From Patiria pectinifera (taxonomy: Eukaryota > Echinodermata > Asteroidea > Valvatida > Asterinidae): 64,000 nucleotides of DNA. The position numbers and the translations under genes were made by a program. Below are positions 1-64,000 of this stretch, in pieces (position 1 is the first letter of the stretch; each line of letters starts with the position of its first letter). The notes under the pieces are model-generated. The model was not told the DNA's origin. It was given only the letters and a program-made list of their open reading frames with translations, and did not search any database. The DNA lies in NCBI GenBank assembly GCA_029964075.1, contig CM057135.1, positions 23,214,863 through 23,278,862 of the forward strand, read 5' to 3'.

Positions 1-1260
1 AACAAGATCAGAAACCACTACAGCCGGTCCAACAGAATCAGCAGAATCAGAAATGAAGAATTCAGTTCGGACGCATGGTTTCTGTTGCCTGAGGTTTCAA
101 AGACAGGATCGTGGTCATCGTTAAAGCTAAGCCTGACACAGACGGGGATGCGGTTGTGTCTCAGAATTGACCATGAAATCTGCTGCTTCTTATGGGAATA
201 AGGGGAACACCGCTATACCAAACACCACTATACCAAACATTCGTCTATACCTAACATCACCCTTGGCTCCCGAGCAATTGTTGTTCGAAAATGTCAAGTG
301 CTAAAACCTCAAATCTATGGTGTAAATCAAGGACTGTTTGGGCCATTTTCAATTCCCAAACGTCAAACGGCCAGTGCTTACATACGGCTTGATATGTATA
401 TTGAAGAGTGACAGGTGGCTATTATTTCTCCAAGGAATAGAAGGAAAAAGCCACCAAAACCCTCCTGTAGGTTTAAGTTGAATTGTGGACAAGATTCGCG
501 ACTCGCCGTACGGAATGAGAAATGCCACTACACACTACAACAATTGTCAAAAGAGGGCGCCGTTGATGTGTAAAAACATCAAGCCATCAAGCCTCAACCA
601 TCAGAGCACCAGCAGCTTAAAATCGCTATACCGAACGATGGCTATTATGAACAATTTCTGTGGATCCCGCGATGTTCATTTGCCGCGGTCCACTGTACTG
701 ATACTTTACTTTCCACCAACATGTAAAAATCCAAGATATTAAAGTCATAAATTCTGTATTGGATTTGCATATCATTGGAGAGAGAAGAAAAAGAGCTTGC
801 TAATATTTTACACCACTTGCTGCAGGAAATCTGACAAAACTGAAGTTCAACAGAATCTGTTTCAAGAGAGTAATTGCCAGTAATACTTTGCATATTTGCA
901 CACACTTGCACAGCAAATAAGATGGTCTTGAGTTGTCTGATCATGCCAAACAGTTGCTCCATTTTGTTCATTGTATAAACAGGTATCATACCTTCAGTAT
1001 TGACATTTTGTTGGAACTGCCCATTCCAAGTTCAAATGTGTCTCATTATTTGCTCATTTTTCACAGAACTATTCCATGAATATTTTAGTCATTAACTAGA
1101 AGTAGAACTTCTATCTGCAGTTTGTAATTCCCAGAGGATAGTCAAGGCAAATCCTAGGATGATAATAATCTGCATTAAGGAGTACATGTGTAGGCAATGA
1201 TTCATGTGGTTGGAAAGTCTTCTGTACCTGATTTCATGAAACTCATTTCAATTTACAATG
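1..1260. other. No supportable gene; unannotated AT-rich DNA
   Basis: I see no coding region, RNA gene or clear repeat here. Open frames are short, lack splice context, and overlap on both strands without recognisable motifs. Confidence 0.5.
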
Positions 1261-1444
1261 CATCACATGCCGACCAGTGTTGGTAAAATACCAGTTTTCT
1301 TGAAAATGTCAGCACACCAGGAGCCACGATTTTACAGGGTGCTTTAGACTGTCATTTCCTATAAAACACACAGTAAGATATTTTGTGATAATTTGATAAT
1401 TTTGTTTTTTTTTGATGTTGAAAATGTTGTTTCTTCCCTTAAAC
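1261..1444 (+). mobile_element. Partial TTAA-type MITE copy (3' part)
   Basis: The stretch matches the right-hand third of the two fuller MITE copies elsewhere in the window. It starts near the central palindrome (here gccgaccagtgttgg, its left half lost), continues through the block reading ttcttgaaaatgtcag and ccacgattttacag, and ends with the ttcccttaaa terminus. The left two thirds are missing, so it is a truncated, immobile copy. It supports a dispersed family rather than a one-off similarity. Confidence 0.7.
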
Positions 1445-1556
1445 CTACCGGTGATGATTGTTGAATTGCAAAAAAAAATTGAAATTTGTAAAGTTATTTG
1501 TAAACATGGGCCATTTTTTTTCTTGCGGAATGCGTTTCTTTTATCCCTGTTTGTCT

Positions 1557-1610
1557 TACTGTCTTCATTACAATCTTACTGTCTTCATTACAATCTTACA
1601 GTCTTTAGGC
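1557..1610. repeat. Short tandem repeat, 20-bp unit
   Basis: The unit tcttactgtcttcattacaa occurs twice in perfect tandem and is followed by a degenerate partial third unit. No function is suggested. Confidence 0.85.
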
Positions 1611-1904
1611 ACTGCAAATAGAAATGATAGAGGGTTGTCTATGTTAACCTTGTAAACTTAAGATTTTTATCTCAACATAAACAACATTGCTAGTCTAATT
1701 TTCCTTTTTTTGAAATTGTACAAACTGTAATAATTGTAAAGACAAGTTGTGAATTTGTGCATTGTAATAAACTAAGAATGGAATTGTTGCTTTCTATGAC
1801 CCTGTGTGTGAAGTGTAAATCGTTCCAGGTAGAATGTCCAAATGTAACTGGATGCACTTTTGCTGGGGGGGGTACATAAACCTTAGGGAAACGTAAGACT
1901 TTAT

Positions 1905-2421
1905 TTAAAGGGAGTGTACAACATTTGCTTTTGCTGCAATTTTCAGAAATAAATGGATTTGGAGGATTTAGTATGTTAAAGCAATTATCGTTAAAATGAC
2001 TTGTTTTACGTTTTGGGCTTGTAGATGCTAGAAAAACCAAGAAAATCATTCATGTTCTTGTAGTCTGATTCTCTGACCCCACTTAAGATGAAACGGAGAA
2101 TTTATAGACTTTGGGGAATTGTAAGGTCAGAGAATCAGTCCAACAGGCTTGTACCTACACAATTGTGTATTCAATTGCAAAGAAAACACGAAATAACTAA
2201 TTATGAAAAAATAGGAGTTTTTGAAAAAAAGCCAGTTTTCTCCAACGCTGGTCGGCCGACCAGCGTTGGAAAAATACCATTTTTCTTGAAAATGTCAGAA
2301 CACCAGGAGCCACGATTTTACAAGATGCTTTAGACTGTCATTCCCTAACAATCCAGTAAGGTATTTTGTGATAATTTTATCATTTCTTTTTGTGATGTTT
2401 GCAAATGTATCTTCCCTTTAA
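1905..2421 (+). mobile_element. TTAA-flanked MITE, full-length copy 1
   Basis: The element is bounded by TTAA on both sides. Its terminal inverted repeats begin TTAAAGGGA on the left and end TCCCTTTAA on the right. A 28-bp perfect palindrome, built of ccaacgctggtcgg and its complement, lies internally. About 517 bp of sequence aligns along its length with the copy at 54,580-55,093. TTAA target sites are typical of piggyBac- and Kolobok-type transposases; this copy has no coding capacity and would be non-autonomous. Superfamily assignment is inference from the target site and termini. Confidence 0.85.
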
Positions 2422-3940
2422 GGAAATGTCTTGTTTTTTGATGCATCAGTCTGTAACTGGCTTTTGTTTTTATAAGTTGCTTGCTATTTATCTAGCAATA
2501 CAAAACTCATTTTTTGAATGAGACCTATATAACACAACATCTACCTGTTTTGTAAATTAAACACGGGCATATTGTATATACTTTACAAATTTTGAATTAT
2601 TTGCAACCTGACAATGAATACCTGTCTTTTTCGTGCACTACGACTTTTGTGCGACCCAAGTAAAAGTGTATTTTTTCAGAGGATAGAAAACTCCCAAAAA
2701 GAACCCCCAAAAAGTAGATTTAAGGAAACCTGGCAGAAATTGAAAGTTTGTTATAGGGGCACTCAGTGTAGAACATCTTCAGAAACGCTCATAGACCAAT
2801 GGTTTGGTTCATCATGTTATTATACATGATACCGAGCCTCTTGTCGGTGGAGAGTTGTTTTGTATGACAAATGAAGTCCCTTCGGTGCTAGCTTCCTCCA
2901 TGATCATTGTGGATGGTTCAATTAATAAACATTAAGCTGGATGCTGGTTTGGCACCCAGCATTAAGCCTCAGGTAATTATGACAGAATGTGGGAGGCTTG
3001 GGCAGGGTGACCTTAAGGTAATAGCAAAATTCTGCTAAATGCACCTTAAAAAAAGTAATCTGCTAGATTTAGCAAAAAAATCTGCCAAATCATTACACGA
3101 CAACACTTAATATTGACATGGAGATGAAATAAAATTTTCATAAATCGTAAAATTTCTTTAAACAATTTAAAAAGTAAAATGTTCTTCAAACAAATTAAAT
3201 TTACCTTTTTTTTAATTTGTATGTGTCCATTTTTTTTCTAGCCTGGCTTGCAATTGTCTCAAAGTACTTTACTGTGATACTAATATAGTCTGGTTCCCAG
3301 ACCAAAAGATTCCGACTATTCCTGATGAATCTTAGGTCAGGTAGCCCCCGGTAATACAGTGTATTACAATTTACATCACGTGACTAAAACGGGAGGAATT
3401 CCTCCTTTTTCCGAAACTGTCCGAAGTTTGCCGAATTCATTTCGTCGACAATCGGATATTGTCCGAGTATTTCCGAGTATAATATAGGTTTTATTAACTG
3501 CTAATTGCTTATTAAAAACTAGTTGATAATTAATATCCATTGCTTTTATTTAGAAAACTTGAAATTCAACGACAATTTTGCACTCGGATCGTATACGAAG
3601 GGGGGAACTTTTTGATGCGTCATGCACTAGTTTGAATTTGACGACCGTTACCGGCATTTTCCAAAACGCGGCGTGGTCTCAATTCGGCTCCGCCTGCTAA
3701 CAGTGCTGTTTGGGTGTCCAACTTTGAAGATTCCAGGTTAAAATTAGTCAATGTTGTTTTACAGAAGTATTAAACTGTATATCATAACTGTATGATATAT
3801 GAAGCAAGTGATTTATTTTTAAAAAAATTATCGGAACATTAAAAGCTTTATGTGATAAAGCGAATTCGGAAACGAAGTCGAGCTTTGCAAAAGGGCCGTC
3901 AATGTCGTCATGTTTATTTTTAGCCACGGAGGCTGCCTGA
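2422..3940. other. No supportable gene
   Basis: Mostly AT-rich unique sequence. Nothing in it has coding or structural support. A slightly GC-richer patch near 3,400-3,700 has several CpGs but no linked exon. Confidence 0.45.
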
Positions 3941-4421
3941 CCACTGATCTCTATATAAAGACTGGATAGCGGATATGCATACAACATTCACACAGAAGAC
4001 TTTGCATATTGACCAATTCGCCCCCGGTCTCACGAAGATGGCCGCGTATAATACTAACGTTCAGCGCGTAAATACGCGCGCGTTGTATCAACAGTTGACG
4101 CGCATTTTGGTCACGTACACATATTATGATGTTCTAAAGGGACACATTTCCGTAGTGATTATCATTTCAAAACGCCGAAAAGGTGATATTTGCGGTATTT
4201 TAGTAACCACGACATTAAAAATAATTGTAGTTAACCTTGGTCAGTGGTGGTGGTCAAAATATAAGTCAAGTGAACCGCGACGTTATAAAAGAAATCATGC
4301 TGTCTATAAAAACGGCAACTTGTCCTTTGTAGATCACCAGCCGGTCTCACCAATATGGAGTCAAATTCGTACGTTGTGCGGCTCTTTATTAGCTATCCAG
4401 TCTTTATATAGAGATCAGTGG
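3941..4421. mobile_element. Putative MITE with 30-bp perfect inverted repeats
   Basis: Both ends carry the same 30 bases in opposite orientation (left arm 3941-3970, right arm 4392-4421; outer bases ccactgatctctatataaag). The interior has no conserved coding motif. Perfect identity of the arms implies recent origin or gene conversion. I could not identify a convincing target-site duplication, so superfamily is open; a simple inverted duplication is the alternative. Confidence 0.6.
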
Positions 4422-5009
4422 GGGCATCACCCAAAAAGGGGCACTTGCACATCCGTGCTGAGTGTCGACACGTTTTTTTTCACCGGACACTTGGCCTCCG
4501 TAAAATCAAAGGGGGGGGGGGGAGTGCTGGTAACATCTTTGTAAATAGGAGGCGCTCTTCAAAACCGGCAAATTTTAGGGCGTATTGTAAAGGTTTGGGG
4601 CTTGGTTTCAATCATATTCCTCGTTCATTTTGGGAAATAGTTACTGAAAACAAATTATCCGAAATTTTAGGGCAAGTTTTGTTTTTATCTAGAGGGGCAT
4701 GTTTATGCTCCAGGTGGCACATTGATGTCCGCAAAAGGGGCACTTCGGAAAATCTGGGGGGACGTGCCCTCCCCCAGCCCCTCCCCCTGCCGAAACTGTT
4801 ATATTTGGAGCCTATTTTTTGAAAAACAGATAATTCATATTTTCGGCCACTGCTCTATCGCTAATGGTCCCATCGTGACCTGTTTTCGGCTTTTCCATCT
4901 TTTCAGAATGGGTGAACAAGATATGGTCGGTCCTAAGTTCCGCTTCGTGTTCTCTGGGGTATTATTGCTTCGAGGACACCTCCTGTGCAAATCCTGCGAC
5001 TTTGCCCTA
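4422..5009. other. No supportable gene; upstream flank of LINE fragment
   Basis: A poly-G run near 4,511 and a C-rich patch near 4,760-4,790 stand out. An open frame runs through this stretch into the reverse-transcriptase fragment downstream, but nothing upstream of about position 5,010 resembles a retrotransposon protein, so it is probably unrelated flanking DNA. Confidence 0.4.
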
Positions 5010-6203
5010 TTTGGGGACTGTTATGAGCTCGAAGACTGCGGAGTGGATGTGATCTACTTGGATGTGATCTACTTGGACTATGCCAAAGCCTTCGATACAG
5101 TTCCCCACAAGAGGCTAATATTGGAAACTAAGGGCATATGGAATTGGTGGGAAGGTACTAAGGTGGTAGAGGAATTTCTGAGAAACAGGAAGCAGCAAGT
5201 TGGAGTAAGAAGGGAATCCTCGGAATGGGCGGATGTCATAAGTGGAGTTCCACAAGGGTCAGTGCTTGGACCAACTCGATTTGTTCTATATATCAATGAC
5301 CTCCCAGATATTGTCTCATCAACGGCTATACTGTTTGCAGATGACACCAAGCTATACAATGTTGTTGGAAAGGATGGCTCAGATGGCAGTCAGAAGATTC
5401 AAGAAGATCTGCAAACCCTTGAAACATGGTCTCAAACATGGTTACTTCGTTTCAATGCTGCGAAATGCAAGTGCATGCATATGGCAAGGAAAACCCGAGG
5501 GTTGAATACACCTTAAATGGAGAAACCATTCAAGCAGTTGAGGAAGAGAAGGACCTTGGTGTGCACCTCACAAGTGACTGCAAACCCAGCTTGCAATGTT
5601 CCAAAGCAGCAGCTACAGCGATGCAAAGTCTAAGAGTTATCAAGAGGACATTCAAGCACATTGACAAAGAAAGCGTTGGGATATTGTATAAAGCCCACAT
5701 CAGACCACATCTTGAGTACAGCGTTCAGTCTTGGAGCCCCTACCTAAAGAGAGACATCATGGTTCTAGAGAAAGTCAAGAGGAGGGCGACAAAGCTAGTA
5801 CCAGAATTGAGAAGAAAACCGTACAGCGAAAGGATGGAACAGTTGCACCTATTCCCACTTAAAGTGCGGAGAGTAAGGGGTGACCTTATTGAAACACATA
5901 AGATCCTGAATAGCTTCGACGATATTGATCCAGAAAAGTTCTTCTCCAAGTCAAGTACGAGTACCCGAGGTCACAGGTTGAAGTTGTTTAAGAAGAGAAT
6001 GCTTACAGGTCTCCAATTACCTAACGGGTAATAAACCACTGGAACAACCCCTCCCAGCCTACGTCGTAAATGCCATGAATGTCAACCAGTTCAAGAATAG
6101 AATTGACAGTTACTTGAAAGAATCTGGATATGGGGTCTTAAAAAGCTTAAGCCTATAATTGATAATCCCATCCAATCTTAAGTGTAAGTGTAAGTGTAAG
6201 TGA
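5010..6203 (+). mobile_element. 5'-truncated non-LTR retrotransposon (CR1/Jockey-clade-like LINE)
   Basis: The left part encodes the middle of a reverse transcriptase: YLDYAKAFDTVPH, SGVPQGSVLGP, YINDLPD and the catalytic FADDTKLY (the FADD equivalent of YxDD). A second frame continues with a thumb/C-terminal region rich in Lys/Arg (KDLGVHLTSD, YKAHIRPHLEYS), and a third supplies the last ~40 residues (VNQFKNRIDSYLKE). The fingers and endonuclease are absent. At least two frameshifts and a 15-bp tandem duplication just before the first catalytic motif (5,045-5,074) show that it is dead. The 3' end is a tandem AAGTGT tail (about 6,179-6,201), as seen in LINEs that end in short repeats. The clade is inferred from motifs only. 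Confidence 0.85.
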
Positions 6204-7362
6204 ACTCCATTTATTCTTAAATACACACACTCTTCGTTATTCAAAAAAATCTAAGAGTGGTAACAATGCTCTCTGTCTTGAAAATTGGGATCGCAAAAGC
6301 CGTTTAACTTACCCTACCCCTAAATCACTCAAATCGTCCGTATAGCATGGCAAATATATAGTGCATTTTATAAGAGCCCCAAATGTGGCATAGATCGAAA
6401 AGTCCAATAATTATCATGATCGACAAAATGTGGATGGTACATCGTTAATCTGGCCGGCCCTTGACGGCCGTAGGATCAGTCAAGTCATCGTGAGATAGTA
6501 TGCGTTTTCTCGTGCAGTATGGAGGCCAAAATATTTCAATTTAATTCAAAGGAAACATATTATTTACATATTTGTTCATAAGTAAGTCAAATTAAGTTTT
6601 TCAAACAAAAAAAAGGTAATTTTATGTTATATGAATAATAATAGTGCATATCCGTAATTACAAACCACAAAGTAAACTAAAGGAGGGTGAAAAGTAGGCC
6701 TATGGCTAAAAGTAGGCTGTTCATATAAACCGCGCCGAAGCTTGATCTTTATAGGGAACAGCCTATCATATAAACGGACAACACAGGACATTATTCACAG
6801 ACAATAAAACACGAAAACACACAGTCAAAGGAAACCTTAACACAAGAAAAAAACACGAGACGGGACACTGAAAACGGAGACAAAATGAATAGTAACGATG
6901 AAGATAAGTTGAATAAAAGCGACGCATTGCTGTATGGAAAAAAAAAATGTGTGGCTATGGAGAGTACCTAAGGAGGGAAAGCTATGTTACATATTGTGAT
7001 AGGAGCACCGTTTTGTACGAGGATTTAAAATCATTATTGATTTCATTGTTCTAATTCTGTTATCAGTAGTGTTCCACAAATGGAGACCTTAAACAATTGA
7101 TTTTCTTTCAATACCTCACTGAAATAAACCTTACGCTGCCAGTTGATGTCAGGCCTGGATTTACAAGCAAGAGCGGTACTGCAGAAAACAGATCAGGTGC
7201 TGATAAACGAAAAGTTCTGATTAAGCGAAAATGACGTTCTGGCAATGTTCGAGACCTTCCACTATCACAGCAGAAAAGATTCCGACAAAAACCTCAACCC
7301 ATTAAAAAGTGATTTGAGTGAAGGAGGGTATGCCTATGTAATTCTGTTGCCAGATTTGCTAA
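6204..7362. other. No supportable gene
   Basis: Unique AT-rich DNA. A short open stretch near 6,885-7,050 (beginning MNSNDEDKLNKSDALLYG) is interrupted at a nine-A run and is not assignable to a family. Confidence 0.4.
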
Positions 7363-7415
7363 AAAAAAAAAAACCAAACAAACAAACAAACAAACAAACA
7401 AACAAACAAACAAAA
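7363..7415. repeat. (CAAA)n microsatellite
   Basis: An A run is followed by about ten consecutive CAAA units. Open frames running through it on either strand are low-complexity artefacts. Confidence 0.95.
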
Positions 7416-7789
7416 AACACCGGGCAATATGCAACGATGATGATTTCTCATTAACATTGAACACGAGGGACATTTGGACCATATTTTGTAGTATACATAC
7501 ATGTATACCCTACCTAATAAATATGCGCATTTTTTGTTATACATAAGCAATGTCACGAGAACATCGTTTCGGAAAAAGAAAGAGCACATTTTAGACACAT
7601 CTAGTAAAAACAATATTCGCACTCACTGGATTAAATTACAGGGGTGGGGGGACGGCCCCTGCCCAACAATTATCAGAGGCATATCCTCCGGATGGCCACC
7701 CATGGAAAAAATGCATTTCAGCCCAGGCATGGTGTTAATACTGCTAACAGACGTAGATAACATGACTAACCTTGAAGAAGACAATCGTG

Positions 7790-8250
7790 CATTACCATTG
7801 AATTGACCTGATAACACCAATGGTTTCAACGGTTACCACTGCAGAGGTGTTTTGGAACGCCAACATTGGTATACCATATGAGTTTACCATTTGAACCACT
7901 GATAATACCATTGACCATTGGTTCATCTCGATGGTATACCATGGATCATACACACATGGCTCCTGGTGTACCATTTATGAGATCAATGGTTCCACTGAAT
8001 GATATACCAGGATTAAAACCATTGGTTCCACACAATGGCACACATAAAACTAAAAAACAAACAAATCAAATCAATGGTATTGCACTGATAATACCAATGG
8101 TTTCAACGGTATTTGACAACAGGTGCATATGCTTATAGGCCCACATGGCATATACTTCATACCATTAGTTCAGTTGAATTGACTACCATAGATAATACCT
8201 CTGGTTGCAATCAACGGTTAACCATGGATTATACATTCAGAAGCATGTGT
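7790..8250. repeat. Region of diverged repeats rich in ACCAATGG/CCATTGG
   Basis: The phrase gataatacca, followed by a CCATTGG or CCAATGG word and then ggtttcaacgg-like text, recurs at about 7,807, 7,900, 8,087 and 8,190 with variation, in both orientations. It looks like an eroded inverted or tandem repeat. CCAAT words here are more simply explained by the repeat than by a promoter. Confidence 0.5.
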
Positions 8251-8654
8251 TTATAACACCATGCATTAATTAATAAAGAATAAACATTTGAGTCACATGT
8301 GTTGGAGTTGATGTACACGTGAATGCTACTTTATTCATCTTCCGTTAATGTTTTTGTAAACACAAGATGATACATTCTTTTTAAAAGTTGGAATTTTTTA
8401 TCAATATATATCCTTTGACTAGAAAAATAAAACATTTCATAAACTCATTGTTGTTTCTTTCCTGAAAATACTTTAAAAATTTAAAACGAAAAGGTCAGTC
8501 TGGAATTGTATTTGATCTTAAACCAGAATTTCAGCTCAATGAAAGTGCCAGCAGTATTGGCCAGGGCATTTTGATACATAAAATGGGGCATGGTTCAGAT
8601 TACTTCTCCCATGTATGCATCATTTTTATGGTCGTTTACTACTACTACTAATAA
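8251..8654. other. No supportable gene
   Basis: AT-rich DNA with no recognisable coding, RNA or repeat feature, up to the left end of the foldback element. Confidence 0.45.
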
Positions 8655-11600
8655 TAGTCCAGCGGATATGTGAAAAAATTGTGCACTTTTGCATAAAAGC
8701 ATGAAACTTGGCACAGATCTTTATAATCATGTGAGAAAATGTTTTAGATGTGGAGCCATCGCAAATTTACCCTTTTAGGGGCGTGGCATTAATTTTAAAA
8801 AAGGGGGGTGGGACTTGTCGAGCCCAAAGTGAAAACCGTTGTTCCCACTTGTTACAAAAGCAGGAAACTTCAGAAAGACATAATTATATAGATTATAAAT
8901 GTTTTCCAGACTTGGAGCTACCACAAAAGTACCTTTTGGGGGGCGTGGCAGCAATTTAAAAAAAGGGGGGGGTAAATTATTATGACCACCTTATAAAATA
9001 TTGTGTCCATATTTCATGAACGAATAAAACGTCCCCCAGACGTTTATGTTCATGAGAAAAAAAAATCCAGATGTAGAGCCATCTCGAACACACCCTTTTG
9101 GGGGCGTGGCAACCATATTATGAAAAAAGGGGGGCGGGGTTTTCATAATGTCCACCATGGAAATATTGTTCCCACTTTCTCAGAGAAATGGAACTTTCCA
9201 CAAACATTGACATTCATGAGAAAAAAAATTCAAGATGTGGAGCCATCACGAATACACCCTTTTAGGGGCGTGGCAGCCATATTGAAAAAAAGGGGGCGGG
9301 GCTCTCATTATGCCCACCGTGGGAAAAATGTGCCCATATCTCATAAACGAATGAAGCTAATTCCCACAGACATTAATATTCACCAGAAAAAAAACCTCAG
9401 ACGTGGAACCATGGCAAACAAACCATTTTAGGGGCGTGGCAGCCATAGTAATATGGCGGGGGGTAGTCTTGATGCCCCTATAAAAAAAGTTGTGCCTACC
9501 TTTCATAAATGGATTTAACTCCACACAGCAATATATATATGAGAATCTTTTTTTTTTTAATGTGAAGCCATCACAAACTTACCCTTTTAGAGGCATGGCA
9601 TCCATTTTCAAAATGGGGGGAGGGGGGGATACTCAATATGTCCACCGTAGACAATTTTGACCGCTTTTCATATAATAAAATCTACCTCCGATAGCTCTTC
9701 TAATGTGTTGGAGTAGGGCCGCCTTTACAGTTGGAAGTGACTGTTTGCAAACCCTTTTTTTTTACACTCTTGCCTCATCTATATCAACCCAGTTACTGGT
9801 TCTGTCGTCTGTAGAATTATTATTAACCTCTCAACTGTAGCAATTTCTGAATTGGGGTATAAAAGGGGGTACCTCAGTTAGTCTTGGAAAGACTAGTGTT
9901 ACTTCTTCGAGTACATTGTGTTTCCCATGCCTTTTTTGTGACAGACCCAGAGGCATTAGGCAGACCTGTATTAAGTATAAAATGTTGTCAGGGCTGCTGA
10001 TTTGTGTAATGGATGTGGTTGGGGAAAAAAAAAAAACTCATCAGAGCTTGATATACCATTTCTAAGAAAACGGAGGGGTTGTATGGCGGTTGCACACAGA
10101 TTCATTGAGTGTGAAGTCATAGTGGACGTGACCACCACGGTGAGGAGAGAACATCGTGTTGTGACCCAACCTAGTGTCAATGCGGCGCAACGGAAAGGGG
10201 GTAGGGGGATTTTGCAACCTCCCCCCCCCCCACCAGGAGAAAAGGAGAACAGATAACGAACAAATAAAAAAATAAAATTAAAGTCAATATTTAACTTCAC
10301 ATTTAACGTATATTAAAGACTATCGAAATGGCCATGAAATATGACTGTTTTAAACAGCGCCCCAAGCGTCATAGACACCCCCCCCCCTTTAAAAAAAAAA
10401 GGATTTCCTAATTGGCCCTTAAATGTTAAATGTTAGAGTTTAGGGCTGCCATTGTGTGCTGTGTATTCGTAATTATGAAATCACTCTGGAATTTAGATGT
10501 GCATTACAATATATGTACATGTACTTACATTGAACCCTATAACTTGTTAGCCTAACGGTACTTACCCATGCTCTTTGGTGTAACTCATTGTATTACCAAA
10601 TAATGTCATATATGTTATGGGCCAATCAACATTTTAAGAAATGAACAACAAAATATAAAAACTGCAATTGTGGGCACAGTCAGCAGGCCCCTCACGCCTC
10701 TAAAAGGATGAGTTTGCTGTGGCTCCACATCTGAATTTATTTTCTTTCACGAAGTTGGTGTGAAGTTTACTCATTTATGCACAAGGCTCGATGGTGGGCA
10801 AAACAATTATTAGTAGCACCCCCCTAATTATTTTTTTTAATTATTTTTTTTAAATATATGCCATGCCTCTAAAAGGGTAAGTTTGTGATGGCTTCACATT
10901 CGAAAAAAGAAAGATTCTCATAAAATATGGTCTGTGTGGAGTTAAATCCGTTTATGAAAGGTAGGCACAACTTTTTTTATAGGGGCATCAAGACTACCCC
11001 CCCCCATATTACTATGGCTGCCACGCCCCTAAAAGGGTGTGTTTGCTATGGTTCCACGTCCGGGTTTTTTTTCTGGTGAATATTAATGTCTGTGGGAATT
11101 AGCTTCATTCGTTTATGAGATATGGGCACATTTTTCCCATGGTGGGCATAATGAGAGCCCCGCCCCCTTTTTTTCAATATGGCTGCCACGCCCCTAAAAG
11201 GGTGTATTCGTGATGGCTCCACATCTTGAATTTTTTTTCTCATGAATGTCAATGTCTGTGGAAAGTTCCATTTCTCTGTGAATGTGGGAACAATATTTCC
11301 ATGGTGGACATTATGAAAACCCCGCCCCCCTTTTTTCATAATATGGTTGCCACGCCCCCAAAAGGGTGTGTTTGAGATGGCTCTACATCTGGAATTTGTT
11401 TTTCTCATGAACATAAACGTCTGGGGGACGTTTTATTCGTTCATGAAATATGGCCACAATATTTTATAAGGTGGTCATAATAATTTACCCCCCCCCTTTT
11501 TTTAAACGGCTGCCACGCCCCCCAAAAGGTACTTTTGTGGTAGCTCCAAGTCTGGAAAACACAAATAATCTATATAATTTTGTCTTTCTGAAGTTTCCTG

Positions 11601-11815
11601 CTTTTGTAACAAGTGGGAACAATCGTTTTCACTTTGGGCACGACAAGTCCCACCCCCCTTTTTTAAATTAATGCCACGCCCCTAAAAGGGTAAATTTGCG
11701 ATGGCTCCACATCTTAAACATTTTCTCACATGATTATAAAGATCTGTGCCAAGTTTCATGCTTTTATGCAAAAGTGCACAATTCATCGATATTTTGTCAC
11801 ATATCTGCTGGACTA
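8655..11815. mobile_element. Foldback (long inverted repeat) element, ~3.2 kb
   Basis: The outer termini are tagtccagc/ggatatgtga on the left and the near-complement tcacatatctgctggacta on the right. About 1 kb of each arm (8,655-9,650 and about 10,690-11,815) is mutually inverted. Each arm is built of tandem ~150-bp units containing gatgtggagccatc, then gggcgtggcagcca, then an A-run with a G-run. The ~1.05-kb centre (9,650-10,690) is unique and has no recognisable gene. Long arms made of internal tandem repeats are the hallmark of foldback-type elements. Flanks are (taa)-rich, so a target duplication cannot be judged. Open frames in the arms are mirror images of each other and are not genes. 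Confidence 0.8.
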
Positions 11816-13284
11816 TAATAATAATAAAAAACATTTCTACCGCACATTTTCCAAGTAATATTTATCAAATGCGCCTTACAATAAAAACAATAAGACTTCA
11901 GGTTATTTAAAATTCAATAAAAATACACAAAAACCTAGCTACAACAATTAAGTCAAATCATAAAGGTAAACCGGTAGGTGAATACTACAGATAAAATATC
12001 TCATTTAAAAGACCACTAAATTGTTAACTTAGGGGAAAAAACGAATCCCAATTCAATAAAATAAACAGAAAATGAAAAAAAAATGATGCTTTATGCCTAT
12101 ACTGACCACTCATTTAAAATCCAACAGAGTCAATTTACATGTTAAAAGCCTTTCGAAATAAGGTCTTCAGTTTCGACTTGAAGCTATGGTGACATTTTAT
12201 TGCTGCCTGATGTCAATTGGGAGTTCAATTATATTCATGGACACAGTTATGTTTATGCAGCCTGCATAATGAGATAATTTAGAGCATAACACAATCAAGG
12301 CAATTCTATAAAATACATATTTCAGGAAAACATGCAAAATGAATTGTTGCTAAAAGAGGATTAGCTATGTTTACAAAAGACATTGCAGGTGTTCTTGAAG
12401 CAAGTTTAAAGCATACACCACGAGTTCTCATTATATAAGTGATGTAATTGTGAACAACAAAAAGAAATAACTACCACCTCGTTTTGGCTGATGTGCTTGC
12501 TAAACGGGATGACTAATGGCGGAGCGTGTGGGATGTATGTATATGAACAACATTAATTAACTTTCAGTAATGTTGACCAAAGGCTGCTACAGCAAGCCTA
12601 GCGTAGCTGCTGTTCTTCACCAGAAACCTGTATAAATGGAGACAGAGAAGTACATAAAAAAATGGTGCTTATTTATGTAGTCAATTAACGCAAATCATGA
12701 GCGACAAAATGAAACCCGAAATGCGGGTTGTTAGTAGTTTGTATCAAAGTCAGAAATGAAAAACTTATTAAAGAACACTTGCACGCAATTGATGCCATTA
12801 ACACAGTTTTGTATACTGTTTAGAAGCGAACTACTTTTAGATTGATCACCAGTTTTAAATACGATTTCTCTAAAAGAATAAATAAAAAAAATACTTTTAC
12901 AAACAAGGTCTCATAAACCATCATGCTTTTTACGTGGGCGTGTAGAGAATATTGGTCAACTAAACATGTTACATGCACACGTAACAGAGAAACTGTTGTT
13001 ACCTTTATAATCCCTGTAGGAGCTAGGAGCTCTATACTAAGTTGCCCTGGATCCTCCACACTGAATGGACTCAATAACAATCTATCATGAACAGAAAATG
13101 CATACAGGCTGTCATTGAAGATGAATTACTCAACATTTCAAATGGTCATCAGACATGTCAAAAGAGCTATAACAATATCACATCTTAGGATATTCTCATT
13201 GTCATGATTGTCTAGATTTATGCAATAACCATAACAGCAGGCAGTACAGCACAGCCAGAACTGAAACCGAGATATAATGCAGCT
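11816..13284. other. Probable old interspersed repeat, then unique DNA
   Basis: Roughly 11,830-12,300 (words such as ttctaccgcacattttcc and gtcaattgggagttcaatt) resembles dispersed repeats I associate with marine invertebrate genomes, but I cannot name the family. The rest, to 13,284, shows no gene or structure. Confidence 0.3.
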
Positions 13285-14074
13285 CAGTGGCGTAGCCAGG
13301 AATTTTTCAGTGGGGGGCGCTGGAACATTTCATGGGGGGGGGGGCGTCAAGCAGGGGCGTCAATCGCGAAGCCCTTACGGCGTGGGGTTCGGGGCCCGCT
13401 TAAGGGCCCCGAAAAAAAAAATGGATTCTAGATGTTCTGTGGTGTGATTTGAAGCAATTTCTTACGACTTTCCTCCATGCTTTAACTAATATTTTCTTGG
13501 CAAAAGATAATTATTTGAACATCGTTTTCGAGGTTGGAGACATTGAATCAGCTATCGGTATTCTGAGCTATTGGCGTGGGGTTCGGGGCCCGCTTAAGGG
13601 CCCCGAAAAAAATTGGATTTTCGATGCTCTGTGGGGTGATCTGAGGCAATTTCTTACCACTTTAACCAATAATTATCTTAGCACAAAAGATAATAATTTA
13701 AACATAATTTTCGAGGTTTTTTCAGCTAAAGGCATGAGAAAATTTTGTGAACATTGTTTTCGAGGTTGGAGTCATTGAATCAGCTACCAGAATTCTGAGC
13801 TATAGGCGTGGGGTTCAGGGCCGGCTTAAGGGCCCCGAAACATTTTGGATTCTAAATGCTCTGTGGTGCTATCTGAGGCAATTTCTGACCACTTTAACCA
13901 ATATTTTCTAAGCAAAAGATACATTGTAGTATATAATAGGGCCCATGGCGTCATGTAGATCAATGATATTTTTTTTAGAAACTCAAAATCTCAGTGGGGG
14001 CGACTGGGGGGGCGACAAGGTTTCATGGGGGGCGGTCGCCCCCCCCCCACGCCTCCCCGGTGGCTACGCCACTG
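13285..14074. mobile_element. hAT-like non-autonomous element, 8-bp target duplication
   Basis: The element begins cagtggcgtagccagg and ends ggtggctacgccactg, imperfect inverted repeats, and is flanked on each side by the same octamer atgcagct (13,277-13,284 and 14,075-14,082). Inside are three ~200-bp direct repeats, each starting near ggcgtggggttc, containing a gcttaagggccccgaa word and then the phrase gaggcaatttct. Poly-G or poly-C tracts lie next to the termini. There is no transposase. An 8-bp duplication with CAG-type termini fits hAT; other 8-bp superfamilies cannot be excluded. Confidence 0.85.
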
Positions 14075-14082
14075 ATGCAGCT

Positions 14083-15148
14083 CCTTCCATAAGTCCTACC
14101 ATTTCCAAAAGCGCAATACAGTAAAAAAAACAACACACACACACACACCCATACTGAAAATTGTATTTTTGTGAAGACATTTCTTTGTTCTCGTGTAGTA
14201 AAGTTTTCGAGTTTGAAAGTGAAGTTTCAAAATGCTCTTACTTTAACCAGAATTAATTTCCTTGGCTGAAATTCGGACTTAATATCCCTTTTCTAAAACT
14301 CTTCCATTTGCGACTGATCAACCCACCTTGGAAATTCCTAGTTTTTGAGTAAAATCTTGTGGCGACGTATTCATCTATAGAAATTGTCCTGTGGAGACGT
14401 ATACAATCTTTTGTTCCCTATTGTACACATGTCTCCAGAGGGAACGGTGTATCAGATCATACCCACAAACACATATTTACGTTACATACCAAGTGTGGAT
14501 ATTCCCTTGGTTTCGTGAGGTTAACAAAAACCAGTGGCAAAAAATATTCTCAAACTGTGAAAACTCTTTCAACCCAATTTTTTTCTATGATAAACCTAAC
14601 CAAAAATGCCTAACCTGTTTTCCAGAAATGGGGAAACACTGTATGGACTGGCTTGAGAGTCAGCTTTTCTGCTGTGATTTACTCTCTGGAGCCTTAAGAC
14701 TCTAGACATTTGGCACCAGTATTCCAAATGGCTATGTTGCATTTTGGAAAGCAAGTCTTTGACTTCAACACCTATACATACAAACACAGGAGCCCCACTA
14801 CACAATAAAGCTCTATAAAAAACCTTGAAATTAAAAATGCACAACTCAACTTACAAAACCCCAACAGCGAATTCTCAGAGAAAATCCCGTCCCGGCCGTC
14901 GTCAATACCTGCAAGTACACTCGGACAAGAGACAGGGAAGAAAGAAAAAAAACTGCAAAAGAAAAAAAAAACAGGGTTAGTCTGTGCACTGATGAACTTG
15001 ATTTCAACATCAAATCATAGAGTTTCCCTTCAAAACGCCATGAGGCCATTCTTTGTAACTTTTTGGGAAGAATTTTCCTCGAGAGTCAGCTTTTCTGCTG
15101 GGATTTACTCTCTGGAGTCTTAAGACTCTAAACATTTGGCACCAGTAT
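14083..15148. other. Non-coding; contains a 68-bp sequence duplicated up to the gap edge
   Basis: The block beginning gagagtcagcttttctgctg occurs at 14,655-14,722 and again at 15,081-15,148, where it runs directly into the run of Ns. Both copies hold the palindrome-like core centred on ttaagactct. An (AC)n run sits near 14,130. No gene is supported. Confidence 0.7.
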
Positions 15149-15648
15149 NNNNNNNNNNNNNNNNNNNNNNNNNNNNNNNNNNNNNNNNNNNNNNNNNNNN
15201 NNNNNNNNNNNNNNNNNNNNNNNNNNNNNNNNNNNNNNNNNNNNNNNNNNNNNNNNNNNNNNNNNNNNNNNNNNNNNNNNNNNNNNNNNNNNNNNNNNNN
15301 NNNNNNNNNNNNNNNNNNNNNNNNNNNNNNNNNNNNNNNNNNNNNNNNNNNNNNNNNNNNNNNNNNNNNNNNNNNNNNNNNNNNNNNNNNNNNNNNNNNN
15401 NNNNNNNNNNNNNNNNNNNNNNNNNNNNNNNNNNNNNNNNNNNNNNNNNNNNNNNNNNNNNNNNNNNNNNNNNNNNNNNNNNNNNNNNNNNNNNNNNNNN
15501 NNNNNNNNNNNNNNNNNNNNNNNNNNNNNNNNNNNNNNNNNNNNNNNNNNNNNNNNNNNNNNNNNNNNNNNNNNNNNNNNNNNNNNNNNNNNNNNNNNNN
15601 NNNNNNNNNNNNNNNNNNNNNNNNNNNNNNNNNNNNNNNNNNNNNNNN
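15149..15648. other. Assembly gap (500 N)
   Basis: Exactly 500 undetermined bases. The round length suggests a placeholder of unknown true size. No frame spanning it is meaningful. Confidence 0.99.
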
Positions 15649-15929
15649 TACATACTTTATCAAGTTTGTTGTTGGTTAACCACCCACCCCTACCCAATGT
15701 TTAAATTTTGTTTTTTAATATTTTTTAAAGCAGGCCGAGGCCTGCGGTAGACTTTATTCTAAATTTGCATAACATTTCAGTTTCTTTCGATTGGATGAAC
15801 ACATCCTTGTTGGCAACAGTTGATTTCATTTGATTGACCCAGCGACGTTGCACAAGTGTGTATTTGGCAAATTGTAGTACTAATGTACAAAATGTTCCAT
15901 TACTGATTTGTTGTTTTATTGCCTTTCTT

Positions 15930-18290
15930 TTCAGCGAGTACACAGAATTAGTCAAGACCCTATTGGTGGCACAGGAAATGGTGCAGGAGTTGATGAAGCC
16001 AAGCTGAAATCATCCGATAACTTAAAAGTATAGACCAGCCTTTCCTTCTGACATTCATCTTACAAATGGTGCAGCAATTGAACTTCTTGGTCTAATGGAT
16101 AGAGAGGCATGCACAGAAAACATTACAAATGGATTCAAAGCTGTACAAGGACAACAATATGTGGACTGATCCTTCAAAGATGACCTTATTCTCAGCTCTG
16201 CACAGAATGAAATCTAACTACAAGAGGCTGAAGAAAAACGAAGTACATCACAAGTGGAGAAACGTAGAAAACTTCTTGAACAGTTCGTTTCCTCTGCCAT
16301 CAGCTGTCACCCAGAACATCCAAAAGAAATAAAAAGAACACCAAACAGCCACAAAAAAAAGAAAACATGTATTGCACTGAGTGTTGCATTCTTGAAGAAA
16401 CTGCAGACAAATTAGCAAAAGAGTAGCATGGTAGAAAACAACAGCAGATGATGCAATCCAGGACAGCCACAAGACTCAAGAAAAGAAACACACAGAGCTT
16501 AAAAAATCTGTAAGCTAGGTATAAGCAGGCAATCAGAAGCGTAAACAAAGCCAACTGACAGAGCTGAAGATGGAAGCTATAAGCTACATGAGCAAAACAA
16601 CAAGCCCAAAATTGAAAGAACAGATGAAAGCACTTGCAAGACCATATGCCTGAAATGAGGGAACTTAAAGTAGAATTTCAACTTGGAATGAGGAACTTGG
16701 AGTCATCAGCTGAGACAAATGTAAAGTATGATGATACCAACAAAAAAGCAACAGACACTTTGCTGAAGTACAAATTTCAACAAAGACTTCGAGCCTACAC
16801 TGTTGGGATCAAAGGAGATGACAGGTGGTGATGCTGATTCTTATGTGGAGACGATCAACACCAGTCTGCAATGTACTGAAACATCATGTAATGGCAAGCC
16901 AGACCCTAAAACAGAAGATCCTTGACAATATTTCCAACACTATTACTGACAGGCACGTTGTAAATAAAGCTGTAACAAAAGAAGCTTGCATGACAGCGAC
17001 GTGTTACAACTGATGGTGATGCACCCACCTTAAATAAGCACTTTTATTGTGGTATACATCCCCTCGACACTTTTGCCAAATCAGCGAGAAAAAACCGGGA
17101 CAAAATGAGAAATGGAGCACAACTTAAGAAGCCAAGACAATGAAGCTTCGAAACCTAAAGGATGTAGTGATGCCCATGCATTGATGCAGTCACTCAGCCG
17201 GCTTTGCACTACAAAAGATAGGGCTGGTTTTCCTGCTGAGGTCAAAGCCCATCTACAGATGTGTGGTGTTAAAGAACCCCCTTCAGCCCCATCTCGTTGG
17301 GAATCGTTTTCATGTGTATTTCTTGAAATAGGGGCGCATGTGTGTTTTTTGAGACCACATATACTAGACTTCATTAATAAGGTTTGGTCACCCAGCAATG
17401 AGTGGCTTAAAAAGCAGTCAAGAATGACTTCAGGAAATAGAGCTGCTGCTTGGTGGCGGTGGAATGCAGGAACCCCTTGGCTTGGTTGGAAAATACTTGA
17501 CAACGGACCATGCATACGTCTCATTGAAACAAAATTTGGGGATCCTAGAACTAAACCAGTGCCTATAATCGAAGCAGTTGAAGGCACTGACTTAATAGGA
17601 TTCATGGCAAGGATGCACATCGGGTGTGAATGGAACAGCACCTGTTATTGTGTTCAAGGTGTGCCAATGAAGAGAAAGACGAGATCGTCCAGGAGCTGAT
17701 TAAAGAACTCCAGCTCAGATGCACAAACATGCGAGCTGTTGGAAGAAAGAATGTTTGGAATACATTCTTGAGAGAAGATTGCCTAAGGCAGTTAGAAGAA
17801 CAGCTTCCGGGAATTGGCAGCCACCACATGCAGCCAACTGTGAAGAAGTCAAGAGAGGAAAAGCAGAGTCTTGGCTTACCAGCAACATCATCAGCTGGGG
17901 AAAGGGTATTGGGACAATTAGACTATCAGCTAAAGCTAAAGAACCCCCAAATGCCAACATCACCTACAGCGAGTCAAAACTGATGTACTCAAACAATGCA
18001 ACAGAAGATTTGGTTCAGTGAGAAAGATGACAAATCCACAAAGGAAGCTCTTGTGCAGTAGAGCCAGGCAAAAAGCAAGAGTTTGCTCAACATTGGTGAT
18101 AGGAAAAGACAACGCGACATAGAGCAATGGCGACTTGAGCAGCACGTCCCTGAAAGGAAAAACGACAGGAAACTAGAAAAGAAGAGAGATGGGTTCAAGA
18201 GAATCCACGCAGAAGCACTGATTGATGAGCTATCCAAACTTGACAGCCTGTGGGAAATCGAGAAGAGCAAATGAATACTGTACTGAAAGA
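15930..18290 (+). pseudogene. Decayed transposase-like gene
   Basis: Fragments in all three forward frames, broken by many stops and frameshifts, read as one ancient protein. The clearest part (about 17,112-17,640) contains HALMQSLSRLC and GAHVCFLRPHILDFI, and ends with PCIRLIE. Downstream (17,880-18,020), frame-shifted pieces give VLGQLDYQLKLK, then PNANITYSESKLMYSNN. A basic charged tail follows at 18,083-18,274 (RKRQRDIEQWRLEQH), ending DELSKLDSLW. This order resembles an uncharacterised family I recall from invertebrate and coral gene sets, with a late LDRL...PNA...YSNN block and an Arg/Lys-rich tail. The upstream half, with REACTENITNGFKAVQGQQ, is weaker. I call it a dead mobile-element gene; the superfamily is not named because I cannot verify it. 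Confidence 0.5.
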
Positions 18291-18299
18291 TAAAACCAA

Positions 18300-20640
18300 T
18301 GGATGAGAAGCTGTGTTTGCCTTGAAGGGTGCAACTAAATGTCAGAAAAAGATCTTTGCAACAATAAGCTGTCAGTGATTTTGTTTGCATTTCAGCGAAC
18401 AGGAAGCACCTCTATTACTGTTGAGCGTTTGAAAGCAAATTTGCTGAAGTTAATGCAGAGTGCAGGACAACAGGGAGCAGGCAGCATTGTTGAACCGGAA
18501 CTTTGAGCAACCCATCAAAAGTGCTTGTAGGGGAAGGAGATAAAAGTCACCTGTGGACAGATGAAGAAAGAATGTTGGTGGAATGGCAAAATAAAACACA
18601 GAGTACACAATAGTGATGAATTTCTAATAGAAGATATCAACAGAGTTCAACTTACGAACAATCAGCACACACGATTGATGTCTATTTGAAACTTTCTGAA
18701 ATTGCAGCAGATATAAGAAGCGAGGGAAGCTAAAGCTGCTTTAAAAGGTAAATTTGACCACATACTAGAGATGCTATTTGCGTGTTTGACAGCAGCGAAA
18801 AAAATTGCGGCTTGGTACATGTTGCATGACGCAGCTTTCGTAAAATTTAAATAGTGTATTTGCGAGAAGGATGGAGTGTTTTTGCAATCTATTGTCATTA
18901 CGTTGACCATAATGCCTCTAATTTTACATTTGTTATTACATGCCAATATTTACAATGTAGTTCAAAGGATCTAGCAAGATGTGGCTTGTTTATTGTCCTG
19001 AATACTTCAAAATCAATTGTGCCTTTAATAACTTTCTAAGTGCATTATCTTTATATTGAAACTGCTTACATTCATTTCTATTGTGACTTCTGACCTTTGA
19101 CCTTCGGATTATATTGACAGCTTTTAACCTGACCTCGCCGTGTATTTACTGTATTTCCTTTAAATTATGCAGATTCATGTATATGTCTCATTTCCCATAA
19201 TTAAAAAACTTTCTCTTGACCTTTAACCTGTGACCTTTGACCTGACCTTCATGGCTCGATATACTTTGACCTTTGACAGGTGACCTACCTAGGTCACTAT
19301 TTATAGATTGAGCTAAGGTCAGCGATTTGCAATAACGTGTCAAATTTTGCTTGCAGGTCCTGTGTGTATACTATTACATGTAAATAATAGGGTACTAGTA
19401 TTGCACTGTACTGTGCATTATATGCATATTTTACATGCAGTATAATCCACAGATACAGGTATGCACGTGGTTTCTTCTAAGTTGCCATCTCGTTACATTG
19501 TACCCTTAAAATCGCCTTATCTCCACACTGCAAAGGAAACCTGAAGCTCATCTTTGACATATTTTGTAGCAAATGGTGAACTCTCTTTGAAAGGAGTAAG
19601 AACTGGTGCAAGGAGAAATTTAAAAAAATATTCTGTCTGCTTAGTGCAGATCTTGACAAATCAATTCAATTTGACTTTACTATCCCCACTTCCACTGGCC
19701 AAATTCCACTGGCCTTTTACATTTAAACACATTAATGAACATTTACAAATTTACAAATAATAAATATCCATAAATACCTCAGGCAGTCTAACTATTCCTA
19801 TTGGTCGAGAGCCCGTCACGTGGCCGGTCTTAAACGGATGATAAAAGACATGGCTAGCTGGTCTGAAGCACTTCCAGTGTCACAATAAAATGTTGGCTTC
19901 TAAAAATCAGTCTGCCTTTTGCCGTTGTATTGGATGAACGATTTGGGAATCTCCATTCAGGCATGCCACGCAACACTACCAGGGAGTCAGAATTTGATAG
20001 TTTTAAATTTAAAACCTTACCAACGCCCCAGAGTGCGTTCTGCGCGACATCGCGCTCAACATGCTACGTCAATCTCATAAAAGGGTTGTTTACATCTTAC
20101 TCGCCAGCTGAACACTCCATTATTTTTGCTAGAGGATGTTTCCAAAAAACATGAAGTGAACTTGTTGACAAAATGGGAATTCTGTGAACGAATTAATTTA
20201 TTTTTACACATATATGTGCTCGGTCGGTGTTATCACTCTGTTTTAAGACCGCTTTTTGAGTCTGGGTGCTGATAATTACCCGAGCCGGGAGGCTTTTTTT
20301 TTCCATGGCTTGGATTTTATAGACAAGGTGTTTTTTTTTGTGTCCTCATATACCCTGGTGTCCTCCATCATTCTGCTTTGATGCCCTTCCCCATTCCTTG
20401 GTGCCCCTCAATTGCCTTCATATAGCGTCACCCCGAAACACGAACTGACACCCGGTGGTCAGCGTTGCCAGAAATACAAATCGGAGAAAAACGCTTTTAA
20501 AGGTTGACACGAATTTACTCAGTAAAATATTTCATCTATCTTAGGAGTTTTAGTAACACTTAACGTGAAAATGCTTAAACTATTTATTATAAACATTATA
20601 TTGTAAAAATCTGCTTAGTTAATTAGCAATTAAATGATTA
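18300..20640. other. Non-coding; includes a cluster of TGACCT half-sites
   Basis: No gene is supported. Between 19,080 and 19,310 the words TGACCT and TGACCTTTGACC recur in several orientations. Otherwise this is AT-rich unique sequence. Confidence 0.5.
19085..19305. promoter_or_regulatory. Cluster of TGACCTTTGACC (DR1-like) motifs
   Basis: At least three copies of TGACCTTTGAC(C/A), plus single TGACCT words and one acctaggtca inverted pair, lie within about 220 bp. TGACCT repeated with one base between is the DR1 site recognised by nuclear receptors such as HNF4, COUP-TF and RXR heterodimers (known). Simple tandem expansion of tgacctt could give the same pattern, and no promoter or exon adjoins it, so regulatory function is only a possibility. 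Confidence 0.3.
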
Positions 20641-20649
20641 AGATGAGTT

Positions 20650-20905
20650 TCCAATTCGTGAAAACGAAAGTTTATGTGTTTTGGAAGTGCAAGCATCTGT
20701 AAATAGCGTTAGTGAGTGTCAGTTCATTGAAAACAAAAATTGACGCGTTTTGGGAGAGTGCGCGCACACACTGCGCATGCGTGCGCGCACTCTCAAAAGC
20801 ATCGTCAATTTCGTTTTCACGAACGAATTACTCCTAACGCTATTGCATGCGCGCACTCTCCGAACTAACACGACCACATTTTGGTTTTCATGAACTGACA
20901 CCCTG
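20650..20905. mobile_element. Inverted-repeat (foldback-like) sequence with CpG-rich core
   Basis: The left arm gtgtcagttcattgaaaac is mirrored on the right by ggttttcatgaactgacac. Inside are paired gcgcgcactctc words around a tgcgcatgcgtgcgcgc core. A second pair, ttcgtgaaaacgaaa against tttcgttttcacgaa, overlaps it. The nested symmetry is typical of a small MITE. No coding capacity. Confidence 0.6.
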
Positions 20906-21169
20906 TGCAGGAGTCACTTCGTGGTAACAAAAATACCAGAATTAACCATAGTGAAAAATCATTAGTAAAATTTGCTTATTTTAGATGATTTCAGCAATTT
21001 TAACTTCGTCATGTTAGAAACTTCATGATACAAACTGCTAATTTGTGCAAAAAAAAGAAAATTTGAATTTTATATATTTTTGTACATAATAATGATGCAG
21101 AAGGGTGTCTGGTATTCGTAGTGTCAGTGACGATAGGTTCCTCTCCTCGATTGCCTACTTTCCCTTTAC

Positions 21170-22385
21170 ACTCTAAAAACTAAAGTGTTCAATCAACTTT
21201 TATAAGAGTAATGATAACTTTAACACTTGCTAAGTGTGCGGTCAGTGACTACACTTTAAAAGTTGATTTAACACTTTCCAAAAGTGTTACAGATTACAAC
21301 ACTTGAAAGTTACAAAAGTGTCAGAGTGCGCGCGCGCTCATACAACTTGTTACAAGAAGAGTGTTACTTCATTGAAAACGTTCTTGCTCACTTATGAGCA
21401 GAGTGCGCGCCATGCGTTTGCAATGGAAAGTGGAACTTGAGTATTTACTTCATTAAAACAAAAATGTGTCACTTTTGCGCTTAAAAGTTTTCATGGATGT
21501 GAGCGTAATTATTAAAGTAAAGCTCTTGAAGCTCGAAAATCAAAAAAAAACATACTTTACACGGTAGAAATGTGTTACTTCGTGGTGTCGGTGACGATAT
21601 GTCAAAATTGCTGATTTAAGCAATTACTATGTAGAGATTGGATGTGTTTATACTGAGATATTATCGTAGGAACACTGCACATTTTATGTAAATTCACTGC
21701 TTTATATCATACGCAATTGACACTGTAATTTTAGACCCTATAACAGATGAGTGTCGCTATACATGTTCCGTACGTTCATACGTGGATTGGATTTGCCTGA
21801 TGAATCGATACATAGTCCTCATATGGAAAAACATGTGCACATATTAAGATTAAAGATTGGTCATACTTCTGTCGATTGCTAGGAATGCAGTACTTACATC
21901 ATCGATACATCACGCAAATCAAATGCACGCTGTGCACTTACGACACAATGTAGCGACAACCATCTGTTGGAACTAAGGTCTAAAATTATCTTTCAATTTC
22001 GTACGATATAAAAAGTTATAAGTAACATCAAAATATTGCGAGTGTTCCTGCTAATATCTCCAGTATAAAAAATCTCACCTTTACTCAGCTTGTTATATCA
22101 TGATGAAGTCGGCGATGTAACCAGGACAAACGTTTATGAAGAACGCAACGCCATCAAAATGCTCAGTCGCCTAATACATTACTGCGCATGCGTCTATACC
22201 ACGGGAAAGCTCCACAACACTGTTAAAATGTGAAAAGTCACATTTTAGAAGTTGATTAACTTTAGCATTACCTACTGAGTTGGAATAACCTTTTGCAACA
22301 TTTGAAATGTTGTTTTGGTATTTAACACTTCGAGAAATGTTAAAATTCAACACTTCAGTTTTATAAAAACTTTCATGACTTGGAC
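21170..22385. mobile_element. Imperfect ~1.2-kb palindromic (foldback) element
   Basis: The two halves mirror one another across a centre near 21,850. Outer ends share aactaaagtgttcaa and the complement of ttgaattttaac. An inner pair is ttatactgagatatta with taatatctccagtataa; a further pair is attttagacc with ggtctaaaat next to tatatcatacgcaatt and its degenerate complement. Many aacacttt/aaagtgtt words lie in both arms. Divergence between the arms implies age. No protein is encoded. Confidence 0.6.
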
Positions 22386-22929
22386 AGAACCCTTTTTAAA
22401 ACAGACACAAGATTAAAGACTGTTAATGGTCCAAGCCAGCTTTTTAGAACCATTCGCTTTATTTCTTTTCTGTAAATATGAGTATACTGCATTTTAAGAC
22501 CATAAAAAAAGCAAAGTGGTTTTAATTGCAAGCTGGGACCAGAGGCCTTTTAAAATGATAAACACAAGCTAATAATATTCAGTTCAGCATCATCTGTTTT
22601 ATTTTGAAAACCATCGAATTTCTCCATGCAAAAGTATGCAGATGAAAGCAAGTATATGAAAATGTTGCTTTACCAGGTAAACATTCGGTGTACATGTACA
22701 GTTTGGAAATGTAGATCAAGAACTAAAAAACTTAGAGTATGCAAATCTCCACTGAAGTCCGTTCAAGTTTATTCTTTAGTTTGCAATATGGACCACAACT
22801 AGAACAAAATACTGACAGGAGCGATGCACAGATGCAAGACAGGCCCTAACCCAATTGTTCAACTTTCTCTGCAAATTACATATGGATCAATCAAACATGA
22901 AGCCCAAAGGATTAACATATATGTATTCT

Positions 22930-25401
22930 ACTTAGCTAAATTTCTTTTCTTTTGAGAATGGTGGACTTGGTTGGAGCAGCTTTGCATGGTAATGACATAT
23001 TGGATATATGTCACTTTGCTTCCAAGAACCTCGTAAACAAATCATTTCCAGATGCGCAATGACAGCAGGCTGCTGGAAACACTTCAGAAGAATATTTCTC
23101 ACAAACACCGTCTTCAAAAAATGTAGCTTCCACCTTCTGACCCACAATTCATAGCAACTTCCGAAGTCTGCAGAGTCTGACCCACAAGTGTAGTCAACTT
23201 GACTCGGGGCAGCATCCAGCTAATCAAAGTTATTCCTGTTTTAGCTTTCGTGCTGCATGTGCAGGACCCTGGGCTTTATTATCCACACTCCTGACAAGGG
23301 ACTGGTATTCTCTTCACACGTGCAGACGTTTGTGCGGAAGGATTAAATGGAAGTCCATGGGCCGTCTTTTATCCTTCCTTGAGTGAAGGGGGGCGGTCAC
23401 GTTCGGTTGTTGGGTGCCATAGACTTCACTGAACCCCTTGTAGTGGCCATGATGGGATCAGGTAAGGAAATGAAGCTTTTCAGAAACTCGGATCCTGACA
23501 GTCTTGGGGTTTATGGAATGCACATCAAGGATCAGAACATTTCTTGAAGGCAGAAACTGTAGTGTCTGACTTGGCAGTGCTGGCAAAATCTGATTTGTTA
23601 AAGTCCTTCATGGTGGCGTTTTGTGGCAACTTTCCGTCAATCTGGTGGATGAGGTCATGATGGGCATCCATCTCATCAGTATTATGGGAGTAAACAATTT
23701 GAAGGGACGTCCTTCAAACTCAACTGGCGGAACAAGGATGATATCAAGCTGATGGAGTCCTGAGAGGCTATCAGACAGCGAGTCAATGAGAGCTGGAGTC
23801 CTTCATGGCAGCTGCTGGGGATGTCTGTGACACTGTTACACTTGGCTAGCAGAGCCTCTATTTGCTGGTGACATTTCTTGGCGCATGACTCCCACAACTT
23901 GCAGGCTGAATTCAAAATTGACATGATTCGCTGACATGGATTTTCCAGGAATGGCCAGGTGGAGTGCGTACTGCACCAGCATCAAATCACCCTGAAGACA
24001 GAGTGCAATGAGTGACAGCTGTACTGAGAGGTAGTTTACTCTGTGGTCTGGACTGCCATCAGAATACAAAAAAAATCACTTCCTTCAGTGATTTTTCACC
24101 ATCTTTAACGATCTGAATTATCTCTGTGGCATGGCGTAATTAGGGCGAGAGGAGGACTGGAAAGTTGAACCCGTCAAGGCAACGTTGACTTGAGCCCGGG
24201 TAGAAACTGCCTTCTATAGTCTCTGGAATGTAAATCTGAAGGGCTACACTAAGTGTCAAGGTCATCTTGGTAAAATCATGGTCAGACACATCAAAGGACT
24301 GGTTCAAGCCTATCACCTTTCTTGCCCCTCTCAACTGCTGCAGCAACCAGGTGTGTCCAGGCTCACCGCTCACCAACCTTGATTTTGTGCTTGTCGTCAA
24401 CACTCAGCATTTCTGAATGGTCTCTAAGCATGACAACCATCTCGTTTGATATCTGAACAAAGCAGATGCTGCATACTGGGTGTCCTGGTGTTCTTTGCGC
24501 AATTGTCTCTGCTGTATCATGAATTTGACTTCAAGGCGTCCTGTGTACTGCAGAGATGCCTACATACGGAGCAGTTTTTTGGCCAAAACTGCAAGCGAAG
24601 CCACTGTGGTGATGGGATGGGAACATCTGGGGACACTGTTTTGAAACAAAATCAAGTAGATTTGGGACAGAAATAGCTGTTGCCAAAGTATGTCACAGTT
24701 CCATGACGTTTCTCCTGTACCACCAGTTTCTACAACATTCTCTATATACTTCTCAACTTGTACTCAAAAAGGCTCATACTTTGATGGCCTCCCTCAGGTT
24801 GTGCTCTCTTAGGTCAGTGACAATATCTGGGTCACCAAGTTCTATCAACTGCTTAACGATTATCCACATGGCAGCTTGATATTTGCATCATGTGCAGATT
24901 TATTTCACAGTCTCTTGTCAGTCTTTTGTACATCTCCCTCAAATAACAAGGCTTGACCTTTGCGATTTTGCAAACATAGTAAAAAACTCTCTACGAATCT
25001 GCCTTGTTTGCTTATGAAAACTGAGGGCAGTTGGTTTCGAACCAGGTGTGACACAGACACAGATTTTGTCATGATGGCCGCACAGGAAGTTGTTGCCATT
25101 TCAGGAACTTTCAAATGAAGATGAAAATTGCCTACATTTCCACCTGGAGCATGTGTGTGTATAAAACAGTAGGAAATGAAAGTCCATGTTCTTTCAGTAG
25201 TGTCAATTCTTGATATCGTATTTTCCTATCAAGCGATAGAAAGTCATTCACAAAAACAGAAATGAAGTCCTCCAAATCCTGAATCTTCGCAAGCAAGGGT
25301 TGAAATTTCCGAACGACAGATGGCACTTGGGACGTATTTGACGGCAGAACCACCATAGCCTGTACACTGTTCCAGTAGAACAAACCTACAACGAAATACA
25401 A
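22930..25401 (-). pseudogene. Decayed transposase-like gene (SVDDKHKIKVGEPG family)
   Basis: Read on the minus strand, fragments in several frames line up as one protein. The first is at 25,401-25,132 (DLEDFISVFVNDFLSLDR, then LLKEHGLSFPTVLYTHML). SVDDKHKIKVGEPGH is split by a shift near 24,400. It is followed by VSDHDFTKMTLTLSV, IPETIEGSFYPG and LRHATEI. Next come YSDGSPDHRVNYLSVQLSLI at about 24,060, and a C-terminal part with LQVVGVMRQEM. I recall this order, including the D-rich SVDDKH and the Y(S/T)DG(S/G)PDHR motifs, from a large uncharacterised family in coral and other invertebrate gene sets; the paired Asp motifs suggest an RNase H-type transposase (inference). At least six stops or shifts make this copy non-functional. 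Confidence 0.6.
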
Positions 25402-26844
25402 AAACTAAGATTTTGCAACAGCTTTATTCTATTTCTTAAATTCTCATGAACATTTGAAGATGTACTTGTCCGTGCTATTCAACAAACGTTTTTTTTTCTT
25501 TTCTCAACAAATTTTCAAATGGAATGTCTTTTGTTTTAAAGATATTAAAAATCTTTCAAAACAAAATTATTTTAGGCTACATTTGCACAGCGCCTCTATT
25601 TATGCGCAAATTATTGGCAAACACAAATTTGAGCATTTGAACTGAACACTCAGATGATATTTTCTTTCTTCAGTCTCATTTGAAAGTGGGTAACTTTTTG
25701 TACTTTTAAAAAATGGCAACTGGAAAAATGTTTTATTTTTAGGGTAAAAGCTGGAAAAGAGCACAGACAGAACATCTTTAAAAGATTTAATTTTGAAAAT
25801 AAATATTAAATAAATTATTTTTTAAGCAATGTTTTTTTTTGGGGGAGGAGGTGAGAGAGAGGGCGAACAACCTCCCTTTGGTGATCAAGGACCTGAAAAA
25901 AAGTCAATAGCCGACTCCCTCCCCCCACCCCTCTGGAAATCCTGACAGCCATGACTGTGCCAAGCCATTATATACATACTGGTTTTGAAGAGGCTCTGGT
26001 TCAAACTTTTTCGTCACATTTCTTCGTCATGTAATGCAGCGTAATTGGTCATCGCCAATGCCAGAGATTTCAAACCAGAAATATCTGTTTCCACCTGATC
26101 CTTCTTCAACCATGGTTGACAAGACAAATCAATTTTAAGATATTAATTTATGTTTTAAAGAGCTAACAATTTACAGAATAAAACTGAACTACACCAAGCT
26201 CCACGTACATTGACATCGAGATGAGTGGGTTTCAATGAAGCATTCCTGAAATGTGAATAGGTGCTCAATAGTGATTTCAAACACATGGGAGGAGTTCAGT
26301 TCCACCCCCCCCCCCCCCTTCCTCTACAAATAGAAGACAGTGCACTATTAATTAATTAATTATTAAATAAGTAAAACACTCAGTTGGGGGAGCTCACATA
26401 AAAATTAAGAACATTCAAAAAAAATTATTTATTTTTATGGGCACACTGCGACATAGACCAACCAACAAAATGTGCCCAATTCAAGTTTACAAAACAAATG
26501 GCATCAATTTTAGCCACCCCCCCCTTCAAAAAATACTAAATATATCTACACCCACTTGTATTACGCCAGTTCATTCTGCATGTCTGAAAATGAAATGAAA
26601 ACAAAATACTTAAGTGCCCACCATAATTTAAATTCCTAAAGACCAAGGCCTAGCATCAACACAGCTCAACTGAATTAAATTTTGAAGACGAATAATAATA
26701 TGGGGGGGGGGGGGCTAAACAAAGCAACCCACCATCACCGTACCTGCAGTAGATTGCCATCCCAGATTTTTAAAGAGAAAAAAAAGGGGAGGGGGCCTTG
26801 CAATAGTTCTGCCCTTTCAAGCTTTGTGAGCTGCTGTGATAGGG
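25402..26844. other. No supportable gene; several poly-C/poly-G tracts
   Basis: Unique AT-rich DNA with homopolymer C or G runs near 25,920, 26,306, 26,518 and 26,703. Open frames are low-complexity or isolated. Confidence 0.45.
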
Positions 26845-27461
26845 TCACCAGTTCATCACGGTTGAGTCGCTGTAGCACGTGCTTGTGTTTTCGGGGTCAT
26901 TGAATCCGGTTAAACAGCTGCATATGTCAGGAACTCCACACTGCTGTTGCTGCAGGGTTGGTCTGTGAAGTCCAAAATCCAAAGGGTATCGCAGAGAACC
27001 CCAACAAAATGTTCCCCAAGATGAAGGGAATCCATCTTTCACCCCAGTTCACCAGCTTGCAAGAAATTTAGGATGGCGTTGTAGAGTTCAAACTTTGCGT
27101 TCTTTCTTGGCGTGTCCCTGGCACGGGGCAGGCATTTTGCCTGTGAAGTTTGCATCATTACTTCAAATGCATTTACCACGGGCTTCTTTCAACATCTGGC
27201 TGCATGTCTAGCACAAATTTAGAGTATTTTCCGAACTCACGTATTTTTCGAGGAGATAGCTTGGAAAAAACCAGTTGGGGATGTTCCGACCATCGCAGTC
27301 ACCTTTGATTCAGTATACTTGGCGTCCAGAACAAATCTCCTGCCACCACTGGACAAAGTCCCATTGCACACAGATTCGTGCACAGTAAGTAGACTTACCG
27401 AGCCGTCACATGCTACAATACCGAACGGTCGAAGAGTTTTCAATCCACAAACAATGGACAC
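26845..27461 (-). pseudogene. Possible decayed transposase fragments
   Basis: Two minus-strand open pieces look protein-like: 27,461-27,237 (containing GIVACDGSVSLLTV and ESKVTAMVGTSPTGFFQAIS) and 27,042-26,845 (containing FGLHRPTLQQQQCG and CLTGFNDPEN). The first faintly recalls the DG...K.T...GISPxG...S layout of Harbinger/ISL2EU-type DDE transposases, but this is weak. They may also be outlying exons of the relic at 22.9-25.4 kb on the same strand. Unidentified. Confidence 0.3.
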
Positions 27462-27641
27462 GGAAATAAGAGGGCATAATTCTTCATGTTTTTAGACACG
27501 CCTTTATTCATAATCACAACCGCATGTCATCGCACATCATTATCGTGTCGATTGATCAGCTGGCAGCAACTTCGTACCCATAGTCTCCATCATTCGTTCA
27601 ACATCAAACTCGTACCGGATAATTACTGGGTACGAGCTGCC

Positions 27642-28024
27642 CGCGTAATTTTTTTCCTAGGAGGTTAGGGCAATGTCATGAATAATTCAGTTTTCCTTTG
27701 AATCATTGCAAGACTTAGGTTCTCGTTCTATTTTCCCCTTAATTTAAAATTATCTCAATGATAAATTTGGAGAAGAAAAGAGCTGATGAAAATGAGCAGC
27801 GACGACGTGGATTCGAACCAGGGATCTTTGTATCCACAGCTCATCCACTATCCATTAGGCTACTCTGTGGTAGCTCGACGACAACCGTTCTTTAAAATGC
27901 TTTAATGTATTGTAACTGGTTGAGTAACTAGCAACAATGCTGTTGATGTCATTGTCCGTTCTCATGGATAAACATGAATTATTAATGACATTGCCCTAAC
28001 CCTCCTAGGAATAAAAATTACGCG
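27642..28024. mobile_element. MITE with tRNA-like core and 7-9-bp target duplication
   Basis: Terminal inverted repeats start cgcgtaattttt on the left and end aaaaattacgcg on the right. They extend about 45 bp and include cctaggaggttagggcaatg and its complement. The heptamer agctgcc flanks both ends; the repeat can be read as 7 to 9 bases because of overlap with the terminus. The interior contains a minus-strand tRNA-like segment. It is either a MITE that captured a tRNA-derived SINE or a composite element. No coding region. Confidence 0.8.
27795..27878 (-). ncRNA. tRNA-like sequence with Pol III A and B boxes (inside the MITE)
   Basis: On the minus strand, tagcctaatggatagtgg resembles an A box and ggttcgaatcc matches the B box consensus, at about tRNA spacing. 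I cannot fold a complete acceptor stem or pick an anticodon loop with confidence, so it is more likely a tRNA-derived SINE head than a working tRNA gene. Confidence 0.5.
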
Positions 28025-28837
28025 AGCTGCCTACAAACTAGTCTGGCTCTCTGTGACCCCATTGCCCTTCGGACTTGCAGCCGAGAAACAGTATACCCAC
28101 GAACGTTTGAGGCAGTACAGCAATAGAGGGCGCTGTTGTAGCTAGCCCGAAAAATTTTGGGGGAAAAACCCATTGACGCGCACGCTTAAAACCGACGCGC
28201 GCGCTGACCAGAGACCGACCATTTTTTGTTTTTGCCCAACACTCGATATAAGCATGTAGGCTTCCAGAACTAAGTCAACACACCATCAGAAAGTATGGCT
28301 TGATAGATCATCAAATCTCAGCATAAACTGTCCAGCTGATATGCACATGTGTATGCATCCATGTTAGGTCTCTTGACTTGTATGTGGATTTATTCCATGC
28401 AGTAAACTCTGAATGATCCCCTCAGATCGTCTCAGCAAATTGGATAACACTGTCAGACTACTCTGTTGTGCAAAATCCCCTTCTGTCATACTTTCATCTT
28501 AAATAGATAGATAATTAGACAGTACAGTAGAGCATAATTAAACATCTTATACACTGGGTTGCCCCATGATTTAACTATATCATTTTTTTTTAAAAGACTG
28601 CATATGTTTTGCCATCACAACTTTTCTTCATTAAAAATATTATATTATTAAGCCACGTGTATACTGAACATGCCCAGTGACTCTTTGAAACTCATTAAGA
28701 CTTTGTACTCACTTGGACAGAATTAAACCACTTCAATTTAAAATGACAATTTGATTAAAAACATAATAAACTAAAAAAATCTTTTTAAACATTCTACTAA
28801 AAGAATGTCGCACCCTTTTAGCCCAGCATGAATTTGA
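28025..28837. other. No supportable gene
   Basis: Begins with a CpG-containing stretch (28,160-28,210), then AT-rich unique sequence without recognised features. Confidence 0.4.
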
Positions 28838-29092
28838 TCATGTTCTTAATCTTATTCCTCCATGATTTTGATCGAGCTCAATCTCAAAGGTAACTGTGCA
28901 CGAAAACACTGTTTTATCAATCATCGTCAGTTCCGCGCCAACCTCGTTCCCCATGGGCACGATCTTGCTGCGCCATGTTGTTTCTACCATGCCTTGCGCG
29001 ATCTCAACCCCGGTATTGTGTAATTTAAATGTGTCAAAATATAGCACATTATATTTAGGCTGCAGTTTAACCGTTTTACGTGCTGACGCCAT
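28838..29092 (-). CDS. Candidate small open frame or first exon (unidentified)
   Basis: An 84-residue frame starts MASARKTVKLQP and has balanced composition, including TTWRSKIVPMGNEVGAEL and FSCTVTFEIELDQ. It lies downstream (in its own sense) of a CpG-bearing region near 29,280-29,420, as a 5' exon might. I recognise no family, see no clear 5' splice donor, and cannot connect it to another exon. It could be the first exon of the minus-strand relics at 22.9-27.5 kb, or chance. Confidence 0.25.
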   Translation of the reverse strand: MASARKTVKLQPKYNVLYFDTFKLHNTGVEIAQGMVETTWRSKIVPMGNEVGAELTMIDKTVFSCTVTFEIELDQNHGGIRLRT

Positions 29093-29552
29093 CTTTAAAA
29101 TGTTAAAAGTTGTGATTTTATAGAATCAATTCTTTCTTGGACGTTGCGTTATTTAGCAAAGATTGGTATTAAATGTACGTACCCCTTTCGTTCCTTTACA
29201 AGCGAAGATACAGGGTTTTTTTAGCGAAAAACGAGGCTGCCATAATCCATATCGTACAGGCATCACGACTGTTGAATAACAATTCTTTTTTTTGTACGTG
29301 ACGTTACGTGCAAAGCACGCGAGCGCATTATGCTGTGAATAGCCAATCAGCGTCATTTACGTCATCATCACGACCAGGGGTTAGGTGTAAGGAACGCACA
29401 CGCGCCCCTAGAGTCGAGGCTGGTTCCGTGCTTGATCACAGGCACGAGACTGGGAACAAAGGTTGTGCTGCATAGTCTTGGTTCCAAAAGGCCTAGTTGT
29501 GTGAGCTGGAGTGATAGGGCTACCAGTCCGTGCAGACTAGTACCCTGCTTTA

Positions 29553-29695
29553 AATAATGTTGGGGTTTACATATTCGTCGCGGGACTTAAATAATTTTGG
29601 GGTTTACATTCGTCATGGGCTTACAATAATTTTGGGGTTTAAATTCGTCATGGGCGGGACTTACAATAATTTTGGGGTTTATAATCGTGGCAGGG
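29553..29695. repeat. Tandem repeat, ~35-bp unit, left block
   Basis: Units read approximately gggacttacaataattttgg followed by ggtttacattcgtc, repeated about four times with small indels. A second block of the same unit lies at 30,120-30,275, and an unrelated dispersed repeat separates the two. Confidence 0.85.
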
Positions 29696-30118
29696 CCAAC
29701 CTCTTCCCAGTGCTTACTTTATTTTTCAACATTGTTTCCAATAGTAAACCCTGGGACTTACTTACTTCCTGCATCCTGATTCGATACCGCAATTGGCTAG
29801 AAATGGATTTTTATCGTTTATTTGGTGTTGTTGTTATTCACAACGTGCAGTACGTGTTTTCGCGATCATTCGTTCACGCCTTCTCAAAATATTCATTTTC
29901 TTTCCAATTTGTTGATATTAATATGAAACGTGATACTGCATATTATTGTCTCGTAAAGATCGTAACAAAATCATGTTCACGCACAGGCAGGCACCAGACT
30001 ACTCCTAATTTGCATACGTATTCAAAATCTTGCACAAGGAAATGACCCAATACCAGGTGAGAGAGCAGGTAGTGGTGGGCGCGTACTGCTGGACAACCTG
30101 GGGACAAGGTTGTCGCGG
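29690..30118 (+). mobile_element. Dispersed repeat inserted between tandem blocks; inverted copy at 42.93-43.44 kb
   Basis: Matching landmarks, in opposite orientation to the second copy, include cagtgcttactttatttt, gataccgcaattggctag and gcgtactgctgga. The ends contain ccaacctcttcccag and ctggggacaaggttg, a diverged inverted pair resembling CAACCTCGTTCCCAG termini that are common in invertebrate MITEs. A 162-residue open frame overlapping it has no family support. Confidence 0.7.
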
Positions 30119-30275
30119 GGCGTACAATAATTTTGGTGTTAACATTCGTCGGGACTTACAATAACTTTGGAGTTTACATTCGTCGCGGGGCTTACTTTAT
30201 TTTGGAATTACATTCGTCGCGGGACTTACAGTAATTTCGGCGTTTACATTCCTCGCTGGACAGTAATTTTGAGGT
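30119..30275. repeat. Tandem repeat, ~35-bp unit, right block
   Basis: Continuation of the ggactta...taattttgg...ttacattcgtcg units seen upstream. The array appears to have been split by the intervening dispersed repeat. Confidence 0.8.
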
Positions 30276-33200
30276 TTAGTCAATTTTGTGTTTTATTGTA
30301 CATTTAATTTAATACGGGTGTTTTATTTGTAATGATTTGTGTATTTCTCTTTTACGCTTTCTGATTTTGTTTAGGTGTTCTTTATTTTACTTTCCTGCAT
30401 TTTTATTATTAATTCGTCGGGTGCACCACGAAGTGACGTATCGCAAAATCGGTCATTTCGAGAAAATCGACTTTTTAGGAATCGCACTTTTGAGGCGCGT
30501 TTTTCCAATCGAATTGAACAAGCTTTGTTATTTTTTTTTGAAAATGAGCCGACAAAAGAGGGCATTTACTGCCCCATGAAAGTGAAATGTTGTCAGTGCC
30601 AGGCCACTAGAAAATATTCGCTCTTGAATCTATTCGTCACTTCGTGAAACATAAATTTCCAATTACTTAAGTCGCACGACGTGGCGTATAGTTATTCGTC
30701 ACTTCGTGGTGCAGAAAATATGAAAAACTTCATCTTTGCGCATGCGCAACACTGCGCTGCACGTAAAGTGCATGCCTGTTCATTTTGTATTCATCCATTT
30801 TAAAAATCAGTGTTCTACGACGGTACTATGACTTTGAATTTCATTAAGACAGGGAAGAGTAATGGTTGCCCACGGAATTTAATTGGACATTTTCGTAAAG
30901 GGTAAATCAGAATGCCTAACAGGAGGTTTGACTTCAATTTGTGACAAAGTCCAGCGAAAAGAAAGGTCTCCAAGGTTAAGGGAAGTCGTTAGAAGATGGT
31001 AAATACCAACCTATCAAAATACTTTGGTGGTGAAATTTGGCATGCCAAGGCCACCTGACCTAATTTACCTTTGGGCGGTCATTAGAGAATAGATAGACGC
31101 TTCACAACGAGGAAATCAGAGAAACGAGAGCAAACAAAGTGAAATCAATATAGTGTCTTCAATTCTTCAATCGAACTTATTTATTGTTTAAACGTGGCTT
31201 TATAAACGTTTTATTTCTTACTTTTCAAATGCAGTTCATCAATTCAAGCAAATTTTAATAAAATTCATAATATCAATGCTTCAATTAATTAATCATAGTT
31301 CCAAATCATTTATATTTTGCAAAAACTCCTCTTCTGTCTAAAATTGATCGAGACATGTCATTTTTTTTTTACCCGATGCTGTGTCGTTTGCCCCGGATAA
31401 ATATCATTTTGACCCGGCAAAGTTTTATTTTTTTACCCGCAATACGGTTCTAATAGTGAAGAGGAATTAGTCATCTTTTGTGTTAATTGTGTACAAATTC
31501 ACACTTTCGTGACCTGATGTGGAAGGTTCTTAAAGAATGCAACGTGGTCCGGATGCTGCACAACAGCAGTTGGCCCTGTACACAAGGTCATGAGGTCTTC
31601 ATTTCCCTGAAGACAATTTGGGTAGGCTGCTTTCATACGACTGTCCGGGCAGTATGTTACTTTCAGGGGGTGAGTGCCTTGAGATTCTGTTCAGGTCAAT
31701 GGTCCCCCACCTTGTGTCCAGGTGAGACTTTTCGACCTTGATCATGCCCTGGAACCTCTTGTCTACGTGAATTTGCATTATTTTGGTCCACTCAATATTG
31801 TCGCCTTCCACGGTAGATCGTGCACGTAGAACGCATCTCTCTAGATGTCTCTTTCCAGTCAAGAATATCAGAGGTTTTTACCTCCACCACCCGGTAAGGT
31901 TCAGGGTTTCTTCGTGCCAAACTCATGAGAGCTGCAAGTTGAGACGGAATAAAAATGTCTCCCACTCCTAAAAGTGGTGATTCTTTTTAATATTGAGATT
32001 AAACATATGTTACATTGAACAAAGGATATACAACAAAATGATATGTTCATATGAGCAAAAGGAACAAATGTGTATTGCTTGTTTTGTGTCACAAATTAAA
32101 TATAAGCCTCACTGTATTGAACTCTACTTGGCTGGGTATCAAGATCACTCTTTTACACAAACTATAGTGTCTTTTCTTGGTGAGAAACGAATAACGGGTG
32201 TGTTTAATGAAAATTGTGTCAGCCTTCAGATTCATAAAGATAAACAACATTGATGGATCAGATAAATCTTTCAGATTTCTTGAAATACATGTATGGATTG
32301 TCATTGCATGCTCACGTTTCAAGAATACATAGCCTACATGAAATAAGAGTTGATTTACGTTAGTTTGATTTTAATGTCAGTTGTCCTGAGGCACTTGCAA
32401 CAAGTGTATGTGTAAGCAAGGAGGTAGACAAAGTGACAAATTTATCTAACAGGTAAGTACGTGTACATGTTCCCCAACCAGGTGTTGATCTAGATCTACA
32501 TTTAGTACCTTTTACTGTTTTCTTGAAACGTGTTCAAACTTGTTTTTCGGGGCAAGGCAAGGAAAGATTCCCATTCATGATCACTTGCCAAATGTTTAAA
32601 ATGTCTAAAATCTAAAAGTATTGTCAAAATTTGTAATTATACTATACTTCAAAAAAGGAATCACGCAGGAGATAAGTTTGTTGTGTCTTCTCGCCACAGC
32701 TTCAAGTTTTTAATCAACCTTATTCAACCGGAATACCAAAGATTAAGGGCAAACCGGATACATAAAGCACATTAACATTTAACATGAGGAGGTACCCATG
32801 ACCGCCTCACGTAGTTTGATGCTCACAAGAAAACTGATAGTGATAGTTTAAGACCCAATTACGATAATGGTACCCATTGACCACTACCTACCAACAACGG
32901 CCGTTGTGAAAGCCTATTAAATCAAGCGATAAAACCATGTTCACTCAAAACCAGCATTATGGGGCCTGTTTTCTTCTGGAGCACCAATACAAATGCCAAA
33001 CACGAAAAGCGACCCACATAAGAAACAAGCACCATAACTGCGGGAACTTACATTAGCCATTACAACAAGTATTAAAATGGCCATCCTCCATACAAACGAT
33101 CAGCGTTGAAATAACGCGCTGTATTCACACACATGTATGGGTATAGGCTAAATGCATGCGCCCTCGACTTACTGAAACCATAACTCCTAAAAGAAACAGG

Positions 33201-33590
33201 TACTGAACATAGACTCTGTACCCAATGGAAATTTAGTTTGTTCGCTTGCTGTAGAAACCAAATATTTCTGCTTGTGGAAAATTGTATGTACGTACTTTTC
33301 GAATTCAAAACGATAGCAATTGCACTTCGGGCACACTGACTATGTCAGACATCCATTACCAATACATGCGTTATAGGTGGCCGATTCGCTCGGCCAGATG
33401 GCATACGGGGCAGTCTAATTGCCTTTCACTCACGAAGTTTATTCAGAAAGTATCTGTACAGCTAGTTGCTGTCAATTCTAGTGAATATTCAAACCAAATT
33501 TGAATGAAATTCACAAAAATGTTATGTACGTACTTTTCAATATTCATAAAACCATTAATCAATCTGAAGTTGATCGACTGTATAATAGGC
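30276..33590. other. No well-supported gene
   Basis: At 31,862-31,599 on the minus strand an 87-residue piece (IEWTKIMQIHVDKRF, LDTRWGTIDLNRI) looks like a protein remnant but is unassigned. The word atgtacgtacttttc occurs near 33,285 and again near 33,522. Otherwise AT-rich unique DNA. Confidence 0.4.
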
Positions 33591-33599
33591 CGATAACCC

Positions 33600-33965
33600 A
33601 GTTTTGGCTTGTGTTTGCGCCGGGTGCGCGCGCGCGTGCGTGCAGCTCGTTCTTCACGCGCGGTACTGCATGCTGATTGGCTAATGGTCATTTGTTTACT
33701 GCGTTCGCACGCGGTTTAATCAGGTCACCGCGTATTCGCTAAATGAGTAGTCATTACTTCCCAAATCAGTGCGCGCTGTAATATTGGCTGTATGTAAATG
33801 AAATGATGATATCACACGTATGTTGCGCGCACGTTGGTTACATATCAGTTTAGTTGCCGCCACATTCCCGGATGTTGCGCACGTGCACATGTGCGCAGTC
33901 GCTACGTTGCGACGTTCGCGTTGGTAGGGACGCCGGGCGATGCGTTATAAGCATCCTAACACTAG
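33600..33965. promoter_or_regulatory. CpG-rich patch, possible promoter region
   Basis: Against an AT-rich background this stretch is dense in CG dinucleotides (cgggtgcgcgcgcgcgtgcg near 33,619; repeated gcgcacgt words near 33,830-33,900). It lies about 1.3 kb before the first recognisable exon of the RAG1-like gene on the same strand, so it could hold that gene's promoter. No initiator or TATA assignment is secure. Confidence 0.3.
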
Positions 33966-34669
33966 GGCGTTTCTGGCATTTCATGACATACCACTTGCTA
34001 CCTACCTACCCCAGTACAGTAATGGAGGGACGATACACTTATTTTTAAATAAATCTAATCAACCCCACGAACAATAAAGATAAAAAAATGCCCCCCAAAA
34101 AACACTTCAAACGGGAATAATCAACGTTAGTTTAATTTAGCCCGATAAGTGAAAGTACAAACAACGTGATTTCTTGTCTCCCCCGGGGTTTTCCGAAAGA
34201 AATATTTCCCAAACACACAATCAACAAGCGTTGTTACATTAAACTGCTTTGATAACAGCCCTGGAAAGTTTTTTTTTAACGAGTATTTAGCAATTCTACG
34301 CGACATGACTATATCTATCAAGTTCACCATGTGCGGTATCGATATTACACATATCGACAATAACTGGTATCGCTTCCAGCTAAAAGTTATTCATTTACGT
34401 ATCAATGAACTATTCGAATATTCTGAAACAGCATTGTCGATTAATCGATTAAAATTGTCAGAGCGCCAAATTCAAGTTCACAGGTAAATATAATTTTCCA
34501 CCATTGTTTTAATAAAAAGAATTCATACCGCTTATAATAATTTTTGAAACCAGTATATTTTAAATAAATTTTAAACATATACAGCCATGGCTGTAAATAA
34601 AGCTCGATACTTTTCAGTACGTTTTATTATCGGAATGGATCAACACTTTTCAACTAAATTTATAATTAT

Positions 34670-35245
34670 TATTATTAACAACAATGCCAATGGGGTAAGG
34701 CACAGGCTTAAATTGTTGGATTCTATACATCTTTCATATAAAACAGAAATAGGCCTATACACAATTTTGTAACTTTTTAAAATGATTCCATAGATATTTA
34801 AATGAGCACTTTAACAGTGTGTAACACATTCCTAATCTTAAATACACAATACATAATCTTAAATACACAATTTTAAATTCAAATAAAGCTTGATACTTAG
34901 TTTCAGCAAAGTTAGTCTTCAGCAAAGTTATTTAGCCTTATTCTCGGAAGTATATTGGTACATCTCCAGCGCCTTGAGGCGGAGCTGATCTGCAACTGTT
35001 TTGCGCTTTAAAATTTCTTTTTATTATTACTTTTATTATTTAAAATCCATTATTATAATTATTATTATTAACGATGGGGTCAGGCACAGGTCAAATTAGG
35101 ACTTATGTTGGATTCTAGACATAAAACAGGAAAAGCATTTTATTTACAACATTCTTAAATTGCTCAATTGACATTGGACATAACAGTGTATTTTGCATGC
35201 ATGTAACACATTTCTGATAATCTTATACAAAATTACAATTCCAGC
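34670..35245. repeat. Degenerate tandem duplication upstream of the RAG1-like gene
   Basis: The sequence from about 34,670 to 34,870 (ttattattaaca, then ggggtaaggcacaggc, ttggattcta, aacagtgt...gtaacacatt) recurs at about 35,060-35,240 with the same order of words. The unit is about 370 bp. The second copy ends at the presumed splice acceptor or start region of exon 1, so it lies in the 5' flank or a 5' intron. Confidence 0.6.
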
Positions 35246-35261
35246 TTTGCTAAAAATCAAC

Positions 35262-36164
35262 ATGACAACGATGCTGAAACTATACAAGTTCACACTTGAC
35301 AGACACCGAGAGTTTCTGCAGAGGCTCTGTCGAATATGTGGACAAAGAGCCATACAGGAAGCAGATGAGTCTAGGGGAAAGCTGCCAGGCTTATTTCTTC
35401 ATATAGGGACATGATACAAATCACGTTTGCGGGTGGTGTACAAAAAGAGGAGCCTGATGTGTATCCCAAGAACATCTGTGAGTCTTGTCGTGCCAAACTC
35501 TATCTCAAGCCCAAGAGATCAGCTTATCACTGGTCCCCTCATCAAAGGAGTTTTCCATGTGAGGTGTGCACAATGTTTGCACAGCAGTCAAAGGGCGGTC
35601 GTCCAAAAAAACACAGGAGCTGGTCGTCCAAAGCAGGTGACAACTCCCACCAAGCACTTTGGTGAACTGAATGAAGGAATGGCATCGCTGCAGTTCCCTG
35701 ACCTTGATGACATTGCCAACTTTTCACCAACCAGTCCCATCTACAACTGTCAAGTGTGCAAACACTTTCTCAGGTGGCCAGTAGCCCTTCCTTGTGAGCA
35801 CATATTCTGCTTGCAATGTATTCAGGATATCTGCAACAAAGAATATGAAACCAAATATCAGTGTCCTATCTGTGCCAATAAGTTCAAGTTTCACGAAGTC
35901 GAACTTGTGAAAGAGTACTTTTTGGAAACTCTGACAAGAGGCAGCCTCAAATGTGACACCTGCAATATTGTAGTGCCACTCCCAGAGGTTAGCCAGCATA
36001 ACTGTGATCCCAACAACATCATCAAGGGAGTAGAAAACTACCTGGCAACTCCCGTCACCATTCCCCTGACACCTACTCTGGAAAAACTTGGGACACACAT
36101 TCTCAAAACCAAACTTGCCCAGTCAACCGATCATGTGTCTGCAGTTTTCAAAACAAGAGGGCAG
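35262..36164 (+). CDS. Exon 1: RAG1-type N-terminal zinc and RING region
   Basis: CRICG (Cys at about residues 23 and 26) and, in another frame, ICESC and FPCEVC parallel the zinc-binding cysteine pairs of the RAG1 N terminus. KGGRPKK and GRPKQV give a basic patch. The RING, about residues 163-210, follows C-x2-C-x11-C-x-H-x2-C-x2-C-x14-C-x2-C; PCEHIFCLQC is the core. A second finger, LKCDTC...SQHNC, follows as in the RAG1 zinc dimerisation domain. The reading frame shifts near 35,405 and shifts back in a seven-A run near 35,611, net zero. A splice acceptor (ttccag) precedes at 35,244, so an upstream exon may exist. The donor is gtaaaa, phase 0. Confidence 0.85.
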
Positions 36165-39100
36165 GTAAAATGCCATGATACATTTCATCAAAGATACTAA
36201 ACTCTAACTTTGTTAAATCACAAAACAAATAACTGTTGACAATTTCATGTCTCTACATAAATACTCCACAGAAATTAGTTATTTCAATAGTTGTTTTTAA
36301 TTAAATGAATAGTTTATTGTTAACCTCAAAGAACATTATTTGCAACTAAATTTCCTTTTATCAAGTTGTTATATCGCAATAATATTCATAGTATTGCACA
36401 AACCTTATGCGCTTTAAAATGACATCTTTAAAATTTGCAGCACCTAGTAACAGTTTGCCTACCGAAAGCACGGCGTAACAGTGATGAGGCGTCAGCATCA
36501 TCGAAGCGGCAGCGAACTCTGGTGCTTGAGCGAGCACGTGACATCGTCAGTGGAGGGTCAACCAGCAGCCAGCTGATGGATGAGGTGTGTGTGAAGTCCC
36601 ACCAGGAAGACCTTCAGAAACATCTTTGGGAACTCCAGCGGCTCCGCATTCCCCATGGGGAGCTCCTCTCCTTGAAAGCAAACATGGGCTTCAGCTGGAA
36701 GAGAAATCAGGAGCTCAAATGGTTTGTTAAAACAACATGTTTCATTAGGAATATTATATTTGTAAAACAAAAGGTATATTTGGGTAGTTTACAAATCCAA
36801 AACAAATTGCTCTTATTTAAAGAAAACAAAATGAGATCAAACTCTGATTACATTGGGGGTTACAACAATTGCAGAGACTCGGGTTGGATCCAGGTTTTTT
36901 TAAAAGGGGGTTAAGGGGTACCAAGATATGACTTGAGATGGGCTCTTACCAATCCTTTTCCTTTGTGGTTGTGTGATGAAATTTTAATTCAGCTGGCTGA
37001 AGCAATACGGCGTGCTAACAGAAGGGAAGGGCAGCTACGCCGGCAACAAAAGATCATCATAGGAGACAACATCAAGGCAGAGTATCTCCCATTCAGTTTT
37101 CCTGATGAAGAGAATGGTGGAGATGTGATTAAGATGGCTCCATGTGTTGGGGTTCAGTCACTGTGTGCAAAGGTGATCCAACAACTTGATGAGTATGACA
37201 AGTAAGTTCAATTTCTTCTGAAGACTGTGAGGGCAAAATGTTGCATATTTTAAATATAGTCCTAAATACAGTTGGTACACACACACACACTTTAATATAC
37301 ATGTTTATACTCTGTATTGAACAGGATAGGAAAACTCACCTGGCATGATGAGATCATTCCTAAAGACGAGATCTGGCTGAAGATAGGGGGCGACAAAGGC
37401 GGGCGAACCTTCAAAATGATGCTGCAAATCGGGAATGTGCCCAGCCCCAACTCCCTGAGCAACACAGTTGTTATCTGTGCCTTTGAGGCCAGTGACACCA
37501 TCTACAACATGGGAATCGGCCTCCTACGTTTGAAAGAACAAGTTGATGAATTATTGCAGTCCTCTTGGAGGTGAGTGCAGAACTTTTCATTACTGCAGTT
37601 GTAAGCAAAGGGAAGTAAAACGCCTAGATGGCGATAACCAATTATGTTGAGCTTCTTTTCCACTCATTAATGTTCTGATATCTCTGTACTTTAAGGGATC
37701 ATGCCTTTGAAATCTTCATGTTTGGAGATTATGAATTCCTGTGCCGCATGTATGGACTAACTGGAGCAACAGGTAAGGAACTTGATCTGTAGAAAAATTG
37801 TAATAAAATTGTGATATATATATAATTCAACATGGACTTTTGTAATGTCTTTATTTTGAAATAAAAATGTAATCTACGTGTATGAAATTTAAGTTTTGAC
37901 GTTATCTTTTGAAACTTCTATACATGTAAAGGTCGGCACAGCTGCCTGTACTGTACTGTCTCCAGGGAGGACATGAAGCGCCCTCGCCAAAACAGGCAAC
38001 CAGTCACCCAAAGGACCCACCACAGTATGAACGAAGACTACAAACGGTTTCAACAGACTGGAAAAAATCCCAAACTTGCAAAGACCTGCAATAATATGAT
38101 CCGAGATCCAGTCTTTCCCATTCCAAATGCAAGGTAATTGTTTTTAATTTTAAATGACAAAACACTTTTAACAAGAATCAGTTGATGTCCTACAAACTTT
38201 AACAATTTCATTATCATATTCTTACATTTCCTCCTTTCAGGTGTGCCCCCCCCCCCTGGTCTCCACATAAGCCTTGGCCTGTTCTTGAAGCACTTCAATA
38301 GCTTGGAGGCTGCTTGTAGTGATCTTGATGTGAAAGTGGCAGCCACTTTAGCCAAGACCCCTTCCACGCAGCCCCAGCAGGAGAATCTTTTAGGCCGTGC
38401 CTATCAAGAATACGTCAAAAAGATCCGAACAGCAGAAGGCTGTGAGCAACAAGCGGACCACTGGAGAGCAAATGCTGACCAGCTCAAAGAGCAGCTAACG
38501 GCAACCATAGTTGAGTTAGATGATGAAAACCATCCCGTTGTAGAAATGTTGGCACAGGCAGTCAAAGAGAGTCAAGAACAATTGAGTGAAATGGTAAATG
38601 TAAAGTTTTTTCTTTTAACATTATGTAAACTTTCTTTCAACCAGTGAACTCAATATTTCATAACTATAGTTTCTTAATTCTTTTAGCATCATTTTGCATA
38701 CATACTTGGTTTTAACAGCAATCCAAAGCTTCAGAAGCAAGAAAGGCCGCCAAGTTGGAGACTGGGCAGGGACCCCTTGTGTGTGCCCTGGACACCACAC
38801 TACAAGAATTCCGTGTTCAGCGGCAAGCGTATCATGGGAAGTCTTTCGTAGGGAATCACGTGCACAAGTGTTGCAAGGTGAGTTCTCACACCAGTCTCAC
38901 ACTATTCCTCCAGCACAGCTGCTACGCAAAATTCACAAACATTTCATAACATAATCAACCCTTCATTAATGTTTAATCTGTCAACAGCCAGAAAACATTC
39001 AAAAGCTTGTCGACTCCATCACATCCACCACAAAGACACTGTGTCCCCGATCACCTCCTAGACAGAGAGAGGCAGAGCAATTGGCAGCAAAATATAAGAA

Positions 39101-39757
39101 ATTGCTGTCCATGTTTTCCAGCTGCCATAATCTCTACAATGTTTCCAGGCCACTAGATGATGCTGAAATTGAAGTACTTGGTAAGCAAAGCCATTTTAAT
39201 AATAGCAAAAAATAAAGCTGAAATAATAGTCAAACAAATGTGCAGTGCAACCATATTTATATAATGAATGATTAAAAAATGTCACATTAAAATGCCCAAA
39301 CAAAAAGAAAACAAAACAAAAATAAAAACACTGCAGTACATTGTAAATAATTACCCATCTCTCTTTTGTTCCTCCAGAAAAAAACATCCTGCAATACATG
39401 AGCTTCTTCAGAGAAGCCTTTGCAGGGGAAACAGTGCCTCCAAAGATGCATATGCTCGAAGAGCACGTAGTTCCCTGGATAAGGCAGTGGGGTGTTGGCC
39501 TTGGCTTCCACGGAGAGCAGGGTGGGGAGTCCGTCCATGCTAGACTTAACACCATCCGTGCAAACATCCGAGGATTCAACGACGATCTCAAGATCCTGAA
39601 AGCTGTCGTTGAAACCCTTTGGATTCAAACCAGCCCATCAACACTGGAGAAAAAAACATCCATGAGGCCTTGTTTACATAATTACATTGTAAATGTAGTG
39701 TCTGAGTGTTTAATGAGACTTATCTCAGACCATCCAATGCAAACTGGCTTAATTTGA
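35262..39757 (+). CDS. RAG1-like DDE recombinase/transposase (N-RAG-TP-like), 10 exons
   Basis: The exons together encode about 1,000 residues, close to vertebrate RAG1 (about 1,040). Order: paired CxxC knuckles, GRP-basic stretch, C3HC4 RING plus C2HC finger, linker, then a DDE core interleaved with a CxxC/HxxxxH zinc site. Spacings match RAG1: Asp to first zinc Cys is 19 residues as for D708-C727, and the zinc His pair is HxxxxH as for H937/H942. The final Glu sits 21 residues after the second His (20 in RAG1), in GEQGGES against RAG1 SEGNES. All exons have GT/AG borders with compatible phases except one shift in exon 7. Expected role: nuclear RNase H-fold DNA cleavage/strand transfer; the RING may be a ubiquitin ligase. 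Molluscan N-RAG-TP elements combine a RAG1-type N terminus with a transposase. This copy could be an intron-bearing transposon, a domesticated gene, or a young pseudogene. No flanking inverted repeats or RAG2-like gene were seen. The true start may be upstream. Confidence 0.85.
36441..36725 (+). CDS. Exon 2: linker of the RAG1-like protein
   Basis: After acceptor tttgcag, it encodes HLVTVCLPKARRNSD, a Ser/Arg-rich stretch, and a charged helical segment with HQEDLQKHLWELQRL. The donor is best placed at gttaaa (phase 0), joining ...ELKWF to LAEAIRR; an earlier GT four bases upstream would break the frame. Confidence 0.75.
36993..37201 (+). CDS. Exon 3: pre-core region
   Basis: Encodes LAEAIRRANRREGQLRRQQK, very basic, then DNIKAEYLPFSFPDEE and an acidic/hydrophobic stretch up to QQLDEYD. 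Acceptor aattcag and donor gtaagt are clear (phase 2). It leads directly into the exon bearing the first catalytic Asp. Confidence 0.8.
37325..37570 (+). CDS. Exon 4: first catalytic Asp (IGGDKGG)
   Basis: WLKIGGDKGGRTFKMMLQI matches in position the RAG1 strand bearing D600 (CDGMGD) and the strand after it. The following VVICAFEASDTIYNM and LKEQVDEL parallel the RAG1 segment with ADESDHETL and its helix. Donor gtgagt, phase 2. Confidence 0.85.
37696..37772 (+). CDS. Exon 5: second catalytic Asp (FMFGDYEF)
   Basis: A short exon encoding FEIFMFGDYEFLCRMYGL. The Asp lies about 70 residues after that of exon 4 and 19 before the first zinc Cys of exon 6, the same offset as RAG1 D708 to C727. The following GLTGATG parallels RAG1 GLEASG. 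Donor gtaagg, phase 1. Confidence 0.85.
37932..38133 (+). CDS. Exon 6: zinc CxxC (CLYC) segment
   Basis: GRHSCLYCTVSREDM supplies the CxxC equivalent to RAG1 C727/C730. THHSMNEDYKRFQQTG parallels the RAG1 segment with SITRSHAENLERYE. The exon ends with IRDPVFPIPNA. Donor gtaatt, phase 2. Confidence 0.85.
38241..38593 (+). CDS. Exon 7: LHISLG segment and coiled coil; frameshift in C11 run
   Basis: PGLHISLGLFLKHFNSLE corresponds in place to RAG1 LHCDIGNA, with Ser where RAG1 has the DNA-contact-region Asp. A long charged helix follows (DQLKEQLTATIVELDDE), probably coiled coil, absent from vertebrate RAG1 at this point. The splice-defined frame meets a stop soon after the run of eleven C at 38,246-38,256; the conserved frame is offset by one. 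A sequencing or assembly error in the homopolymer is as likely as a real mutation. Confidence 0.8.
38719..38877 (+). CDS. Exon 8: conserved YHGKSFVGNH segment
   Basis: An exact 53-codon, phase 0-0 exon with acceptor ttaacag and donor gtgagt. It ends the helix begun in exon 7 and encodes LQEFRVQRQAYHGKSFVGNH and VHKCCK; the His/Cys-rich end could add metal ligands. Confidence 0.8.
38988..39180 (+). CDS. Exon 9: helical core segment
   Basis: Encodes PENIQKLVDSITSTTKTLCP, a basic stretch, and YKKLLSMFSSCHNLYNVSRP, then acidic DDAEIEVL. Acceptor caacag, donor gtaagc, phase 1. It occupies the interval that in RAG1 is the helical domain inserted between the second Asp and the final Glu. Confidence 0.8.
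39378..39757 (+). CDS. Exon 10: zinc HxxxxH and catalytic Glu, C terminus
   Basis: PPKMHMLEEHVVPWIRQWGV carries the two His equivalent to RAG1 H937/H942, and GFHGEQGGESVHARLN the Glu equivalent to E962, followed as in RAG1 by an Arg/Asn-rich helix (LNTIRANIRG). The C-terminal ~45 residues differ from RAG1. The frame closes with TGA; the nearest AATAAA downstream is at 40,717, too far to assign confidently. Confidence 0.85.
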
Positions 39758-42150
39758 ATTTTGAATAGGCCTACCTGTACCATGATTGTGACTTCTTATA
39801 ATTATAAGGCCTGTTGCTAGGACATGAACCTAACAAATTTTCCATTCATTTCCAATTAGGCCTACATACTTCATAGTTCGTGAGAGGTTTGATCATGATA
39901 TATATGGTTTCAGACATGATTGCTATTTGCTAAAAGTAAGTGTTTCAGGATTGTTAGTAACACCACTGCACCAGTCAACAACCGCAGACATGACAGACAT
40001 AATGAAATACTATTCCTGGTGTTAATGTTGTCATATTGTTTTTATCAATTTGCTGTGCACATGTAGTACTACTAAAAGTACTAGGGCCTACATGCTAAGT
40101 TAGTGTGACCGGCCAGACTTACACTCCTGTAATTATGCTGCCAGGTCCCGTCTGTAAATATTTCTTTGTCGATGTCTTATATTTTTAGCATAAACAGCGA
40201 TGCGAAAGTTGTCGAAGCATTGCGAGCGCCCTCTTGTTTTTTCCGTGGAATAGAGCATACAGAGTTGCGTAACAATTTGCATATGACATGCAGTGCGAAA
40301 AAGCCTTTTATTCCGTGCAGTGTCTCAAAGCATCGGGCTTCGGACGCACATTCCGTGAATTTTTTCGCTAGTTTTCTTGGAGAGTAAGCAAGCATGTGTA
40401 GGTCACTTGACTGCTTGTCGTTGCTGCTGCCAGCCACACCTTATTGCGAGCCAGCTTGTCGATATTTTGCTGTGTTTCTCACGTGGTTTTGCCATGGTTA
40501 GCACGCCGCATGTGCATACACATATCGTGTACATGCATATCGTGTAGTTTGCCCAAACATCCCGAGGCATAGGTACACAGGCCGCAACTGCTCCGGTAAG
40601 TGTTTCAACTTCGTAAATTTTGATGTTATCTTAAATAGCACTTTACGACATATTTGTATGCCATGAATACTCAAGGTTGGAAGCCAAGTCTGTATGAAAC
40701 ATTTTTATGCCATAAAATAAATATCCCAGGTTGAAAGCCAAGTCTACAAAAATTGTGCATAATATGACTGGAATTTTTGGATACCGAACCTTGTAATATT
40801 GACTGTGTACTTGCACATACTTCGATCCTATTATGTTGAATTATAGGGTCAATGCACTTTATTGAACTCAAAGTTGGATAGCGTGGATGGAAAGAGAAAT
40901 AAGAGAATGTTCTAGCCTGAAATGAAACACATGAGACATATAGATGGATGTACGAATACAGAATATTGAATACTCTTTTTATGAGCCTTACTGTTTAAAC
41001 AAACAAATGTTAAGAAATAGATGTACGGTTTAAAATGCATTGTAAATTCATCAATATAGAATAACTACGGATGTGTACACACGTACTGTGGAGATGAAAC
41101 TTTTTGATGGCACTGATGATTATTTAATATTCCTTCATCAAAACATTTATATTAATAATATTTATGAGATTACTTAATATGTACAGTAATTTTATTACAG
41201 CTACTGCTTGTGGTTCTGTGGTTCCTGATGGTCACAAATAGAGAAGCCTTCTTGAGTAGACCAGTGTATCCCTTATCCAGCATCCATAATATTTGGGCAC
41301 GTGTATAAAACATTATTGCTTAAAATGTGCCTAAGAAATTGGAGATTTGGAAATTTAGAGATTTGGAGATAAATGTGTTGTAAAATTATTGCATAGCAAG
41401 TGCTTATGGAGATTATTTCTCCTTGATTAAATTTTTACGCCTTTAATATTTTTATGCCTTTAATAATTGTATGCCTCTCGTAAGAAATGTACTTGTAAAT
41501 TCGCAGCAAAAACATTTCTATGGAACAAATCAATGGAAATTGAGGTTTATAGAACCAGTAATGCAATTTCTCATGATAAGAGATAACCAAGGATAAGGAG
41601 AGATGGTTATTTCAAATAATTAAATAATTGAATATTGGATTCATAGTCATTGTATATTTGTAAATAAATTAATTTCTATTCTTCTGTTTTCTGTTATTAC
41701 AGACTGCTGAAGAATGACTGTCGTTTTTTGTAATAATAAAATTTTGATCAATTAAGTGGAATTATATCCCTGTGTCACTTTCAAATTTTTCTGCGTAACC
41801 TTTCCAGCTCGGTTACATTAGTGTACAAAAAGTGTTTTTATTTGTTTAATAACGTTTTTAGTTTATTTTTTTCTTCTGCTATTTTTTATTCGTGAATGGA
41901 TCCAGGCCTATCTACTCTTTAAGGCTTTTTATTTACCATTCATTTAAGTAAGGTTATTAACCAACTCAACATGCTCAAGGGATTATTGTATGTTATAATA
42001 ATAATAGTTTTTGTTTTTATCGTTCAATCAAATCTATTATCTGTTCAGCCACGCTGTCTTACCAATTCTGGGAGTTTCTAATTCTCATTTTTGATAAGTT
42101 TGAAGGATTCCTTCCTCCATCATTTGTCCATGGCTCCATGGTTCGACATC
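39758..42150. other. No supportable gene; 3' flank of RAG1-like gene
   Basis: A short direct repeat (gttggaagccaagtct / gttgaaagccaagtct) occurs near 40,675 and 40,730. A pyrimidine-rich acceptor-like sequence and a downstream AATAAA near 41,700-41,740 could be a stray terminal exon of an unseen transcript. Nothing coding is recognised. Confidence 0.4.
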
Positions 42151-42179
42151 CACCGTCAGCCTCTCCTACGTGGCTACAT

Positions 42180-42300
42180 AATGTACCTGCGACTGACCTG
42201 CATGCCGTTTACTCGGCCGCGCCGCGCCGCCGCACAGCTCAGAATGCATGCATCGCGCGCGATTCGATTGTTGTCGTTTAATAATAACACCGGAAGTGAA
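42180..42300. promoter_or_regulatory. CpG-rich patch
   Basis: A short CG-dense stretch (ctcggccgcgccgcgccgcc) in AT-rich surroundings. No exon can be attached to it on either strand, so a promoter role is only a possibility. Confidence 0.2.
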
Positions 42301-42924
42301 ACACGTCACATGGCTCCCATGTATTTTAACCGCTATTCAAGGCGCTATTGACACCAAACCCTATAAACAAAATAGTATTTTCACCTTCAGACGAAAAACT
42401 TCTCACAATAATCTTAATTCACTGTTTTCGTGACAAAATACGAACCTTCTCTACATCTAGTAAATACTATTACAGCCTAAATGACTTGATTTTTCGAATT
42501 TTAGATGTAATTTCGAAAGTGTGCGGCCATGAAAAAAACCTTCTTACTTTAAATATTACCGTGAACATATCGTGGTGGTTATTGTGATTAAAACTCTTGA
42601 TTTCCCAAGCCTGGGAAAACCCAGACATTTGTGTGTCACGTGACAATGTAAAACCGACCGAAAATTGGAGAAATTCGGCAAAAAATCACCTCTTTTTCCC
42701 CTGTGTCAAAACGTTTTAAACTGATCGATTTTGTCAGCTAACCAAACGTCTTGTTATAAGACTAATACTAAATATTCATATTTTCATCCATATTCATAGG
42801 AGTACCCTCCACAGATGACGATGTCATTGGATAAAAAAAACGTAGGCTACGACGTCACGAAACTGTTTACAACGCGCGCTGGCATTTAAATACGCAATGC
42901 GCATGCGCGAAAACTAATCTGACG

Positions 42925-43445
42925 CGAAGCAACCTCGTTCCCAGGGTGTCGAGCAGTACGCGCCCACCACTACCTGCTCTCTCACCCTGGTATTGGATCA
43001 TTTGCATGTGCAAGATTTTTGCAGACGTATGCAAATGAGGAACAGTCTGGTGCCTGGATATGCGTTACACATTAGCGTTTGTTTTTACCCCAGACACCGC
43101 ATACAAAAACAGAGTCAATTCGTAGCAGCGCGAGCACGGAGTGAGTTACGAAAACACGATTTTTGAAATCAAACTGTTACGATCTTATCAAGACAACATG
43201 CAGTATCATATTTCATATTAATATGAGCAAATTGGAAAGGAAATTAGTATTTTCGAGAAGGCGTGGACGAATGATCGCGTAAACACGTACTGCACGTTGT
43301 GAATATATAGCACCAAGTACACGATAAAAATCCATTACTAGCCAATTGCGGTATCCAATCAGGATACAGGAAGAAAGTTTCCTATCCAGGGTTTACTATT
43401 GGAAACGCGGTTGGAAATAAAGTAAGCACTGGGGACGAGGTTGGA
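42925..43445 (-). mobile_element. Dispersed repeat, inverted copy of 29.69-30.12 kb
   Basis: On the minus strand it follows the same order of words as the 29.7-kb copy. Its outer ends, aacctcgttcccaggg and the complement of ggggacgaggttgg, form an inverted pair. This copy keeps termini better than the other and suggests a MITE about 0.5 kb long. Confidence 0.7.
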
Positions 43446-46400
43446 CGCGAAGGTACCCCAAGGACACTATACCAAGATCAATGCCTCAGGCATGACAAGG
43501 TTACACCTGTTGCATCATAACACTTAAAACAATTCAGGGAATACAAATGACTCATAATAAGAAAGTAAAAGTTGACCAGGATGGAAAATACCAAGATCCT
43601 GAATAACCAAATTAATCTTAAAACAAAAAGGAATATATAAGATTGAAAACTTGGATATAGAGAAAATAAAGAAAAGGGTTAGCTACTGAAACAAACTTAA
43701 CTAAGATAAAACTTAAAAGGCTATACTAGATATATCAAGTAAAATGAATACACTTATCAAATTATCAAAGAGAACTGTTACAAATTCACAGAATTTGTAC
43801 TAGGGAAATTATTCCTCTTTTCACTCTAGTCAAAAGTAACTGGGAACGATTATAAGATAGCTGATTGTCTTTTGTGAATAAAAAGTTAACTGAATAATCA
43901 GTGGATGTCTAGTATAATAAATCATGATGTTTGTACATGTAGTCCTACAGACTCTTCTTTCTTAAATAAAGTTTCACTTTATTTAGACTAGAGTCGCCAC
44001 AAGTCTTTTGTACAAAAATGGCAAATCTTAGTACGTAAACTTTCAGATCAATCAAAGAAAATCGAAGATAACTCAAACAATTGAGGTAATCGATCAATTT
44101 GGAATTTGTTCTGACAAAATGACAGCAACGAAGCAATAAAAATGTCAACTGCAGTAAGAACCTCTCAAGTGGAAATTGGCCAAAGTTGGAATGTCCAAGA
44201 ACTTAATATTCATCTATTAAACTTAACAACACTCTCAACTCAATACAGTGATGGAATGAAAGGAACATAATAGTAATAGTAACAACATGTGACGACTCGG
44301 TCTAAACTTCGAGTAAAGAATGAACACTTTAACCTAGGAGTAAAAAGTAAGATAAAAGTATTGTTGCAGTTTCTGCGCGACTGCTGGCGGAATAGCCTTT
44401 TACTCTGTGGTCATCGACGCACCCAAATGACACGCGACACAAATTTGCCTGTCACCAATTGGGGTGTTGACTTCCCGTTTAATCTGTGTATAAATCAACA
44501 AAATGTTTGTGACATAACATTCTGAAGTGTCCGTGTTACAATAAATCAAGAATACAATGCAACGTACATAACAATGTACAAGCGTTACAAAGCACATCAT
44601 AAAACCCTGTCCACAATTTGGCAAGAAATTAGACTAGAACAATTAGACTTATAAACTACAAAATATGGACTTACGACTCTGCCGAGATAACCGGCTATCC
44701 AGCGGCAGAACTGCAGCTACAAATCGGTAACTACATGTACATTAAGTCATGTTGACATCGACAAAATGTCTTCACAAAAACAATAATGTCTGGCGAAGCT
44801 AAATACGAGCAGTTGTAGTTAACACCGCACCGTGTGCCTAAACCCGCACACGTGAACACATTGTACATGTACAGATTGCATGACACACTTAAAGAGACCT
44901 GGAAAGTATATACATTTTGGGCGCGCACTCCGATAAACAGTGCATCGCTAGGTGACGTCTACAGACTTCATGAATAAATTATGAAACCAAGGTCAAAGGT
45001 AAATCTACTACAGTTTGACAATGTGCGCCTGCGTTACAAGTATTATCGAACTCACCTAGAGCAGGACAGAGGATGAATACATGAATATGGCAGGTTCAGT
45101 TGGAGGATTACAGAAGACAGTTTAAACAGTGAAACTGGGTGCTTCCAACTACCTGTCTCTGTTAATTGCAGTTCAGTGGTCAAGTGAAGGGAAAGTTCAC
45201 TGGCCACCGAATTTATACAGTTCCTCCTCAAGGACTATTGTGCATGGTTGGTTGCAAGTTCTGCTACCAACCACCCACACGCGCTGCCAAGCAACCCACA
45301 CATTTCTAAGAAAGTGCATGACCTAACTCTGGGGGACTTAGGAATTCGAAAAAATGGGGGGCACAAAATTCATCCTATTACAAATGCAATTTCAAACTTT
45401 GTATAATGAAATGCAAAAAAGGCCAAAATCTTGTAATACCTATTAAATGTGAGTTTCACTGTGCAGTGATTTTTCACATGTGTAGGTGGTGGCCTCATCA
45501 TCATGATTAGTCTCCATATCCAGCTACACCTTGTACGGGATGTTGAGCCACCCACACCAACCGATCAGTAGAGGTGTGCCACAGATCAGGGGGCTGACAG
45601 AGCATGGTCGGCCTCAAGCTATCGCACCTAGGTATTTAAACTTCTACAGGTTCTCAAAGATCCAAATATATCTGGTACACAATGTAGCACTATTACGTTG
45701 GTTTAATATTCTCAGTTTTAGTTGATGGTGGTGTTGAATATAGAATATGTATTGTTTTCAAGGAGCTTGACAAACAAATAGGAAGACAAATAAATGAGTG
45801 CTTGCATGTATGCACATCATGATGTCTACATTTCAATTGATATAAAGATCCCCTTTTCAAAAATCCTCTAGCACCCAAATATCGGAAACTTGATTCAATT
45901 GGATGCATTTATTAGCCTATTAACGAAGTGTATTAATTTCTATAGTGGTCATCGTTTGTTTTTTTCGTATGAAGGGGCAGGTTGGGTCATAACTTACTCA
46001 CTGATCAGTTGTGCACAGAATCTTCTGTGTATTGGTTGAAAATATGTAATCAGGGTTTTGAAACATTGCGCACATTGACCGCCCTTTGTTTGTTGTAATT
46101 TGGTTACTAAAAACGGCTTGGAATCACAGTGTATTCAAGAACAATTCTTTATGAAGCTGTTTTAACAAGTTTTAATAAGTTTTGTTTTGTTCCAGCATGG
46201 TGGACTTAAGCTTCTCTCGAGGACTCAAGAAACGTGGAGCAGTTTGTTTTGCTTCAGTGGAAGCCTGTGGTTTCCATCTCTTGATTCAATGCTGAAATAT
46301 CATGAATCATTGATGGATTCAGCTGGCCCCATGTTTATTCAGCTCATAAATTTGGAAGAAGGGGGCCATGTAAGCCGTAAAAAAGTATACTGTTGATACA

Positions 46401-47255
46401 GTTCTGCCAGCAGACATCCGGAACCAAGCCTTGGTGATCAAGCCTTTGACATCAGATGGTCAAAGCAAAGCAATACATCAACAGCCCTAAACTGTTGCTC
46501 TGTTCTCCGTAACATATTAGTGAACACTCTTTCTACAAAACAAGTGTTTTTCATATTTTCCCAATAAAGTAATCAACCTCAATTGACCCCTTGACAACCA
46601 TTGACATCATATTGTCAACAAAACACAGCATTTCTGTATTTTCAGCAATGTTCCTTTAAATCTAAACGAATTCAAATGGACCCTAGATGACCTTTGACCT
46701 TCGATTTCTGAAGAGTTATTATTAACCCCCACCCAACGATAACACTATCTTAGTTAAAAATCCATAAAATTCTTTACACAAAGCACAAAGGAACAGTTGT
46801 TTGGACGCGTCGCATATCCGTCCAAATAATAACCATGCTGTGACACGTGTTCACCCAAACTCTGAACACTCTCGACCTTTCAGAGGCAAGTACATTGTAT
46901 ATGTGTGTGTACACGTGTACATTTTGTACTCACACTGTACAGGATAGGAATATATGAGCCGCTGTCTAGGAACTTGTAATCCATCGGGCCAATTCCCGAT
47001 CACCTGTTGCTGCTGTATAGGTTCTCTGCAGGGTTCCCGGAATTTTTGCTCATTTTATCTTTCGCGACTTTTATTAAGAATAGTATTATTATTATTAATC
47101 ATTTCTGGCGAAAATCTGTGCCCGCGAGTGTGGGGGGTATAATTGTATATCCCCCCCCCCCAATTACGTCCCCGTGATATTGAAGAACGTCCTCCAATTA
47201 ACTGATACAAACACGAACGACAGTTTCTGTAATTTTTTTATCGCTCCCCGTGGCT
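43446..47255. other. No supportable gene
   Basis: Long unique AT-rich stretch. At 46,196-46,396 (+) a frame follows an acceptor-like tgttccag, but its protein is not recognisable and it lacks a partner exon. A TGACCTTTGACC word lies near 46,689. Confidence 0.4.
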
Positions 47256-47324
47256 AAGATGTGTCCTTATACGAGCCACTTGTTCTTAAAGTTAATGCAC
47301 CTGTTGTGAATCCCACTTGGACCA

Positions 47325-48395
47325 AAAGCTACGAGTCCCGTTTTGGTCCAACGGGGGGTCGGTTTATAACTCTCTTTCTGGTTAATTTCAGTCAAAATCG
47401 TTCTGAAAAGAGCAGAGAATGGCTAATTCTTTACTATTCGCCAACTTCATTTTCAATTCCAAGCCACACAAGGCATAAAAAACTGCTCCTGAAAGGCTGG
47501 TGGTTACCGTTATCCTTACACCTTGCCTTGTGCGGGAGATTTTAAGAAAATATATTGAATTATTCTTTTCCAAACATCCGATTAGAAATTTTCCCCTGGA
47601 TCGAATTTCCGCAAAAATGCAATTATTAACCATTTCAATCACTCACAACATGCCAAAATCTATTAAAAAAAATGTTTTTGTAGGGGTTCGACGGCAATCT
47701 TCATGGGAACGTTTTTGGTCCAAGGGGGGTTCAACACTGCCTTAAACCCTTTTTGTCTTACTTCCCGGGATTTGGCAGTCTTTTGCGGTTTTTTAATAGA
47801 AAGATGAGACAATTATTGATAACTTTACACTTTTCATATTTCTTTTTTTGATAGAGGATGTCGTTTTTTAAACTCATTAAGTTCAGAATTTGGTCCAAGC
47901 GTGGCTGCATCAGGCGTGGGATATTTTTAATGAATAGTTATTTTTCGCTTGTTTCGGTTCATGAGACCTTTCTATCTGGAATATTAACAACAAAATAAGC
48001 AGGCACCTTGTTTCCCTTGCCCGGAAGCCTACTTTTTCATTAAAATTAGGGGTTTTCTAATAACACAGGTCGACAGGTCCCTCTGGAGAGAGCAAGCTGT
48101 AGCCTATGCAACTTCTCGACTAGAGAGGGCCCACTTTTGGTCCAAGAGTGACAGCTCTCTATTTCCCAACTGTCTTTGCTAGCTGGTCCCACGTACAATG
48201 TCATTAATTAATGAACACAAGAGCAGTTATTTTCCTGTTTTTACTTCATAAAATTATAGTCAGATTACAGCAAATATTTTTAACAATACATTCAGTTTTG
48301 GGGTAAAATTTTGTGGACGCCGGTTTAAATGTTTACTTTTCTCCACAAAACTCAAGTGCATACGTTGTGTACTAAACTTTTGGTCCAAGGGGGGG
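47325..48395. repeat. Five dispersed copies of TTTTGGTCCAA(G)n motif
   Basis: TTTGGTCCAA, mostly followed by a G-rich run, occurs near 47,342, 47,714, 47,892, 48,137 and 48,379, and the opposite orientation (ttggaccaaaa) near 47,319. Spacing is irregular (about 180-370 bp). They may be remnants of a larger tandem unit. Confidence 0.6.
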
Positions 48396-48399
48396 GGGC

Positions 48400-49270
48400 A
48401 AATTTTCAAGCAATGCTCCTTCCCTTCTGTCATTGGCTCTTTACATTTAAAGTCCCATTTTTAAAAAACTTTACATGCACATCAATAATATTGGACGGTT
48501 CAAGGCGAGTGATAAAACGCCTCCACTTTTTATGGTTTTTCCCGCCAAAATGACCCTTGTACGGCGTAATTTCACGTACAAAGTCACTTAACCTAGTTAT
48601 TTACAAAGTATTACAGTGGGGACGCTAAACATGATGATTCATTGACACTTTTGCGTCGGAAATAAAACTGGCCGGCGGCCAAACTGGGACACACCGCGCG
48701 CCGTTTCTAAAAATAACGTTAGGCTGTGTTGCTACATTCTCCATGCCATGTACCTACTCCGTGGTTGCTTTCACAGGCCGGTCGCAACACTCAGAATTTT
48801 TTTTTGAATCTTGACACATCAATTATACTGAAGCTTGGTGGCAATCAAATAAAATTTAACATTACTCAAGACAATGTAAGATTGTTTCTTTTTACAGTGC
48901 AAACGTATTTTTACTTCAATTCTAGGGCCCAACTGAATGGTGAAACTTGATTCGGCTAATCGATCAACCACCGAACAGCTTTTAACAGTGGGTCAAATTA
49001 AAAAAAACAACAAGGTATACAGACAAAAAAAATGTCCGTGTACATGTATTATCCAAAACTGATCCTAGCCCCTACAATTAAGCAAGACTAGTCTGAAATA
49101 GACCCTACCCTTAATCACTTGGAACATTCAATTCCCGGTACTTTATTTAGAACTTGAAAGTTTACAGAAACTGTGATTTATATAATTTTCAAAGAGGCCA
49201 TTTCACACACACGTACTGTTTTGTACCCTCAAATAAAAATTAAAGCATACATCATGGCAGTGATGTAGTG
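48400..49270. other. No supportable gene
   Basis: Unique sequence with one small CpG-containing patch near 48,670-48,710. No coding or repeat structure recognised. Confidence 0.4.
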
Positions 49271-49277
49271 CCTTGAT

Positions 49278-49405
49278 GCTGGGCCTTGGCCTTAAGGCTG
49301 CCTTAAGGCTGGATTTTAGGGCCTTGGCCTTGGCCTCGAGGCTTGAGGGCAAAAGCCTTGGCCTTGGCCTTGGCCTTGAGGGTTCAGGGCCTTGCAATTT
49401 TGAGT
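49278..49405. repeat. GGCCTT hexamer minisatellite, block 1
   Basis: ggccttggccttggcc stretches alternate with gaggcttgagggc. The same motif recurs at 50,358-50,485. Open frames in both strands here encode only QGQG- or LGLG-type repeats. Confidence 0.9.
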
Positions 49406-49979
49406 CAAGGCTCTTCAAGGCCCATAGATTTTTGCATTTTCCAGATAAATCTGTTTGAATTTTTGCTGTTTTAATCGTATTATTTTAATCGTATTACCAT
49501 GGAGGAGGGAAGCACCCTATAGATTTGTGTGTTGGGCACACTTCCACTTTTGCAGCATCACATTTTGTTACCATTGTAGTAGATTTGCTGCAAAAATATT
49601 CCGTACACTTGTGGGGCTAATGAGATGATCACTTTAATTGCATATAACTATGGAATAGATCTAGGTTGTATATGTCTCCCTGATAAGTGCTAAGATTTGC
49701 ATGTATCTGTTTTAGATAATGCTGATATTTCTGACCATGTTGGGCCAGCAATTAAAAATTTCCCAAATCAGTTTCTTGGATCCCCCTTTTGTTACACTTG
49801 GGAGAATTGTGTGTCAATATAGGAGTAAATCATTATTTTGTTTAGTTAAACCATAATATTGAAGACCTGAACTTATACTTTAATAGATACAGTGCAGTCA
49901 TAAAACGGTGTAGGCCTATGCGACCATGTTGATTGCAATTAAAGAAATGTTGTTCTTCGTAACGAGCAATTCGTGATGA

Positions 49980-50295
49980 TAAGGGCGGATCCAGGGGGGC
50001 CAAAAGGGGCCATGCCCCCCCCCCAAAAAAAAAAAACCGAAACCATTTTTTTTTACGTGACGTCGTAATAAAGGCAGGCAATGAGTACACCACCATCTTT
50101 TCCTCAAAAAACATCGGTTAAAATGGTCAGAAATTGCCTCAAATTGCACCACAGAGCATCTCGAATCCAAAAAATTTTCGGGGCCCTTAAGCGGGCCCCG
50201 AAGCCCAAGCCGTAATTTTTTGACCCACTTTTTTTGGGGGGACCAAAATTTCTTTGCCTCCCCCCCAAAAAAATTGTGTTCTGGATCCGCCCTTG
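49980..50295. mobile_element. Short hAT-like MITE with 8-bp target duplication
   Basis: Termini taagggcggatccagg and ctggatccgcccttg are near-perfect inverted repeats, and the octamer cgtgatga flanks both sides (49,972-49,979 and 50,296-50,303). Internal sequence (gcccttaagcgggccccg and gaaattgcctcaaat) is the reverse complement of the internal repeat of the 13.3-kb element, so they are relatives. No coding capacity. It lies between the two GGCCTT minisatellite blocks. Confidence 0.85.
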
Positions 50296-50357
50296 CGTGA
50301 TGATGTGTCACTCATGTGACTATAATTAGTTCTATATCAGTGGTCATTTCATAAAAC

Positions 50358-50485
50358 AGGGCCTTGGCCTTGGCCTTGAGGGTTAAGCCTTGGCCTTGGC
50401 CTCGAGGCTTGAGGGTCAAAGCCTTGGCCTTGGCCTTGAGGGTCAAAGCCTTGGCCTTGGCCTTGGCCTTGAGGGTCAAAGCCTT
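50358..50485. repeat. GGCCTT hexamer minisatellite, block 2
   Basis: Same (ggcctt)n and gagggt(c/t)aaagcc pattern as the block near 49.3 kb, with about four higher-order units. Confidence 0.9.
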
Positions 50486-50989
50486 TGCTCCAACACTGCA
50501 TCATGGAGTCCAGTGGACGTAATCTTCTGTAAAATTCTCTGTGTAGCACAAACAAAATCCTAAATTTAAACAAAACAGCATTTGGGTCAACGAGTCAGAT
50601 GTACATATGTATACATTTATTACCAGTAAACATGAAAATTCAAATGTGCCCATGCACTCCTTGTTTTATTTACACACACAAGTTTTATTTATACAATTTA
50701 AATGGGCCATGGGATTAACTATACACAGCGTTAAATCTCAAATAAAAATTTAAAAAGTATATCCAGGGTCCAATCTCATGCACAATGTAGCTATATACAA
50801 CCACAAAATGTATTACATAATTCAAGTTAAACAAAATACTCAGTCCAATAATAATAATAATAACACTAATAATAATATTGCGGGTCCATTGATGGTCGAA
50901 AAAAAATCAGCTTATAAAACGGTCACAGTTAAACATGTACATTGTACAGGGTAACATTTTTATTGCAAGAACTACATGTAGCAAAGTAC

Positions 50990-52765
50990 ATTCAGCACTG
51001 ACTTTGTGAACTGTAGTTTGTAATTTACGCAAAAAATTACAAAAAAAAATAAAATCATTTCAGTCAATATTATTGTTTTGATACTTGCAAGAGCTGGCAA
51101 AATAACAAATAGTCGTGTTCCCTAACGTGGCGCACTTCGAAGCTTACCCAACCTTCCTCGTGAAGTGTTGCCAAACCTCTTCATTGACAAACCTCAAATT
51201 CATGCAGTAAAATACTGGTACTTTTACCTTTTTAATGCTTGCTATTTAACCTCTGTGAACAATTTCGGTTTCATAAAATTTAATCTGAAATTCAAAATCG
51301 GTGGCGTCCGGAAATTGGGCACAAATTGGCGGAGTGTTCCCTAACGTGGCGCACTTAAATAAATCTCAGAAAATTCCAAATCAATATTTAAACATTTCTG
51401 TAAACTTGATAAATTCTGATAAACAATTATTATCTCTAGTTACATATCCAGCCAGATGTTTTACGGGGCACTTTCAAAGGGTTCACTTGCACTTGAAAAT
51501 AAAATCGGAAAATCACGCCAAAGTAATTTTTTCTTTTAACTTTGTAATGGGTAAATAAACTCGCGATTTATGAACGGGAGTGTTTAGAACTTGATGAAAT
51601 TTCACTTTCTGTGAAATTTCAATTAAAACTTTTGCTCTAGCTACATGTATAGGCGCTACAGGCGAAAAATCAAAGTGCGCCACGTTGGGGGCCGTGCCAC
51701 GTTAGGGTACATGTACATCAACAATACACTTTCTGCACTGACTTTGTGAAACAAAAAATGGAATTGTTTCAGTCAATATAACCCAAGTAATAAAAAACAT
51801 GTTTAGCATCCTCTCCCCCCCCCCTTTAAAATTATAAACCAGGAAAAAAAATACAAAATTTAAACAGTGACATCATCATCTTGAAAAATAGCCCGGTCTG
51901 GCAGCAATTTTCAAATAGGCAGGATAGTGAACATGTTTTTTTTTTAATTTGGCCTACTTGTTTTGAAACTTGCTAGAACAGGCAAACTACATTCTGCACT
52001 TTCTTTGTGCACGGCAGTTTAAACAAAGAAAACATTTCCAAAAGAATGAACCATTTCGGTAAATATTACTGTTGCGAAAACTGGCCAAAAAAAAAAAATT
52101 CTGCACTCTGCACTAATTTTGTAACTGCAGCCTTTACATGTACAAACCATTCCAAAAATGCATTTCAGTCAATATGATTATTGTGGAAAGTGCGAAACTA
52201 GCGAAATACATTCTGCACGGACTTTGTGCACTGTAGTTAGTAAACATCTACAAAACACTTCCAAAATTGAACCAATTCGGTCAATATTTTATTGTTGCAA
52301 GAACTGGCCAAATACATTCTGCACTGACTTTGTGCATTCATAAGCATTGGCAGATCCAGGGGGTGCTACGGGGGCGTGCTCCCCCCGGCAGTGACCAAAA
52401 CTTTGTAAAATAAGGCCATTTTTCACTTGAATGAGCCGTTGCGCCCCCCCCCCCCAGCACGAACCTCTTTGGATCCGCCACTGATAAGTAGGGCCTACTG
52501 TTGTATGCAAAACATTTCCAAAAATTGAATCATTTCAGTCATCATTATTGTTTTGGAACTTGCAAGAACTGGCGAAATACAATCTGCACTGACTTGTGCA
52601 CTGTAGGGTGTAAACATACAAAAAAAAAAATCGAAAAATGGAACCATTTAAGTCAATATTGTTGCGAGAAATTGGCAAAATACATTCTGCACTGACTTTG
52701 TGCACTTGTTGTAAAACATTTTCAAAAATGGAATGATTCCAGTCAATTTTTGCGAGAACTGGCTC
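50990..52765. repeat. Diverged tandem repeat, ~110-bp unit
   Basis: A unit containing cagtcaatatta, then tgttgcaagaactggc, aaatacattctgcactgact and ttgtgcactgtag recurs at least seven times, densest from 51,990 to 52,760. A small MITE interrupts one unit. An internal block (51,115-51,710) is bounded by ttccctaacgtggcgcac and the complementary gtgccacgttaggg, so it may be another inserted element. Confidence 0.75.
52345..52483. mobile_element. 139-bp MITE with 5-bp target duplication
   Basis: Begins cattggcagatccagg and ends ttggatccgccactg, inverted repeats. The pentamer ataag lies on both sides (52,340-52,344 and 52,484-52,488). Termini resemble those of the 49.98- and 13.29-kb elements, yet the target duplication is 5 bp here. 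Confidence 0.75.
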
Positions 52766-52769
52766 TACA

Positions 52770-53790
52770 TAATATTTGTTGTGTGTTTCACTACTGCAGA
52801 AAGTTTGAAATCATTTCAAAGTATTTTGCCCAAAATACGAGTAAAAATGTCACCGTTTCAATATTACCTCCAAATATGACATTTGTACCTTTTTTTTTAA
52901 ATGTTAGTACATGTTCGCAAGCAAAAAAGGCAATTGCGGGAAAAGTGCAAGTGACATTTTTTTAAATGATGCGATTAAGTGGCTATAAAGTGTTGGATTT
53001 AAATGTAAACAAAACTTCACAAAACCTTTGTGTAACAATACAATGTATTTGGGTAATTCCACAAAGTTGGGTACAGAATGTGTGACATGAGGGTGAGTTT
53101 TTCAAAATAATGTGAAGAGCACTAAAATAACTTTTTTAGGTGCTGCCATATATGTAGTGTCTAAAATAATAAACCATTTTGAGACATCTTGTCAAACGTT
53201 TTATTTTTAACAGTGTTGTTTATTAAGAGATGCTAAGCAAGTTTCACCTGTAACATGGACACCAAACATGAGGAATCACCTTTCCCATTGTTATTTTATA
53301 GAATTGATATGCTCCAAGTATAGAATGTATTTAAAAGGGCTTGATAAGTACATTAATTAAATTCATACATTTTTTGGCTAATCGTTATGAGATTATTGAA
53401 AGCAGCTGTGTTCATTCACATGAAATGGGCAAATTATATAAATTTGGCCCTTCATACACATATTTTCTTGTATTGTCTGTTCCAAAAATGTTTGTCTACA
53501 CCAAACATGTGTAAAACACAAGGAAGCAAACCCACATTCAACTTATTTTGCCATGTTACCATTTCTTTCACACAAGACAGTATCCATGCAAAATAATTTT
53601 GTGGTTTCACATGTAACAATGACACAAAAATATTGGTGTCCTGTTACACGTGAAACTGATATATGGATTATAAGGTAATAAGCTTTAAACTTGATAAAAA
53701 AAATGAGTAAAACTTCATTTATATTAATTAAAAATGAACAAATTTGAAACGTCAGCTGAAGATGTGAGTGTGTTTAGGTTTGAGACTCCC
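52770..53790. other. No supportable gene
   Basis: AT-rich. A hairpin-capable pair, tttcacatgtaacaatgaca with tgttacacgtgaaa, lies near 53,606-53,655, and its words recur in the tandem array that follows. Confidence 0.4.
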
Positions 53791-54335
53791 ATATTGGACA
53801 GGGTTGGGTTTCACATGTAACATGGATGCCAAATTATCGAACGTTCTGATTACATCTCAAGATGTGATGCCTTAACCATTTTGCCGTCCCCATCCTTCCC
53901 GTATCCCGTCCCTACCCTCCCCTACCCCACCCTCCCCTACTCCATTCCCACCCTTCTAGTACCCATAACATATTGGACAGGGTTGGGTTTCACATGTAAC
54001 ATGGATGCCAAATTATCGAAAGTTCTGATTACATCTCAAGATGTGATGCCTAAACTATTTTGCCGTCCCCATCCTTCCCGTATCCCGTCCCTACCCTCCC
54101 CTACCCCACCCCACCCCACCCTCACTCCATTCCCACCCTTCTAGTACCCATAACATATTGGACAGGGTTGGGTTTCACATGTAACATGGATGCCAAATTA
54201 TCGAAAGTTCTGATTACATCTCAAGATGTGATGCCTAAACTATTTTGCCGTCCCCATCCTTCCCGTATCCCGTCCCTACCCTCCCCTACCCCACCCCACC
54301 CCACCCTCACTCCATTCCCACCCTTCTAGTACCCA
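53791..54335. repeat. Tandem array of three ~180-bp units
   Basis: Each unit starts atattggacagggttgg, contains ttcacatgtaacatgg and ends with a CCCTACCC/CCCACC-rich tract and ccttctagtaccca. Spacings are 179 and 185 bp; the difference lies in the C-rich tract. Proline-rich open frames in the array are by-products. Confidence 0.95.
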
Positions 54336-54343
54336 TTACATAA

Positions 54344-55360
54344 CAGTGTTGTAGTTGAGTCCATCACAAGTCCCTGCAAGTCCATCATAAGTCCATCACA
54401 AACAATTCAGTCTTAATCAGCTAATAAACTTTAAACTTCAGTAAAACTTCATTTATATTAATTAAAAATGAACAAATTTGAAACATCAGGTAACAAGTCC
54501 ATCATAAGTTCATCACAATTAATTCAGTCTTAATCAGGTCATAAACAGTAAAAAATGAATAAAACTTCATTTATATTAATTAAAGGGAATATACATCATT
54601 TGCTTTTGCTGTAATTTTTAGAAATGGATGGAATTGGGAATATAGCAAATATAGTTACCCTGACTTTTTTGAGGTTTTGGGTTCGGAAATGCTACAAAAA
54701 ACAAGAAAAACGATCATTTTCCTGTAGTCTGGTTCCCTGACTCCATATAAGAAGAAACAGAGCAGTTTACATACATTGGGGAATTGTAAGGTCCGGGAAC
54801 CATTCTAGCTGGGTCGTACCCGTTCATAGGTTTGTAATCGATTGCAAACAAGTGCGATGGTCAATTGGGGCCAGTATTTGAAAAAAAAAGCCAGTTGTTT
54901 CCAACGCTGATCGGCCGATCAGCGTTGGAAATTGATACAAAAATACCACTTTTCTTGAAAATGACAGTATACCAGGTGCCATGATTTTACAGGATGCTTT
55001 ACACTGTCATTCACTAACAGTCCAGCAAGGTATTTCAAAACGATTGGGTAGTTTTATTTTTTGATGTTTGCAAATGTTGTATTTTCCCTTTAAAAATGAA
55101 CAAATTTGAAACATCAGGCAACAACAGTGTTGTAGTCGAGTCCATCACAAGTCCCTGCAAGTTCATCACAAGTCCAACACAAACAATTCAGTCTTAAGCC
55201 AAATCACAAGCTATTCAAATGAATTGTAACAAAAGCATTCCTTTGTGGCTGTTCACTCTGTTTCTTCTGACTGGTCTTATGAAAGGACTTGTGACTGGGC
55301 TTGTAAAAGGACTTGTGCTGGGTCTGTGATGGACTTGTGATGGACTCGACTACAACACTG
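54344..55360. mobile_element. hAT-like element, 8-bp target duplication, carrying a nested MITE
   Basis: Left end cagtgttgtagttgagtcc and right end ggactcgactacaacactg are inverted repeats (the similarity extends through catcacaagtcc). The octamer ttacataa flanks both ends (54,336-54,343 and 55,361-55,368). The left-end sequence is repeated internally at about 55,131, just right of the nested MITE. Without the nested insert the element is about 0.5 kb and encodes nothing. CAGTG termini with an 8-bp duplication fit hAT. Confidence 0.9.
54580..55093 (+). mobile_element. TTAA MITE copy nested in hAT-like element
   Basis: Same family as the 1.9-kb copy: TTAAAGGGAATATACATCAT start, central palindrome ccaacgctgatcgg plus complement, and TTTTCCCTTTAA end. 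The host phrase catttatattaattaaaaat, intact at about 53,715 and 54,450, is split here exactly at its TTAA, which is present on both sides of the insert. That gives a direct empty-site comparison for TTAA-specific insertion. Confidence 0.92.
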
Positions 55361-55639
55361 TTACATAAGGCATACAATGTTGAACAATGGCCGCCCTTAT
55401 TTAAAGATCTTGAAGTGGTTGTCTAGTGCTGCTGGAAGAGTTCTTCAGCCCTCTTCATGTTGAACTTAAAGAACAGACGGGAGCCTGCTGTAATTGGCTC
55501 AGGATCCTCAAGTTTCACGATGATGTCACATCGGGGATGAAGAAAAAACACCTCTTCACCCTCGGGCCAGGTGTACTGATTTTGGCGCTTGATCATGTAA
55601 GAGTACGAAAGCCCTGTAGTGCCATCAAGTATATATTTT

Positions 55640-56125
55640 GTCCAAGTTCGTTTTTACGAGATTTTTTTTCTCGAAGTTCGTTTTTACGAGATTTTTTTTC
55701 TCGAAGTTCGTTTTTACGAGATTTTTTTTCTCGAAGTTCGTTTTTATGAGATATATTTTTCCCAAAGTTCGTTTTTACGAGATTTTTTTTCTCGAAGTTC
55801 GTTTTTACGAGATTTTTTTTCTCGAAGTTCGTTTTTACGAGATTTTTTTTCTCGAAGTTCGTTTTTATGAGATATATTTTTCCCAAAGTTCGTTTTTACG
55901 AGATTTTTTTTCTCGAAGTTCGTTTTTACGAGATTTTTTTTCTCGAAGTTCGTTTTTATCAGATACATTTTCTCGAAGTTCGTTTTTATGAGATATATTT
56001 TTCCCAAAGTTCGTTTTTACAAGATTTTTTTTCTCGAAGTTCGTTTTTATGAGATACATTTTCTCGAAGTTCGTTTTTATGATATATATTTTTCCCAAAG
56101 TTCTTTTTACGAGATTTTTTTTCCT
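55640..56125. repeat. 30-bp satellite with higher-order structure
   Basis: About sixteen monomers of aagttcgtttttacgagatt plus ttttttctcg lie head to tail. Most read acgag-att; every third or fourth monomer is a variant, atgagatatatttttccca, one base longer, giving a ~121-bp higher-order unit in the left half. All frames stay open through it, so the long open frames on both strands are artefacts. It ends about 25 bp before the integrase-core gene. Confidence 0.95.
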
Positions 56126-56149
56126 TCACGCGGATTTCATTCGATAGTC

Positions 56150-57840
56150 ATGCTGCTGGACCTTCTTCGTCTGTACTTTTATTCAGGTCTTAGTTATGAT
56201 GAAATTATAGCCTGCCTTTTATTTAATGACAACATAAGCATTAGTAAACGTCACCTGCATCGCAAGCTCCGTGGGCTGGGATTGTTTCGGCGAAAGGAAT
56301 ATTCAGACGTTTTTGATGTAGCCTGCTTTATTGAACGCGAGTTGGAGAAATCTGGGCAGCTGCACGGATACAGATGGATGCATCTGCGTTGCATTCAGAA
56401 CGGTCTTACTGTAAAAAGGGACACAGTACGTCATCTCCTACGTTTATTGGATCCTGAGGGTGTGGAAATAAGATCAAGGAGACGTCTGCGGCGACGAATC
56501 TACCGCGGTAGAGGTCCGAACTTCATCTGGCATGTAGATTCAAACGATAAGTTAAAACCCTATGGAATATGCATCAATGGCTGCATTGATGGATATTCGA
56601 GAAATGTACTTTGGGTTGAATCGTACTCGACTAACAGCGACCCTTATGTCATAGCTGGTTATTTCATCCAAACAGTTCTTGACTATGTGGGGTGCCCTAG
56701 GGTAATTAGGGCAGACTTTGGAACTGAAAACAGCACTATCCGTGCAATGCAGTATTTTTTCAGAACCGACGGACAGGACCCATTTTCTGGAGCAAGAAGT
56801 TTCATTCAAGGAAGTAGTCAACACAATCAGCGAATCGAATGCTGGTGGAGTGTCCTCCGAAAACACTGCTTGCAATTCTGGATGAATTTGTTCGAAGAGC
56901 TGAAGGACAATGGCGATTTTTCTGGTGACTTCCTTGACAAGTCACTAGTCCAGTTTTGCTTCATGAATCTTTTCCAGGTATGCACTGGTCATAGGCGTAG
57001 CAACCCTTGGAACAGTTGAGGGGGGGGGGGGCAAGCACCCCTGGCTGTCACACTAAATTTTCCAAGCGGAGGACAAAATAGTTAGGTTTAGAAAGTGAAG
57101 ACTTTTTCTATCTTTTTAGTTATAAGGTCTTTTGAAGTGGCAAACACCAGATAATTAATTTCTACTGAAATTGTGGGGGGGGGGGCAAAAAAGGTACTCC
57201 CACCCCCTCCCCCCCACACTTTTAAGTGGGGGAGACATGCCCCCTTGCCTCTGCCCCCCCCCCCCGGTCTCCTACGCCTATGCTGGTTTTAAAATGGAGC
57301 TATTTTGCATGCCTTACTTCCATCGACTCTATCAGTTTGCACTTACACACATGCAATGCAAACTGTAGTGTTCAAAAGCCTTTAACTGCAGCATTTCTAA
57401 AAGTCTTACATTTAGTATTGGCCATAACATTATCTAGTTAATTTGGGTGATTTGATTTCTACTGTGCTCTCTTATACTGATACTTCAAACATTTTGTTTC
57501 CCCCCGCCACCAGGATGATGTAGATACCATAAAGAAAGAATGGAATTCCCATCGAATTTCTTCATCTAGAAATAGGCATGGACCCTTTGGTCGCCCTTCA
57601 GTGATGTACAGTATGCCACAGCTATATGGAACTCAAAACTTCCTAGTACCAGTACAGCCTGATGAGATTGAAGTATGTGAAAGTGAGTGTACATTCAAGA
57701 GCCCGTATCCTTGTGACAGAGATGTCTTTGACCTGTGTATCACATTAATGGCAGAAGCAGGCATCACAGCACCAACAAATCCTCGTGAAGGACAAGATCT
57801 GTATCATTTCCTCCGAACTGAAATACTCCATCGAATCTGA
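56150..57840 (+). CDS. Integrase-core (DDE) domain protein, 2 exons
   Basis: Exons 56,150-56,977 and 57,514-57,840 encode 384 residues; the intron is phase 0 (CAG/gtatgc ... ccaccag/GAT). Residues about 1-60 form a helix-turn-helix-like region (SYDEIIACLLF, ISKRHLHRKLRGLGLFRRK). HGYRWMHLRCIQNGL precedes the catalytic core: D130 in WHVDSND, D189 in IRADFGTEN, E230 in QRIECWW, i.e. D-x58-D-x40-E. It resembles the integrase-core family found in many fish and invertebrate genomes; the host or element role is unknown. The start is the first ATG after the satellite; family members seem to extend further N-terminally, so the 5' end may be lost or lie in an upstream exon. No frameshift or stop was seen. 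Confidence 0.85.
56990..57282. mobile_element. 293-bp MITE in the integrase gene intron, 5-bp target duplication
   Basis: Ends cataggcgtag and ctacgcctatg are inverted; the pentamer ctggt flanks both sides (56,985-56,989 and 57,283-57,287). Poly-G and poly-C tracts sit just inside, as in the 52.3- and 13.3-kb elements. It lies 12 bases inside the intron from the 5' splice site. Confidence 0.8.
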
Positions 57841-57919
57841 TGTGCATTTGATCCGTGGACACTTATAGCCCATACTGTCAGGTCATTGTTAAGCAGGAGC
57901 TTCCGCTGTCCTTCCTTAC

Positions 57920-57925
57920 AATAAA
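57920..57925 (+). terminator. Polyadenylation signal AATAAA
   Basis: Canonical hexamer 80 bases after the stop codon of the integrase-core gene, at a plausible distance for its 3' end. Confidence 0.55.
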
Positions 57926-58810
57926 TGGTCTCATGTTTGTGCGGTTCATGGGCTTGTATTGGTCTCACCTCAATGTAAAAACCTTTGTATTGATTTTTAT
58001 CTGAACATAATTGTCAAATGTCATATAGCGCACGTGTTAGAGGTCATTTCCTGGTGAATCACGTCACTCTCCACAACAGATGCATGTCAGCTGTTTCCAG
58101 GAAACGTCTTAAATTCCACAACGTTTTGTGTTATCTCTTCTCATTCCATCTGACAAGGAGGGCTGTAGCTCACAAAGATAATGGATACTTTTTGCCGAAG
58201 CTGTTGTCACGATATCATTGGAACAGGTTACACTTGTAAGCTTTTTTGCCATTCTTCTCCCAAAGTATAAACTAAAATACTCTTGCCTTCTTAATCCTCT
58301 TTGAAAGGACAATGTAAACAATGCAAAATATCAATTTTGTATTTTTAAGTGGTATAAAGATTGAGTGATAGTATCGTTCTGACCCAACCTAAAATCATTT
58401 TTTTTCGGGGACTACTTTCCCTTTTGCTACATAACCACCCGGGGAGCATTTGAAGCAAAGGTGCTTTAGATACACCTAAAGCTCAACGGGGTGGAGATGG
58501 CTGGGGTGTTTGACCCTTTGTCCATCCTGTTCTGAAACAGCTGCACAGTGTCGTATGTGATGGTACCGAGTATCGATCTTGAGGAAACCCGACATATTTT
58601 TGTGGCAAATTCTGGTCTGTCAACACACCTGTCTGACAATTCCTTGGTCTAGCTGTCCTACACGTATGTATGTGAAATTGTAATTTCCATTACCAAAACA
58701 GGTGTGACCACCGTCATCCCATCTTATTATCAATGCTTCATGAGAAAGGGGTATGGAAAAAAAATATGAGCTGGACATAGTCTGTTGACCACTGGTATGG
58801 GGTCACATGT
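57926..58810. other. No supportable gene
   Basis: Unique sequence with no recognised feature between the integrase gene and the AT-rich satellite. Confidence 0.45.
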
Positions 58811-58817
58811 CATACTA

Positions 58818-59655
58818 ATGAATTATATAATAAATAATGCATTATATAATAAATAATGCATTATATAATAAATAATGCATTATATAATAAATAATGAATT
58901 ATATAATAAATAATAAAAGTCTACAAAAATTATATATAAATAATAAGTTACCAAATAAATTATATAATAAATAATTAAAGTGTGCAAAAAAATTATATAT
59001 AAATAATAAGGTACCAAATTATATAATATATAATTAAAGCGTGCACAAAATTATATATAAATAATAAGGTACCAAATAAATTATATAATATATAATTAAA
59101 GCGTGCACAAAATTATATATAAATAATAAGGTACCAAATAAATTATATAATATATAATTAAAGCGTGCACAAAATTATATATAAATAATGAGGTACCAAA
59201 TAAATTATATGTAAATAAATAAAGTGTGCAAAAAATTATATATAAATAATAAGGTACCAAATAAATTATATATAAATAAATAAAGTGTGCAAAAATTATA
59301 TATAAATAAAAGATTCCCAATAAATTATATATAAGTAAAAAAAGTGTGCAAAAATTATATATAAATAATCAGTTTTCAAATAAATTATATATAAATAAAA
59401 AAAAGGGTGCATAAAATTATATATAAATAATGAGGTTGCAAATAAATTATATATAAATAATTTTAGTTTGCCCAAAATTATATGTAAATAATTAGGTTGC
59501 CAAAAAAATTATATATAAATAATGCAGTGAGAAATAAATTTATTTACATATAATGCAAACTGCCAAACAATTATTTACATATAATTGTCCGGAAAAAAGG
59601 ATCATATAATAAATAATGAATTATATATAAATAATTTGGTTAAATAATTTATTTA
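58818..59655. repeat. AT-rich minisatellite (TTATATAATAAATAAT and ~62-bp composite unit)
   Basis: The left 90 bp is a clean 21-bp repeat (attatataataaataatgca with one more base). It then becomes a composite unit of about 62 bp: aattatatataaataata, a gtacca word, aataaattatataa, and a gtgcaaaa word. The right edge reverses orientation (atttacatataat), giving hairpin potential. One minus-strand open frame within it is low-complexity. Confidence 0.95.
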
Positions 59656-59919
59656 CACATGGCGCCTCATAGGTCTAACCATAATAAGGAAGACAGTAGC
59701 TACCCCCGGTGAGAGCATGCAGAAGGGGAAAAGTCTGTCTGAAATTTAAAAGCAAACACTAGCAGTCTAGTACGAATGTTTTTGTTTTTGTTATCAGCTG
59801 TTTCGGTGTACACACTGAAACACCACTTGTTTTTGTTATTTTTAGCTATTTCGGTGTGCAAGTATTTTGGGATGTGTTATAGAACTATAGAAATATAAAA
59901 CATGATATTTTATTATGGT

Positions 59920-60990
59920 GATATTAATATGCAATTTAACTAACTAATATAGTAGTAATCCAAATTACTTTACCGAAATGTGCAAATGTATTATTTTATG
60001 ACTTTTTTAGAATTTTAATAGTGTATATAAATTGTGTATTGAAAAGTCGGCGCGAAAACCCCTTACAACAAATTTAAATTGTGTAAATACTGATTTATTA
60101 CTTATTGTTTGATGAAACTTGTCGGCTTTTTATGTGTAAAAATTGTGTACAAAAGGTCGGCGCGAAAACATTTTGCAAGATTTTAAATTGTGTGAATACT
60201 GGTTTATTATTTACTATTTGACGAAACTTGGCAACTTTTTAAGAAATTTAGAATTGTGTATTTTATGGAATTTAACTTACTGATTTAGAAGTAATCCAAG
60301 TTACTTTACCGAGATGTGCAAATGTATTATTTTATGACTTTTTAAGAATTTTAATAGTGTATATAAATTGTGCATTGAAAAGTCGGCGCGAATTTGATGA
60401 AACTTGTCGACTTTTTATTTGTGAAAATTGTGTACAAAAGGTCAGCGCGAAAACATTTTACAAGAATTTTAAATTGTGTGAATACTGGTTTATTTTTTGA
60501 CAAAACTTAGCAACTTTTTATGAATTTTTGGGTCATTAATTCAAATAAACAGCGCAGTAACTAATATGCATGTACCTATTAACATTTTACAAGAATTTTA
60601 AATTGTGTGAATACTGGTTTATTTTTTGACAAAACTTAGCAACTTTTTATGAATTTTAGAATTGTGTATTTTATGGAATTTAACTAACTGATTTAGTAGT
60701 AATCCTAAAAATTGTAATTGTGTAAATACTGATTTATTACTTATTATTTCATGAAACTTGTGGACTTTTTATGAATGTTTCAAGTTGTGTGTAAATACTT
60801 ACGTACTTAATACTTTTCATCACCAGTTGGACATAAGGCCGCATGTGTGTAATTATTTCAATGCTTTACGAAACAGTTGGTTTTATTAAATAAATACATT
60901 TGCCGGAAAGTGATAATCGGAATTATTGGGTCATTAATTCAAATAAACAGCGCAGTAACTAATATGCATGTACCTACATGTACTAAATAT
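59920..60990. repeat. Degenerate direct repeats, ~340-400-bp unit
   Basis: The block ggaatttaact(a/t)ac...gtagtaatcc, followed by attgtgta, aaaaggtcggcgcgaaaac and tgtgaatactggtttatt, recurs about three times, with partial copies. gggtcattaattcaaataaa followed by agcgcagtaac also occurs twice (about 60,530 and 60,928). No coding signal. Confidence 0.75.
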
Positions 60991-60999
60991 GATTTAATT

Positions 61000-61780
61000 T
61001 ACAATTTCAGATGATCAATTGAGTAACTGAATGCTTAATTGAAGAGACCATTATCTTAGACTGATTGATTGCATGATCTGAATGACCAAACTGGCAACCG
61101 CGGCCGTCCGATTTCTCAATTTGTCGCCTTTTCTACACCACTTGAAGGGGACAAACGTATTATATTTTAAAGCAATTTTGACTCGGTACTGCACAAAAAG
61201 TAATAAATATATGGGTTCATCATTTCAAAATTGGCATTGTTCATTAATTTTCACTATTTGAAAGCAACACTAATTCATAATTTTTCTATGGACGTGGAGC
61301 CATTTTGGCGTCGCGGGAGACCAAACATTTCTCAGAGGCCGAGTGAACTTTGCTCTTATATAGATGAACATGGGAAGGGATCTGTTCTTGGGCTGCTGAG
61401 CAGTGCAGTGTGGGGTCAACTTCCGCCCCTGCAGCACATAGATGTACATCCATCCATACAATGGCCCATCAACTTGAATAAAAGTTGAATCGACCTTTTC
61501 TTCGCAGACGGTCTCGCAAATTGTAGTAAGTTCAAGTTTACGTTTGTTGAAGTTAAAGTTTACGTTTGTTGAAGAGTCCAATACTGAAACTTAATTATGA
61601 CCTTCCTCTATCATTCAGACCGTTTGAAATTTTATGGTAACACTCAACATTTTCATTGTAAATGACATCTTCACGTTTGATTAATGCGACTGCCTCACAA
61701 AATGCCAATTTAACAGACCAACGGGATCATTAACAGACAGTTGTCAGGGTACATAATTATCATGTGCGTAAATCGGTTGG
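61000..61780. other. No supportable gene
   Basis: AT-rich unique DNA. A short direct repeat aagtttacgtttgttgaag sits near 61,532-61,575. Open frames on both strands here lack splice context or motifs. Confidence 0.4.
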
Positions 61781-61784
61781 GAAC

Positions 61785-62020
61785 AGGCCCCCCCTCCCCC
61801 ACACATTTTAAAGGCGGGGACATTGTTTGGTGTCCCCCCCCCACTTTTTCTTCCCCGAATAAAAAATGTAGCCTACTATAATGATTCTATTGCTCAGAAT
61901 ACGGTGTAGCTGATTCAATTACCCAAGCTCGAAAATGATGTTTAAAATATCATCTTTTGCTCAAATTGGTTTTAGTGGTCAGAAATTGCCTCAGATCACA
62001 CCACAAAAATTGCTTTTCTA
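61785..62020. mobile_element. Degenerate relative of the hAT-like poly-C element
   Basis: Poly-C tracts around 61,788 and 61,835 are followed by gtggtcagaaattgcctcag, which matches, in reverse complement, the internal repeat of the 13.3-kb element (gaggcaatttct...cc). Termini are not recognisable; an eroded copy. Confidence 0.45.
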
Positions 62021-62119
62021 TAACTGCATGTCTCCTCAATGATCCCCCATTTACATTTAACTGCCCACATTTTCAACCCAATTATACACGACATTACCAA
62101 TACATGTACAAACAACAAT

Positions 62120-62350
62120 GTACAAACTTTCAAGTCTACAGGTACAATGTACTTGTACTTAAAACTCGAAAATTCAACTTGAACCTCAAACAGCAAACCG
62201 GAACTGTCAACTCGAACATTAAATTCAATGTAAACCTTGAAAATTCAAGCAGAAACTCGAAAGCCTACAAGTGCTTTAAACTAGAAAAGTTACAAGACAC
62301 ATGAACTTGAAAAACTCAATGCAAAGCCCAAAAGTTCAACTAAAGACTCA
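62120..62350. repeat. Cryptic ~17-20-nt repeat of aaactcgaaaattcaa type
   Basis: Words such as aactcgaaaattcaactt, aaccttgaaaattcaa, aactcgaaagcctac and aacttgaaaaactc recur in tandem with heavy divergence. An open frame through it is lysine/asparagine-rich and not convincing. Confidence 0.5.
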
Positions 62351-62424
62351 AAGTCAATAAAAAAACTGTGTGACAGTCATAGAGCAGACTGGATAGACTA
62401 CTGGGCCAAATTGCACGGTGCTGT

Positions 62425-62780
62425 TAAGCACAAAAATTTGCTTAGGCCCCCCCAAAAAGTCTCCGGTTTCTGGTATGTGCGCGTGCGTCGTCGGCAAAAT
62501 GAAAAAGTTGGTTTTTTCAATGAAAGATGATGTCTCAAGACCGCCAAACTCACTGGTTTGACTGGAATCCTGCTGCTGCACTATTTTAACGTGTTTTTAG
62601 ATTGGGTTATGGTCGAGAATAAGCTTTATGTGGCCTCTCTGGACTCCCATATATTTGCACTAAGCCGACATTTAAAGCAAACAATCAGGTAAAAAAAAAA
62701 AGCCGCGTTGCCGCACCACTTTTTGGGCAAGCTCCATACCAGAAACCGGAGACTTTTTTTTTGGCCTTAGCACAAAAAAG
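62425..62780. mobile_element. Putative MITE with ~45-bp inverted repeats
   Basis: The left arm, with agtctccggtttctggtatg, is mirrored at the right by cataccagaaaccggagact; both are preceded (outward) by a C- or A-run and a ttagcacaaaaa-like word. The interior has no coding motif. Target duplication not resolved. Confidence 0.65.
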
Positions 62781-62918
62781 TCAAAAAGTTGGTTTTCCGA
62801 TTAAAATTGGAAAAGTTTCATTTCTGAAGATAACAAAAACAAACCTTATTTTTTGTACACACGTGCAAACTTAAATGAACAAGTAGCCTACATGTTGTTG
62901 TTTCTTCAACTCTTTTAG

Positions 62919-63347
62919 ACCTGATCTTGAACCAAGTTGATGTGCACAAGTTTCGTTTGCGCCTCAAGTCTGACATGACGAACATCCTTTGTAAGTATTC
63001 TTATTCAAGAATGTCGGTGGGTTATTTTGGCATTGCTATCCAGCAGCATAAAAAAAACGTGAATGAAATGTATGTGTGTTTTTCGCCAAAAATTCAGCCA
63101 TTGCCTTCCTTCTAAAAGCCATTATTTTGAAGTAATTAGGATTTTATTATGTCTTTTTCCAGCTTTACTGCAGGAGGAAACCCTGAATTCCTGGGATAGT
63201 GTAAGACACCTGAGGAACTGCTTGATGGCGGAGCTCTATTTTAGAGGAGCACCAAGGGCTGAGGTGCCGGTCAATTTGACAATGGGGGAATTTATGGACT
63301 GCGAGACTGTCACCTGTGACTCTCTTGAACAACTACATATCATCAAG
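62919..63347 (+). CDS. Two exons of a possible tyrosine-recombinase-like protein (partial)
   Basis: Exon A (62,919-62,990) follows a pyrimidine-rich acceptor (cttttag) and ends at gtaagt. It reads LILNQVDVHKFRLRLKSDMT. Exon B (63,163-63,347), between tttccag and gtttgt, joins in phase 1 and reads WDSVRHLRNCLMAELYFRGA, then VPVNLTMGEFMDCETV. The pattern of a conserved W..VR..RN.LM..LYFRG.xR followed by NLT..EF resembles the start of the catalytic half of Crypton/tyrosine-recombinase-like proteins in invertebrate gene sets (from memory, not verified). The Arg/His/Arg/Tyr catalytic set would lie in later exons beyond the window. The gene's 5' exons were not found. Confidence 0.5.
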
Positions 63348-64000
63348 GTTTGTAACATTAACTAGTCTATGTAATAGACCATGGCGAAGAGCAGATTCGC
63401 TGATTAATTATGCACAACAACCGCCTCTTGAACTCTAGATTTGGACCAATCAGTAGGCGCTTTCTATATCTGGTCATTCACCTGTTGTCACATTACAGAC
63501 ATGGATAAAAAGAAATAACATAGACATAGTCAACAGTGGCCACATGCTCTGTATTATATGCGATATTATATGCGATATTATATGCGATATGCGCCAAGCT
63601 TGTCTACATTTTATAGATCTATGCAGAGAGAGCGCCCTTCTTTTGATATTGTCCGATACTCCGATCTCGTTTGGGAAAAGAAATTTCGCTGCCTTGCCGC
63701 TGTTTCATTACATTATTTGTGATGTTTCTGCTGCAGTTTGTGGTCCATGGGCAGCCACAAAAAACCGCTCCTGAGTAGATTCTTGATGACTCATGAGATG
63801 AGCCACCTGAGAAATTTCGCTGCCTGGCCGCTGTTTCCTTACAAAAACACTGCATTCGAATTGACCAATCAAACATGAAGTCCTGATTGGGGAATGAAAT
63901 GACATGTCGATTTTGTAAAGGTCGACTCCGATTGGTTGAGGCGCAGCATTGCATAAATCTGCATGGTTTGATATATCAGATGTTAGACACGAGACTGGGC
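63348..64000. other. No supportable gene; short repeats
   Basis: A short tandem repeat gcgatattatat occurs near 63,555-63,590. The phrase aaatttcgctgcct(t/g)gccgctgtttc occurs twice, near 63,683 and 63,813. The window ends in gacacgagactgggc, which recalls the terminus-like words near 29,445 and could be the edge of another dispersed element. Confidence 0.45.

Follow-up and report, generated by a model that had tools for sequence, protein, structure and literature searches.

Chapaev elements are the described transposons that come closest to the locus reported here. In the excerpt of Kapitonov and Koonin (2015, PMC4411706) used for this work, the Chapa domain is described, a RING domain comes after it in two Chapaev subgroups in an arrangement 'similar to RAG1', and Transib, TransibSU, Chapaev and Chapaev3 are joined in one group. 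DUF1280 proteins appear as putative Chapaev transposases in the available part of PMC3985635, where an RNase-H-like tree puts DUF1280 and RAG1 in one clade, while the C(2)C and H(3-4)H motifs, lying between the second D and the last E, are given in an excerpt of PMC12730594 as common to Chapaev, Transib and RAG1. CAC/GTG ends and 3-4-bp duplications are named as Chapaev hallmarks in PMC4079192, a paper that holds no word beginning with 'intron'. Outside Chapaev, amphioxus RAG1L has a RING region too (PMC7204232, in part), and N-RAG-TP of Aplysia is a RAG1 N-terminal-like sequence in a transposon (PMC8355894, in part). As far as these excerpts go, a RAG1-type front end together with a related cutting core in Chapaev elements was already described in 2015; the sequence-only reading of the present DNA had taken the combination to be unusual, which these descriptions contradict.

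Here, we report a ten-exon locus in the window (the whole stretch of 64,000 nucleotides of Patiria pectinifera DNA that was analysed), which very probably represents a Chapaev-class DNA transposon (DUF1280; CMC/Transib-related) with Chapa and RING before the DDE core, in a diverged copy confined to a single locus. It is like the Chapaev elements with Chapa and RING, as excerpted from PMC4411706, in both of these domains and in its DUF1280-type DDE core, and a related subfamily in the genome has a CAC-starting end, with GTG and a 4-bp duplication in one copy; it differs from them in that the window copy lacks recognisable ends. With vertebrate RAG1 it shares the order of N-terminal zinc fingers, basic patch and RING plus finger, as well as a collinear core with D, D, CxxC, HxxxxH and E. 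There are also differences from RAG1: the core is without direct sequence similarity, no RAG2 partner was found among 20 flanking ORFs, and the locus has repeated transposon relatives and nine introns. RAG1L of TransibSU/ProtoRAG is likewise from an invertebrate DNA transposon of the same wider group, but the Pfam RAG1 model (PF12940) detects sequence of that kind at other places in the genome and not at the window locus, where the 20 flanking ORFs include no RAG2L either. N-RAG-TP resembles the locus in its RAG1 N-terminal-like sequence; in the excerpt of PMC8355894, however, it consists of the N-terminal part only, whereas at the window locus a DUF1280 core comes after it.

The locus lies on the plus strand at 35262-39757 of the window, and its ten exons amount to 3,003 nt, or 1,001 codons, interrupted by nine introns that all have GT...AG ends (9/9). 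The domain order is a RAG1-type zinc-finger N terminus (Chapa), a RING, a C2HC finger and a DDE-type core (Table 1). The split into ten exons and the length near 1,000 residues had been proposed from the letters of the sequence and are upheld, as are the exon 1 features named at that stage, namely the CxxC pairs, the basic GRP patch, a C3HC4 RING scoring above the PF15227 cut-off and the C2HC finger. Exon 1 had also been read as a single exon; the N-terminal order stands, but not the single open frame, since two breaks divide it into three pieces.

Table 1. Features of the locus and the nearby assembly gap, in window coordinates.
Feature	Position	Strand	Remarks
Exon 1	35262..36164	+	Chapa zinc-finger domain, basic GRP patch, RING, C2HC finger
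Exon 1 frame pieces, window copy	35262-35411, 35414-35643, 35616-36164	+	three pieces
Chapa domain	35262..35640	+	RAG1-type N-terminal zinc fingers: CRICG ... ICESC ... HWSPH ... CEVC ... GGRPKK
C3HC4 RING finger	35748..35873	+	PF15227 40.8 bits, cut-off 30, E 2.3e-10
C2HC finger, 3' of RING	35946..36005	+	aligns with finger of RAG1 dimerisation domain; phmmer match to 1rmd (RAG1) covers RING and finger
Exon 2	36441..36721	+	57% identity to L007; GT-AG
Exon 3	36993..37201	+	one frame break, read from the L007 comparison; 67 bp missing in second allele
Exon 4	37325..37570	+	DUF1280 core, PF06918 58.6 bits, cut-off 25
Putative first catalytic Asp, GGDKGG, exon 4	37392-37394	+	Asp in 24/24 rows
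Exon 5	37696..37772	+	carries putative second catalytic Asp
Putative second catalytic Asp, FGDYE, exon 5	37727-37729	+	Asp in 24/24 rows
Exon 6	37932..38133	+	carries CxxC pair
CxxC pair, exon 6	37943-37954	+	Cys in 22/23 and 23/23 rows; aligned with RAG1 CxxC
Exon 7	38241..38593	+	frame break in C run at exon start
Exon 8	38719..38877	+	60% identity to L007; GT-AG
Exon 9	38988..39180	+	56% identity to L007; GT-AG
Exon 10	39378..39757	+	HxxxxH pair and putative catalytic Glu
HxxxxH pair, exon 10	39449-39466	+	His in 8/8 and 6/8 rows; aligned with HKTLAH of RAG1
Putative catalytic Glu, GGES, exon 10	39527-39529	+	Glu in 9/9 rows; aligned with GNES of RAG1
500-N assembly gap	15149..15648		

The intron positions are backed by a diverged paralogue, L007 (C7:1846000-1855900), which makes the splicing of the locus a prediction with support from a second copy. 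Apart from about the first 22% of exon 1, all ten exons of the window locus have relatives in this paralogue, at 39-68% identity exon by exon; its nine junctions correspond in position and carry splice dinucleotides, those of the exon 2 donor lying one base past the anchor string used. Six DNA matches connect the two loci. Other than inside exons 1 and 10, they end within about 10 bases of an exon boundary; because two of the six cross introns (intron 3 in one case, introns 7 and 8 in the other), the DNA similarity does not end at every exon edge. L007 is itself a dead copy, because several of its exons contain stop codons. At a further locus, L044, exons 4-8 and 10 were matched in the same order as separate blocks, and its exon 9, for which tblastn gave no match, was taken from the open frame.

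In sequence comparison, the N terminus of the locus resembles RAG1 beyond chance. Smith-Waterman alignment against mouse RAG1 with shuffle controls (in the PDB search, all 900 residues of the mouse sequence aligned with RAG1 chains) gave a score of 68 for the Chapa part (shuffle mean 28, z 8.3) and of 108 for RING plus finger (shuffle mean 32, z 13.4), each reached by 0 of 500 shuffles. The window locus has a RAG1-type N terminus with the RING dimerisation domain and, equally, the Chapa and RING that mark two Chapaev subgroups. In database searches, Pfam RAG1_imp_bd matched the Chapa part at 17.2 bits (E 0.0041), under its cut-off of 23.3, and a PDB search with the Chapa part alone returned two matches up to E 10, neither significant, the second of which (E 3.5) was the RAG1 N-terminal chain 21wb. 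With the RING piece, phmmer ranked BRCA1 and other RINGs above RAG1, the RAG1 match spanning RING and finger jointly. The Chapa part was judged against RAG1 and against other copies in its own genome, where 23 further Chapa matches exist besides the locus and its allele, and where Chapa and RING lie within one open frame in several other copies. RING matches also form a dense cluster at G000:C19, ~3.0-5.8 Mb, many of them in open frames of ~640-790 aa, perhaps a TRIM-like expansion.

The core was assigned by hmmscan to DUF1280 (PF06918) over about 100 residues, at the score given in Table 1, and had no match to PF12940; a PDB search with it gave four weak matches up to E 10, none of them RAG1 or RAG1L. 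Direct Smith-Waterman alignment of the core with mouse RAG1 was also negative (score 41 against a shuffle mean of 40, z 0.1, the score being reached by 80 of 200 shuffles). For a family alignment, 39 loci were searched and at least four exon matches were required, which seven did not have; after nine double-fetched rows had been dropped from 33, the alignment comprised 24 rows, the window and 23 loci, nine of the 24 coming from one subfamily and the pairs L016/L017 and L018/L034 being near-identical. Conservation counts for the Asp, Cys, His and Glu residues were taken over the rows covering each site. In a DUF1280-type transposase core as in Chapaev, the locus has the DDE triad, and C(2)C and H(3-4)H lie between its second D and its E; since a further Asp in exon 4 is likewise present in 24/24 rows, the catalytic residues are putative. 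The RAG1/RAG1L core model is without a match at the window locus.

Comparison of the profile of this alignment with one built from mouse RAG1 and the RAG1-like core L052 had a different outcome from that of the direct searches. The HMM-HMM comparison, a kind of check that had been suggested, scored 43.9 (HHalign probability 54%) over 409 columns at 20% identity, and none of 100 control templates, 99 with shuffled columns and one reversed, reached this score, their maximum being 28.1 and the reversed template scoring 17.3; with another setting, only the last 66 columns were aligned (score 40.6, probability 37%). In the alignment, GGDKGG was paired with CDGMGD, CxxC with CxxC, HxxxxH with HxxxxH and GGES with GNES, and the second Asp was one column off. 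By this comparison the core is distantly related to the RAG1 core and collinear with it, at the HHalign probability of 54%. The sequence-only reading had named the lack of any significant profile match to RAG1 or Transib in the core among its grounds for giving it up, and this ground holds in part, as the direct RAG1 searches (Pfam, PDB, Smith-Waterman) fail and the family-profile comparison finds a distant relation. What remains of its main claim is an intron-rich locus in which a DDE-type core is joined to a RAG1-type N terminus; the claim of a RAG1-like gene does not hold in the strict sense, given a DUF1280 core with no RAG1 match in Pfam or the PDB.

RAG1-like sequence proper exists elsewhere in the same genome. 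PF12940 gave five matches, among which the window locus is absent; the best, at 246.5 bits, is the above-mentioned L052 (C7:13017885-13019549), a RAG1-like core with one stop and 31% identity to mouse RAG1 over 558 aligned residues. A RAG2-like neighbour was sought among the ORFs around the window locus: of the 49 in 28000-46000, many of which overlap the element, 20 flanking ones were compared with Pfam, and none of these matched any family at E 0.01. Further out in the window are a reverse transcriptase ORF at 4671-6031 (+; PF00078, E 1.3e-15), after which comes an overlapping ORF of a different frame with no Pfam match at E 0.01, an inverted pair of ~970 bp at 8651-11819 (95% identity, with weaker internal repeats), and a 382-aa ORF at 55871-57019 (+) that contains an integrase core (PF24764, E 3e-26) and has tandem repeats of an SKFVFTRFFF-like stretch before it.

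Relatives of the locus are dispersed and in many copies. A copy count had been proposed as a check, and its outcome depends on the level at which copies are counted: when 1,001 bases of the locus were searched at the DNA level, they matched the locus itself, a single copy 55 kb upstream at 97% identity and, over 105 bases, L007, so that the window lineage comprises one locus and its allele at high DNA identity, while at least 78 matches to DUF1280, two of which are the locus and its allele, occur genome-wide. Confined as it is to that one locus, the window lineage itself gives no evidence of mobility. Eleven of the 30 loci that were cut out belong to one subfamily, whose dispersed copies have pairwise identities of about 93-98%, mostly 96-98%, and all ten of its copies fetched with flanks (10/10) have one common sharp 5' end, beginning CACGGCAGTT (CAC start). 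Two copies were read to the 3' end. L046 ends ...AACTGCCGTG (GTG) and has CATG on both flanks, a 4-bp duplication; L044 is without the last bases and has no duplication. The CAC start, the GTG end and the CATG flanks fit the CAC...GTG, 3-4-bp hallmark of Chapaev; CAC...GTG termini with a target duplication are present in one of the two subfamily copies read to both ends and were not found at the window copy. As to distribution, 58 of the 78 DUF1280 matches listed are on C7, which makes up 7.3% of the assembly, and 53 of these (two being the locus and its allele) are in 0-23.3 Mb; a Harbinger-type control (PF13359) had 43 of ~150 rows on C7 among the matches listed (152 matches; 150 of 343 candidates scored), and four of the five RAG1-model matches are on C7. 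The first half of C7 looks transposon-rich, with Chapaev especially skewed there; a non-recombining region or an assembly effect may lie behind this.

About four breaks interrupt the reading frame of the window copy: exon 1 contains two, and exons 3 and 7 contain one each, the latter two being read by comparison with L007. All are at or close to homopolymer runs. For the frame offset in exon 3, an additional intron or a different splicing pattern was considered and rejected: L007 also shifts frame there, beside an A run, but the two copies have no visible splice signal in common. The state of the copy can be compared with a second version of the region: window 15649-53652 is collinear with C7:23176064-23213510 in three blocks at 95.6, 99.5 and 97.1%. 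The window stretch begins right after the 500-N gap and the other stretch stops right before a gap at C7:23213511, and because the two collinear stretches are each bounded by a gap or contig end, we read the other stretch as a second allele (haplotig). That the 97% copy 55 kb upstream is an independent insertion was rejected, because on either side the collinearity stops where the contig of one of the two copies ends. Of the two exon 1 breaks, the second allele has the second but not the first; 67 bp of its exon 3 are missing, and an A run in its exon 6 is one base longer. Given the position of the breaks at or near homopolymers, and given that one of them is missing from the other allele, some of the breaks may stem from the assembly, and 'broken' is an uncertain description. 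Outside the element, a 286-bp stretch (window 42341-42626) is missing from the other allele between collinear flanks, an insertion or deletion difference.

Coding differences between the two alleles comprise 17 nonsynonymous over 2,228 sites (pN 0.0076) and eight synonymous over 625 sites (pS 0.0128), a pN/pS of ~0.6 that is weak evidence, resting as it does on 25 differences and on uneven allelic divergence. This unevenness is seen in the introns downstream of exon 4, which are without any allelic substitution, and it weakens the selection test. Exon 1 differs at 21 of 903 positions, against 54 of 2,231 in the 5' flank. There is no clear selection or constraint between the two alleles. Nor was anything convincing found at the window copy in the way of terminal repeats or a target duplication: the best CAC-starting pairs matched at 11 of 13 positions, which 18 of 300 shuffles reached, and their flanks were unmatched. 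On the 5' side, window ~33700-33814 holds the terminal part of a different dispersed repeat, for which 39 matches were counted apart from the locus and its allele; 28 of them stop at one and the same base. On the 3' side a high-copy repeat starts at 40104 and extends to 41500 and beyond; with 40 of 99 candidates scored, it has at least 49 matches (two being the locus and its allele, most at 84-98% identity), many of which begin near the same base. Foreign repeats ending at ~33814 and starting at ~40104 probably bound the element. From the frame breaks, the lack of recognisable ends and the lack of clear allelic constraint, we infer that the window copy is immobile today.

With its domain order, exon structure, family match, conserved acidic and zinc-type residues and dispersed, repeated relatives, the window copy is probably an old, worn-out Chapaev copy, and of the two options that the sequence-only reading had left, a domesticated recombinase or an intron-bearing transposon, it is the transposon that is borne out. 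Domestication would mean that a Chapaev element lost its ends and kept its ten-exon gene in the service of the host, the breaks being sequencing errors. Such a history agrees with the missing ends, the single locus with its allele at high DNA identity, the intact acidic and zinc-type residues, and the position of the breaks at or near homopolymers, including the exon 1 break missing in the other allele; beyond the missing ends and the single locus, however, we found no positive evidence for it. The excess of nonsynonymous over synonymous allelic differences in number, the allelic differences of exon 1 set against those of the 5' flank, the exon 1 break present in both alleles, the 67 bp absent from exon 3 of one allele and the many repeated DUF1280 relatives all argue against a domesticated gene, which we consider improbable. 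A domesticated Chapaev-derived recombinase, independent of RAG1, with a full RAG1-type N terminus and a catalytically complete DDE core and with breaks that are assembly errors, is still less probable.

A true RAG1-like (TransibSU/ProtoRAG/RAGL) gene with the full RAG1 N terminus is largely refuted and very unlikely: the N-terminal order, the significant similarity to RAG1 and the distant collinear similarity of the core speak for it, but the core matches DUF1280 and neither PF12940 nor a RAG1 or RAG1L chain of the PDB, even though PF12940 finds L052, and the 20 flanking ORFs compared had no Pfam match. RING and CxxC motifs are common, and the genome has many other RING matches, so that a pattern-seeking reader could have grouped a RING exon with unrelated exons by chance; that explanation is refuted and is left with practically no probability, given the related exons of L007 in the same order with the same boundaries and the other copies with Chapa and RING in one open frame.

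If the locus is a Chapaev copy, an intact protein of this kind would bind the CAC...GTG ends of its element and would cut them with the DDE RNase-H-like core, whose chemistry is predicted from its family; the CxxC and HxxxxH pairs of the core may hold zinc as in RAG1, and the RING may serve as an E3 ubiquitin ligase or a dimerisation module, again as in RAG1. The element would then be pasted in with a 3-4-bp target duplication.

Within Chapaev, the copy in the window is ordinary and probably worn. The finding bears on the origin of the RAG1 N terminus: alongside RAG1-like sequence proper, one genome contains numerous transposon copies in which a RAG1-type Chapa-RING N terminus is combined with a distant relative of the RAG1 core. 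Their presence in the same genome fits, and does not prove, the published view of a common ancestor in which Chapa, RING and core already stood together, an ancient fusion that contrasts with a late fusion involving an N-RAG-TP-like piece.
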